DNA of 64,000 nt from Torymus aiolomorphi (taxonomy: Eukaryota; Arthropoda; Insecta; Hymenoptera; Torymidae): NCBI GenBank assembly GCA_036365515.1, contig CM070874.1, forward strand, positions 161,201,297 through 161,265,296, given 5' to 3'. Both the position numbers and the translations under genes were made by a program. Under the pieces are notes generated by a model. The model ran no database searches. It was not told where the DNA came from and saw only the letters and a list, made by a program, of their open reading frames with translations. Shown one piece after another: positions 1 through 64,000 of the stretch; within the stretch, counting starts at the first letter, position 1; each line of letters starts with the position of its first letter.

Positions 1-302
1 CGACCCCACATTCTTTATAATCAAATATTTAATAAGACAGTTAATAAAACTATCGAAATGAAATGATTTTAATCATTCAAATCATGAATTAAATGATTCC
101 AAGTGATTGGTCGAGTCAATTATTTACCTTAAATACTTAACTCCAACCAACGGATGGTTGACATTTTTTGAATTTTTAAATATAGGAAAACATACAACAT
201 CAATAGCAATAAAACTAATTTTAATTTAACGTTTATTATATTAACAATATTTGTATCTGTTATCACCACAATAATGGATCATTGTTTACCTTTACTTATG
301 TA

Positions 303-352
303 TGAAAACAGGGGGTTGGCGAGCGGAGCGAGCAGGGGGCGGAGCCCCACTA

Positions 353-354
<2 letters not shown>
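303..354 (+). mobile_element. Helitron-like 3' terminus (candidate)
   Basis: A GC-rich stretch in AT-rich DNA carries the motif GAGCGGAGCGAG, then a hairpin with stem GGGGC/GCCCC at 336-348, then CTAG followed by T at 350-354. A terminal hairpin plus CTAG-T is the layout of Helitron 3' ends, although the hairpin sits closer to CTAG than usual. A related module ends at 15509. No Rep/helicase is visible, so the family assignment is inference. Confidence 0.35.
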
Positions 355-396
<42 letters not shown>

Positions 397-632
397 TAAC
401 TATGGGATTTGGTATACTTGAAGAGATATCAACGTATAGATCCATACTTTTGAAGAGATGTCGGCATTTTGAAGAGACTCCTCAAACTTCTCAACGCAAG
501 AATCGCGACTTTTCAGGAGAAATCTATACCCCCTTTTCCCAGAGTCGGTAACCTGAGGGTCATTATTTCTTTAGTCACATTGTCCGAACTCTGAGCGAAA
601 AGTTCACATCTCCTCAAAAGTACCAATTTACA

Positions 633-716
<84 letters not shown>
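353..716. repeat. Small element bracketed by (TA)n arrays
   Basis: TA dinucleotide runs at 353-394 and about 638-716 flank about 240 bp containing repeated gaagag and ctcaaacttc motifs. A segment around 542-575 recurs inverted at about 37840-37873, again between TA runs, so this is a dispersed non-autonomous repeat. The second TA run cuts into the reading frame of the gene that follows. Confidence 0.5.
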
Positions 717-717
<1 letters not shown>

Positions 718-1748
718 TGCTCCTATTTTCGCTAATGCCTTATGTGAGCCAAGGGGATTGTTATTCTCATAATCATCATAGTAGATTATTATTGGGAAAA
801 CAATTTTATTTTTGAAATTTTCAGATCTCTTATTCCAATAATTTGCCTGAATTAATTTAGATACAATAGTAGTATTAGCATTTAAATCATCAATATATTT
901 AATCCTATCTTCATACATATTCGATAACTCAAACAAAAGTTTCAGTACGCTTCGTAGAGGGATAAATTGAGCATTAACGAGCACATGAACTAGTTGCATA
1001 GTACCATTTTTTCTTTTGTATTCCTTTCGTTCTCCTATATTATAACTTTCTGGATATATAAAAGTGTTAAGCTTTTTATAATGCTTAAGACGTTTTTACT
1101 CCGAATCAAAGTTAGATAAACAATTAGATGCATTTTCAAATAAGGTATTTATACATTGTATGGTCTCATCGTTTAAATCTTTCACATCTACGAAAATTTT
1201 TTCCTTTAAAAGAACTAAAACTTTAGACACAAAATTACTAGTTTCCAAAATCACATCATTAGTTAAATTTCTTGGAACATTTCTTTTACTAGACAAACAA
1301 GCTGTAAATTGCAAACATGTGTTAAAAAAACTTTATCAGACTCATCAGGCGATTCGTTTACACTATCTATTGTATCTAATATGTTAAGTATGTTACGCTT
1401 ATATAGTATTGATTCATCATAATCATCATCACTAGAACTGTCATGATTAACTAAAATATGATTTTGAATCATTTCACAAACTAAATCATTCAATGAATCT
1501 TTTTTTAAATATACATTTTCATTAAACTGTTTATTAACACCACTTCATGACGATATTTGTTGTAAATTAGATTCTTTGATAATATGTTTGTGTGAAACAT
1601 GTTTTTGGTACGATTTAATTTGTGAATAAATTCTAGTACAGTTTCTAAAACAACAAGTGAAACTGTTCTCAGAACGATGTACGGCTACAATATGATTATA
1701 CAACGAAAGCGCAGACTCAAATTCACTCAAACAAAATGAACATAACAT
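640..1748 (-). pseudogene. C2H2 zinc-finger orphan protein, degraded
   Basis: The minus-strand frame opens at ATG 1748 with two C2H2 fingers in the first 60 residues (CSFC...HIVAVH, then CCFRNC...HVSHKH). It then runs through an in-frame TGA at 1545-1547, a frameshift near 1290-1315 and a TAA near 1096, and ends in a segment with DDYENNNPLGSH. It is cut off by the (TA)n run, which translates as a meaningless YIYI tail. Multi-copy orphan proteins with N-terminal fingers and an NPLGSH-type motif are known from transposon-rich insect genomes; their function is not known to me. The start lies only 7 bases after the stop of the preceding frame. Three separate disruptions make it a pseudogene. Confidence 0.55.
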
Positions 1749-1755
1749 TTTGATT

Positions 1756-2108
1756 TTATTGAGTTTCGGTTGTTAACAAATTTTTCAAATGACCTAAAAT
1801 AATATTCGATTGAATATTCACTGCATCGCTTGGAAGTTCAATACTTGTGAATAGTTGTTGAAGAAATGCCCAAATTGTCCTCGTGTTATCTGGGTATTTG
1901 CAGTCTAAACTAAAAAAGATAGCCAAAGCTAACTTAATTGCATCATGAATTGTATTAACCTTGTACAGCTGATCGTTTAGTGCGACGTATAATGCATTGA
2001 TGTTTGTAGCTAATTCTACAGCAGCAATAAGAGGTTGAAAAGTTTGTATATTTGTTTTTTACTGTTCCTTGCAATTAGCTAGTTTCGGTTGAATGTCGTT
2101 AGCAGTCT
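1756..2108 (-). pseudogene. Orphan exon upstream of the zinc-finger ORF
   Basis: Translation of the minus strand from about 2108 to the TAA at 1756-1758 gives about 115 codons with one internal stop. It includes a leucine-rich segment (ALAIFFSLDC, then TIWAFLQQLF). A splice acceptor (tttgtag) precedes it at about 2109. The exon at 2204-2285 can splice into it. I do not recognise the fold. Its stop codon is 7 nt before the ATG of the zinc-finger frame, which may mean a two-cistron transcript. Confidence 0.4.
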
Positions 2109-2203
2109 ACAAAGATAATTTTTATTATTTAATATGTACAAGTAAAAAAAATTCTAAAATTTTATAAAGTCTAAAGCATGAAATGCTATGAAATGATACC
2201 TGT

Positions 2204-2285
2204 ACTTCCAATATAAAAGAAGATCTGTTTTCTTCTACAGAGAGACGATGAGGTCTTGACTCATCGCCGTTTTGTTTCCTTTTTA
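2204..2285 (-). pseudogene. Upstream exon of the orphan gene
   Basis: The minus strand reads VKRKQNGDESRPHRLSVEEN and on to FILEVQ, bounded by a possible acceptor (ccttctctaag) near 2286 and a donor (CAG|GTATCA) near 2203. The intron of about 95 bp to the next exon is in phase. A further possible exon lies at about 2550-2612 (KIKSVQDVALLKLVQSESL, donor GAAG|GTAATT). This is inferred from splice signals only. Confidence 0.3.
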
Positions 2286-2447
2286 CACTCCTTAGAGAAG
2301 GGATTAAAAACGGTAACAAATAAAATATTATAAAGTTTTCCTTTTCTAAAACATATTCATATAATTAATTTTTATGTAATTAATAACATTTTTAGCATTT
2401 AATTCAATAATAGTACATTACGACACAAGTGGCATAAATCGTACTTT

Positions 2448-2510
2448 ATAGCACGGCGTGCATAAGCGCCTGAGCGTAGCGAGTGCGCTTAAAGTCGTGT
2501 CATGAAGAAC
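2448..2510. repeat. GC-rich hairpin with GAGCGTAGCGAG loop
   Basis: AAGCGC (about 2463) and GCGCTT (about 2486) form a stem around a loop containing GAGCGTAGCGAG. Outer arms (acggcg, gtcgtg) extend it imperfectly. The same mirror-symmetric loop motif recurs near 321, 15424, 15462 and 22025, always in GC-rich islands at repeat boundaries. Confidence 0.45.
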
Positions 2511-2639
2511 GACAGTGCTGCAAATTATTTAATAAAATTACCTTCGGTCAAGCTTTCAGATTGCACAAGCTTCAGTAAAGCCACGTCTTGAACAGACTTG
2601 ATTTTTGCAGTACTCAAATGACCATGTCACGTCCTAAAA

Positions 2640-3050
2640 CATAACACGACTGGGATTATTAACTCAATTAAGAATTAATGCTCTTTTTGGTCGTCGCTGC
2701 GCCAGCTAATAAACCACGGATGAGCTAAAGGAAAAGGAATGTAGTAACAAAATCGTAATTAATCATTAAAAATTGAGTAACTAATTTTCTTTTGGATTCA
2801 GGATTTGGATTTTATAGGGACCAACAGAAGCAGCACATTTGTCTCGTAAAAACAATTTTGTTGCACATGCCTCTTGTATGGATAGGGAAAAGGTCACGTG
2901 CCCTGGAATGATGTGTGTTGGATAATATTAAATTTTTCCCATCTCAGGTTATTCTCAGCTTTGCCCTTCCCTAACCTATCAAAATTAGAATTTATTTCTT
3001 TAATATTTTTCTCTATTCTTTAATGTTAATCGATATTAGAAACTCTCTTT
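2640..3050. other. No gene seen
   Basis: AT-rich sequence without an extended reading frame or a recognisable repeat end. Confidence 0.4.
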
Positions 3051-3051
3051 T

Positions 3052-3640
3052 AAAGTAAAATTAATATTGCTTTGTCAAGTCAAATTGCACCAAGTTCGTA
3101 AAACTCGCACTAAATGACTTGTATATCATGAATAACTTCTGTCCATTAAAGTCCGTAAGACCAAGGCCAATCGGATATTCACAATCCAAAACAAATGCTA
3201 ATTTATTTACTTGTTTTTTGAATTTGAATAATATTCTCAACTTTGAAATATAAAATCTTTAAAATAAAATTAGTATTGCTTTGTCAAATCAAATTGCACC
3301 AAGTTCGTAAAACTCGCACTGAATGACTTGTATATCATGAATAACTTCTGTCCATTAAAGTCCGTAAGACCAAGGCCAATCAGATATTCACAATCCAAAA
3401 CAAATGCTAATTTATTTACTTGTTTTTTGAATTTGAATAATATTCTCAACTTTGAAATATAAAATCTTTAAAATAAAATTAGTATTGCTTTGTCAAATCA
3501 AATTGCACCAAGTTCGTAAAACTCGCACTAAATGACTTGTATATCATGAATTACTTCTGTCCATTAAAGTCCGTAAGACCAAGGCCAATCGGATATTCAC
3601 AATCCAAAACAAATACTAATTTATTTAATTGTTTTTTTTT
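3052..3640. repeat. Tandem repeat, about 210-bp unit, 2.8 copies
   Basis: Starts of the shared segment attgctttgtca lie at about 3065, 3275 and 3484, giving a period of 209-210 bp. The copies differ at only a few positions, so the array is young or homogenised. It shows no coding potential. Confidence 0.85.
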
Positions 3641-3814
3641 TTAATTTGATTTTAATTACGTTTATTTCTATAATTCTTTTCTCTTTATACTCGATAATTT
3701 CTTTTAAACAAATGCTTTGGAGGTTAAATTTAGAAAATTGAATTTTGAAAACAAATTTGAATTTTTGAAAATTTGAATGTTTATTTGAGTTCGAAAATTT
3801 TTGTAGTACAGAGT

Positions 3815-4270
3815 CTAAAAAGCTTGTAAGGCTTGTGGATCTGCTCGAGTAGTCAGCAAAGCTTGTGAGGCTTGTGTTGATCTGACTCCTGGAGCAGTCA
3901 GCAAAGCTTGTGAGGCTTGTGTTGATCTGACTCCTGGAGCAGTCAGCAAAGCTTGTGAGGCTTGTAAATCTGATTGACCGAGCAGCAGTGCGCGTTCGGC
4001 GTATTTAAATACATTGCTCCTCCTCTTCTTTGGCTGGAAAAGCTGCGGTGTCGAATCGGGTGGTTGCGTCATCTTGAGGCATCGAATCATCGATGATGTG
4101 TTCGGCGGTGGTTGATGTGTTGTATATCTCGCAATGTTAAATGAGGCTAGTGGTGTGGGAGAACGGTGTCCAATGGTGCGGGGGTGGCATCCCTTCCAAA
4201 CGTCAATTTTCAGCCGAGTGGGGAAAATCCTATGTTTTAACATAGAGAGCGGTAGAGAGCGGTCGCTCAT
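3815..4270 (-). CDS. Hypothetical protein with 15-residue repeats
   Basis: A 151-residue frame opens at ATG 4270. The C-terminal third is made of about 2.5 copies of a 15-residue unit (ASQALLTAPGVRSTQ), encoded by an exact 45-bp tandem repeat at about 3840-3975. The N-terminal part is proline-rich and basic and matches no family I know. Because the 45-bp period is a multiple of three, an open frame over the repeat is expected by chance; the rest is only about 100 codons. A real gene is possible but weakly supported. Confidence 0.2.
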   Translation of the reverse strand: MSDRSLPLSMLKHRIFPTRLKIDVWKGCHPRTIGHRSPTPLASFNIARYTTHQPPPNTSSMIRCLKMTQPPDSTPQLFQPKKRRSNVFKYAERALLLGQSDLQASQALLTAPGVRSTQASQALLTAPGVRSTQASQALLTTRADPQALQAF

Positions 4271-4319
4271 CCATTTTCTAGGGTATTTTCCGGCGGCTCG
4301 TATCTTCCTTAAAGAGTGA

Positions 4320-6190
4320 GAGAGAACGCTATATGAGTGACAGAGAAAGAGAGATGAGAGAGACAGAAGATATTCCTATCTCCCTCACTCTTCAATTTTA
4401 TCACCGTCTTTCTGACAATTTTTTACCTATTGTTTAGATTCATTACAGATCGCAATTTTACAAATTAGTTATAATTTTATTTCAGTAGATATTTCTGTGA
4501 CAAGATATTAAAAATTTGAACGGTGGTTATAAGTTGATTAGAAGTAGAGTTATGATGAATACAAAGGTCGCAAAATGTAATAGATAGTTTAACAGAAAAA
4601 TAATATATATAATATTACAAAAATTATAAGTCTCTTAAAGAATGGTAAAAATAATCAGTCAAGTATAATGTTATAAAGGTGTTCACAAAATTGTGGTAAA
4701 TATCGCCATTATTTATTTAATTACAATGTTTTACTTAATGTTAACCCAGTGACCTAAAGGTTACATAAGTATGGTTTTAAGTTATTTCCAATCTTAAAAT
4801 TTATTGTTTTCATATTTATTTATTGTTTAATTAGTTAATCATTCCTATTAAGTTTTGGATGTGCATATTTGTAATTATCAGAAAAATAGAATTGCTTTAG
4901 AGCAAAGTTACTAAAATTTTATAAGAAAGATATTAATAAATAAATGAAAGCAATTATTTTTAAAGATTGATACTAGGTATTAATGTTATATGAAAATGTA
5001 AAGAAAAATTATTACAGTTGAACTGCGTTGTCAAAAATTAAAAATGTAAGATAGTTAAATAAATATAAGCTTTATAAGTTTAAAATTGGAAAATAATATT
5101 TTGTCGCAGGGTAAAGAAATGAAAAAGGTTTCCTTAAAATTCGTATTTTCGATGTTTGTACATGCTACGCAGCGTTTTAGGGAAAGATAAGAGTTTCCAG
5201 ATGTGCAGGACACTTCCTGTATAGGTCCTCAGTAACGGTTTTCATAAAATGTATTATCTTATGTAATTGGTGAGATTTCTTATGCAAACTTTATAAAAAC
5301 ATTAGATTATTCTTTCTAACTAATAATTCAATTATATTACTAAATTATTTTATTAAGTTAATACATTTTTCTTAGGTCTTCTATTGTTTATTTAAAATAG
5401 TTGAAATTTAATTAATTGCTTTGAGTATCAGTGTGTCAAAATACAACTATTGTTTAGTAAGAATATTTATCTAATGTGTATAGTTCATAAAATTTGCATT
5501 AACAAGTGGGAATCTCTTACTAATAGTGTTAATGTTCAATAAATGATAAGGACCATACAGATTATATTATTCAATTTCTGAACAGGTTTACAATTTGAAC
5601 TTAAAGGCAAGTTAATTAATCTAAAAGAAATAAGCAAAAGGATTATTATTTACTATAAGCATACAATATAATAATGGTTTTATCAGCTCCTAATTTTTAT
5701 TTAACATAATATAATCTTTACTTTAAAAAAAATTATTTTCTTAATTATAGTTATTGAGATATTTAGCGTTGTTCTAAAATAATATTCTTATGCTATAGTA
5801 GGTTGGGTCCCAAAAGATGCTGGAAAACGCGTCTCCACGCAGGAAGACTGAGGAAATCTATTTTTAGATACGAGTGAGGCAGATTGTACAGATAAACGCC
5901 CTCTTTTTCTCAGCACTTTCTTATTCTTAACAATCCTGAATATTTTACAAGTATGGGATTATTACTTTAGTAGATAATTGTGTGGCAAATTACTACAAAA
6001 TTTGAATAAAAACGTTATGATTATTTGTTGGTAGTTATAAAATTTATCAATACTTAAAAAATCTAATTTACAATGGAGTTACATTCGATGAATTTATAAA
6101 AACAATCGGTTATACAAAATAAACTAATGGTTGCTTCATGTAATATGATAGGTATTATAGTAATTATTTATCGTTTGATAAATTGTTAAT
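4320..6190. other. Long AT-rich stretch, no gene seen
   Basis: About 1.9 kb of very AT-rich sequence with no reading frame of note and no clear terminal repeats. Short GC-richer patches at about 5160-5240 and 5800-5900 give no recognisable product. Confidence 0.4.
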
Positions 6191-6199
6191 AGCAGCAAG

Positions 6200-8106
6200 T
6201 GGTAGATTTTTCTTCTAATTTTTTGACAAATCTGCAGCTTATGGCCAATCTTCTACCAAGGTCAAAGGTATTAATAACAAACACCTTTTTTATGAATTTG
6301 ATCTTTTATTCAACGTTTCGGTCATTTTTGGCTATGTCCCTCTTCAGGAATCTAATGAGAATTCAATACACACGTTTTGTAAACCAATAATTAAACAAAT
6401 TACAATAAAAATTAAAAGTTATGTACACACTTACAAATAATTAAATTATTGTGGTCAAAGTTGTTTTGCGGGCAACAATCCGCTCGTCAGTAACGATATA
6501 TTACAAAATTCACGCTTATATACTAAAATTATTTGTATGTGAAAATCGGTGTATCACACAGACAACTATGCTCAGATTCGGAGTGGGGTAAAACCCATTG
6601 GGAACGTCCGAGAGCGGAGAGAGGTACCAGGAAAGCACGTCTTGAAGGAAGTGGCATCAATAGTCTTGACTAGAAGAACTTGTGTGTGAATAGTGTATAT
6701 CTATGAGAGATGTTATTAGACTTTCACCATACGTGCGCTCCTAATACCTCTTCACATCGATACCTTGACATCATATCAAATAGAGACCAGAAATTCGCAA
6801 TTATTTATCAAGGTGTTATATTCATTTGGCAGTCTGTTTATTTCAAATTGTTTATTAATAAAATTTTTTTGAGTATGAATAAATAATGCTTCAGAGAAGA
6901 GTCGTTTTCCTCTGTTGCATTCGGTGTCTAATATCTGAATATTCTGAAAATTTATTGTATGATTATTATCAGTAGTGTGTATAAATAATGACGATTTTGG
7001 TCTCCATCCAAATATTTTTTTAGATGTTCTTTTAATCTTACACTCAGTCTTCTGCTTTTCTGCCCTACATATGACGCATTACAATTGTTACATTTAATTT
7101 TGTACTCAACATTCGCATTATTACATTTTTGATTTTTATCCTTCCCTAATATTATAATATTATTTAATTTATTAGTTGTACTAAAAACGACATTTGTATT
7201 ACATTTCTTAAAAAAACTTTTTATGAAAACTTCAAGTTCTTTAACAAACGGTAGACTTATGTATCTTTTTTTATTGCAACTGTTTATTTGTAACCTATTT
7301 TTATCACATTTTATCTTTTTTAACCGTTTTTTTATATGAAATTCTATTGTGTCATGTGGGTAATCATTTTGCTGTAAGACTTTTTTTATAAAAGAAATAT
7401 TGGATTTATGGAAACTACTATGTGATAACATTATTGCTCGATCAACGAGGCAGTAAACAATAGCTATTTTATTACTTTGAGGATGGTGTGAATTGTAATT
7501 CAAATATCGTCCTGAGAAGGTTGGTTTTCTATACCAATTTGTGATAATCTTTCTTTGTTGATTCTCAATAATTTCTAAATCTAATTTAAATTTTTTTGTA
7601 GAAATTTAGCAAAAAACTTTGATAAGTAATATGTAGGAGAATTAATTGTAAAAATTATTGGTCTTACGGGCCAGTTTTATGTATTTTTAACATCTCAAAA
7701 GCGTATGGTCTGGTAAAAATACATAAAACTGGTTTCCCCGTAAGACCAATAATTTCTACAATTAATTCTTCTACATATTACTTATCAAAGTTTTTTGCTA
7801 AATTTCTACAAAAAAAATTTAAAAACTCCTGTTTCTCATATTGATAATAGTTTAAAATTAAAAGAAAAAATAGATAATATCCAAATTCCGTTAGATCACG
7901 AGATTATTAGTTTGGATGTTGTTAGTTTGATTACTAATATTCCTGAATATCTAGTTTGTAATGCTATAGAAAAGAGATGGCACCAATTACATAGTAAGAT
8001 AAATATTAATTGTTCTGAATTTCTACATGTTATAAAGTACATTTTAAATAATAATTATTTCCAATTTAATGAAAAATTTTATAGACAGACTTTTGCATCA
8101 GCTATG
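6200..8106. mobile_element. Penelope-like element, head-to-head remnant
   Basis: Two truncated Penelope halves face away from a palindrome centred near 7700 (arms about 7583-7680 and 7716-7815). The minus half carries the end of the reverse transcriptase (WYRKPTFSGRYL near 7540) and a GIY-YIG-type domain. The plus half carries mid-RT. The outer minus end has a hammerhead-like core in reverse complement (GTTTC 6315-6319, TCTTCAG 6341-6347), typical of Penelope termini. The plus half stops at the RT segment SAM, directly at the edge of the Polinton-like fragment. Confidence 0.75.
6952..7545 (-). pseudogene. Penelope RT end plus GIY-YIG endonuclease, partial
   Basis: The frame 7503-6952 (183 codons; it extends upstream to about 7545 without an ATG) contains the linker KIAIVYCLVDRAI and then a zinc-finger-like CNNCNASYVGQKSRRL. 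The latter matches the Cys-rich GIY-YIG start of Penelope endonucleases (YKIKCNNC...YVG...R...R.KEH). The upstream RT core is missing on this strand. It ends in low-complexity isoleucines, so the last part of the endonuclease is also lost. Confidence 0.7.
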
Positions 8107-8115
8107 GATAATTAA
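7795..8115 (+). pseudogene. Penelope reverse transcriptase, internal fragment
   Basis: 106 codons align with the RT of the better-preserved element at 48976-49812: ISLDVVSLITNIP corresponds to ISLDVVSLFTNTS, and FQFNEKFYRQTFASAM to FQFNDKFYKQTFGSAM. It breaks exactly where the next residues should be GSPVSP. The YVDD active site and everything after it are absent, so it is dead. Confidence 0.75.
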
Positions 8116-8142
8116 AAGTTTGAAAATTAAAAAGAATCTAAT

Positions 8143-8193
8143 TATAAAGTATCAAACTTGTTTACCGCTCATCTTAGAGCCTGTTATCAAACT
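8143..8193 (+). promoter_or_regulatory. Possible TATA box before the first provirus gene
   Basis: TATAAAG at 8143-8149 lies about 45 bp before the ATG at 8194. No convincing initiator is seen at +1. This is weaker than the promoters at 13152 and 14303. Confidence 0.25.
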
Positions 8194-8976
8194 ATGGAGC
8201 ACGCTAAAAGAATGATTTTGATTCCCGAAGATAGTATAGACAAACATTTATCAATCAAGAACAGATTACACACTGTGCAAACACCAGGCACAGCTATATC
8301 ACGACTTGACGAAGAAATGAGTAAAATTATGAATTCACCAACAATTCATGATGACAATGAAAAATATAAAATGTATCAGCAGACATTACAGTGTTTTATA
8401 TATTACAATAATAATAAGGAAAGGGTTGACTCGAAAGAATTTCAGCGTGAAATATTAAACAATGAAAATAATGATGATGACAAACTTACAAATGAAAAAG
8501 TTGAGGATGAAAAGAAACCGATTCTAGATAAAAATATAAATAATATAATAAATAGTATACCAACAAAGCTGCAATTTAAAGCAGAACAAATATTACAACG
8601 ACTAAGCAATTATAATGGTATTACATGGGACGATAGAGGTATTGTTTCGATAGATGGCAGTGCTGTAAAAGGAGCAAATATACTGGATTTGATCAACGAC
8701 ACTGTAAGACGTAGAAAACAGCCGCTATCGAAAGGATATGATCAGTTTGCCAAAGCACTTCGTGATGCGAGTATACCTCGTGAGTTCATATTAAATCAGC
8801 AAGCTTGGAAACTTATTGCTACAGATTCGGAGCAGTGCACGAGTGAAGACGAGGAAAGCAACACTTTTGATAAAAAAAGAGTTATCGGAAATTCAAGAAA
8901 AAGATCACACCCCATTGAAACAGATGAGCACGGGGTAAAAATTCGTATTCTAGAGCGTCCATGGCTTCATCTATGA
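8194..8976 (+). CDS. Provirus protein of unknown function, acidic middle
   Basis: I take ATG 8194 (MEHAKRMILIPEDS) as the start, although the frame is open from a TTG at 8158. The product is 260 residues. The first 80 residues look helical. Residues about 95-115 are rich in Asn, Asp, Glu and Lys. Residues about 150-210 form a compact conserved-looking block (GITWDDRGIVSIDG, then SKGYDQFAKALRD). The tail is basic and Ser-rich. Proteins beginning HAK.M.LIPE with a similar C-terminal block accompany PLA2/integrase/capsid genes in insect and cnidarian repeat copies; their role is not known to me. The stop overlaps the next gene by 16 bp. The frame is intact. Confidence 0.6.
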   Translation: MEHAKRMILIPEDSIDKHLSIKNRLHTVQTPGTAISRLDEEMSKIMNSPTIHDDNEKYKMYQQTLQCFIYYNNNKERVDSKEFQREILNNENNDDDKLTNEKVEDEKKPILDKNINNIINSIPTKLQFKAEQILQRLSNYNGITWDDRGIVSIDGSAVKGANILDLINDTVRRRKQPLSKGYDQFAKALRDASIPREFILNQQAWKLIATDSEQCTSEDEESNTFDKKRVIGNSRKRSHPIETDEHGVKIRILERPWLHL

Positions 8977-9341
8977 TGAGTACAGAAGAAAAATTATCCA
9001 CACAACCTGAAACGAGTGTTGTGGATAATTTGATTAATCTCTTACCTTTCGAGGTGCATGCCCCTGGATATCATTTTTGTGGTCCTGGTACTAAGTTGAA
9101 CGATAGATTGAAACGTGGAGAAAGAGGTGTTAATCCCCTTGACGATTATTGTCGTGAACATGATATAGCATATTCATACAATGGCGATCGTTCTAAAGCT
9201 GATCGTTTGCTAGCGAAACGTGCTTTTGCACGATTGCTCTCTGAAACAGCTACAGCTGATGGAAAAAGTGTTGCTTTGGTTACAACTTGTTGTATGATTA
9301 GTAAAATTACAACAAATTTTCATCCTTTATTAAGAGAGTAG
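8961..9341 (+). CDS. Phospholipase A2-like protein
   Basis: 126 residues. The Ca-binding loop is visible at 37-43 (YHFCGPG) and the catalytic His-Asp pair at H67-D68 in DDYCREHDIAYS, followed by a basic helix. This is the PLA2 fold found in parvovirus VP1 unique regions and in several adintovirus/Polinton-like elements, where it is thought to help particles breach membranes. The active-site residues are present. The C-terminal 20 residues look unlike the preceding part, so a late frameshift is possible. It overlaps the upstream gene by 16 bp and lies 57 bp before the integrase. Confidence 0.75.
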   Translation: MASSMMSTEEKLSTQPETSVVDNLINLLPFEVHAPGYHFCGPGTKLNDRLKRGERGVNPLDDYCREHDIAYSYNGDRSKADRLLAKRAFARLLSETATADGKSVALVTTCCMISKITTNFHPLLRE

Positions 9342-9398
9342 TAAAGAGAAGTGTGAAAAAAAGAATTAAGAAATTCATTCGAAATAAAAATAAGAAAA

Positions 9399-10481
9399 AT
9401 GGAAAAAGTACTAAATAATTATTTTTACCGATTGCCGCAATCATCAGCTTATGCTGGTGCTTACAATCTCTTGAACAAAATCAATAAAAATCGTAAACGT
9501 AAAAGAATTATCGAATGGCTTGAAACACAAGATGCCTACACTCTACACAAACCTGTACGACGTCATTTTCCACATAGAACGTATGATATATATAATCCTT
9601 TCGATTTGTGGGAAGCAGATCTTGTAGACTTGCGATCGTTAAAAACTTATAACGACAATTATACATATCTACTTGTTGTTATAGATGTACTATCAAAATT
9701 TGCATGGGTTCAACCTCTTCACGACAAATCATCGAAAAGTGTTGCTAGAGCATTTGAGCATATTTTAACTCTGTGTAAAGCCCAACATCCTGTATATCTT
9801 CAAACCGATAAAGGTAAAGAATTTATCGGTAAGGAAATGCAAAAAGTTTTGAAAAAAAATAACATAGCATATCGTGTAGTCCGCAATCCTGACATTAAAG
9901 CTGCTGTAGTTGAAAGGTTTAATAGAACGTTAAAAAGTCGTCTGTGGAGGTATTTTACTCATAAAAATACGTACAGGTATATTGATGTTTTATAAAAAAT
10001 TGTACATGCTTACAATGATTCGTGGCATTCGGGTACGAAAATGGTTCCTACTAGTGTAAATTTGTATAATGCTGCCAAAGCACGTCAAAACCTAGCCCAA
10101 CGTTACAAAGTGACACGAACTCGTCTCCCTAAATATAAGGTGGGCGACTTGGTTCGAGTCAGTCGTGCAAACGTGCCGTTCAAGAAAGCATATGAAGGTG
10201 GCTGGACCTTGGCATTATTCCGAATCAAACGTGTATCTACAGATAGACAACCTCCTGTATATAGTGTGGAAGATCTTCAAGGTGAGGCCATTGATGGTTT
10301 CTTCTACGTGGAAGAGCTTTCTAGAGTTCGGAAAGATTTAAATGAAGAATTATTTGCAATAGACAAGATACTGGAAACGAAAGGTGCTGGAAAAAATAAA
10401 AAATATTTTGTAAGCTGGAAAGGTTATCCTGACAAATTTAATTCGTGGGTTCCTGCGAGCAATATAAAAAACGTAAAATGA
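9399..10481 (+). pseudogene. Polinton-type integrase with C-terminal chromodomain
   Basis: A retrovirus-like rve integrase of 360 codons interrupted by one in-frame TAA at 9993-9995. The catalytic triad reads D74 (WEADLVD), D137 (LQTDKGKEF) and E172 (VVERFNRTLK). After the stop the same frame continues through the remaining integrase barrel (YKVGDLVRVSR) into a chromodomain at about residues 315-360 (YFVSWKGYPDKFNSWVP). The domain order rve-SH3-chromo is that of Polinton integrases. The codon before the stop and the reading after it suggest a single Gln-to-stop transition. The TGA stop overlaps the ATG of the next gene (ATGA). Confidence 0.85.
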
Positions 10482-11284
10482 GGGATCAGTTTTACATGGT
10501 ATTATCTAGTAATAATAGTACACATGTGTTTCCCGAAAACACAGCAGCACATTTTACTAATCAACTACCTCAAAACATCTGTTTACACGGTGAATGGTCC
10601 GTAGCTCTCTGCGAAATTCAGATTCCCCACACATTTCAACATATTTCATTCAATAGTGATGATGGAATGGTTTCTATGAAGACTATTAAACCTAGAACGA
10701 ATGAATTACGTAATAATATAGAAGAAGAAGAATATGTTGTGTGTTATATATCTCCAGGGATATACGAGGATATGGAAAGTCTTTTACAAGAAATAAACAG
10801 TCTATTCAATATAAAAAATCATCTACAATTCAAGATTCAGCGCGGGGGATTTATAGAGATTGAACGAACTTGTGCTAGCAAATGTGACGAATACTTTCAT
10901 AGTTTAGTTTTATCTCCCAAACTATTAAAAATTCTTGGGATTGATGAGAATAACCTTCAACAAATTAGGGGCAAAGTTATCGGCGAAAAGCACGCGGCAT
11001 TGATCAATGCTTTACCACCTACAATAAGGGTGTACAGCGAAATTTGTGAACCATACATCACCGGTGACGTACACACGCCTCTTTTACGTATTGTGCCTCT
11101 AAATTTTCATGAGTACAAATATAGCGGTATTGAAATAAAAAATTATAGCACACCCATGTATATACCCCTCTTATCTACGTCATTTCAGTCAATCACGATA
11201 GATATAAAGGGTCAAGACGACGAACATTTAGCATTCGATTACGGCACGTTGACAGTGACGCTTCATTTTAAAAGAACTGCTTAA
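10478..11284 (+). CDS. Minor capsid (penton-like) candidate
   Basis: 268 residues from ATG 10478, the start that overlaps the integrase stop as ATGA; a longer frame from 10445 would only borrow integrase codons. The frame is intact. The N-terminus (DQFYMVLSSNNS...FPENTAAHFTNQLP) is a pattern seen in uncharacterised proteins encoded next to F54H12.2-like capsid genes. Length, position between integrase and major capsid gene and beta-rich composition fit the single jelly-roll minor capsid protein of Polintons, but I see no diagnostic motif, so the role is inference. Confidence 0.5.
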   Translation: MRDQFYMVLSSNNSTHVFPENTAAHFTNQLPQNICLHGEWSVALCEIQIPHTFQHISFNSDDGMVSMKTIKPRTNELRNNIEEEEYVVCYISPGIYEDMESLLQEINSLFNIKNHLQFKIQRGGFIEIERTCASKCDEYFHSLVLSPKLLKILGIDENNLQQIRGKVIGEKHAALINALPPTIRVYSEICEPYITGDVHTPLLRIVPLNFHEYKYSGIEIKNYSTPMYIPLLSTSFQSITIDIKGQDDEHLAFDYGTLTVTLHFKRTA

Positions 11285-11375
11285 GACGGATTCTTTTAAA
11301 TTACTTTATGATAGCCAAAGTGGCTGTGGGTATGATAGTACCCCGTTAAGTAATTATATTACAGTAGATACATCA

Positions 11376-11813
11376 ATGCAAAAAGGAACAGGTGTTGGTG
11401 GTTTCTTAAAGGGTATATACCGCAGCGCATTACCTATTTTAAAAAAGAGCGGTAGAGCTATAGGAAAAGCTGCTGGAAAAGAAGCTATACGTGCAGGGAT
11501 AAACATCTTAGATGATGTCACAAATAATAAAAAATCTTTCAAAGAATCGATTCGTAATAATGCTCAAGAATCTGGAAATAATCTTAAAAGAAAAGCTGAA
11601 GAAAAACTAGACAGGGTGATAAATGCGTCAGGATATAAAGCTAAGCGTCGGCTGAAGAAGCATCAGTCGTCTCTTGCCTCAGCCATAGTAAACATCAAAA
11701 AACATTCGAAAGTTAAACGAAAGAAAAAAGGTAATATTAAAAAGAAGAATAAAACAGGGAAAAAAAGAAAAAGTAAAAAGATAAGAACGGTAAGAGAAAT
11801 TTTTGAAGAATAA
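11376..11813 (+). CDS. Basic virion-core-like protein with Gly-rich hydrophobic N-terminus
   Basis: 145 residues. The N-terminus has a GVGGFLKGIYRSALPILK segment and then an Ala/Gly-rich amphipathic helix (residues about 20-50). The C-terminal third is almost pure Lys/Arg (KKGNIKKKNKTGKKRKSKK). A Gly-hydrophobic start plus basic tail recalls adenovirus pX/pVI-type core proteins and the corresponding adintovirus gene. The role in DNA condensation or membrane lysis is inferred. The stop TAA shares a base with the ATG of the capsid gene (TAATG). Confidence 0.5.
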   Translation: MQKGTGVGGFLKGIYRSALPILKKSGRAIGKAAGKEAIRAGINILDDVTNNKKSFKESIRNNAQESGNNLKRKAEEKLDRVINASGYKAKRRLKKHQSSLASAIVNIKKHSKVKRKKKGNIKKKNKTGKKRKSKKIRTVREIFEE

Positions 11814-13119
11814 TGGCTTTTCTTCATAGTGGGTCGTGTGCGTATCTAAAATCCGAATTAAGTCTATTCAGCATCCCACCGACACAGACAACAATCGAAA
11901 ATTCGAATTATGTTCAATATAAGCCGATATCTTCACTGGCTGATGGATCGCCAATTGAATTTTCTATACCTGGTACTAGCGAATACATCGACCTTGCTCA
12001 TACTCTGTTGAGTCTTAGCGTAACTATTAAACTAAATGTAAAACCACCCGAGGGCACAGAGGCAGAAACTCTAAAAAATGTTGGCCCGATAAATAATTTT
12101 ATGCATTCGATATTTAACCAAGTTGATGTATTTTTTAATCAAAAACCCGTTTCCCCACCCAACAACGCTTATGCTTATCGATCATACATTGAAACTTTAT
12201 TAAGCTACGGCTCTGTAGCTAAAAAATCTCATCTCACTAGTGTACTATGGTATAATGATACCGCTGGAGGAATGGATGATACAGGTGTCGAAAACAAAGG
12301 TCTCGTAAACCGTCGGAACGTTATGGGCGATGAAAAAACTATAGATATGGTTGGTAATCTACATTGTGATGTTTTCAATCAAAATAGATTATTATTAAAT
12401 GGGGTTGATGTGCGCGTAAGACTCTTGCGCTCGAAAGATGCGTTTTGCCTAATGGATCCTACGGGTCTCTACACGTAAAAATTAATGAGACTGCTCTATA
12501 CGTTCAACGAGTGAAGCTTAGCCTTAGTATTATATTGGCGCATGAAAAAACACTTTCGCAAACAACGGCCAAATATCCTCTAACTCGTGTAGAAGTGAAA
12601 ACTATTACGATGCATAGTGGCGTTCATAGTGAATCTCTGGGCAATGTTATTCTAGGACAATTACCAAAAAGAATTATCATTGGTTTTGTAGAAAATAAAG
12701 CGTTTAATGATGATAAAAGTTTAAATCCGTTCAATTTAAAAAATTTCAAAATAAATTATCTATGTCTCTATATCGATGGTGTACAAGTTCCCTCTAAGCC
12801 TCTACAGCCTGATTTTACAAAAAAGAATTTGTATCATACATTATTTTCTGGTACAGGAGTACATTATTCGAATGATGGTAATTCAATACCACGAGAAAAT
12901 TATGCTGACGGGTATTGTCTTTTTGCCTTTGACTTAACACCTGATTTATCAGCACATTTAGATACGCATTAGAATTTAGTAAAACACGGTAGTGTGAGAA
13001 TAGATGTCCGATTTGACGATGCACTAAGCAGCACCGTAAATTGCATAATTTATGCTGAATATGAAAATATACTTGAAATTGGTTCGTCTCGTCAAATTCT
13101 TGTAGACTATAGCGGATAG
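11813..13119 (+). pseudogene. Major capsid-like protein (F54H12.2-like), broken
   Basis: Two frames belong to one gene of about 435 codons. The first (11813-12478) runs to DAFCLMDP and is then thrown out of frame near 12456. The second (from about 12445) continues the same protein (HVKINETALYVQRVKLS), meets an in-frame TAG at 12970-12972, and stays open beyond it to the stop at 13117-13119. The length and opening (GSCAYLKSELSLF..PPTQT) fit the F54H12.2-like family in animal genomes, here read as the double jelly-roll capsid protein by position and partners. One frameshift and one nonsense codon make it non-functional. Confidence 0.7.
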
Positions 13120-13151
13120 CTTTAAAGAAGTGAGGGTAAATATGACTTGAG

Positions 13152-13190
13152 TATAAAAAGAGGTGGTGTAGACTTTATCTGGTTAGTCGT
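13152..13190 (+). promoter_or_regulatory. TATA plus initiator promoter
   Basis: TATAAAA at 13152-13158 is followed 33 bp later by an initiator-like TTAGTC at 13183-13188. The spacing fits an arthropod core promoter for the transcript of the nuclease-like and protease genes starting at 13230. Confidence 0.55.
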
Positions 13191-13229
13191 TTACCGGTTG
13201 TACACCAGAGAAGCTCTAAGAATACTATA

Positions 13230-13769
13230 ATGGATGTTGTAATAGATATACAGTTTTGTAAGGATCATAAAAATCGTGCGGTACCAAAAGAGGTGGCTGT
13301 TGTTGCATTGAATCAAGATTTTATCGGTCATTGGATTGTTTCCTCGAATAATAGAATAACACATTTGTGCGATGATGCTAGAAAACAAAATGACTGGCTA
13401 ACACAACATCATCATGGGCTAGATTGGACTGACACAGGTGTATCGGAAAAAGTATTGTACAAAAATCTAGAAGAAATTTGTAAAAGAACTGATAAAATAT
13501 ACGTCCGCGGTAATGTGAAAACGACTGTTTTGCGAAAAATTACCACAAGAAATATTAAGAATTTGGAAACTGATCCGGATTGTCCAACATTTCATAAACT
13601 GTTACCTACAAGTAAATACTGCGTACAGCATTTTATAAAATTGAATCAATTTAAATATACTTGTGCTCTAAACAACGCTTTCAAGTTGAAAACTTGGATA
13701 AATTCAGGAAAGAAATCATCTACCGAGCAGTTTATCTTTGAACCGCCTATCAGTCTTTGCGATGGATAA
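13230..13769 (+). CDS. Nuclease-like provirus protein (possible degenerate DEDD exonuclease)
   Basis: 179 residues, intact. Weak hints of an RNase-H-like exonuclease layout: an N-terminal beta strand ending in an acidic position (MDVVIDIQF), KEVAVVAL, a HHGLDW segment, KIYVRGNVK, and a C-terminal C..H....CALNNAFKLKTW block resembling motif III. Similar orphan proteins occur beside capsid/protease genes in insect repeat copies. The second acidic residue of the usual DxE is Gln here, so activity is doubtful. The stop overlaps the protease start by 8 bp. Confidence 0.45.
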   Translation: MDVVIDIQFCKDHKNRAVPKEVAVVALNQDFIGHWIVSSNNRITHLCDDARKQNDWLTQHHHGLDWTDTGVSEKVLYKNLEEICKRTDKIYVRGNVKTTVLRKITTRNIKNLETDPDCPTFHKLLPTSKYCVQHFIKLNQFKYTCALNNAFKLKTWINSGKKSSTEQFIFEPPISLCDG

Positions 13770-14157
13770 TATCCAGATCCAGAAAATTCTAATGCGGATT
13801 TCGTCGGATACCGTGGGGGTTTTTCCAGCCGATCAGATACCTCTAACGTGGTCGAGACCGGTTGCTTATGTGCTTAATACACAAAAGCATAATAGACCTG
13901 GTCTACACTGGGTGGCAATTTATGTTGATAAGATCGGGAATGGTTGGTACTTTGACAGTTTTGGTAAACCACCCTATATTCTAGACCACATAAATCGTAT
14001 ACGCAGAAAATTTCGATGGAACCCATACCAGTTACAAAGTCAAAATGCCGATACCTGTGGATATTACTGCATAATGTTTTTACATTACATGTCTGTTGGT
14101 ATTGGGTTCAGAAGTTTTCTCCAATGTTTTTCTACAGTCTTAGAAAAAAATGATTAA
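13762..14157 (+). CDS. Adenain-like cysteine protease
   Basis: 131 residues from ATG 13762; a frame from 13738 would only run back into the previous gene. The catalytic set of clan CE proteases is in order: H49 (LHWVAIYVD), D65 (YFDSFG), Q92 and C99 (DTCGYYC), with the Gln seven residues before the Cys. This is the maturation protease of adenoviruses and Polintons, which cleaves capsid and core precursors. It is somewhat short at the C-terminus. It overlaps the nuclease-like gene by 8 bp, so the two are probably co-transcribed from the promoter at 13152. The frame is intact. Confidence 0.85.
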   Translation: MDNIQIQKILMRISSDTVGVFPADQIPLTWSRPVAYVLNTQKHNRPGLHWVAIYVDKIGNGWYFDSFGKPPYILDHINRIRRKFRWNPYQLQSQNADTCGYYCIMFLHYMSVGIGFRSFLQCFSTVLEKND

Positions 14158-14302
14158 ATTGTAAGAAACTATGTTTCCAAGCTTCAGAGAAGTATTTTCC
14201 CCTACCATTAGCTTTCCCCTTCCATACATATCTTCTACCACTAAAGCACCCCCACTACAATTATCCCCAACCATTTATCACCCCCTCTACTAATATGAAT
14301 AG

Positions 14303-14340
14303 TATATAAGAGGTGTACTCAGCCTATTTCATCAGTTCAG
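14303..14340 (+). promoter_or_regulatory. TATA plus initiator promoter of the last provirus gene
   Basis: TATATAAG at 14303-14310 and the arthropod initiator TCAGTT at 14332-14337 are spaced 31 bp from the TATA start to the +1 A at 14334. The ATG follows at 14381, giving a leader of about 47 nt. Confidence 0.65.
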
Positions 14341-14380
14341 CCGACTTGTTCACTACTTACAAAATAAAAAAAAAACAAGG

Positions 14381-15005
14381 ATGGCTGCTACAAAATTCTA
14401 TTGCCACCAAGTTCTGCCTACTGTATATGGTCTAAACAAATCGTACACAAAGAAAATCGCCGTGGTTCTTGAAAACTCTGGTGTAGGCCACACCGACTTT
14501 CAACGCATCATCCGAATTTTTACGGACGACTTTGTGGGAATAAGCTTTACAGTGGAAGAGTGGCTGTGTTTCGGGGAGCAATTTCCGGACATTGAAAAAT
14601 ACCTCGATACAGATAGTGTTGAAAAGCAAGATGAACAACAGCTTCATAGCAGTTTCAATATCAGATTCATCAGAAGTTACAATGATAAAGCCATCGAATT
14701 TGTACCCCGAGATGTAAGGGACGTTTGATCATCTTAAAACTGTAACTAGATGTATAGATGTAAGAGTAAAATATTTGACAAATGTACAAAAAAATATTAA
14801 AATTATAATAAGTTGCATCTCTAAATTTTTGAAAGGTCAATTAGAAAAAGATCAGGAATCGCAATATGTAAATTTCACCAAGTCTGATGTATTACCTCTC
14901 ACAACAAAGTTTGATGGAATAAATGCGTTTGGTGCAGAAATATTAGATAGCGCAGCGAAAAAATTAGAAAAAAAATGTATCCTCAAATATATCTTCATGC
15001 GATAA
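14381..15005 (+). pseudogene. PC4/Sub1-like single-strand DNA-binding protein, frameshifted
   Basis: The first frame (14381-14728, 115 residues) holds FVGISFTVEEWLCFGEQFPD, which resembles the GI.L..EQW..L motif of the PC4 single-strand DNA-binding fold. The second frame is open from about 14721 to 15005 and reads straight on (TFDHLKTVTRCIDVRVKYL). The two together form one protein of about 207 residues broken by one frameshift near 14712-14722. It has its own TATA/initiator promoter. A PC4-like protein could act in provirus transcription or replication; this is inference from one motif. Confidence 0.5.
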
Positions 15006-15009
15006 TTTA

Positions 15010-15370
15010 TGGTTAATTTACGATTTAATGGCATGGCATATAGACGACATTGTACACTATATGAATAAAAAGAAATAAAGAGAAAAATTTATAAAAAAAC
15101 TTGTTCTTTATTTACCGTACTCCTTTTAGAAATCCTTTAAATAATAATAAGAATATAGGAGGGGGAGTAGTTATAGAAATATGTGATACTACAGGACAGG
15201 CGTTTCTTTCCTACATTACCGGTTACTCTTTGGTGGAGAATTCCCCCTATTCTCCTAGGGTAATTGGTGGTGGGGGAAACCCCCACACTCATCATGGGTG
15301 AGTGGTGGGGGGTTTGTTTGTCTGCCCTATAGTGTCACTATAAATACTCACAGATACCTGCAACAAGAAA
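15010..15370. other. Right flank of the provirus, no clear gene
   Basis: A 66-codon frame (15101-15301) and G-rich patches are present but match nothing I know. CTATAAATA at about 15338-15346, set within a small palindrome (TAGTGTCACTATA), could be another core promoter whose gene is lost. Confidence 0.3.
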
Positions 15371-15382
15371 AAGTGCCTATTA

Positions 15383-15509
15383 TGTAAAAACGAAGTTTTT
15401 ACATAGGGAGGGGGTGGGCGACGAGCGAAGCGAGGAGCAGGTGTGGGTGAGGCCGGAGGGGTTGGCGTGTCGAACGTAGCGAGACACGCAGGGGGCTCGG
15501 CCCTCCTAG
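15383..15509 (+). mobile_element. Helitron-like 3' terminus, second copy (candidate)
   Basis: This GC-rich module contains a perfect hairpin GTAAAAACgaaGTTTTTAC (15383-15401), GAGCGAAGCGAG, a GCGTGTC/GACACGC hairpin (15456-15487), a GGGC-tcg-GCCC hairpin (15493-15503) and CTAG-T (15506-15510). It shares GGGGTTGGCG..AGCGAG..CAGGGGGC..CTAGT with the module at 303-354. The 5' end of any Helitron is not identified. Confidence 0.4.
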
Positions 15510-15514
15510 TTTTA

Positions 15515-16244
15515 TTTATGTTTATATGGTATCGTACAGATTGTATTATTAGGAATATTTTTCACTTATTGGAAATTGATTTTAGCAAATTTAAGTATAC
15601 CACAAATGTTAATAATGTATAAATTAATAAAATATTTTTCGTTTATCTTCTAATACCAAACGAAGTTTGTTTTGTTGAAGTGTATAAAAGAAAAAAATGT
15701 TACCAATTCCTTTCCTTCTTATAAAGACAAACAAGGAAATCGGCCTATGTACTCATGTACAGCAACGTTTCCCTGCAGGATTTGGTGTCGTACTGCGAAC
15801 GATTCAGACCACTTTACTATTAACTCATCCCATGGTTGAAGATGAGATGATAACCACTCCAAATCACTACACTCTTAAAATAAAGACACAATGTTTATTA
15901 TTTTATATTTTAGTAATATATTTTTTAAGACAAAGTTATAAAAACTATTACCACTTTCAGTGGGGATGTAAACTGCTCTTTCTCGTTTGCTTTTCAAAAC
16001 TTCGTTTCTCATACGATCTTTTCTGTAATTATAATGATTCCATAATTTGCCACCAGCGTACGTGATAATATCACCTTTCTGGTAAAAAGGTATATAATAT
16101 GTTCGAGGATGTTCTCTTTCAAAAAAATGCGCTATTTAGTTAGCTAAAATCTCAAAACGATCTGTGGTAATCCTACAAAAAAAATGAAATCTTAGTAAAT
16201 ATTTCGAATAAAAATGTAATAAAAAATACAAATATTATTTAATA
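15515..16244. other. No gene seen
   Basis: AT-rich sequence. The 122-codon frame at 15697-16065 has no family resemblance and biased low-complexity content, so I do not call it. Confidence 0.4.
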
Positions 16245-16975
16245 TACACGGTGACCCATTTTAATCGCCGCACCCGGACTTCTCGGAACCTAAGCCAGAT
16301 AGAGAAAAATGGTTCAGACAAAAGTTATAGGGGACAAAGGGGGCCACATAATGGCGCTAACGTCTTTGACCTTGAACTTGACCTTTGAGGTTATTTCAAG
16401 GTTAAAGTGGTTTTTTCATATGGAAACCCCTAGTTTTGACCCCCGATTCGGAAAGAGCGGGAAATTTTACGTTCAAAATCATATTGAGAAATTTTTTCCA
16501 AGGTCATTTCAAGGTCAAATCTAGGTCAAACTCAGAAAAGTCCGTTTAAAATCGTTTTTTTCCATGAACCGCAGGCTAAGCTGGTTCAAATTGATCGTAG
16601 GCTTAATAGAGGAACTCACGCACCCCAAACCCACACACCCAAAACTTACACATTCTAGTAAACAAAACTCAAACTCGCACATCCTAACCCCATACACTTC
16701 ATGCCCTCGCATGCTGAACTGTTACACCCCGGTCCCACAACCATACCCCACACCCCCCAGTCCCACATATCCCTACCCCACGCATGCTAATCCCATACAC
16801 CCCAAACCCACACATCCTGAACCCTGAAAAATTTTTCTCAAGGGCAAAATGATTTTTTAACGGAAACTTTAAGATCGTTGAAGTTTCTGTTATAAATGTA
16901 TTAACCTTACTTTTTGCGATACCCAGAAACAACGACGTGGACATAGTAAGGATTGTTTCCTTTGGGGTGCTTAAT

Positions 16976-17090
16976 TAAAGTGAGTCCCCTTGCCTCTCAC
17001 TGTTCGAGGTGCTTGATTAAAGTGAGTCCCCTTGCCTCTCACTGTTCGGGGTGCTTGATTATAGTGAGTCCCCTCGCCTCTCACTAATGT
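16976..17090. repeat. 39-bp minisatellite in the left inverted repeat
   Basis: Three units containing agtgagtccccttgcctctc. The right inverted repeat (about 18953-19035) has two inverted units. Unit number differs between the two arms, as expected for slippage after the arms were formed. Confidence 0.8.
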
Positions 17091-17104
17091 AAATAAATTT
17101 TCAT

Positions 17105-17445
17105 TTAACCTGGAAGCAAGTGTTCGAAATTACGACCATTTGCTTCAAGGCACAGAGTCAAACGCCTTTGAAAATGGCGAACTGTGTTCTGCAAAGTTTG
17201 TCTCGGAATGGCAGCGCATGCTCGACGCATCCTATCCTGCATATCTGCTCTTGTAGTGGGTTGTTGCTCAAAAATAGCATTTTTCAAATACCCCCATAAA
17301 GAAAAGTCTGATGGTGAAGTATGGGATGAAGAAGCAAGCCATTTCACCGGACCTCCTCAACCAATCCATCTAATACTAAAGTGTTTATTAAAAAATGCTG
17401 TTATTATGAGCGTGAAATGTGGTGCTCCACTATCCTGCTAGAACC
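17105..17445 (-). pseudogene. Inverted fragment of the element's own transposase 3' end
   Basis: The minus strand encodes about 80 residues (DFSLWGYLKNAIFEQQPTT and on to the stop at 17105) that are the C-terminus of the same transposase as at 18700-18932. It lies in the left inverted repeat. Because it kept the frame across the stretch where the plus copy lost one base, it shows the original reading. No catalytic first half is present. Confidence 0.8.
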
Positions 17446-17866
17446 TGAAAAATAAATTCAAAAGAAACATTGACGGAACCTATTTTCTTCGTAGATATAT
17501 TTTTAATGATTACATTATCAAAATTAGTATTTCTGAAATTCGAACGCTACTAATTTACATTATTTACATAAAACAAAAAAATAAAAGGAAGTTTTAGTTT
17601 TATTTACAATTAAAATAAGAAATAATGCTTTATTGAATTGAATACCTTTAATGTTTTAACGATTATTTTATTTTAAAATTTAAAATTAAAAAAGTGTGAC
17701 AAACGAAGTAGTTATGGCAATTACAGTTAGCTAATTAAAGTTACCGTAATTTTCCAACGTTTTTCCTTTTTAGGTGCGACTGTATACGGGCGAGCCTTAT
17801 AATTATTAATATTTTTGACACCATTTTACTATTTAAATTTAATAGTAATTAATAGCTGGCTCTGAA

Positions 17867-18932
17867 ATGGCTGACTATCCGCCCAACGATATCGTTGATA
17901 TGATTTTGGTTTTAGGAGCAAGCCAAAATAATTATCGTGGTGCGGCAAGACTTTATGCTGAACGCTATCCTGACAGACGACATCCTGACGATAGAGCTAT
18001 CAGACGTTTAACTCAAAGAGCTCGTGGTGGACACATGGTTCGCCAACGTAGGCGCCATGAGTATGATGAAAATGATAATCGAGTTGTAACTATCCTTGCA
18101 ATAATTCATCTTGACCCACACATTAGCGCTCGTCGAGTCGAAAGGGAAATTGGTATTCCAAGAAATACTTTTTTAAGAATTATGAAGGTACTTCAACATC
18201 ACGCGTATCATATTACTTTGGTTCAAGAGCTACAGTTTCAGCATTTCCAACAGCGTATTGTGTTTTGCCAATGGGCTTTACAAATGATAGAAAATGATCC
18301 AGACTTTTTTTTAACTTTGTTCTTTTTTCTGATGAGGCACAATTTCAAAGTGATGGGGAACTGAATAGGCATAATTGCCATTATTGGTCTGATGTGAATC
18401 CTCATTGGGTCAGAACTGTAAACCATCAAAGACGTTGGAGTATTATGCTATGGTGCGGGATTATCAATGGATATTTGATTGGCCCTTATTTTTTTGAAGC
18501 AAATGTAAATCAACATACCTATTTGACGCTAATAAGAGATGAACTACCTGGATTGATGGAAGATGTTGATTTAGAAACGCGACGAAGAATGTGGCTCCAG
18601 CAGGACGGCGCAGCACCACATTTCGCTCGAATTGTAAGGGCTTTTTTGAATGAGCACTATGGTAACAGATGGATTGATCGAGAAGGTCCGGTTAACTGGT
18701 CTGCTTGCTCACCCGATCTTACATCACCAGATTTCTATTTATGGGGGTATTTAAAAAATGCTGTTTTTGAGCAACAACCCTCTACAGAGCAGATATGCAG
18801 GATAGGATTCGTCGAGCATGCGCTGCCATTCCGAGACAAACTTTGCAGAACACAGTTCGCCATTTTCAAAGGCGTTTGACTATGTACCTTGAAGCAAATG
18901 GTCGTCATTTCAAACACTTGCTTCCAGGTTAA
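17867..18932 (+). pseudogene. Mariner-like transposase, DUF4817 N-terminus, two frameshifts
   Basis: It opens at ATG 17867 with a helix-turn-helix of the DUF4817 type (YRGAARLYAERYPDRRHPD). The DDE_3 catalytic core follows: first Asp in SDEAQFQ, second in QQDGAAPHF, third acidic position in SPDLTSPDFYLWG. The coding line is broken by an extra T in a T-run near 18325 and by a missing A near 18787, judged against the inverted fragment at 17105-17445. The terminal stop is at about 18930. A 39-bp minisatellite starts right after it. It could not make active transposase. Confidence 0.8.
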
Positions 18933-19735
18933 ATAAAAATTTATTTACATTAGTGAGAGGCGAGGGGACTCGCTATAATCAAGCACCCCGAACAGTGAGA
19001 GGCAAGGGGACTCACTTTAATTAAGCACCCCAAAGGAAACAATCCTTACTACGTCCACGTCGTTGTTTCTGCGTAGCGCAAAAAGTAAGGTTAATAGATT
19101 TATAACAGAAGCTTCAACGATTTCAAAGTTCCCGTTAAAAAATCATTTTGCCCTTGAGAAAAATTTGTCAGGGTTCAGGATGTGTGGGTTTGGGGTGCAT
19201 GGGCTTAGCATGCATGGGGTAGGGATGTGTGGGACTGCGGGGTGTGGGGTATGGTTGTGGGACCGGGGTGTAAGAGTTCAGCATGTGAGGGAATGAAGTG
19301 TACGGGTTTAGGATGTGCGAGTTTGAGTTTTGTTTACTAGGATGTGTAAGTTTTGGGTGTGTGGGTTCCTCTATTAAGCCTACGATCAATTTGAACCAGC
19401 TTAGCCTGTGGTTCATGGAAAAAAACGATTTTAAACGGACTTTTCTGAGTTTGACCTAGATTTGACCTTGAAATGATCTTGGGAAAAATTTCTCAATATG
19501 ATGTTGAACGTAAAATTTCCCGCTCTATCCGAATCCGGGGTCAAAACTAGGGGTTTCCATATGAAAAAACCACTTTGACCTTTTAATAACCTCAAAAGTC
19601 AAGTTCAAGGTCAAAAACGTTAGCGCCATTATGTGGCCCCCTTTGTCCCCTATAACTTTTGTCTGAACCATTTTTCTCTATCTGGCTTAGGTTCCGAGAA
19701 ATCCGGGTGCGGCGATTAAAATGGGTTACCGTCTA

Positions 19736-21890
19736 TATATATAAGATTCTATTATTCATAGCTCGTCTGCGCTGCTCCACTTCAATACGTCGGAGTGGCT
19801 GCTACTGTAAACTTAGATTTTAAACTCTCTTGTTTTTTCAATTGCATAGGGTGCTTATCTACGCGTTTTCGGTTTACAATATAGAAATTCCTTCCCCAGC
19901 CTATTGTGATTTAGTAATTATTTCATTATCAATTTTTTATTAGCCCGTATGCGCTGCTCCACTTTCGGTGTGACACTCGCTTCCTCTACGTACATACGTT
20001 AAAAAATTTGTTCTTATTAATTTTTTACTTTTAGCCTGTCAGCGTGCCTTTTTTTGAAGCTCGGAACCTGCAACTCCTGCCTAGTTTGGTTTAACAATTT
20101 TTTAATTATGAATTTTATTATTCATATCTCGTGTGCGCTGCTCCATTTTCTGCGTCGAACTCGCTCCCCTACCTATATACGTTAAGAAATGGCTTCCTAC
20201 ATTAATTTTTTACGTTGTTCATCTACGCGTTTTCAGTTTACAATGTGAAAATTCCTTCCCCAGTCTATATTGGTTTAGTAATTATTCAGGGATGCTACTC
20301 TCTTCTTTTTTTTATTTAAGAGGAATAGAGGAAAATTATAACAAAAAAAGGGGACGATTTTCATGAAAAAGGGGAAACTGAGTCAGTCAATTAGGCGTTT
20401 AATAGAAAATTGTAGGCGGGGGATGCGAGTTCCACGCGTATATGAGAGCGCGTCAGTCGTGTATACATGGGAAAATAATTATTTAAATAATTCTTAGCCC
20501 AAAGTAAGCGGGGGATGCGAGTGCCACATGTATACGAGAGCGCGACAGATGTGTCTATATGGCAAAATAATTATTTAAATAATTATTACCCCCAAGCAGG
20601 CGGGGGATTCCAGTTCCACGCGTATACGGGACGGCGTTAGACATGCATTCAAGTCCAAATAATTATTTAAATAATTCCTAACCCCAAGTAGCGGGGAATG
20701 CGAGTTCCACGCGTATATGGGAGCGCGTCAGACGTGTAAACATGGCAAAATAATTATTCAAATAATTCTTAGTCCAAAGTAAGCGGGGGATGCGAGTTCC
20801 ACATGTATAAGAGAGCGCGACAGACGTGTATATATGGCAAAATAATTATTCAAATAATTCTTAACCCAAAGTAAGCGGGGGATGCGAGTTCCACATGTAT
20901 ACGGGTGCGCGTCAGATGTGTATACATGGCAAAATAATTATTCAAATAATTTTTAACCCCAAGTTGGTGGGGGATGCGTGTTCCGCGTGGATACGGGAAT
21001 AAGGCAGACGTGTATACATGGCAAATTATTTAAATAATTCTTAACCCCAACTAGGCGGCGGATGCATCCGTATTCGCGTCGAATTCGCACCTTCCGCTTA
21101 CATATGGTTAAGAATTATGCGAATAATTATTTTGCCTTGTATGCACGGCTGACATGCTCCCGCATACAAGTGGAACTCACCCCCCCCCCCAACACCCCCA
21201 GCCTACTTGCGGTTAGGAATTATTTAAATAATTATTTTGTCTTGTATGCACGACTGACGCCTTCCCGTATACGCGTGGAACTCGCATACCCGGCCTACAA
21301 TTTTCTATTAAACGTCTAATTAACTGATTCAGTTTCCCCTTTTTCATGAAAATCTTCCCCCTTTTTTTGTTATAATTTTCCTCTATTCCTCTTAAATAAA
21401 AAAGAAAGAGAGTAGCATCCCTGTATAATTACTAAACCAAAATCGGCTGGGGAAGGAATTTTTACATTGTAAACTGAAAACGCGTAGATGAGCAACGTAT
21501 ACAATTAATGCAGGAAGTCATTTCTAAGCTTATATAGGTAGGGGAGCGAGTTCGACGCAGAAAGTGGAGCAGCGCACACGGGCTATGAATAATATAATTA
21601 ATAATTAAATAACCGTTAAAGCAAACTAGGCAGGAGATGCAGGTTCCGTGCTTGAAAAAAAGACACGCGGACAGGCTAAACCTACAAAATTAATAAGAAC
21701 AAATTTTTTAACGTATGTACGTAGAGGAAGCGAGTGTGACGCCGTATGTAGGTTGGGGAGCGATCGAGGTAGGTAAGTAGAGGAAACGAGTTTTACGCAG
21801 AAAGTGGAGCAGCGCAGACGGGCTCATAAAAAATTGATAATTAAATCATTACTAAGTCAAAATAGGCTGGGGAAGGAATTTCTTCTTTAT
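19736..21890. mobile_element. Foldback element with minisatellite core
   Basis: Outer arms at about 19740-20400 and about 21320-21890 are inverted copies of each other; both contain tcatgaaaaaggggaaac, rggaatagaggaaaatta and gctggggaaggaa-type segments. The centre (20400-21310) is an array of about 95-120-bp units, each with gcgggggatgcgagttcc and an aataattatttaaataatt-type palindrome; the unit orientation flips near 21050. Long inverted arms around tandem repeats are typical of foldback/Galileo-type DNA elements. I see no transposase. Confidence 0.65.
20400..21310. repeat. Minisatellite, about 95-120-bp units
   Basis: At least seven plus-oriented units and two minus-oriented units, recognised by repeated ggatgcgagttccac, cagacgtgtatacatgg and aaataattattyaaataat. 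Related degenerate units recur at 22083-23530 and at 32290-33280. Confidence 0.8.
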
Positions 21891-21891
21891 T

Positions 21892-22080
21892 GCAACCACA
21901 CGGTGCAACAAAGTACAACTGAGGACACAGATAGGCGTGACAGCGGGCTTAGGTAGACAGTGCTATAAAATTCTATACGATACTTGTGATCTAAGTAGCA
22001 CTCTGGCACGGCGTAATTAGGACCCTCGCTACGCTCGGGCCCTAACTCACACAGTGTAACAAAGTGCTATCTAGGTCACA
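21892..22080. repeat. Palindromic insertion with CTCGCTACGCTCG loop
   Basis: The segment interrupts the repeat complex. Inverted parts CACGGTG...CAACAAAGTAC and GTGTAACAAAGTGC surround a central hairpin TTAGGACC / GGGCCCTAA whose loop is the inverse of GAGCGTAGCGAG. Confidence 0.4.
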
Positions 22081-22082
22081 TG

Positions 22083-23530
22083 TATCGTAATGTACTATTT
22101 TATTAGCCCGTCTGCGCTGCTCCACTTTCTGCGTAAAACTCATTTCCACTACCTACGTACATTTAAAAATTATTTCGCGCATTAATTTAATAGGCAGCCT
22201 TTCTGCGTGCCTTCACTTTCAAGCACGGAACTCGCATCCCCCGCCTGATTTGGTTTAAAAATTCTCAAATTATTAATTTTATTACTCATAGCTCGTTTAA
22301 GAGACAGCTCCACTTCATCGCGTTGAATTGGCCGCCGCTGCCTACTTAGATTTATAACGATCTTCCTCCTCAATTGTATAGGTTGCCCTTCTACGCGTTT
22401 TCAGTTTACAATGTGAAAATACCGTCCTCAGCCTATTTTGATTCAGTAATTATTTCATTATTATCTAGCAGCGTTACCTCGCTCGCTAACGCTCATTCGT
22501 TAAGGGTTCTATTTGAAATTACAAAGTGACTGCAATAATACAATCTTCATGCGCTATTAAATTATTACTGTCTAAGGTAAAATCTGTTATAAAATGAAAT
22601 GCCTTGCTGAAGAGTTCAATAATGCAGATCTGGAACGAAACGCTATTATTAGTACACATGCGCTTTTTGTGTACGCATGCAGTTTTCGTATGTGTATATT
22701 TAACCCTTTTTTAAATCCTTTTCAAACCCTTTTTGGACATTTTTATAAACCCCTTTTTAACCCTTTTTAACCCTTCTTTCAACCCTTTTTTAACACTTTA
22801 CTTAACCCTTCACTTAACCCTTTACTTAACCCTTTACTCAATGTCAACTTTACTCAATCCTGCCTACTTACGTTTAAAAATCACTACTTGCTTTTTCATT
22901 GGATAGGTTGCCCGTCTGCACGTTTTCAGTTTAATACGTGAATATTCCTCCCCCGCCTTTTTCGGTATAGGAATTATCTAATTATGATTTTTTCTATTAG
23001 TAGCGCGTTTGCGCTGCTCTGTTTTCTGCATCAAACTCGCTTCCCCTATTTACAACTTACGTTTCAAAATTACTTGCTTATTAATTTTATAGGTAGCTAA
23101 TTGTCAGCGTAGCTTCACTTTCAAGCACGGAACTACCTTCCCCCGCTTATTTTGGTTTGAGAATTATTTAATTAATAATTTTATTAATAATAAATTAATT
23201 ATACAGTTCCTATTTTGGTTTAGAAATAATTCGATTACTAACTTCATATAGGTAGCCTGTTTGCACACCATAACTATCGTGCGTTAAATTTGCTTCCCCG
23301 CCAGCTATTGTGGTTTAAAAATTATTCGATTCAGTATTAATATTATTCGATAATTGGTATCAGCCTGCGGGCGCACCTCCATTTTATGGGCAAACTCGCC
23401 TCTCATGCCTACTTAGGTTTAGGAATTTTTTGAATATTAAATTTATTGTCAGCCTGCCTGGGCGCCTTTCCTCTTGTGCGTATAACTTGCTTTTCCTGCC
23501 TAAGTAGAAGCGTGTTTTTAATTTTCTATG
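22083..23530. repeat. Degenerate minisatellite continuation
   Basis: Diverged units containing ctgcgctgctccactttctg, actcgcatcccccgcct and ggtttaaaaattatt continue the family of the neighbouring foldback core. No gene. Confidence 0.6.
22700..22860. repeat. Short tandem repeat of AACCCTTT type
   Basis: About a dozen irregular units of 10-14 bp based on cttaaccctttac. It is not the arthropod telomere repeat (CCTAA). Confidence 0.75.
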
Positions 23531-23539
23531 AACACTCTC

Positions 23540-24798
23540 AATAAAATAAATTATTTCTTCTAGTTATGTTAAAGAGAAATGTTTGCAATTTTAGTTATGA
23601 ATATATAAATACCCTTTAAAACTAATAACATTTTTCTTCTATGTTAAAAGTTTAAAGCATTTCTTTTTATATTCAAATAATATAAGTGTTCTTACGGAGG
23701 GTCTACATTTGACGAAGTATTGCTAGGTGGTAAATTTACCTTACTTAGACTTAGAAATTATTTGATGGATAACTTTACCTGTAGCCTGTCACCTGCTCCC
23801 ATTACTATCCTGCGAAGAACTTACATATAAATAATTTTTTTCAGTTTTTTTGCTGGTAAAAAAATGATGTAAAAAGATGTTAACTTTGACCCATAGCCGA
23901 AAGATTTTGTTTTAAAAAGATTAAACACTATGTAATTAGGAAGAATTATGAACTGTTGAAAAATGTTATAAAATGTATGATTTTGGACGATATAAAACTA
24001 AAAAATTTTTATTGCTAATTCTACACATAATTAATTACAAATAAATATAATGATTTGAGAAATTATTATCGAGGTAATTTCTATTAATTATAGAGTATTT
24101 CGTGGAAATATTGTTTGAACAACTAACTAAGCAAGTTGGACTCGAATAAATAAAAATTGATTGAATATAAGTATATTTTTTAATTCAAAGAGTTAAAGAG
24201 CAACATTCAAAGTAAATACACTTCAACAAGTTTCACGGATCTAATATTTTTAATGACAATTAAATTAACTTTTTCTGGTATTTTATGTTTTTAGTCTGTC
24301 ATTGTTTGTAAATGTATGCTTGGAAAAAGGTGTGAGAGAAAATTAGAACAACATTTATGAAATGACATACAACATTTACTACATTTTATGAAATTCCATG
24401 TTTTAAACGTACTTCAGAAATACAATGCAAGAAATTCATTATCGACTTAGCTATTATGGTATTATATTTACTACATGTACTCTTACGCTTGTTTTGTAAT
24501 TCAACATAAATGAGATATTTTATTTTGTTTGTTGCAAATACTTTTAATTTATCAATCACCATAACTTAGTCGCTAAAACAATAATGGTATTTATGCCAAA
24601 CTGCAATGCGAGACTCACAACCATACATATATTGTTGATCTCACTTTGATTTATAGTCCTACTTCTTCGACAAAATGTAGAATACTCTTGTAACTCAAGC
24701 CAGTAGTTGCAAACGAATGTCTTATCAGCAATAAGTTTAAATCAACTATGTGGCCAGTTGCGACTTGAATAAATAAAAAGTAACCAAATAAGCATATT
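23540..24798. other. AT-rich spacer, no gene seen
   Basis: No reading frame or clear repeat terminus of note. Confidence 0.4.
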
Positions 24799-24952
24799 GC
24801 TTCCTCCTAGAGGAAGCTTTGTGATAGTAAATTTTTGAGTTGTTGTAAAAACATGTTATAATTGTGTTCCGAGGTGTTAGGAATCAAAATACATGGTTTT
24901 TGAAAAATGTCTGTATGGATGTGTGTGTGTGTGCATGCGTGCGTGCGTGCGT

Positions 24953-25027
<75 letters not shown>

Positions 25028-25616
25028 ACTCCTAAACTTAAAGGTCAATTTTTTTGAGAAAAATCATGATAATACAGAATATAAATAGCTATAATCTGTT
25101 AAAATTTGAATACATTCTGTAGGCTAGATTTTGAGTAAAAAATGAAAAATGAAAAAAATCAGTTTTGTATGTTCAACGATATGAGTAAAATTGACTTAAT
25201 GGCTTCAAAATTCCTTTTAGAGGTAGATTTTTTATAATTCTCAGTCGAGTTCTTTGGGCAAAATGATTGGTCCATAAATTTCAGAGATATTTGAGGTTAA
25301 AAATTTTATGACATTTTTTAAAAATCGTAATTTCTCGAGAACGGCTCTATGTATCCGAATGGGGTGGGTGGCATTCGAAAGAGAATTAAAATACCTATAT
25401 TTTCTAAAAAAATTAATTTTCTATCTATCACGGTTCTTTAGTTATCATCAAAAACAAAAACGTGTTTTTTTTTTTAACTCATAACTCCAATGATGTTATC
25501 ATCAGTATATTATAAAAGTATATAGTATTGGCGTCAAAATGTAATATATTTGAATTTTCAAGATTGAATTCTTGAGTTTAAGTATTCAAAACTGATGAAT
25601 AATTAAAATAGTATAA
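24799..25616 (+). mobile_element. Hairpin-ended non-autonomous element, copy A, with (GT)n
   Basis: It starts with the perfect hairpin GCTTCCTCCTAGAGGAAGC (24799-24817), followed by ttgtgatagta and agttgttgtaaaaacatg. It contains a (GT)n run at about 24917-25024 and ends near tattcaaaactgatgaataa. Related copies: B at 40886-41066 (internally deleted) and C on the minus strand up to 51752. No coding sequence. Confidence 0.65.
24917..25024. repeat. (GT)n microsatellite
   Basis: Over 100 bp of GT with GTGC and GTAC interruptions, inside copy A of the hairpin-ended element. Confidence 0.95.
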
Positions 25617-25962
25617 GAGTAGGTGGCGCTCCGATCGGGGTAGCGTGTAGTGCAGTATGTATTCCGGCCGGGTCCAACAAGCTATGGGTTAGTCACGAAT
25701 CCCGCAGTACTGCATACACGCCTACACGGTGCGGTGCGTCGTGCGTTGTACGTACATATGAGGGATTTTCTAGTGCTTTGATAATTTGTCAAAATATTGG
25801 AAATTATAGGAAATTATATCATAGGAATTATGGATTAGTTTGTCCCCATATTGGAAAATATAGCATTTATCTTTTCTTCATGACATCGATTAACCGCAAG
25901 AAGTAGAACTGGACTTGATAAGGTAATTAATTTATGGATTTATGTACCTCTACATTCATTAA

Positions 25963-26639
25963 GGGGGCTAGACACATTTTTCCTCTGAAATAAGAAGTCA
26001 CATTTTAATACATAAATGTAAACTAATTATTTCATACTTTTTACATATAAAAGTGGGTATATTTACCTTACCTTAAAACTTTCTCCGATGGGCCTTTTAT
26101 ATGATCCAGAACCATAGTCATCGATGAAACAAGTTTTTTCACTAACCGTAAGCTTTGAAATTTTCCTGTGGATGGATTGACCCCAGATTTGAACTAAATT
26201 ACTCCTGAATAGTATAATTCTCATATGAGTGTAGGGATTTTTGATCTAATGAGAAAAAAAAATTGTGCTGTTTTTCAAGAGTTTTTTTTTTTATTTTTTT
26301 AAATTATTTATATTTTTTCATAATTTTTTAGATGTAAAAATTTTTTCCGACATTTAATCCTAAATCCCTACACTTATATGAGAATTATACTATTCAGGAG
26401 TAATTTAGTTTAAATCTGGAGTCAATCCATCCACAGAAAAATTTCAAAGCTTACGGTTAGTGAAAAAACTTGTTTCATCGATGACTATGGTTCTGGACCA
26501 TATAAAAGGCCCATCGGAGAAAGTTTTAAGGTAAGGTAAATATACCCACTTTTATATGTAAAAAGTATGAAATAATTAGTTTACATTTATGTATTAAAAT
26601 GTGACTTCTTATTTCAGAGAAAAAAGGTGTCTAGCCCCC
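25963..26639. mobile_element. Foldback MITE flanked by TTAA
   Basis: Two nearly identical inverted arms of about 275 bp (25963-26240 and 26365-26639) begin and end GGGGGCTAGACAC and leave a T/A-rich centre. TTAA stands on both sides (25959-25962 and 26640-26643), as for piggyBac-type insertions. Beyond it the flanks are also inverted to each other (about 25790-25945 and 26690-26870), so it may lie inside an older palindrome. No ORF. Confidence 0.75.
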
Positions 26640-26937
26640 TTAAATAGATAAAGGTTCACCCAATCAGAAATTAAAAATAATCCATAAAGCATTTACCTTA
26701 TCATGTCCAGTTCTACTTCTTGCGGTTAATCGATGTCATGAAGAAAAGATAAATGCTATATTTCCCAATATGGGGACTAACTAATCCATAAAGCATTTAC
26801 CTTATCAAGTTCACTTCTAGGTTAAGCCCGATACGGTGACAAATTATCAAAGCACCTCTCCAAAGGTGCGGCACCTGAGCCCTCGTGCGTAGGGCTGCTC
26901 CGAATTGGTAGGCACCTATCAGTGCCGAGAGGTGGCG

Positions 26938-26985
26938 CACAGTGGGCTAAAACCCGATTTTTTTTTTCAAAATAAAATAACTCCA
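26938..26985 (+). repeat. Left transposon end with RSS-like heptamer
   Basis: CACAGTG (26938-26944) equals the consensus heptamer of V(D)J recombination signals. A 23-bp stretch ending in a T-run follows, then an A-rich block CAAAATAAAATAAC from 26968. The block only partly resembles the consensus nonamer. Confidence 0.8.
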
Positions 26986-29285
26986 CACAGAAACCACCGA
27001 TTTGGATGATTTTTGTTTCTACTTATAGCAAATTAAATGTAGATTAGAGGAAAAATAAAGAAAATTGTTAAATAAATTTTTATAACCTCCAAATTCAACA
27101 AGAAACATAGGTATTTTTCTAAATTTTGTAGAAAACCGTATTTAAGTTTTAGAAAAATGATCCTTTTTGGGATAAATGTTGCCTCCTCTGTACATCCATG
27201 CATAATATATAACCTCTATACCTGTGAACCATAACCTAACAACTTGAAGATGAATACTTCGGCGCAAAGTCAGGTTAATACGATAATCTGTAATGCACTA
27301 TAACTTTGTAAAGTATTTATGACAAAATAAGTGATCTGTAACATTACAAACTTTTAATGACCATAACCTAAACCTTTTTAGAGATTAGCTTATTATTTTG
27401 ATTTAGAAAAAAAGTAATTCCACACAGAAACCACCGATTCGGATGATTTTTGTTTGTACTTATAGCTAATTAAATGTAGATTAGGGGAAAAGTGAAGAGT
27501 ATTGTCAAATCAATTATTATAACCTCCAAACTCTACAAGAAACATAGGTATTTTTCAAAATTTTGTAGGAAACCGTATTTAAGTTTCAGAAAAATGTTTC
27601 TTTTTGGGAAAAATGTTGCCTCCTGAGTTCATCCATGTATAATATATAACCCCTACACCTGTGAACCATAACCTAAACACCTTGCAGATGAATACTTCGC
27701 CACAAAGTCAGGTTAATACGATAATCTGTAATGAACTATGACTTTGTAAGGTATTTATGACAAAATAAGTGATCTGCAACATTAAAAACTTATAATGACC
27801 ATAACCTAAACCATTTTACAAATTAGCTTATTATTTTTATTTAGAAAAAAAGTAATTCCACACAGAAACCACCAATTCGGATGATTTTTGTTTGTACTTA
27901 TAGCTAATTGAATGTAGATTAGGGGAAAAATAAAGAGTATTGTCAAATCAATTATTATAACCTCCAAACTCTACAAGAAACATAGGTATTATTCAAAATT
28001 TTATAGGAAACCGTATTTAAGTTTTAGAAAAATGATTCTTTTTTGAATAAATGTTGCCCCCTGAGTTCCTCCATGTATAATATATAACCCCTACACCTTT
28101 GAACCATAACCTAACAACTACGTTGAATACTTCGCCGCAAAGACATGTTAATATGATAATCTATAATGCACTATGACTTTGTGAGGTAGTTATGAAAAAT
28201 TAAGTGATCTGTAATATTAAAAACTTTTAATGATCATATCCTAATATTTTGTACCGATTAGCTTATTATTTCGATTTAGAAAAAAAGTTATTCCAGACAG
28301 GAACCACTGATTCGGATGATTTTTGTTTGTACTTACAGCTAATTGAATGTAGATTAGGGGAAAAATAAAGAGTATTGTCAAATCAATTATTATAACCTCC
28401 AAACTCTACAAGAAACATACGTATTTATCAAAATTTTGTAGGAAACCGTATTTAAGTTTTAGAAAAATGATTCATTTTGGGAATAATGTTGCCTCCTGCG
28501 TTCATCTATGTATAATATATAACCTCTACACCTAAGAAACATAACCTAACAGCTCTACGTGGAATACTTCGCCGCAAAGACATGTTAATATGATAATCTG
28601 TCATGCACTATGACTTTGTGAGGTAGTTATGAAAAATTAAGTGATCTGTAATATTAAAAACTTTTAATGATCATATCCTAATATTTTGTACCGATTAGCT
28701 TATTATTTCGATTTAGAAAAAAAGTTATTCCAGACAGGAACCACTGATTCGGATGATTTTTGTTTGTACTTACAGCTAATTGAATGTGGATTAGGGGAAA
28801 AATAAAGAGCATTGTCAAATTAATTATTATAACCTCCAAACTCTACAAGAAACATACGTATTTATTAAAATTTGGTAAGAAACCGTATTTAAGTTTTAGA
28901 AAAATGATTCTTTTTAGGAATAATGTTGCATCCTGCGTTCATCTATGTATAATATATAATCTCTACACCTATGAAACATAACCTAACAACTTGAAGATGA
29001 ATACTTCGCCGCATAGTGAGGTTAATACGATAATCTGTAATGCACTATAACTTTGTTAGGTAGTTATGACAAAATAAGTGATCTGTAACATTAAAAAGTA
29101 TTAATGACCATAACCTATAACTTTTTACAGATTAGCTTATCATTTTGATTTAGAAAAAAAGTAATTCCACACATAAACCACCGATTCGGATGATTTTTTT
29201 TTTACTTATAGCTAATTGAATGTAGATTAGAGGAAAAATAAAGACTATTGTCAAATCAATTATTATAACCTCCAAGCTCTATATA
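26938..29285. repeat. Left terminal array, about 437-bp units, 5.3 copies
   Basis: Unit landmarks (tccacacag/tccagacag) lie at 26982, 27419, 27858, 28292, 28729 and 29166, giving periods of 434-439 bp. Each unit holds tcggatgatttttgttt and cgaagtatt-type segments. The outermost unit carries the transposon tip. Confidence 0.9.
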
Positions 29286-29813
29286 GTAGATATTGAGTTC
29301 TCTCCTATTATATGTCAAAGTTAACGGCCTGTATCGTATAACCTTTTTTACTTTTGTTCAAAGTCAGACCAATCTGAACGCTAAATATCTCCGATAATAT
29401 ATCCAAACTATATACCTTCAAAATCTTAATACACAAACAGGTAAACTTTACATCTTCAATCTTCTTCAATCTTCTTCATCTTCAGCTTGGAACTTCAGGT
29501 CAAGCTTAAAGTTAATTAGCTCATAACCATTAAAGTTACTCAAAAAGTAAATACTTAAATCTCAATGCCTTATGGCTTCAATTCATTTATATACCATTGG
29601 GCTAAGATTGATATACTTTTTAAATTTATACATTATATTTTTTTTAGAGACCACTGGTATTGTTATAACATGAAGTATTCTATGCCATTCGGATAATGCG
29701 ATGGAGTAAATGCTATCATTCTTTTTATATGAGTGTATCTTGAAAATGTTTATAATTAGTAAATATTTGAACTCATAAGTATGTAAAAAATATATGATAA
29801 TGTGTACCAAACA

Positions 29814-29819
29814 TTTATT
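29814..29819 (-). terminator. Polyadenylation signal of the transposase
   Basis: AATAAA on the minus strand, 7 bp after the stop codon of exon 7. Confidence 0.6.
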
Positions 29820-29825
29820 TAATTT

Positions 29826-29946
29826 TTAGCTAGATACACTTTCGTCACTTTCACTGTCTTCAGTTCCCACATCTTCATCTCGACCACTTTCATTTCCTTC
29901 GTCTTCAGGTTCACTCGTTTCAGTTTCTTTATCTTCCACATTTACT
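29826..29946 (-). CDS. Transposase exon 7 (acidic tail)
   Basis: Acceptor TTATTCCAG. It encodes 39 residues, nearly half Glu or Asp (EDKETETSEPEDEG and on to SESDESVSS), then TAA at 29826-29828. Acidic C-termini occur in Transib and RAG proteins. An AATAAA polyadenylation signal follows within 15 bp. Confidence 0.75.
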
Positions 29947-30183
29947 CTGGAATAAAGTCTCATATTAAAAATTTTCGTCGAAATAAAAATTACTTTGTAC
30001 TTTATGTGCCTTTGTAACTATGTTGTGATTTATTTTCCATTTTTGTATACGATAATAAAATTAAATGTCAAGTGCCTATATTGAATAAGCCCAACTCATT
30101 TTTTTAAATGTAGGTATAGGTATTTAGCAGTATATAGTTTTTTCAAGCGCATATATAAATGTTATCAATATATTTATAATTAC

Positions 30184-30748
30184 CCTGGTGGAAATCAATT
30201 CCATTATTTGCATAATCATAGCTAGTTTCACCAACAATCGTAAAAATTATACACTTTTCTTGACCATTTCTATTCATCAATGAAACAATTTTTCCGCTCA
30301 TGTTCACCATTTAATAGGCAGAATATCAGAATAAGTTTTTCACAAATTTACATTAACTTATGAATGAGTATTTTAAAGATGTCAAATTTGGCCAGTTTTT
30401 TTAGTTAGAATATAACTAGTAAGAGGCTATAGCTATTTTTTAATATTTGGTTTTAAATACATAATTAAATTATAGAGAAAAGGACCACCCATCAACCTTA
30501 TTGATTTTGGTTCCCGGCCAATTCCTCTGAAAATTTAGTATTTTTGTACTGTTTGACCTTCCGATCAAATGTGTCAATAGGATCTAGATCTGCAAATCAA
30601 TACATAATGGTTGTGGGGGTTGGTCCTTTTTAGTAAAAACATTTTGAGGTTACCTTGTCTCCGTTAAATAGATAATTGGACCAGAAAAATCGTTTCATGA
30701 TTACCCAGAACTTTCCGGCTATTTTTTATAGAGAAAATTTCCACCAGG
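30184..30748. mobile_element. Possible short-TIR element in intron 6
   Basis: CCTGGTGGAAAT at about 30184 and its inverse ATTTCCACCAGG to 30748 bracket about 565 bp of non-coding DNA inside the last intron. No clear target duplication. Confidence 0.3.
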
Positions 30749-31017
30749 CTTTTTTGTAGTATGAGTAAATTTACCCAATTTTTGGCATAATAAAATAACA
30801 AAATAAATGAAGGGATTTACTATTACATAAATATAGACTGTTCCCTCATTAACTTCCCAGCAACAAAAACAAAAAAAAATGAATTACCTTCTCTCGAGAA
30901 TAATATAAACGAATTAATTCCTTTCTTGTAGAATTTACTTTTTAGTACTTATTATCATTCAGTCTCGAATAAAGCTACGTTAATTTTATATTTACTCAAT
31001 GATATCTTTTTACTTAC

Positions 31018-31606
31018 ACTTCGTTTATGTACTCTAACATATCCAAAGTAATCTTGTTTTTCTTTCGTCTTTGTATTTTGTTCTTAATTGTAATTAAGGA
31101 AATTTTTGGGTCACTCATATATATAGATCGGTTAAATACATCTAAAATACGGTTTTTTCTGCTGTTCTGTCTAGCATGCAAAACCATATTTCTTCTATAG
31201 TACTTGTGGGCTGCTTCAAGGGCATCTTCCGCATAATAAGCTATAGGTAAAGGGAAGCGACTCGATATCTCACAGCCATGCCTAAGAAATTTGTGCATTG
31301 TTGGGTTCATGCGAGCCCAGGGGTATAAACTATAATGCATATCATATGTTTCCCAACAAAACTTCTGTGTTTTTTTAAACTTTAATTCTTTTTTGCACTG
31401 AAATAACTGCAATAATAAAGCAATATTGGCTACAAATAGTTTATCTAATCCTAAAGATTGTGCAAATTTGTGTGGATTGCTAAAACATTTTCGTGCTAAA
31501 TTTCCAGTGTTTGTGGTACCGTGTCCTTGTAAAACTTGGTCTACTCTTACTCCAAATTGAGCGAAAAGTATTTTTTGTACAGCAGTTTTTTGTTCATTGT
31601 ATTTTT
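31018..31606 (-). CDS. Transposase exon 6 (zinc-binding His pair, catalytic Glu)
   Basis: Acceptor GTTTTCAG and donor AACGAAGT|GTAAGT. Residues 383-578 include THTGN-like TTNTGNLARKCFSNP, LYPWARMNPTMHKFLRHG with H487 and H492 five apart as in RAG1, and AEDALEAAHKYYRR with the likely catalytic Glu. Read through without splicing it would stop at 31014. The phase with exon 7 and the perfect GTAAGT donor favour splicing. Confidence 0.88.
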
Positions 31607-32289
31607 CTGAAAACGTAGTTATAATTTAACATGAAGTATGAAATACTAATCATTTTTTTCAATCAGGAAGAGTAATAGATTACATTGAAATTTTTATGAA
31701 CTAGAGACTCGAGACGCAGATTGCACGTTCTTGTTGTTATATTTTCTCAATTTTTACTTTTGAGGTTAGGAATTCATGCATATGTAGAGATCGCGCACAA
31801 AAACGAACAGCCACCCAGAGGGTCTGAGTTAGATCTCTTATTCGTTGGCCGAACGATTAATAAGAGAATGAATATAGAAGGATTACCATCTCTTTTTTAA
31901 AGTACGATTTATGAAATTACTACTTTTAATAGATACAGTTATTTTGGAGAGAGAAAAAATAGCAGCTTGTAAATTGCTTATGTAACAATTTTTGTTTAAT
32001 TTTATTAAACATATGTTATAATGTAGGTGGATGTTTAATATTAAGCCAAAATTTTGTTTTAATCTATTTTTATTTTCACTATACTCTCTCTTTACGTATT
32101 CAATTACAAATTTAATATTAAAATTTGAGTCTATATTTATAGAGGTTGTAGGAGCAAGCATACCAAGCTGTATTTCTCATTATTTATTTAAAAAATAGTT
32201 CATATCATCAAAGATAATATTGATAATAATATATTTTTATATAGGAAATCATTAAACTCAGAACATTAGTTAATCCAAGAATCACACAA

Positions 32290-33280
32290 TTTTTTAAATC
32301 GAAATCTGAGGTGGTCTACGAAAGAAAGGAAGGCACGCAGTCGTACAATCGTAAGCGAGACGATTATTTAAAAAGTTTCTATACTCAAATAGTCGGAGAA
32401 CGTAAGGTCAACGTAGAAGAACAAGGTACACTGACGTGAAATACTAAGCAAGTTGATTATTAGAAAGTCTTAAACCCAAATAGCAGGAAGAAGTGATTTC
32501 CACGCACAATTATTTTAAAAAGTCTCAAATCCAAATAGCTGGAGGCACTAATGTAAGTTTACGTTACAAAGGGAGTTACATAGACATTCGACAGTTAGCG
32601 AATCAATTATAATTCTTATACCCAAATAGCCATAAGACGCGAGACTCACGTAGAAGAGGAAGGCACGCAGACGTGCGACTGTCTGAGAGACGATTATTTA
32701 AAAAATCTTTATACCAAAATACTCAGAGGACGCAAGGTCCACGTGAAATTGGAGTTACGCAGACGTGCGACATGACAGTAAGCGAATCAATCATTTAAAA
32801 AAGTCTCAAACCCAAATAGGAAGGGGACGTGAGGTCTACAAAAAAATGTGAGTTTTTGCAGATGCGCGACAGTAAGGGAGTTTATTTAAAAAAGTCTCGA
32901 ACCCAAATAGCAGGAGGAGGCGTGATCCACGCAAAAAAGGAAGTTACACGTACTGTAATTCGTACTGCGACAGTAAGTGAGGCGATTATTTCAGAAGTGT
33001 CAAATATAAATGGCCATGGGCGCGATGTCTATGTAAAAAAGAGAATTACATAGACGTGCAACAGTAAGCAAGTCAATTATTTCAAAAATTCAACCCAAAT
33101 AGCAAAGAGACGCAAGGTCAACACAAAATAAAAGGGCGTTATGCATACGTGCAGCAATAAGTGAGTCAGTCATTCAACAAAGTCACAAACCCAATTAATC
33201 GGAGAACGCAAGGTCTACGAAAAAATATAAGCTGGTCAATTATTTTGAAAAGGTTTTAAACCTTTGAAAAGGTTTTAAAC
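32290..33280. repeat. Minisatellite in transposase intron 5
   Basis: About nine degenerate units of roughly 95-110 bp marked by aaacccaaatagcaggagg, ggtccacg and cagacgtgcgacagtaag. Wording and order resemble the core units at 20400-21310, which suggests one dispersed satellite family. Confidence 0.65.
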
Positions 33281-33443
33281 CAAGTAACTGTAATGAGTTA
33301 CTTTTTTTAAGTAACTTCTCGAACACTTCAACGTATTTAGTTTATACGATCAAATTCAATTTTCAAAGTTACAAAAGGTAGAAAATATCAATCAATCCTC
33401 ATAGCCCCAACATCCCCTTAATTTAAAATATTAACTAACGTAC

Positions 33444-33883
33444 CTTTCCGTGGTTCAGTAACATCCCACTCTTTGATTGTTAATCTATAAGCCTAATGCA
33501 AAAGATGTTCAAATGTTTTGATTTCAACATGTAATAATCCTAATCCATACTGCAAATTTTCCTCTTTAGGAGTGAATGGATCTTGTAGCTTAAACTTGTA
33601 CGTGGTTCGTAAACACATAGGATATTTGCAAGTCGCCCTATTCCCTGTGATTGTATTTACACATTTTCCATCAAACATGGTTTTAGACACTTGAAACTTT
33701 ACGGTCACTTTTTTATTATTTAACATCTGAAACTTGTGGGTGGTAAGCGAATTTATCTCATTAGTTAAACGCTGAAATTTCCGAATAGTTGCTGTTTCAT
33801 CTTCTTTTTCAAGGGCGATTCGCAACGGTCGACAAAACCGAACACTTTGTGGTGTGGGATTAATCCAGCTATATTCTTCAGCA
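33444..33883 (-). CDS. Transposase exon 5 (second catalytic Asp, internal TAG)
   Basis: Acceptor TATCAAG and donor CGGAAAG|GTACGT. It encodes SWINPTPQSVRFCRPLRI, MFDGKCVN (D307), CKYPMC and YGLGLLHVEIKTFEHLLH. Codon 366 is TAG at 33493-33495 where relatives have Leu or Ser; the frame continues AYRLTIKEW to the donor. CKYPMC has Tyr where the usual CxxC zinc pair has its first Cys, a possible second lesion. Confidence 0.88.
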
Positions 33884-34602
33884 CTTGATATAAGAATATA
33901 TTAATTTAATATTTTACTGTATTATATGTCCAATATGTAATGTTAAAATATTTTTTGATTCAGTGTGCGTAAACTATCAATTTTTTGCTCCTTAAATTAA
34001 ATATCGTTCGGTAAATTTACTATTAAAATCTTCATAGAAATAAATAATACTTTACATTTTGTTAAATATTTATCACCCACATGCTTTGGGGTGCAGGTGT
34101 TTAGATTCAAAGCTGAGCTTGCCTATGTATAAAGTTCTGTATTTTATATAGTTGATTTTATCACGTAAGGGCAAAAAGCTTTAGCCACAGAGGTCTTTAT
34201 CAATTTAAGTATTACTTTAAAGTATAAAGAAACAGTAAAAGTAACACTTGACTTCAGTGTTATAATTTTAATTTTAAGTGTGTACTCTTAACTGATGAGT
34301 ATCATCTCCAAAATTTGAGTGTATACTCTTTATAATTGAGCGTGTATACCCAAATTTGAGTGTATAATCCTTACAGTCGAACTTCCACACTCAAATTTGG
34401 ATGTAAACCCCCAAAAAGTGATTTTTTTTCCGTAAGATACCTTATAGACAGATAAGCCTCTGAGCTGTGAATTCTTATACGCATAGTTTTTATACAAGTA
34501 TGTCAAATCAAGCCAGGTTTTATAATTTTAATCTGATCTACAGATTACAAAAACAAAAATAGGAAATTCATTTTAGTTTTGTTGTTTAAAAATTAATGTT
34601 AC

Positions 34603-34887
34603 CTTAACTTAATCAATAAGATACTTGTTACAAACAAAGTTTGTTGAGCAAGCAGGCTGTCATTTTCAGGATTTTCACACCTTTGGTGCGAATTCATGTG
34701 TCCAGACGAGCTATCAAAACCTGATGTAAGCAGCAAGGTGACATCATTTAAGGCTTCTGGTCTCCAATCAGTAGCTACAGTTTCACATAACCTTTCTACG
34801 GTTTTGTTGAGCATGATTTGCAGAGGTACTCTAACTTCCACTTCTGTCGCATAAACTCGTGTAGGTAAACATTCAACCATTTCACTT
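34603..34887 (-). CDS. Transposase exon 4 (first catalytic Asp)
   Basis: Acceptor CAATTAG and donor TTAAG|GTAACA. It contains TLLLTSGFDSSSGH with D199 of the DDE triad, and ends TLFVTSILLIKL, a segment conserved in Transib and RAG1-like proteins. Confidence 0.88.
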
Positions 34888-35068
34888 CTAATTGGAAAAA
34901 CAATATTACTTTATTTTACACGTTAAATAATTAGTTTGAATGGAAATTGATTATCGTTACGCAAACTAACACAAAAATAGCACTATTACCCTATTGGTCT
35001 TGAATTTTAAACAAACTTTCACCTAACGTTTGTCAAAAAATTTAAAGTAACGTTCATTATTTCGTCGG

Positions 35069-35390
35069 CTGGGAGGAAAAAGGTGCCATCTCGTTATTTT
35101 GCCAAGAAAAGTGTCAACTCGTTATTTAGGTAAGAAAAGTGCCATCTCGTTATTTTGCTAAGAAAAGTGCCAATTTCGCTAAGAAAACTACCAACTCAGC
35201 GGAGCACTTTTCTTAGTGTAATAAAGAGTTAGCACTTTTCCTAACGAAATAACGAGATGGCACTTATCTTACCGAAATAACGTGTTGGCACTTTTCTTAG
35301 CAAAATAAGGAGCTGACACTTTTCTTCCCGAAATAACGAGTTAGCATTTTTCTTGGCAAAATAACGAGATGGCACTATTTTCCTCCCAGC
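35069..35390. mobile_element. Foldback MITE with 33-bp repeats in intron 3
   Basis: The ends GCTGGGAGGAAAA and TTTTCCTCCCAGC enclose inverted arrays of about 33-bp units (gccatctcgttattttgc, aagaaaagtg). The turn is near 35205. It lies wholly within the intron between exons 4 and 3. Confidence 0.7.
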
Positions 35391-35763
35391 GGGCGATTTA
35401 TACTCATATAGCTTTACTTTCAAAACGAGAAAGCTTTTAAACTCTTGCGCATTATATTTACAATGTAATTGAAACTTAATTATACTTTAACATTGAAATA
35501 TTTCAACATTTTTGTAACCTTTTTTACTGTCACAAAGCTTTTTGTATAAAAAAAGTCATTAATACATCGCAATTTTCAAATAATATTCACTATACTGTTC
35601 AGTAAAATAAAGTAGCAAATTCAGCTCCACGAATTATTATATTGAATACAATATATCATGGAATTATAAATTTTTCATGGAATATATCATGGAATTTCAA
35701 ATTCTACAATATATCATGGAATTATAAATTTTTCTATCGAAATATAAAAAAAAAAATTATTAC

Positions 35764-35890
35764 CTAATTAACTCATAACGTGGATAGATCTTGGATTTCT
35801 TTGAATGAGTATCGGTTACTAAAGCTTTATACCGATTCTTGCTATAGTCATTTTCCATATAGAAAGCTAAGGCTGATTCATTCGAGTGCC
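35764..35890 (-). CDS. Transposase exon 3 (Transib signature)
   Basis: Acceptor CATCAG and donor TTAG|GTAATA. It encodes SALAFYMENDYSKNRYKAL and IYPRYELI, matching the conserved block before the first catalytic Asp in Transib proteins (ALAF..D.S..QY...IYP.Y). Confidence 0.85.
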
Positions 35891-36389
35891 CTGATGAAAA
35901 ATGTAATTAGAATTTATCAATCATTTCAAAATGGAGTAAGAAGGTTCTATTAGCAAACATTCACTATTCGAAATTAGTGCTCTTATTTCTTGTTTTATTG
36001 CTATATGCATACTTCTTAACTAAAGTGGCATCAATTAACGTACAGTAAACATATTACTTTATCTAATAATTAATAAAAATTCTTCAACAAAAGATAATTT
36101 GGTTAATTTTTTGAGATTACATATATTATTTTTGTTTCAATGTATTTTTAATAATTTAGAGGTAGTGAAAAATAATTATAAAAGCCAATTATTTTTTATT
36201 ATAATTTCATTTCAAAGCACAAACATTCTCAACAGATTCTAAATTGTGATTGCCGATGGATATGAAGTCGCGAATTTAGTAAGAACTTATATTAGTTAAA
36301 GAAAAACTAAAACTTTGATTTTAGAGTAGGATTATTTTATTAATTGCCTTAATTTTTTTGATTAAGGTTCTTTTTTCTATAGGACTTAC

Positions 36390-36560
36390 TTAGTTCATCA
36401 TCAGTTTGGGTTTGATCTTCATAAGCAATGTGATTGTTTTCATCAATACTTTGTCTCTTTGATTTTAGAGTCAGTTTCAGAGCTAATTCTAGTAAATTTA
36501 TATCATGATTTGCGAATTCAGCAACTTCATGGGCTCTTCTATAAATTGTGCTTTGACATC
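36390..36560 (-). CDS. Transposase exon 2
   Basis: Acceptor TTATTAG and donor CTAA|GTAAGT. It encodes about 57 residues (STIYRRAHEVAEFANHDINL and on) with helical and then acidic content. No motif known to me. It joins exon 3 in phase (A + GG). Confidence 0.7.
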
Positions 36561-36617
36561 CTAATAACAAAGCGTCAAACGTTTGTTTCGGTAGTATATG
36601 TATATATATATATATAT

Positions 36618-37694
36618 TGTAACGGGATGGCTAGTGGAGGAAAATCCCAACAAGCCACAGGCCAGCGATGCCCTAGAACATGGTGCCGCGGGTGTCAGAC
36701 TAAAATGACTTACCCGGGGATCTGCTCCTGGAATCCCGAAAACAACGCGAAGATCGCACATGAACTTCGCTTTCCAACTAATTGGATCGCTGAGTGAAAA
36801 GCGCGCGCTCGAAGAGTAAAGCGCGCGGCCGCTATGCTCAGATATGAAAACGACCGGCGGAGTCGTTTTCCCGCGGAGGCGGCGGTATCCGGGAGAAGGA
36901 CAGGTTGTAATGAACAACGCGACGAGTAACTAGATATCACAGTATATTTACAATCACTAATCTCTACAAGCACAACGCACGTGCTGATTAGAACAATGAG
37001 TTAGTTCGCACGCGACCGTTAATATTCAAACGCGCGAACTATACGGCGCGCGGCGAAGCTGCTAATTTCGCGCGCGGTGTTAAAGTACGGCGGGCTGACA
37101 CACACCCCCACGTACACGGCACAGAAGGCTTGCACGGGGCGATTTCCGTGCGAGCCTTTACAATGAACCCGCGAGAGGAGAGTAGAAAACTTACGAAGGA
37201 GCAGCCGGTGCACTCGACTCTCTCTCTCGCTCCCTGTCGTTCGCACAGCAGTTGCGCTCTCTCTCTCTCTCTCTTGCTCGCTGTATTGGGTCGGCAGGCG
37301 GGCTGGCTGCCGGCTCCTCGCTCGCAGTCTCGTTCTGCTCGTGGCACACGCTACGCGGTATCGCTCTCTCTCTGTCTCTCTTGTGTGCGCCTCCACTATT
37401 TGCGGCGCCTCCACTACCCTCGCGGGGTCTCACAAAAAAAACGATAGGACGGAGCGGACAAGTAAACTCACGAAGACACGGAGGAGATCCTACTTGCGCG
37501 ACGGCAGACACGAAGATGGCTCCCTTTTCTCGCGGGAACAGGTTAGCAGCTTCGCGACGGATGACGGGCATTTTACGCGTCGCGAGACCGATTCGCTACG
37601 CGCGGCGCGCCTCGATTCGGCTGCGCAGGAGTTGCGCGCGCGCGCTCACTACCTTCGCGCGGTAGATTAGAATCGCGGCTAGACACGCGTTACA
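36618..37694. mobile_element. Probable solo LTR in intron 1, GC-rich
   Basis: 1077 bp beginning TGTAACG and ending CGTTACA, inserted in a (TA)n run, with ATAT on both sides. Its base composition is far richer in GC than the neighbourhood and it contains (CT)n runs near 37216-37280. TG...CA ends and lack of coding favour a solo LTR. Overlapping open frames here come from the GC bias and are not genes. Confidence 0.55.
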
Positions 37695-37699
37695 ATATA

Positions 37700-37758
37700 T
37701 ATATATATATATTGAACAAAAGAAATAAAAGGGCTTTTCTGAGCGGATACCCTTTCTC

Positions 37759-37795
<37 letters not shown>

Positions 37796-38019
37796 GCTAG
37801 TAAGTTTGAGGAGCTCAACCCCGGTCGGTCAGAGTGGCTAAAGAAATAATAACCCTCAGGTTACCGACTCTAGACAAATAGACTCTAGAAAACCCCTCAA
37901 ACTTCCGCTCGGATGCTGAATATATAGATTGGAAGTTTGAGGAGGCTCCTCAAACTTCCCATAACCCCTCAAACTTCCAAGCGGGTGCTGAATATAATCC
38001 TCAAACTTCCAGAATTTCA

Positions 38020-38072
<53 letters not shown>
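37700..38072. repeat. (TA)n-bracketed repeat, second copy
   Basis: TA runs at about 37762-37792 and about 38020-38072 flank a segment with aaagaaataataaccctcag, which is the inverse of a segment at about 545-575. It also has repeated cctcaaacttcc motifs. Confidence 0.55.
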
Positions 38073-38076
<4 letters not shown>

Positions 38077-38127
38077 TTGCAGGACATTGCAATTATTGGT
38101 TTCATTTATGATGACATTATTTTTTAC

Positions 38128-38251
38128 CGGGATCAGAATCCGTTGTCACTATTCGTTTTCTTCCTCCGTTAAAACTGCTACGAGTTTTCTTTTTCGGCCG
38201 ACCTCTTTGAATATTTTCACTTTTTCTCTTTTTTGTTTTGGGTTTGAACAT
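38128..38251 (-). CDS. Transposase exon 1 (AT-hook)
   Basis: It begins at ATG 38251 and encodes a strongly basic 41-residue N-terminus with the AT-hook core GRPKKK, which may also serve as a nuclear signal. The donor is CCCG|GTAAAA. The first codon of exon 2 is completed in phase (G + GA). It lies beyond a 1567-bp intron that holds a solo LTR, so this join is the least certain. Confidence 0.65.
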
Positions 38252-38553
38252 GCTATAGTTAAATGCATATTTTTATTTTAAATGATATATTATTTACTGT
38301 AGAAGGTGAGAGGGAGGGGTGATACAACAATTGAAGGAAAATCCATTTTAAAAAGTGTATATATATTGATGTTAACCAAACTTTGCTATTTATAAAGATC
38401 GGGTTTTGCTACAATATCAATCAAAAATAATTATGAAACACTATTTTATTTACGAAAACATTAATTTCTTACACGTATGACATCGGATAATATAAAATCG
38501 GATAATTATCGAATAATAAAAATTAATTCTTGATTCTTCCTAGGTGTACGATA

Positions 38554-38873
38554 CCCGGTCAAAAATATCCAGCTAGGAAATTCAGATGGATTCCCTAGCT
38601 GGATCCAGATAGATTTCCTAGCTGGATCGGGTGGATTCACGTAGATTTCAATGGATTTTTTAGCTGGATTTCTACTCTGGTCCATGTTGCGTAGATTTCC
38701 TACTTAATTTTTACTGAAAATGGGTAAGAAATCCACGCAACATGGATAAGAGTAGGAATCCAGCTAAAAAATCCATCGAAATCTACATGAATCCACCCGA
38801 TCCTGCTAGGAAATCCACCTGGAATCCAGCTGGAAATCCATCTGGATTTCCTAGCTGGATATTTTTGACCGGT
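38554..38873. mobile_element. Foldback MITE with TA flanks
   Basis: 320 bp. The ends CCCGGTCAAAAATATCC and GGATATTTTTGACCGGT are inverse, each next to TA. The arms of about 150 bp are made of repeated TCCAGCTAGGAAATCCA-type motifs. It lies inside the Transib element upstream of the transposase. Confidence 0.75.
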
Positions 38874-38879
38874 TACTAC

Positions 38880-40885
38880 TAGCCCTAAAGTAATATGCCA
38901 CTTTACAAAAATAAATAATAACTAAATATAATCCTCAGAAGTATTATTTGACATATTTATATTTTGTATATAGCATTTGCTTCTAAAAATAAAAAAAATT
39001 ATCTTCTTAATTATATAAAAAATATTTTTGAGAGTATTTATATAACAACAATCGAATAACTAAAATAAAGATGCAACCCTTTTTTAAAACTTGCCGTTGA
39101 TTAATTTTAAACACCTCGGTAATTGTTGAATACATCCACGCATTAAGGAGGGTGTTTCGCAAAATCCAACCAAATATTTTCAAATAAAATTTAAATACGT
39201 GATAAATAATGATTATTCCAATCTCTTTGCATAATTTTAATGTACCTTGATGAAGAATAAATTGAGCACGACATTAATAAAAATTGAGTTTTCAGGTTAC
39301 ATTGCTACATAGCCTTGTGGGATAGCACGATTTTTGTATGCTTGCATAATTTTTATACTTCCAGCCTATTTTAGCCAATAAGAAAACGCATATGTATTCA
39401 AGCAACCACCAGAAAAATGAAACAATGAAAAATATATGGGCCAACGAACGACCAGAAAAAAGAATCAATGAAAAAATATTTGGCCAAGTTATTTAATATT
39501 AGTCACGAAAATTTAGATAAAATGCGTGACATACTGATTTTAAATTTCATAAAATTTGTGAATTGATTGTGTAAGCAAATTTTATATATTTTTTACCTAT
39601 AAAATCTATTGTTTCATTATTAATTTTGACTATAGATTACTTTGCAAGCAATAATATTAATATTATGGGCTAAAAATATTGGAGGCCCAAGGAAGTACTC
39701 GTTAAATATGCTCCTTAGCGAAATACCCCCCTTAAGATATACGTTATATGACATTTTACCTGCACTGGCATCTTTGACCCTGTACTCTACATTATTTGCA
39801 TCACCTATTTATTTATGATTTAATTATTATTCTATAACATATTCAAATAATTAACCCATAATGTAATTCGAATCAGGCTAAAACAATAGTCACAAAATTA
39901 TACTAAACTAAAGTATTTTCTTTTTTCTTCGTGTTTTGAAAATCTGTGCATTTGGCTGTTGTTGATGCGGTTGCTGTGATATGATTATACCTATTTAACA
40001 TCATTGTTTATACGGTTGCTATGCTATAATTTGATTATTTATTATACTGCAGATAATAAGATACTTATATATTATAGGTATAGTTAATAATTATATTCCA
40101 AATTGATAGTATAATTTTTAAATTTTATATTTTACAGAATATTGCTTTATTTCTGTAAGACAACATAAATGCTAATTTCGACTCGAATTAGTATATATAC
40201 ATACTTGTCTTATCTTATAATTTAGATAAAATTATATTTAATAACTCATTAAGAAATTTATAAAGTAATAAAGAAATTCTACGCTTATTTATGCTTATTA
40301 GTTAACCGAGTATTAATTTTTTCGAACCGAATTTGCAAAAATTATATATAAAAATTTAATGTTAATATAATTTACGGCTTAAGTATTTCATTAGGGTGTA
40401 CATTAGAACTTTTCCTTTAAATGATAACAATACAAACCAGGAACACTGGACAGTCTAAAATTTGTATTAAGCAATCCGATACATGTAGTTAAAAATACTT
40501 ACCTCAGATAACCGATGCAATGTATAGTACAAACGAAAAATAAACGTTCATTTATTTATTCTCTTATTGTATTATAAATGTTATTAAATGTATACCTAAC
40601 TGTATATAAACAAAAGAGAAAAAATCGAGTCGAGTTACCTGGGGTAACAAATATAAAAAATCAAAGCCTGTGGATGATTTAGCTTCAAGCCAAGCTAGCC
40701 TATTGAGTTTAAAGCTTTATTCTATTTATATAAAAGAGTTTTGAGGCTATCGGATATTTTTCTTTCAACCTGGTATTTCAATCTATAAGGTTCATAAGAT
40801 TACAGATTATTTCGATTCAAGCTCTGCCTGTCCATTGTATGAGTAATTTCAAATTATAAGATAATTCAATTTAAGCTTTTTTTTT
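38880..40885. other. Transposon interior, no gene seen
   Basis: Two kb of very AT-rich DNA upstream of the transposase start. No reading frame of note. The promoter should lie at its left edge, but I cannot point to a convincing TATA/initiator pair. Confidence 0.4.
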
Positions 40886-41066
40886 GCTTCCTCCTAGAGG
40901 AAGCTTTGTGATAGTGATTTTTTGAGTTGTTGTAAAAACATGTTATAATTGTTTTCTGAGGTGTATTGGCGCCCAAATATAATATGTTTGAATTTTCAAG
41001 AATGAATTCTTGAGTTTAAGTATTCAAAACTGACGAATAATTAAAATAATATAAGAAAAATTTCTT
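40886..41066 (+). mobile_element. Hairpin-ended element, copy B, internally deleted
   Basis: It starts with the same GCTTCCTCCTAGAGGAAGC hairpin and ends with the same tattcaaaactga-type segment as copy A. The (GT)n and about 600 bp of interior are missing. Confidence 0.65.
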
Positions 41067-41069
41067 TTT

Positions 41070-42295
41070 TTTCATTTATCCAACTTCCATTATTATCGTA
41101 AAATTTGAAGACAAAAATTTTCATCGCAAACTTCGCTTGGCTGCTCTGAGAGAGACACAAATGCAGGTATAGTAGAGCGTCTACAACCTGCTACCCAGCC
41201 TCAGGATTTCGATTTTTGGTCGAGCAAAAATAGACAAAACATCACTAGAGCGGTACGGGGCCTTGATAAGCTTACGTCCGTCGCACCCAACTGTTTTTCC
41301 TTCTAAAGAATCTCTCTGATTGGGCTAAAACTCTCGTCTTGTATCTATCGCACCGAGATAGAGTTAGAGAATCAGGCCCCGAGAGGTGGTTCCGAAACCA
41401 AAAACCAGACGCTGGGTGGCACGTTGTAGACGTACTCTCTCTACACATAGCAGGCCTTTGAGGCCCGCATGGCAGTTTGAGGCCGTGTGCTATCATTCAA
41501 CAGCTGACGGTTTCTAGACTCTGGTTAAATTTCCATTCTAGTTCCTCTATAGTTGTAGATACTTACATCATGCACTGACAGAAAAACAAAAATATGAAAA
41601 ATTTGTATGTTGTCTGGTAAACTGACAATAACTGACCATGTACTATAAACCCAAAGTTTTAATTTTTCAATAATAAATTTAATTATAATAATGTAATAAA
41701 TTGTTGCAAAAATAATAAATTTTGTTATTGAAAATGAATTAAAGGGATCATCAAATTAATTTTCAGGAAGCTACGGGCCAATGAATTGGCAGCGGTTTTT
41801 CTAATATGAAAGAGCCCGAAGGTTATACTGCATTTAGCTTCACCAAAGATTGTATATATCGAATTGTTTACAAATCACTAATCCAGTGATAATTATATTC
41901 AAAAGATATACTGAATAAAGTATTAACCTGTCATTGCGGCGAAGTATTTTACTTATAGTTGTAAGGTTAAAACTGCAAACCGGATGCCGGAAAAAAAAGA
42001 CTAACATTCTGAAAGGAAAACGGACATAAAAAAATTCAGTTGTCTATATCTTTTAAACAAGATAATCTTATTAAATAAAATCTTTTGATTTGAGTAGAGC
42101 AATGAAATAGCTTTCGATTAAGAGTAATATGTTATATAGTTAAAACTAACGTATTAGGTATATAGGCGCATTGAATTTCTCACACACCAATTTCAATGTA
42201 TATGTAGTACGGGTCGTTCCTTCAGGCTTCTTCTATACTTGCCTTCGGAGCGCGCCCGCGCTCCTTGATGTTCACAGGTCTAATGGTAATACATT
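41070..42295. other. Unassigned interior with repeat fragments
   Basis: 41640-41815 matches one arm of the foldback element at 45950-47255 (ggaagctacgggccaatg). 42150-42275 is the inverse of 61533-61655. 41140-41520 is GC-richer and unidentified; a 74-codon minus frame there has no support. Confidence 0.45.
42150..42275 (-). repeat. Dispersed hairpin-containing repeat of about 125 bp
   Basis: Inverse copy of 61533-61655. Both contain a GGAGCGC/GCGCTCC stem and aagcctgaaggaacgacccg-like wording. No coding. Confidence 0.6.
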
Positions 42296-44309
42296 ATATA
42301 TGGACGAACTCAGAAGTAAACATTTTTACCACTAAGAATCATTTTTCCAAACATAAATACAGTTTTCAACCAAATTTAGAAAAATTTAGAAAAAATGTTT
42401 CTCGTACAGTTTGGAGGTTATAAAAATTGATTTGGCAATACTCTTCATTTTTCCCCTAATCTACATTCAATTAGATGTAAGTACAAACAAAAATCATCCG
42501 AATCGGTGGTTTCTGTCTGGAGTAACTTTTTTTCTAAATCCAAATAATAAGCTAATCGGTAAAAAGTTTTAGGTTATGGTCATTAAAAGGTTTTAATGTT
42601 ACAGATCACTTATTTTGTCATAAATACCTTACAAAGTCATAGTGCATTACAGATTATCGTATTAACCTGACTTTGCGGCGAAGTATTCCACGTAGAGTTG
42701 TTAGGTTATGTTTCTTAGGTGTAGATGTTATATATTATACATAGATGAACGCAGGAGGCAACATTATTCCCAAAATGAATCATTTTTCTAAAACTTAAAT
42801 ACGGTTTCCTACAAAATTTTGATAAATACGTATGTTTCTTGTAGAGTTTGGAGGTTATAATAATTAATTTGACAATACTCTTTATTTTTCCCCTAATCTA
42901 CATTCAATTAGCTGTAAGTAAAAACAAAAATCATCCGAATCGGTGGTTCCTGTCTGGAATAACTTTTTTCTAAATCGAATTAATAAGCTAATCGGTAAAA
43001 AGTATTAGGATATGATCATTAAAAGTTTTTAATATTACAGATCACTTAATTTTTCATAACTACCTCACAAAGTCATAGTGCATGACAGATTATCATATTA
43101 ACATGTCTTTGCGGCGAAGTATTCCACGTAGAGCTGTTAGGTTATGTTTCTTAGGTGTAGAGGTTATATATTATACATAGATGAACGCAGGAGGCAACAT
43201 TATTCCCAAAATGATTCATTTTTCTAAAACTTAAATTCGGTTTCCTACAAAATTTTGATAAATACGTATGTTTCTTGTAGAGTTTGGAGGTTATAATTAT
43301 TGATTTGACAATACTCTTTATTTTTCCCCTAATCTACATTCAATTAGCTGTAAGTAAAAACAAAAATCATCCGAATCGGTGGTTCCTGTCTGGAATAACT
43401 TTTTTCTAAATCGAATTAATAAGCTAATCGGTAAAAAATATTGGGATATGATCATTAAAAGTTTTTAATATTACAGATCACTTAATTTTTCATAACTAAC
43501 TTACAAAGTCATAGTGCATTATAGATTATCATATTAACATGTCTTTGCGGCGAAGTATTCAACGTAGTTGTTAGGTTATGGTACAAAGGTGTAGGGGTTA
43601 TATATTATACATGGAGGAACTCAGGGGGCAACATTTTTTCAAAAAAGAATCATTTTTCTAAAACTTAAATACGGTTTCCTATAAAATTTTGAAAAATACC
43701 TATGTTTATTGTAGAGTTTGGAGGTTATAATAATTGATTTGACAATACTCTTTATTTTTCCCCTAATCTACATTCAATTAGCTATAAGTACAAACAAAAA
43801 TCATCCGAATCGGTGGTTTCTGTGTGGAATTACTTTTTTTCTAAATAAAAACAATAAACTAATTTGTAAAATGGTTTAGGTTATGGTCATTATAAGTTTT
43901 TAATGTTACAGATCACTTATTTTGTCATAAATACCTTACAAAGTCATAGTTCATTACAGATTATCGTATTAACCTGACTTTGCGGCGAAGTATTCATCTG
44001 CAAGGTGTTTAGGTTATGGTTCACAGGTGTAGGGGTTATATATTATACATGGATGAACTCAGGAGGCAACATATTTCCCAAAAAGAAACATTTTTCTGAA
44101 ACTTAAATACGGTTTCCTACAAAATTTTGAAAAATACCTGTGTTTCTTGTTGTATTTGGAGGTTATAAAAATTTATTTAACAATTTTCTTTATTTTTCCT
44201 CTAATCTACATTTAATTTGCTATAAGTAGAAACAAAAATCATCCAAATTGGTGGCTTCTGTGTGGAGTTATTTTATTTTGAAAAAAAAATCGGGTTTTAG
44301 CCCACTGTG
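42296..44309. repeat. Right terminal array, inverted, about 4.6 copies
   Basis: The same 437-bp family in the opposite orientation. Landmarks such as aaaatcatccgaatcggtgg repeat about every 430-440 bp. A degenerate piece also lies at about 41925-41980, so the array once reached further in before a later insertion at about 42000-42290. Confidence 0.9.
44258..44309 (-). repeat. Right transposon end with RSS-like heptamer
   Basis: Read inward on the minus strand it is CACAGTG, 22 bp, then CAAAATAAAATAAC. It is identical to the left end except for one T fewer in the T-run. Confidence 0.8.
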
Positions 44310-44449
44310 TGGCGTATAGGCGCTTCGGTAATAATTAAATGTCAACCTATTACACTGCGATCCCAAAGAACAGTCAGCGAGGCGCAGCGCGGTCAAGCGA
44401 GGGTGCAGAGAACTAAGGGATTGTCCACATAGCGTCTCGTGTGCCTTGT

Positions 44450-44955
44450 CTCTTGTCGCATGTCTCAAGCGCGAAAAAAATCGTTGTCCGATTTCTTATA
44501 CATTTATAGTTTATGGCAACAGAAAACCATACAGAAAAAATGACCATAGATTAGATATAATTAATTATAATTTAAATAACTTGACAACATTAGATTCTGA
44601 ATGTAATAAATGCAAAGGAAAAATACAACAAAAAATTAATGTAAAAGTTGAAGAAAAAAAAATTTTAATTTTACAATTACTGTTATTTACAGTGAATGAA
44701 TCAAACGATATAGTAAAACTGAGTAACTGTAAAATAACAAATATTCCTAACACGTATGTAAATATTGACAACATAATATATAAAGTTTCGAATGCAATAT
44801 TCCATCATGGCAATAGCATTGATGAAGGACATTATACAAATATATTACGAAAAAATAATACATGGATAAGAGTAGATGATTTGAACGTAAAAAAACAAAT
44901 TTGGCCCAAATACAGTAAAGATATATATGTTATTTTTCTAGAAGAAACACGATAA
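44450..44955 (+). CDS. Ubiquitin-specific protease-like (C19) C-terminal fragment
   Basis: The frame has no ATG at its left edge (it opens at TTG 44446) and codes about 165 residues to the stop at 44953-44955. CNKCKGK near residue 56 and the C-terminal GHYTNILRKNNTWIRVDD with DIYVIFLEE match the His box of USP deubiquitinases. The Cys box is absent, so only the second half is here. A splice acceptor (catttatag) at about 44508 could start the exon. USP-like ORFs of this sort are often carried by repeats. It lies just outside the right end of the Transib element. Confidence 0.55.
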
Positions 44956-44979
44956 TCTATAATTGAGTTACTGAATTCA

Positions 44980-45180
44980 CCTACCGAATCGCCCCGACCT
45001 GAAGTAATGCGAAAGCGGTTCCAGGTCGAGGCTGAATTAGGGATAGGTTTTGGGTGTTTAGGGGGTAGAATCCCTCACATCACGAAATCAGATACTTCGT
45101 GATGGCCTTAGTAAGCCTCCCTTCTTGCTAAACCTCCAAAGAAAGAACGGGCGCCTAAGAAGATTCACTTAGTACCTCGG
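44980..45180. other. Hairpin-rich GC-balanced segment
   Basis: It contains GACCTG...CAGGTC (about 44997-45037) and a strong hairpin CATCACGAA / TTCGTGATG (about 45077-45105). Compact stems after a coding fragment resemble a structured 3' UTR of a retroelement, but I cannot name one. Confidence 0.35.
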
Positions 45181-45189
45181 AAAAACAAA

Positions 45190-45950
45190 AAAAAAAGAAA
45201 ATTAAATATTATATTATGCAAATCGGGATAACATTAAATTCAAGGTTTTATTTATTTTTTTTGTATTGATTTTATGCGTTTTTGAACCTAAAAAGCAAGG
45301 CTAAATTCATTTTCGCGATTTTACATAATTTTAGAGCAGAGGGAGAGAATGAATTTCTTTACACGATAGGTAAAAAAGTCACTCTTTAGAACATATTTTT
45401 ATGTGGGAAAACGCCGAAAATCATTCATATGTTACAAAAATTAATTTAATCTATAAATTAAAAAAAACGATTTATATTTTATTTTTAAAAAACGCGCAGT
45501 GATATCTACCGCTAGGTGGTGTGGAATGAGGAAACGTCATTGAGTAGGCATTCGATGATTTTTTTTTTAATTTTTAAAAAACCAACCAACAAAATGAATT
45601 AAAATGTTTAAAAATTATATCTATTATAATCTATTATAATTATGAATTATGCATTATGAATGCATTATATTCTGCATTATTATAATTTATTTTTGAGTTA
45701 TAAACTTTTTTAAAAAAACACGTTTTTGTTAATAACAAAAGAACAATGATAGCTCTAAATTTTTTTTTCTTAAAAAATATGAATTATGAAATATAAAAAA
45801 AAAAACACGTTTTTGTTAATAACAAAACAACCGTGATAGCTATTTGTTTCATTATAAAATATAGATATTTTACTTCTATTTCAAATGATAACTTTATTTA
45901 TCAGCTCAAAATTTATATAAATTTGATATACATAAATAATAAATAAATAA
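45190..45950. other. AT-rich, short duplicated motifs, no gene
   Basis: An acacgtttttgttaataaca motif appears twice (about 45718 and 45808). Otherwise featureless. Confidence 0.4.
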
Positions 45951-47255
45951 ATAAATTTAAAAATTAACAATTTTTAATATTCATAAATGAATTTAATTAT
46001 AATTATGCAATAAATTTTTTAAAAAATTATAAATTTTGTTATTAAAAATTAATTAAAGGAATCAACAAATTACGGTTGAGGAAGCTACGGGCCAATGAAT
46101 TGGCAGCGGTTTTTTTTTATTTAAATGATTTCTCCTTTTGGTATTTTGTTTTAGAGTTTATCTCTTATTGTTTGTATAATTATGATCGATAGATTTTATT
46201 CAATGTATTTTTTAAACTCACTTTAGAAATACTTGGTGAGGAATCCATCATCTATTTGCACAACATTGTATTATATTTGCTACACATTTTCAATGCTGTT
46301 TTTGTAATTTAAAATTAAGTTTCCTAAAAAGTTACTTTATATCATAATACATCAAATATTAACATATTATAAAACTCTAATCAGTTATTATATAACAATA
46401 TTGGTATTTGTACCAAACCATAATATGAAGTGCACACAGTACATATTGTACATGTGATTTAAGTTCACCTATTTTAAAGAAAATTTTAAGAGAAAAGTTG
46501 TTACATATTAAAGCTTGATCCCAGCCAGAAGTTGTAGACGAGACTGCTGCAACACAGCACAGAGTATGAAATTACTTTTCACTGTAATTAGTAGACATTG
46601 CAATGGCACTTGGGGATTGTTTTTTTTTACATGATGTTTTTCTTGTTTCTAATATTTTCTTCTGCACTAGCCATAAAACTATTTTATAATTATTTAATAA
46701 TCTGATGGTAAAAAGCCGTAAACTTAATACACATCCTTATTGTCCTCTTCATGTCTGATTGTCTGAATGAATAATCTTCGGTTTATACTTCTTTGGTCAA
46801 TTTGCATTCTTAATATACCGTCTTCTAAAACAAAAAATGCAGTAGTCATCGCAACTGCACTATGTAACTGTTCTTTTTTACATGTTGTTCTTCTTGTTAT
46901 ATTTTTATCTGCACTAGCCACAAAAATATTCAATAATTATTTAATAATCTGACGGTTAAGAACTGAAAACTTAATGCACATCCGTATTGTCCTCTTTATG
47001 TCTGGTTGTCTTCATGAATAATCTTCAGTTTATAGTTCTTTGTCCAATGTGCATTCTGAAGGTACCGTCTCCTGAAATAAAAACCGCTGCCAATTCATTG
47101 GCCTGTTGCTTCCTCAAACTTGATTTTGTGATTCCTTTAATTAATTTTTAATAACAAAATTTATAATTTTTGCAACAAATTATGCCATAATTATAATTTA
47201 ATTTATTTTGAAGATTAAAAAGTATTAATTTTCAAATTTATTCATTCATTTATTT
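45950..47255. mobile_element. Foldback element with two internal 250-bp repeats
   Basis: The arms at about 45960-46115 and about 47080-47250 are inverse and carry gccaatgaattggc. Inside, two direct copies of about 245 bp (about 46593-46840 and 46840-47080) share cttgttkctaatattttctt and ctagccac-type wording. A third copy lies at 51757-52012. Small frames over the repeats are not genes. Confidence 0.6.
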
Positions 47256-48098
47256 ATTTATATCAATCGGCAAGAACGTTCCAGGTTTAACATAATATAT
47301 AGATATATACATATATAACATCACTAGTATTCACGAAGCGCGCGGTGAGCGCTGTGATTTTATCGAAACTACACCACTTTTGTTTTTGTGACCTAGTACA
47401 CCCACAAACCAAATCACTAATAAATTGATATCATAACTAATCCATCATTTTTTGATGATAGGAGATAGGATTAAGGAGTTATAAGCTTTTTTGAAAAAAA
47501 AAACACGTTTTTAATGATTAAATGACTCTAGTGATAGCCATAGATTAATTTGGATAATAAGACTCGGGTGGTGATACTATCAACTTATTTATTCACTAAA
47601 ATAAATAACGACGTTTCGGCCCGTACAGAACGACGTACGTTACAAGGCCCTCATCAGGTTCCAATTTCTAAAAGTTAAGATACATGTAAATTCAAACAAA
47701 TGTTAAACAAAAATCACGCATTATTACAAACTTACAGTTATTTCTACAAAAACAACTTTCGGCAACACGCTAGATGGTAGAGCGGTGAATACAAGCTTCA
47801 CTGTCGGGTTATATTCTTATATATGTTTTGTTACATACGAGTGTGATGTGAATAAACACAATACTTGTACCTGTCTCACCTTACGTATAAAATTAACGAA
47901 CTACTATGCTTTCTAAACTTAATAGTCAAAATACTAAACATTATTATTAAGGAAATTTTTATAACAAAATTTTAAATTGTTTGTGTCTAACATTCTATTA
48001 ATATTATTCGCATTAACATGAATATGTAGCATTTCAGAGAACAATCGCTTGAATTTATTATTTTCTGTGTCTAGTATTTTTACCTTATCGAAGTTAAA

Positions 48099-48308
48099 TC
48101 AGTGTGTTGTTTCATTAATATGTTCTAGTAAAGCTGATTTCTCTCTAAAATGTTTACAGTCGCTTTCATGTTCCTTTACTCTAGTTTTGAGATGCCTGGA
48201 AGATTGGCCTATGTAACAAGCTTTGCAGTTATTACAGTTTATTTTATAAACAATGTTACATTTATCTATGTGATACATTCGATCTTTTCCCAATTGAATA
48301 AATCTCAA
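48099..48308 (-). pseudogene. GIY-YIG fragment in the left inverted end of Penelope
   Basis: 69 codons nearly identical to 49940-50140 of the main gene (LGKDRMYHIDKCNIVYKINC). Part of the terminal inverted copy, not an independent gene. Confidence 0.85.
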
Positions 48309-48589
48309 GAATTTGTCAATGCATTTGAAAATTACATTAATATTATTTTCAGTATTTAACGTTTTAAAATTGCATTAATATTAGAATCAGTATTTAACGT
48401 TTTAAAATTGGGCGAAACTTTTAATTTCACTAGTAATATTGACACCCGATCTAAATTTGAATTTTTTAAATCATTAGAATCTGGATTATAGTTTTTAGAA
48501 TTTAACACTGATAATTAAGAAATAATATTTTAAAATCCTTTGAGAGTTTTTTAAAATCTACCAAAAAACAAAGTTTCTTCGCCAGCAAG

Positions 48590-50303
48590 ATGATAAATGA
48601 CATTGAAAATACTAATTATTTTCCTCAACAACACAAAAATTTACTAGTGACAAAAGTAGATATGGGAAACGCCACAGTCGTTCTAGATAAAAATACATAT
48701 ATTGACAGTGTTGAAAAACAACTACAGAATGATAAATATTACAAAGAATTGTCAAAGAACCCCCTCAATAAATTAATTAGAACTACAACAGCATTTGTAA
48801 AGCATTGGTACAATTTAGGCATTTTTCAAGATTATGAATTTGATCTAAACCAACGGAAATTAATAAAACAGATCTTGCAAAATGTTACGGTTTAGTTAAA
48901 GTACACAAGACTGGACATCCTATACGTATTATTGTTTCCGCCGTTAATTCTCCGACATATAATTTATCTAAATTCTTGACAAAATTTTTAAATGATAACA
49001 TTCCAAAAACTAATTCATATGTAAAAAATAGTTTTCATCTCAAAGAAAGGATAGATTCATTTGTTATACCTCCAGGATACACACTAATTAGTTTAGATGT
49101 GGTTAGTTTATTCACTAATACAAGCAAGGAAATTATTATAAAATTAATAGAAGATAATTGGAAATATTTACGCAATAAAATAAATCTTTCTTGTAAAGAG
49201 TTTTGTGAAGGTATTAACATAGTCCTTGACTCCACTTTTTTCCAATTTAATGACAAATTTTATAAACAAACATTCGGATCTGCGATGGGAAGTCCTGTAA
49301 GTCCTGTCTTGTGTGACTTGGCTATGAGACGCTTGGATGAACATTGTCTTAATAAACTAAGTTTTGATGTACCTTTATACTTACGCTATGTAGATGACAT
49401 TCTAATATGTATTCCCATTTGTTTAATCGATGAAACTTTGAAAGTGTTTAATGACTTTGACAGTAACCTACAATTTACAGTGGAAACCACAAATAATAAT
49501 GAAATTAGTTTTCTTGATTTGAAGCTCATAATTCAAGATAATAATTCAATAATTATTAACTGGTATAGGAAACCTACTCATTCTGGTCGTTACTTAAATT
49601 TTAATTCACAGCACCCTTTATCTCAAAAAATCGCAATAGTCTACACATTAGTAGATTACAGTATCAAATTGTCCGACGTTAAATTCCACAGTGAAAATCT
49701 TGAAATATCAAAAAAATTCTTACTAACTAATAATTACCCACATAATTTTATTAATAAATATATAAAAAAAGATTACAAAAAATATACAATTACGCAGCTT
49801 CAAATCAAGTGATTTTCAGTAATAAAAAATTGATAGTTTTACCTTATTTTCAAAAATTTGACTCTATTATTAAGAGAATTTTTCACAAAAATAATATTAA
49901 TGTAATTTTCAAATGCATTGACAAATTCTCGAGATTTATTCAATTGGGAAAAGATCGAATGTGTCACATAGACAAATGTAACATTGTTTATAAAATAAAC
50001 TGTAATAAATGCAAAGCTTGTTACATAGGCCAATCTTCCAGGCATCTCAAAACTAGAGTAAAGGAACATGAAAGCGACTGTAAACATTTTAGAGAGAAAT
50101 CAGCTTTAGTAGAACATATTAATGAAACAACACACACATTTAACTTTGATAAGGTAAAAATACTAGACACAGAAAATAATAAATTCAAGCGATTGTTCTC
50201 TGAAATGCTACATATTCATGTTAATGCGAATAATATTAATAGAATGTTAGACACAAACAATTTAAAATTTTGTTATAAAAATTTCCTTAATAATAATGTT
50301 TAG
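48590..50303 (+). pseudogene. Penelope reverse transcriptase plus GIY-YIG endonuclease, two frameshifts
   Basis: Three frames join into one protein: 48590-48890, 48885-49805 and 49809-50303. RT landmarks are ISLDVVSLFTN, GSAMGSPVSPVLCDL and the active site LRYVDDILIC. The last third has the Penelope-specific CNKCKACYIGQSSRHLKTR GIY-YIG domain with a Cys-rich insertion. Frameshifts lie near 48875-48890 and at about 49805-49812. Penelope RTs are telomerase-related and use the endonuclease for target-primed insertion. The N-terminal region before 48590 is short or lost. Confidence 0.85.
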
Positions 50304-50688
50304 TATTTTGACTATTAAGTTTAGAAAGCATAGTAGTTCGTTAATTTTATACGTAAGGTGAGACAGGTACAAGTATTGTGTTTATTCACATACACACTCG
50401 TATGTAACAAAACATATATAAGAATATAACGCGACAGTGAAGCTTGTATTCACCGCTCTACCATCTAGCGTGTTGCCGAAAGTTGTTTTTGTAGAAATAA
50501 CTGTAAGTTTGTAATAATACGTGATTTTTGTTTAACATTTGTTTGAATTTACACGTATCTTAACTTTTAGAAATTGGAACCTGATGAGGGCCTTATAACG
50601 TACGTCGTTCTGTACGGGCCGAAACGTCGTTATTTATTTTAGTGAATAAATAAGTTGATAGTATCACCACCCGAGTCTTATTATCCAA

Positions 50689-51443
50689 AAACACGTTTTT
50701 GTTTTTGTTCATAACAAAAAAACTGTGATAGCTAGACATAAAATTTTTTTTTCCAAATATAGATATTTTAATTCTCTTTCGGATGCTACCCATCCAATCC
50801 AGATACATAGAGCCGTTCTCGAGAAATTACGATTTGAAAAAAAGGTTAAAAAAAATTTAACCTCAAATATCTCTGAAATTTCTAGACCAACCATTTTGCC
50901 CAAAGAACTCTACCCAGAACTATACAAAATCTACCTCTACAAGGAATTTTAAAGCGATTAAGTCAATTTTACTTCCGTAATCGTTGGACATAGAAAACTC
51001 GTTTTTTTCATTTTTCAATTTTTTTCTAAAAAACTAACCAAAAGAATGGATTCAAATTGTTAGAGCTTATAGCTATTTATATTCTACATTATCGTGATTT
51101 TCCTCAAAAAAATTGACCGTTTAGTTTCGGAGTTATAAGATTAAAAAAAAAAAAAACACGTTTTTGTCAATAACAAGAGAACCGGGATAGCTAGAGAAAT
51201 TTTTTTTTGGAGATTATAGTTTTTCTTTCGCTCTTTCGAATGCTACCCATCAGATTTAAATATCTCGATTCTATCATTGAAAAAAAGCCAAAAACAATTT
51301 TGAAAAAATCGAAAATTCTAAATAAAACAAAAACGAATCGGCCCAATTAAAAAACGGATTTTTGACCCGCCATCACACAAAAAAAAACAAAAAGAATGAG
51401 ACCTGTCCGGTTAAAATCGATCGAGTAGAAGCTGAGATCCAGG

Positions 51444-51530
<87 letters not shown>

Positions 51531-51752
51531 ACACACACACGCACGCACGCACGCACGCACGCGCGCGCACACACACACACACAGGCATGCACGCACGCGC
51601 ACACGCGCGCGTACACACACACACACACACATCCATACAGACATTTTTCAAAAATCATGTATTTTGGTTCCTAACATCTCGAATATCAATTATAACATGT
51701 TTTTATAACAACTCAAAAAATTACTATCACAAAGCTTCCTCTAGGAGGAAGC
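50689..51752 (-). mobile_element. Hairpin-ended element, copy C, with (CA)n
   Basis: It ends in GCTTCCTCTAGGAGGAAGC at 51734-51752 and carries a (CA)n run at about 51447-51631. Its far part is interrupted by the Penelope element; matching sequence continues at about 47400-47548. Confidence 0.6.
51447..51631. repeat. (CA)n microsatellite with CGCA variants
   Basis: About 185 bp. Both strands are open through it, giving spurious His-Thr and Cys-Val frames that I do not annotate. Confidence 0.95.
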
Positions 51753-51756
51753 AAAA

Positions 51757-52012
51757 TGCAGCTGAGATCGCAACTGCACTTGGTGATTGCTTTTTTTTAC
51801 TAGGTCTAGTTCGTCTTGCTTCTAATATTTTCTTCTTCACTAGCCGCAAAACTATTTTATAATTATTTAATAATCTGAGAACTGTAAACTTAATCCACAT
51901 TCTTATTGTCCTCTTCATGTCTGATGTCTGATTGTCCGAATGAGTAATCTTCAATTTATACGTCTTTTGTCAATGCATTTTCGCATTCTGAATGTACCGT
52001 CTTCTCTGAAAT
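51757..52012. repeat. Third copy of the 250-bp repeat
   Basis: Same wording as the two internal units of the foldback element at 45950-47255, directly next to the hairpin of copy C. Confidence 0.6.
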
Positions 52013-52257
52013 AAAAAAATGCACAAACTATCTATTCGAAAAATAATTCAGATTTATCGAAGAATATTTTGAGTATTTGAATGATTATCCAAATACACAA
52101 AATAATTTAAATAATAGAATAGGTTCCTTATCTGATATTTTCTCCATCGTTTCAAGACGTGTTTCTGCATATTGTTCATAATATCAACATCACTTTACTC
52201 GTTCACTGCAATTTCTTTAAATTGGAGTAATCGAACTTAACCTGCAACTCAACTTGC

Positions 52258-53030
52258 CCCAGCGGCCAGGCGCCGCGGCCGCCGCACACTGGGGCCATAC
52301 GGAATTTTTGGTTCGAAACCACCTAGAGGTCGCAATTCTCAACGGAATCTCAAAATTTTTGCTTAGAAACATTTGTTATCAAATATCGAAGAGCCCTACA
52401 AAGCCTGATTTTCCAAAAAATTAACCTATAAATCTAAGGAGTCATATAATCCTGTCACATCAACCAATCAATTCAATTTTTGACCTGCAAATCCCAAAAA
52501 TACGATAAACCTTTAATTTGTAAGCCCTTTACTCGTGAACTCTTGACCTTTGATCCAGTAAGCCATGCACTCATAAACTCTAAACCTATAAGCCCTAACC
52601 TCATAAGTCTTAAGGGGGTCTTACACCTAGTCGCTTCTGAGGCTAAAATCAGCTATAAAAAAGAGAAAAATGTTATTTAAACCACATACAATGTGTATCC
52701 TAAAAATATACATTATTTCTGACAGAATGGCCCAAAACTTAATCTGTAGACCAATTTTATGAATCAAGGTTAAGAGAGCATGTGTCAAGGACTTATAAAT
52801 TGAAGTTTTATAGCGTTTTTGGGAATCACAAGTGTAAATTTTGGGGTTATAGGTTATAATTTAGTTTTATAGGTTCATATTTTCAAAATTAGGCTTCGTA
52901 GCGGTCTTTGGTATTTTGTCACAAAAGTTCCTGTTTTTAAATTTTCAAATTCGGTTGAGAATTATGACCTCTAGGTGGTTTTGAACCTTTCGGCCCCAAT
53001 GTGCGCCACGGCGGCTGCTGTGGTAACGAG
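52258..53030. mobile_element. Inverted-repeat element with GC-rich ends
   Basis: The arms of about 80 bp (about 52265-52350 and about 52945-53025) share aaccacctagaggtc and gccgccg...cacattggggcc. The interior holds imperfect repeats of cctataagcc type. No gene. Confidence 0.5.
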
Positions 53031-53281
53031 TTTCGTGGCTTCGCCGCTGTTTGCCACGGCGCGCTTCCGTCGTTCGATAACTTGTGGTACTTTTGCACAA
53101 TCGTTTGCCCAACACTGTGTACCGGGTCAACCTAACCTTACCACTAGTGCCGCGCGTACACCGAAGGGAGCATGAGCGGTACGGCGCTGGGATGGGAGAG
53201 CTCCGCTACGGGACAAGAGCCATGCCAAGTCATGAGATCGCACAGCTCCGCCTTTTGGCATAGAGGTTATACTGTCAAGGG

Positions 53282-53566
53282 CAGCTCTTGTGCCAAATTT
53301 TTTTCAGTGTGAGGAAACATCTCCTTGTACTGATTCGCCGAATAGCATTTACAGGAAGATATAAATACTATATCGTCAAGAATTACAAGGTCCTTATATT
53401 TAGGTTGTTGTTCCAGACGATACATGGAGTTGGTGAAAATTTGTTTGCCTCTCATCCCTCTGTTAAAGTAAAAAATAGCTTTGTTTGATCCTAGATAGCT
53501 TAGATCACCGTAGGTCATGTGATAACTGTTGTAGTATCGGTTGTAGTATCGGTTTTCCCGGTGCAT
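53282..53566 (-). pseudogene. Unidentified coding remnant, inverse copy of 58715-58935
   Basis: The minus frame reads MTYGDLSYLGSNKAIFYFNR and then YKDLVILDDIVFISSCKC. The same protein appears on the plus strand at about 58632-58935 with stops. Both copies flank the LINE in opposite orientation. I do not recognise the protein. Confidence 0.45.
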
Positions 53567-53669
53567 CCCCTACTCTCTTTTATTAATATTAGTAGCCATA
53601 ATAATGTCTACGTACTGAAAATAATTAGTTTTTTTTTCTAATAAAAATAATTAATTCGGATACGCCATC

Positions 53670-55035
53670 GTGGCGTCGGGAGGTAAGAAGCCGCCCGATA
53701 CCACTCCAAGTAAATTAACTGAACTCACTAAATTCTACAAGTGTCATCCACAACAACCCGTAGGAGCAGTAGTGCGTATATTGTGTGAAAATTATTTTCA
53801 CACTATAGAAATAGTAAGAAAATATAACGCAGGATGTCCAGTGAAATTTATCTGCAATGCACTGATAGTATGCCAGGACCATCCAAACGTGGTCTTAACC
53901 TCAAACCTACCATATGACGCGTTGAGCAGCGAAGCAAAACAACTAATAGCTCAAATAAAACTAGAGACAAGAGAATATATCAAACAAGAAATCATAAGTG
54001 AAATAAATCTGGAAAAACACAACAACAAACAAAAAGGTCTAAACCATACAGTATATGAAGATTACAGTGAAATAGAATCCCTGAAAATCGAAAACCAACT
54101 GCTAAAACAACTTAACAATGAATTACAAGATAAAAACAAAATACTAAACGAACTTCTCACCAAAGAAAAACAGGGCAATAACAACCATATCAAGAAGTTC
54201 GCAGAAATTACAGCTAACTCTAAGCCAAAAAGTAAAAGAGTGCCAAAACTAATAATTAAAAATACCGACAATAAAGATAACACAGACTTGGAAAAGACAG
54301 TTCTCCAACATCTAACACAAAAAAATACAAACAAAAAGTGTCTTATGCAAAAACAAAGATACAGTAATAATAAATTGCATGAACGAAGAAAATATTAACT
54401 CTCTTGTGAATACACTAGGCGAAAAATTATCAAACAACTTTAAAATAGAAAAAGAGTAAATAAACAAGCGAAAACTAAAAGTGATAGACATAAACGTGGA
54501 TTATACAGTTAATAGCGAAATTGAAATTGACATAAATCAAAGAAATTTCAATAACATGGAAGAGAAGTGCAAGATACTACACGTATATACGAATGAAAGA
54601 ACAAAGAGGAAATGTGCAATAATAGAGGTAACATATAAAATTTACAAACACATCAGAGAAAACAAAATATTCATCGGGCACCAGAGTTGTAGGGTTTTTG
54701 ACATTATTAATACCACTCCGTGCAATAAATTTTCAAGATTTGGACACAGCAGTAAAAAATGTGTAAATAAAGCCACGTGCAATAAGTGTCCGGATGCCCA
54801 TTTAACCTCAAAGTGTACAAGTGCAACGAATAAATGTGCAAACTGTGATATAGTAATACGAAGTACAATACCAAATATAACATTAACCACAGTGTAATCG
54901 TTAGTGAATTATGTGAAATTTTAAAATCAAAAATCAAAAAATATATTGAAATGACGGATGACCCGATGCCACCTACTTATCCGAGATACTTTGGTAAAGT
55001 CAAAAGTCTACCTTTTCAGAGGAAGGCAGCGATAT
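53670..55035 (+). pseudogene. LINE ORF1 (gag-like), frameshifted
   Basis: The first part (53670-54398) has a coiled-coil-like segment (SLKIENQLLKQLNNELQDKN) around residues 135-170. A second frame (54481-54897) contains an RNA-binding-like region and zinc knuckles (CNKFSRFGHSSKKC, CNKCPDAHLTSKC). A third frame continues (ELCEILKSKIKKYIE, near 54910) as shown by the inverted copy at 60863-61526. No ATG is visible at 53670 (GTG). ORF1 of such elements binds the RNA and forms the particle. Confidence 0.65.
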
Positions 55036-55169
55036 ACTGAACGACAATAAGAAGACAGAGAATCGTAAGTGCAGACTCAGCACTCTCCGCAGTTTCGCCA
55101 CATACTCGTAACGAGGGCAACAACACCAACACCAATAAGACAAAACTCGGAGACAACAACATCGTCAAA

Positions 55170-57966
55170 CAAAAATGGATAGCAATATTAATCTAATTAA
55201 TAATATACAAAACGATATAATTGACAGAGATTATAATTTCGATGATATTGGTGAACTAAAAACAAATGCATGGCTTTTGAAAAGGAAGTAATTTTAAATG
55301 TAAATATAAGAGGCCTAAATGCTAACTTTAACAATTTACTTATTCTTCTAAAAAACCTTGTGATAAAGCCATGCATAATTGTTTGCAATGAAACTTGTAA
55401 ACTTGGGTACCCTTAATTCTTTAATATAACTGAGTACAAAATGTACTATAATAACAGTAATATTAATCAAAATGATGGCCTGGTAATTTACATAAGTGAC
55501 TACATTATCGAAACGACGGAAGTTATTGATATTAATAACCTTAAAATAATAAATTCCAAAATTACAATAGAAAGCAATAAAGAAATAATACTATCTGCAC
55601 TATATAGATCTCACGATATAAGTAAAACGGAATTCCTTTTAAACCTCAAAAAATTAATATTGCATAACAAAAAATATAAAAATAATCTAATTATGGGAGA
55701 TTTCAACTTCGATATCTCAAACAAAGACTCGCTCAATCAAGAATTCTTACATATATTTTTAGAGCATGGTTATTGTCCAGGCTTTTGTAATATTACCAGA
55801 ACATCTGATAAAACATGTAATTCAGGAACTTGCATAGACAATATTCTTATTAAATTACATAAAATAGCATATAAAACTTTTACACTTCGTATACCACTTA
55901 CAGACCATTTTCCACTATTCATGTCAATAAATAAAATAAGAACAATTAAAAATACTATAAATCGTATAAATTACGATAAGCTCAAGACAGGTGCAGATTC
56001 AACAAATTGGAGTGAATTATCACTAATAAATGATCCGAATATTTCTTTAAATAACATCATTCATAAAATAAAAATATGTCAAAGCAAAGCTAATTTACCA
56101 AAAAAACAAACAAAGCTAATAGATGATACCAAGGTCAAATTGGATAACTAAGGCAATTATGAAATCCTGTAGTACTAAAGAAAAACTATATAAATTATGG
56201 AAAAAAGATCCTAATAATAATAGAGAAAGAGAAGAGTACAAGAAATTTACAAATATTCTGAAGAATATTATAAATAAAGCAAAAGAATCATATGATAAAA
56301 TACAAATAGAATCAAGCATGAATAATCCGAAGAACATCTGGAATGTAATAAATCAAAAAATAGGAAAAAATCGTAAAAGGAATAATAATATAAACTATAT
56401 AATTGATAACAATAAGAAAATAACTGATCCGGAAAACATTGTAGAACACTTAAACAAATTTTTTTGTAACATTGGCAAAAATTTAAGTGATAACATAAGA
56501 CCCCCGACAAATGAGGAAATTAAACTCCCCACAATGAATAGCAAATGTATTTTCTTGGAGCCAACTAACCACCAGGAAATAGAAAATATTATCTACAACA
56601 TGGAAAACAGAAATGGTGGAATTGATAATATCAATGCCAAACCTTTGAAAACCCTCGCCGTACATTTAGTAGATCCCCTAGTTCACATATTCAACCACTG
56701 TATAGATAAGGCCATCTGGCCAAATGAACTAAAACAGCAGACGCTATACCTATACATAAAACCAAAGAAAAACGTAACGCCACTAATTACAGACTTATAT
56801 CACTTATCTTAAATATGGCAAAAATACTGGAAAAAATAATCCACAAAAGAATAACTAATTTTATTAACAAGTGCGACATACTTGCCAAAAATCAATATGG
56901 TTTCAGGAAAAATAAAAGTACAAAAGATGCGCTAGCTCTAATATCAAACGTACTTTATGATAAATTAGACAAGAGTACTCCAATCGCCATAACCTTCTTG
57001 GACCTCGCCAAAGATTTTGATACAGTAAACCATCAAATATTACTACATAAACTATACAATTATGGAATTAGAGGATGTGCGCATAATCTAATAAACAGTT
57101 ATTTAGGAAATAGACTACAAAGAGTAAAATTAAATAATAAAATCAGCCAATTCGCAGCAGTCCATATGGGAGTTCCTCAAGGAACTATTTTGGGACCTTT
57201 ACTTTTCCTACTATATATAAATGACTTACTACAAGATAACCATGATGATACAATAATTTCATACGCAGATGATACAGCAGTAGTAACAACAGCCAAAACA
57301 TGGAAAGAAGTCGAAACTAAAATGAATGAAACTCTGCACAAAATATCAACATCGCTAGATCTTAACAAGCTCTCTTTAAACACTGATAAAACTGTCTACA
57401 TTGAATTTGGTAATCAAGTAGATAGCACACCAAAAAATTTAGATATAAATATGCAAGGCACAAAATCTATCTAATTTGAAGGCTACAACAAAACTAAATA
57501 CCTCATCTTCATCTTCTATAGACTGTTAAAACTTATGACCACTGACAACTTAAGAATGATCTATTACGCCCTCTTTCCCAGCATTATTTCATATGAAGTG
57601 ATTGCATGGGGAGGCGCGTATTCTAACAGCAAAAATCTGCTCAATAGACTACAGATTAGATTACTTAAAATAATCAATAAAAACAAATTTACTATTCATA
57701 AAAATCCCATGAGCTTAGAAAAAATCTTCTCTTATGAATCACTATCTTATCATTATGATGAATTACAGTTAGCATTTATTAACGCCAATAGTACCACTAG
57801 GAAAAAAAGTATACAGATTCCAAAAAGAAACTTGACAATTAGCATTAAAAACAGTTATATAAGAGCAATAATGCAATTCAATGATCTACCAAATGAATTA
57901 AAAACAATTAGAAACAAACACAGCAGAAAAATGAAACTAAAACCATGGGTAAAAAGAAACACTTAA
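55170..57966 (+). pseudogene. LINE ORF2: endonuclease and reverse transcriptase, broken
   Basis: Pieces in order: start near 55175; the APE endonuclease (LNVNIRGLNANF; MGDFNFDISN; TDHFPLFMS) to about 56150; a frame change; RT fingers (QYGFRKNKSTKDAL), motif A (FLDLAKDFDTVNH), motif B (GVPQGTILGPLLFLLYINDL), motif C (YADDTAV) between 56815 and 57380; a stop at about 57474 with the same frame continuing at 57535-57966. At least three frameshifts or stops. Catalytic motifs are otherwise intact. Confidence 0.8.
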
Positions 57967-58018
57967 AACAACAATTCTTAAGAAGAAAACTAATTACAAT
58001 ACGTAGAAAGAGATTATT

Positions 58019-58935
58019 ATGACCACTATAGCAAATAAAATAGATTGTCAACAAGCAAAAAGGCTGTATTACGAAATATTCGGACAAGGACAAACTTCAG
58101 CTTTGGAATCAACGGCAGCTAAGACAAGTGAACGAAAACAACACATAAGAAAAGTGACTATCAAGTATGCAAATCCGTCATTGGAAGTCCATGGGAAAAC
58201 AGCAACATCTGATAAAATATCACTAGACATTCGCACCTACATATGTGCAAATGGTATGTGCAACTTACAACATAATCGTTCACATCGCCAAACTATAATT
58301 TTAACAAAATGAAAAAATTAACTAATGGAGTAGACGATATCATTATCAAAAGAGCAAATAATATAATCAGTTCATGGCTTCTCAAATCTACAACTAAGGA
58401 AAATAAAATAGAATCAGTCGACGTAACGGACACCCTTGATACCTCAAATAACTCTGTGAAAAAGGAACAAAAGTAATTTTACTGACCTGAAATGCGACCT
58501 ATGTGATTATCTCAAACCCTCAGAAGCAAAGCATATACACTTCATAAAAGGAACTGCGACCACAGAAAATAGGAAACACATACAGACCAAATTATCTACC
58601 CATTGAGACGGGTTTCTCTAAGATCGACAAAATGGCAGAAGAAAATAGTGAGTTAGCAAAATTAAAGAGAGTAGGGAATGCATCTGGGAAAACTATACTG
58701 CAAACGAACAGCTATCGCATGTCCTACGGTGATTTAAACTACCTAGGATCTAACAAGGCTATTTTTTTTACTTTGACAGAGGGATAAGAGGCAAACAAAT
58801 ATTCACCAATTCCATGTACCCTCTTGAAAGACAACCTAAATTTAAGGACCTTGTAGTTATTGACGATATAGTATTTACATCATCCTGTAAATGCGATTCG
58901 GCCAATTAACACAAGGAGATGTTTCCTCACTACAG
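58019..58935 (+). pseudogene. Coding-like remnants behind the LINE RT
   Basis: Short frames: 58019-58312, 58309-58476 (MKKLTNGVDDIIIKRANN), and 58632 onward (MAEENSELAKLKRVGNASGK, then SYRMSYGDLNYLGSNKAI). The last is homologous to the minus-strand remnant at 53282-53566. Identity unknown. Confidence 0.35.
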
Positions 58936-59753
58936 AGTGATATGCGCGGTTGCACTAACCTGTCCAGCCAGACTGAACAATATCGAGAAAATAATATACG
59001 CAAGGGACAGGAATGCCTCCTCAGAGAACTACACGTCGGCTAGATCAATGTTAATCAGATTTTGGTGAAGTCCACAGACACATAGATTATAGACGAACAT
59101 AATTATTAATATATAATGAGAGAAAATTTATTATATACAAATTGTTAAATAATGAATATTAATTCTCAAATATTCTGAAATTTTTAATGTTACCACTACC
59201 AAAAAGAAGGATTGTGCTTAGCTAAGTATTTATAAGAATACTTAAGCAGTAGCTATTCCTACGGCTTCTATAAAATTGTTATACATTAAATTAATTCTAG
59301 TCTTAAGTTAGTATTAAGTAGGCCGGACCAGCGAACAGGAGAATATTTTCCTCTGCTGAGTTACTATTGTAATGTAAACTATGTATAATGGTTATGAAAT
59401 TTGTAATTTATTGTACTTTACTCTGGTTAAATAAATAAAATAAATTTAGAATTGTTTTTTTAGATTTTTCCTCTTACCCATTGTTTTAGTTTTATTTTTT
59501 ACTGTCTCTTTCCAATTGTTTTTAATTCATTTGGTAGATTATTGAATTGCATTATTGCTCTTATATAACTTTTTAATACTAATGGTCAAGTATCTTCGTG
59601 GAATCTGTATACTTTTTTTCTAGTGGTACTATTGGAGTTAATAAATGCTGACTCTAATTCTTGGTAATGATAAAACAGTGATTCATAAGAAAAGATTTGA
59701 TTTATATTCATAGGATTCTTATCTACTGTAAACTTGTTTTTATTGATTATTTT

Positions 59754-60192
<439 letters not shown>

Positions 60193-61136
60193 ATTTTAAG
60201 TAATCTAATCTGTAGTCTTTTGAGCAAATTTTTACTGTTAGAGTACGTACCTCCCCAGGCTATTATTCCATGTGAAATAATGCTGTGGAAGAGGGCGTAA
60301 TATACCATCCTTAAGGTGGCAGTAGTCATGAGTTTTGACAGTTTATAGAAGATGAAAATGAGATATTTATTTTTGTTTTAAATACAATTTTAATTTTTTG
60401 AAGTTTAAAAGGAAGTTAGTTTTTCTTTTATCGTGCGATCTATATAGGGCAGATAATATTATTTCTCTATTGTTTTCTATTGCAATTTTGGGATTAATTA
60501 TTTTAAGGTTATTTATATCTATAACTTACATCGCATTAGTAATGTAGTCACTTACGTAAACTATCAGGCCATTATTTTGATTAATATTACTGTTATTATA
60601 GTACATTTTGTACCCAGTTATGTTAAAGGATTCAGGGTGTACTAGTTTCCGGGTTTCACTGCAAGTAATTATGCATGTCTTTATCACAAGGCTTTTTAGG
60701 AAAACAAGTAAATTGTTAAAGTTAGCATTTAGGCCTCTTATATTTATATTCAAAATTACTTGCTATTCTAAAGCCATGCATTTGTTTAGTTCACTAATAT
60801 GATCGAAATTATAGTCTCTGTTAATTATATCATTTTGTATATCAGCAATCAGATTAATACTGCTATACATTTTGGTTTATTGGTGTTGATGTCTTCGCGT
60901 TTTGGTTTATTGTTGTTGGTGTCTCCGCGTTACGAGAATGTTGCGACACTGTTGAGTCAATACTTGCAAATCTCGGTCTTCGTATCGGTGCCATCCGTTG
61001 GAAATGTAGTCTTTCTACTTTACCAAAGTATCTCGGAAAAGTAGGATGCTTCAGGTAATCCGTAATTTCAATGTATTTCTTGATTTTAGATTTTAAGATT
61101 TCACATAGTTCACTATCAATTGCGGTGTGGCTAATA

Positions 61137-61526
61137 TTATATTTGGTATTGTGCTTCATTACTATCGACAAAGTTTCCACATTTATTCGCTATACTTGTA
61201 CACTTTGAGATTAAATGGGCATGAGTACACTTATTACACGTGGCTAGATTTTCACACTTCTTGCTGCTATGTCCAAATCTTGCATATTTATTGCACGGAG
61301 TTGTATTAATAATGTCGAAAACTCTACAACTTTGGTGCCCGACAAATATTCTGCTCTTGTTGTCTTTGATGTATTTATAAATGTTAGAAGTTACCTCTAT
61401 TATTGCACATTTCCTATTTGTTCTTTCATTAGTATATACGTGTAGTAACTTGCACTTGTCTTCCATGTTACTGAAGTTTCTTTGATTTATGTCTAGTTCA
61501 ATTTCATTATCAACTCCATAATCCAT
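61137..61526 (-). pseudogene. LINE ORF1 fragment with zinc knuckles, second copy
   Basis: 129 codons close to 54510-54880 of the plus copy (RCKIL/KCKLLHVYTNERT; CNKYARFGHSSKKC). It lacks the N-terminal coiled-coil part. Confidence 0.75.
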
Positions 61527-61532
61527 ATCAAT

Positions 61533-61655
61533 ATATCAAGGAGCGCGGGAGCGCTCCGAAGGCAAGTATAAAGTATAGAAGAAGCCTAAAGGAGCGACCC
61601 GTGCTACTCATACATTGAAATGGGTGTGCACGAAATCAATGCGCCTATATATATA
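61533..61655 (+). repeat. Dispersed hairpin-containing repeat, second copy
   Basis: Inverse of 42150-42275, with GGAGCGCGGGAGCGCTCC near 61546. It ends directly before the mariner tip. Confidence 0.6.
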
Positions 61656-62046
61656 CAGGGTGGGCCAAAAGTACCGGAACGGCAAAATAACTCGGCGGGA
61701 TTGTATTTTAAGAGAAAAAGCTTAAAACAAAAGATATAGGATTTTTTCTTGGCTATTCGACGGTGATAATGACCATGACCTTGACCATAACCTTGAATGT
61801 AATTTCAAGGTCAAGTTAATTTCTTTAAATGGGAACCCATAATTTTCACCTCAGAAATGAAAAGAGCGGAAAATTTTACGTCCGAATGTGACCTTGACTA
61901 TGACCTCAGCCTTGACCTTGAAGGTTATTTGAAGGTCAAATTTTTTTTCAGTGGGAACCCATACATATTTTTGACCCCGGAAATGGAAAGAGCAGAACAT
62001 TCTACGTCTAAGTATGACCTTGACCATACCTTGACCATGACCTTTA

Positions 62047-62390
62047 AAGGTAAGAGACTCCGGCCAGTCAAGGCAAAGGTGAGAGACTCCGGCCAGTCAA
62101 GGCAAGGGTGAGAGACCCCGGCCAGTCAAGGCAAGGGTGAAATACCCCGGCCAGTCAAGGCAAGGATGAGAGACCCCGGCCAGTCAAGGCAAGGGTGAGA
62201 GACCCCGGCCAGTCAAGGCAAGGGTGAGAGACCCCGGCCAGTCAAGGCAAGGGTGAGAGACCCCGGCCAGTCAAGGCAAGGGTGAGAGACCCCGGCCAGT
62301 CAAGGCAAGGGTGAAATACCCCGGCCAGTCAAGGCAAGGGTGAGAGACCCCGGCCAGTCAAGGCAAGGGTGAGAGACCCCGGCCAGTCAA
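62047..62390. repeat. 29-bp tandem repeat, about 12 copies
   Basis: The unit is gtgagagaccccggccagtc plus aaggcaagg, nearly identical across copies with a few aaatac variants. It abuts the transposase stop codon, like the 39-bp array in the element at 16247. Confidence 0.95.
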
Positions 62391-62391
62391 T

Positions 62392-63390
62392 TTACAATTC
62401 ATTCTTAAAATGTTTCCCTTCAACAGTCTGACAGTGTGCTAAGCGAAAATAGAAATTCTCAATGGCACGTCTAATCATGTCTGGTGGTGTCTGAGCACAC
62501 ACGTCAACTATTCGCTGCCTTAATTGATTCAGATCACGTAGTTTGGTATAATCAATTTTGCTTTTTATGTACCCCCAAAGAAAATAATCGTTTGGTGCTA
62601 GGTCCGGTGACCCTGCTGGCCATTCAATTGCGCCTCTCCTACCAATTCAGCGATCTGGGAACGTAATATTCAAATAATCTCTGACAATTACCCCATAATG
62701 GACAGGCGCTCCATCCTGTTGAAACCATACACGATTGATATTATTACCAGCGATCTCCTGTATGGTCGGAACAATACGTTCTACCAGAAGTTGCAAGTAT
62801 TTATTGCTATTCAAATTCCCATCAATAAAAAATGGCCCTACTATTCGATTGTTATAAAGCCCTGCCCATACGTTCAACTTTTGAGGTGATTGTGTATGAC
62901 CCTCATACAACCAATGAGGGTTTTCATTACTCCAGTATCTACAGTTTTGACGATTGACTTTACCGGTCAGTTCGAAACTAGCTTCATCCGAAAATACGAT
63001 ATTAAAAAGGAAATTGGGGTTGCCATTGACTCTTTGCATCATAATTTCACAGAACTCTATTCTGCGATCGAAATCATCCTCGCTTAGCTGTTGAAGAATA
63101 TGAATTTTGTACGGATGAAATGTGATAATTTTTAAATTCCTTCTAATTGATGTTCGACTCATTTCAAGTTCTTGGGTTGCTTTTCTACTTGACAAATGGG
63201 GATTTTCAACGAATGCTTGCGCTACTTCAAACTGACTTTCTTCTGACGTCGCGGAAACTGGTCTTCCAGATTTCGGACGATTTTTATTAACCCCAGTTTC
63301 TTCAACGGTGCACAGTACGGAAAACAGTTGACTTCGAAATTCCTTCCTCGTCATTACGGAAGGTTTTATTAAATAATATTCGCACTTCAT
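62392..63390 (-). pseudogene. Mariner-like transposase with one in-frame stop
   Basis: It opens at ATG 63390. A helix-turn-helix region (RKATQELEMSRTSIRRNL) precedes the DDE core: Asp in FSDEASFEL, Asp in QQDGAPVHYG, third acidic position in SPDLAPNDYFLWG. TGA at 62647-62649 replaces a Trp codon; the frame stays open beyond it for 85 codons to TAA at 62392-62394. One point change therefore separates it from an intact gene of about 332 codons. Confidence 0.8.
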
Positions 63391-63399
63391 CGTATGATC

Positions 63400-64000
63400 T
63401 CTGTCTATCTCCCCACCCTCTCATCATCAAAATTGTAACCCTCTCTCATTCCGTTAGAGGAGCCATTTGGAAGAAAATGGCTACAAAATTAAGACTCGGC
63501 AACCCTTCAAATATCCAGAAAAGGACTATTCATAAAGGAAACAGGACACGCAGGAAATCTCGCTAACTATTCTGTGGAGGATAGGTGGAATAACAGCCAG
63601 CAAAAACTTTCTCTGCTTCTCACCTATTCTAAACAGAACTTTCGAAGAAGCGACAGCTACATGAATAAATAATTTCGCCAACTACAAGGGCAGTATCACT
63701 AACAGTCAGACCAACTGCTAACAAAATATCCAGAATTACCATTTGCTGCTTTTTCGGAAAAAGTGAATCCAATTAACTAAAGAATTAGTGTTGAAACTCC
63801 AAAAATCAAAGGTATCTAACTTTGAATTCATTTATGGCCACTAGTGGATAACCGCAGATCTACCCAGTCATTGACGGTCACTGAGCGTCATCAAAGGTAA
63901 ATTTTGGTCACTCGTGGTTATTGATGGTGACTGAAGGCAAACGAATTAATTAATGGCCACTAACGATAACTGAAGGTCTACTCAGTCATTGACGGTCATT
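63400..64000. other. No gene; 119-bp repeat starting at the edge
   Basis: From about 63836 the text tggccacta...cagtcattgacggtca recurs at about 63955, a period of about 119 bp that runs off the window. The rest is unassigned. Confidence 0.5.

Follow-up and report, generated by a model that had tools for sequence, protein, structure and literature searches.

A giant, many-copy Transib-superfamily element with Foldback-like ends in Torymus aiolomorphi

Boundaries, inverted ends and transposase gene

The window, a 64,000-nucleotide stretch of Torymus aiolomorphi DNA (GCA_036365515.1, contig CM070874.1), contains a single-insertion Transib-superfamily transposon of 17,372 bp at 26938-44309 (Table 1). 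Transib termini carry a CACWRTG-like heptamer, and both termini of this element start with CACAGTG. The end sequences CACAGTGGGC/GCCCACTGTG were placed at 26938 and 44300-44309, and the terminal 10-mer had no further occurrence in the 64-kb window. The initial annotation had described inverse ends of 10 bp with TGGCG on both outer sides; the 5-mer was indeed found directly outside both ends as a 5-bp target-site duplication, and the real inverted repeats extended far beyond 10 bp, reaching ~2.0-2.3 kb and being composed of 437-bp tandem units (arrays at 26970-29281 and 42270-44266). When the two window ends were aligned, a collinear alignment covered 2,042 bp at 91% and an alignment offset by one unit covered 1,871 bp at 95%. 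Both ends belong to one family. The number of 437-bp units at the right end ranged from 1 to 8 among 18 copies, window included, and this variation is likely the product of unequal recombination. Long inverted repeats made of tandem units in variable number are a Foldback-like structure.

Table 1. Features of the element and its flanks in the window.
Feature	Coordinates	Strand	Basis
Left target-site duplication TGGCG	26933..26937		Single copy in 7 of 9 empty paralogs, altered in 2
Whole Transib-superfamily element, 17,372 bp	26938..44309		Ends, siblings, empty sites
Left terminal inverted repeat, ~5 tandem 437-bp units	26938..29281	+	Repeat comparison
Transposase exon 7, acidic C-terminus	29827..29946	-	Predicted; splice sites and phase
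Transposase exon 6, aligned catalytic Glu E513	31018..31606	-	Gene model, HzTransib alignment, genomic copies
Transposase exon 5, aligned catalytic Asp D307 (second of two); stop in frame at 33493-33495	33444..33883	-	Gene model, genomic copies
Segment absent from shortest sibling; contains exon 4 and 28-bp tandem array 35079-35376	34457..35608		Sibling alignment
Transposase exon 4, first aligned catalytic Asp D199	34603..34887	-	Gene model, HzTransib alignment
Transposase exon 3	35764..35890	-	Predicted
Transposase exon 2	36390..36560	-	Predicted
Solo LTR (TGTAACG...CGTTACA) nested in intron 1, bounds approximate; missing in shortest sibling	36618..37694		Sibling alignment, LTR family
Transposase exon 1; carries the start codon and a basic, GRP-containing N-terminus	38128..38251	-	Predicted
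~4 kb without recognised gene	38252..42269		Pfam scan; 2-kb part compared with siblings
Right terminal inverted repeat, 4 complete 437-bp units and 1 partial	42270..44309	-	Repeat comparison
Right target-site duplication TGGCG	44310..44314		Sequence

The transposase model, a sequence-based prediction, comprises 618 codons, split among seven predicted minus-strand exons; its six predicted introns are all GT-AG with consistent phases, and the 618-residue conceptual protein given earlier was recovered exactly. One in-frame stop lies at residue 366. The presence of a RAG1-like DDE transposase, also proposed earlier, was borne out by a match to HzTransib (PDB 6pqn) at E=1.2e-60, in which 474 of the 618 residues were alignable and ~100 residues of the predicted protein preceded the aligned region. 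D199, D307 and E513 aligned with the catalytic D, D and E of HzTransib, given as D126, D225 and E436 in PMC6941560, a numbering offset by 17 from the PDB 6pqn chain as read here. A C(2)C motif is described between the second D and the E in the Transib superfamily (PMC12730594). This pair was present in most of 13 aligned sequences and in the one sibling read, and of the two cysteines the window protein has just the second in its aligned position.

The window protein alone matched no Pfam family, and PF12940 RAG1 matched three of the 13 alignment members. A profile of the 13 sequences, window protein included, matched RAG1 with E=2.6e-12 and RAG1L with 1.3e-9, and a profile of 12 closer relatives matched RAG1 at 1.6e-5; in profile similarity, HzTransib was much closer than either RAG1 or RAG1L. 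Furthermore, none of the 45 proteins returned by the second profile search was labelled RAG1. In a tree built from sequences other than RAG1 and RAG1L, the window transposase grouped in a nine-row clade (support 100/100) separately from HzTransib, and this supports the initial suggestion of an under-described lineage. Membership of the window element in the Transib superfamily is supported by these sequence comparisons.

Copies, size and interior of the element

The genome contains at least 40 left ends that are 98-100% identical, window copy included (40 scored of 329 candidates), together with at least 40 exon-6 copies scored among 85 candidates and 55 exon-5 copies at >=95% identity, 48 of which had no stop and seven of which had one. 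The left end, the exon and the middle piece were repeated in the same order across the genome, and several copies were grouped on contig C3 near 49-50 Mb. The right end, sought in fetched stretches only, was located for 17 of the 20 siblings examined, giving lengths of 14.7-29.2 kb; for the other three it was not found in the stretch fetched. Neither of the two refuting outcomes named earlier, the lack of any other copy with both ends or ends drawn from two unrelated repeats, was observed. The left end read CACAGTG in 19 of the 20 siblings and CACAATG in one. A perfect 5-bp duplication flanked 12 of the 17 siblings with both ends (in the remaining five the flanking 5-mers were mismatched) and all five short copies that consist of paired ends (3.3-3.8 kb). 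These duplications, like that of the window copy, were GC-rich, and those of siblings and short copies were mostly CGNCG, the target preference of known Transibs. Exon-6 copies differed from the majority base at 25 nonsynonymous and three synonymous positions, and a stop was present in three of 11 other exon-6 copies; judged from these substitutions, the exon-6 copies show no purifying selection after spread.

Transib elements are usually only a few kb long. The shortest sibling, at 14,718 bp, was collinear with the window copy at 97.5-98.7% in aligned blocks and lacked the window segments 34457-35608 and 36612-38018, ~2.6 kb in total. The second segment holds a nested solo LTR of ~1.1 kb, whose family has 2,801 first-look candidates in the genome and same-strand pairs ~6-12 kb apart. 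Because the first segment contains exon 4, at least part of it is a deletion in the shortest sibling, from which a part of exon 6 is missing as well. The ~2.6 kb difference is therefore partly the nested solo LTR and partly deletion in the shortest sibling. Since the nested LTR and further sequence are absent from that sibling, the element proper is ~15-16 kb. The initial annotation had inferred one mobilised unit of unusual size, 17.4 kb; the single unit and the unusual size held, with siblings of 14.7-29.2 kb, but that length includes the nested LTR.

The nested LTR and the two missing segments would fit an ordinary few-kb Transib that appears giant through insertions landing inside it. We consider this very unlikely, since the shortest of the 17 two-ended siblings is still collinear over 14,718 bp despite its own losses, and a 2-kb part upstream of the gene (40200-42200) is common to 15 of the 17 siblings at 97.8-99.1% identity without large gaps. 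Gigantism by nesting alone is rejected on the 14.7-kb length of that sibling. Scans against Pfam of 17 small element ORFs (E up to 1) and of one further ORF (E up to 0.1) gave no match that reached a curated cut-off, and no cargo gene was recognised in them. In addition, the 18 scanned element ORFs (small spliced exons aside) gave no kelch or PHD match, and the RAGL arrangement of a RAG2-like gene beside a RAG1-like gene was thus not seen in them.

Empty sites and mode of spread

The search for an empty TGGCG site, proposed in the initial annotation, yielded nine fetched paralogs without the insertion. The window target was unbroken in all nine, reading TGGCG in seven and a variant in two. The flanks rejoin with one 5-mer in these empty paralogs, and therefore the whole unit was inserted at once. 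An empty site was also found for the sibling at C3:31170835 (flank comparison among fetched stretches, one site). Chance facing of two repeats is rejected on the evidence of these empty sites.

The 3.3-3.8 kb paired-end copies with perfect target-site duplications of their own, and the five siblings with unmatched flanks, could suggest that an unrelated Transib gene came to lie between two Foldback-like inverted-repeat elements through chance or recombination. This is highly improbable, because the left end, exon and middle piece keep a constant order genome-wide, and it is contradicted for the window copy by the rejoined flanks. The varying number of 437-bp units and the cluster on C3 might point to segmental duplication or satellite-like amplification, and not transposition, as the main route of spread. 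This is the least credible account, given that the short flanks are unlike between copies, most copies have their own GC-rich 5-bp duplication and two copies have paralogous empty sites. Judged from sequence, the window element is very probably a complete, singly inserted giant Transib copy, whose family likely spread by cut-and-paste.

Proposed mechanism and relation to known systems

For a Transib spreading by cut-and-paste, the RAG1-like DDE transposase is predicted to cut the CACAGTG ends, and the cut ends would be joined to GC-rich target DNA across a 5-bp stagger. By analogy with HzTransib and RAG, the chemistry may proceed by nick and hairpin. The 437-bp units could serve as repeated transposase-binding sites that aid the pairing of ends 15-29 kb apart. 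Short copies, which contain little besides inverted ends, would presumably move in trans, and the window copy would need enzyme from its siblings because of the stop in its transposase frame. Tentatively, the family may represent an undescribed Transib lineage with Foldback-style modular ends, in which putative 437-bp binding arrays let a RAG1-type enzyme pair such distant ends and so free the family from the usual Transib limits on size and copy number. If this is true, modular-end pairing would be a natural counterpart of the long-range signal pairing by RAG in V(D)J recombination.

The HzTransib element of Helicoverpa zea is small. Its transposase is alignable with that of the window, including D, D and E, but it lies outside the clade of the window family, which has a predicted 7-exon gene, an element of 15-29 kb and modular inverted ends of ~2 kb. 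Drosophila Transib1 belongs to the same superfamily but measures 3,030 bp (PMC12230796), compared with 14.7-29.2 kb here. RAGL, TransibSU and ProtoRAG combine a RAG1-like enzyme with CAC-type ends and a 5-bp target-site duplication (PMC4411706, PMC7204232), all of which are shared by the window family, in which, unlike in those systems, no RAG2-like gene was recognised. The Drosophila element Galileo has long inverted repeats, internal tandem repeats in some copies, and copies that consist of terminal inverted repeats only (PMC4168063). The window family resembles it in its long inverted repeats with tandem repeats and its copies reduced to those repeats, but its enzyme is of the Transib/RAG1 type and not the P-superfamily type of Galileo. 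Teratorn, whose fusion partner is a virus, is likewise a giant DNA transposon, but no viral gene was recognised in the window element. It is a piggyBac-derived composite of ~180 kb fused with another mobile element (PMC10175614).

The window element is a giant, many-copy Transib with Foldback-like ends, that is, a member of a known superfamily with new variant features. No giant or Foldback-like Transib appeared in the titles and abstract openings of the top-ranked open-access papers. A genome is described as typically holding a single autonomous Transib copy or a few at most (PMC4411706). The RAG1-type element studied here, ~15-29 kb long, has reached dozens of copies, autonomous or not, and empty sites show its insertion in a single step. 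If our reading is true, the family would lend itself naturally to studying how distant ends are paired by a RAG1-like enzyme, which factors restrict Transib copy number, and whether long inverted ends give rise to inversions, as they do with Galileo. The RAG recombinase and Transib transposons are regarded as related (PMC4411706, PMC7204232), and the initial annotation had considered the element useful for understanding RAG origins. That relevance is only indirect, with no RAG2-like gene recognised and RAG1 not among the sequences in the tree; the clade apart from HzTransib nevertheless broadens the sampling for reconstructing those origins. Clear ends were not found in the one diverged relative fetched, whose transposase ORF lies near a separate inverted repeat.

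Termini, target duplication and empty sites

The window covers C2:161201297-161265296 of the source assembly (1.08 Gb, 21 contigs). In window coordinates, the left terminus CACAGTGGGCTAAAACCC began at position 26938 and its inverse closed at 44309, and TGGCG lay directly outside both termini as a 5-bp duplication, as the initial annotation had claimed. Alignment of the two ends showed that they are not short: the first 2,042 bp formed collinear inverted repeats with 91% identity, and stretches offset by one unit were 95-96% identical. Each end carried a tandem array. Across 18 copies including the window copy (inner partial anchor excluded), the right end had between 1 and 8 units. The 437-bp units may hold putative repeated binding sites that would aid pairing of the distant ends.

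We then searched the genome with the window flanks rejoined with one TGGCG and scored the best 40 of 503 candidates. Three matches extended over bases 1-600 or 3-600 at 94-95%, and further matches spanned the junction; since the rejoined flanks matched elsewhere in the genome, the target of the window copy is a repeated host sequence. All nine of the best junction matches that we fetched were continuous over the junction and free of the element, with TGGCG at the junction in seven and the variants TGGGG and CGGCG once each. Furthermore, the target of another copy (C3:31170835-31187280; 16,446 bp, duplication CGTCG) had an inverted paralog, 93% identical over 657 bp and lying ~2 kb downstream, that was unbroken at the junction. 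These empty sites are paralogs of the targets rather than insertion-free alleles, and their uninterrupted state demonstrates that the entire unit was inserted in a single step. Inverted partial copies also lay beside many of the matches to this target repeat (26638-26937 and 44315-44614 in the window).

Features within and around the element in the window
Feature	Position	Description
Left tandem array	26970-29281	437-bp units, 5.3 copies (Tandem Repeats Finder)
Right tandem array	42270-44266	436-bp units, 4.6 copies (Tandem Repeats Finder)
Segment at the start of exon 6	31475-31711	missing from the 14,718-bp sibling
Repeat cluster in intron 5	32318-33233	diverged repeats (~30-97 nt); stretch also aligned in the shortest sibling
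Segment including exon 4	34457-35608	absent from the 14,718-bp sibling
Segment with solo LTR	36612-38018	absent from the 14,718-bp sibling; solo LTR at ~36618-37694, in intron 1
Open stretch directly right of the element	44335-44952	ubiquitin carboxyl-terminal hydrolase match (PF00443, 1e-6)
Open stretch with chromodomain	9996-10478	PF00385, 2.8e-9; perhaps part of a retroelement
Helix-turn-helix stretch	17849-18876	DUF4817 (1.4e-7) and weak DDE_3 match; possibly a mariner-like remnant
Reverse transcriptase and endonuclease matches	48844-49809 and 55417-56148	1.9e-6 and 4.5e-4, under curated cut-offs; possibly a decayed non-LTR element

Copies and size of the element

The left 483 bp (best 40 of 329 first-look candidates scored, including the window) matched at 98-100% throughout, and exon 6 (best 40 of 85) at 97-100%; for a middle piece, the best 40 of 296 were scored. 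Searching with the exon-5 peptide (150 of 525 candidates scored) gave at least 55 near-full matches at ≥95% identity, 7 with a stop (including the window copy) and 48 stop-free; the others among the 152 listed were diverged or partial, mostly 40-76% identical. Because only the best candidates were scored, these counts are lower bounds.

Pairing left ends by hand with middle pieces yielded 21 copies besides the window copy, and the right side was fetched for 20 of them (all except C1:101378346). Both ends were located in 17 of these 20 siblings, spanning 14,718-29,185 bp, so the same pair of ends recurs in other copies; in C2:141984718, C2:96330210 and C5:50624417 the right end was not found within the fetched stretch. 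Exact flanking 5-mers matched in 12 of the 17 (CGCCG and CGGCG three times each, CGTCG twice, and AGGCG, GGGCG, CGACG and TGGCG once each). The flanks differed in C1:213251929, C5:105727760, C3:169903638, C3:49659990 and C3:50124443; ectopic exchange between the long inverted repeats could account for these mismatches. Short copies of ~3.3-3.8 kb, recognised from their paired inverted ends alone, had perfect duplications in 5/5 cases and may move in trans.

The shortest sibling (14,718 bp) was collinear with the window copy (97.5-98.7% in aligned blocks) and lacked two of its segments, 2,559 bp in sum. One contains a solo LTR whose family gave 2,801 first-look candidates, with same-strand pairs ~6-12 kb apart. 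The other contains exon 4. Because this exon was not located in the sibling, part at least of that difference is a deletion there. Given the nested LTR and these losses, the element proper is about 15-16 kb. The 17.4-kb unit of the initial annotation stands as one giant insertion, but its length includes the nested LTR. In 15 of the 17 siblings, the 2-kb piece adjoining the right array matched that of the window at 97.8-99.1% identity; in the other two it had internal gaps.

Transposase and relation to known Transib elements

Three collinear minus-strand open stretches matched HzTransib, the Helicoverpa zea Transib transposase (PDB 6pqn; E=2e-24, 2.3e-8 and 5.6e-5). Tracing splice signals gave a predicted gene of seven exons and six GT-AG introns with agreeing phases, 618 codons in all, with a single in-frame stop at residue 366. 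The joined product matched HzTransib over residues 101-574 (E=1.2e-60), and D199, D307 and E513 aligned to its catalytic residues (HzTransib positions as given in PMC6941560), in support of the proposed RAG1-like DDE transposase. A 13-sequence profile (12 relatives plus the window) retrieved HzTransib (3e-148), then RAG1 chains (best 2.6e-12) and a RAG1-like (RAG1L) chain (1.3e-9); with a profile of 12 closer relatives, excluding the window, the best RAG1 match dropped to 1.6e-5. Species were named for 14 of 42 database matches (13 insects and the protist Pompholyxophrys), the closest being Brassicogethes aeneus (50% identity) and Trichogramma kaykai (44%). In a 19-row tree built without RAG1 and midpoint-rooted for drawing only, the window protein fell in a nine-row clade (100/100 support) with eight others, seven of them assigned to named insects and one without a name, apart from HzTransib among the other ten rows.

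Among 11 other copies, exon 6 showed 25 nonsynonymous and 3 synonymous changes from the majority and a stop in three; thus, no purifying selection since the copies spread was detectable there. The small element ORFs that were scanned yielded neither recognisable cargo nor a RAG2-like gene, and no gene was recognised in the 4 kb upstream of the transposase gene.

For the family, the sequences themselves show exact termini, duplicated targets, empty sites, recurrence of the unit, and coding exons in which the catalytic residues align. By analogy with HzTransib and RAG, cleavage would proceed by a nick and then a flank hairpin, leaving blunt signal ends, and strand transfer would occur with a 5-bp stagger.

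The Transib features with a clear outcome here are present; of the C(2)C motif, only the second Cys is at the aligned place in the window protein, and the one sibling read carries the pair. The element thus belongs to a known superfamily but differs in size, modular inverted ends and copy number. It spans 15-29 kb, compared to the 3,030 bp given for Drosophila Transib1 in PMC12230796, and its ends, unlike those of usual Transibs, resemble Galileo's as described in PMC4168063. Autonomous Transibs occur "in only one or at most a few copies" according to PMC4411706; copy number here, counted irrespective of autonomy, is higher. Top-ranked titles and abstract openings of open-access papers named no Transib of giant size or with Foldback-like ends.

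Beyond the 55 near-full copies, the exon-5 search listed almost 100 diverged or partial Transib matches, often in open frames of 150-430 residues, so that the genome looks rich in Transib lineages. In addition, one fetched stretch (L073, C3:140777600-140787500) held a separate inverted repeat near a diverged Transib ORF, with arms 97% complementary over 711 nt.
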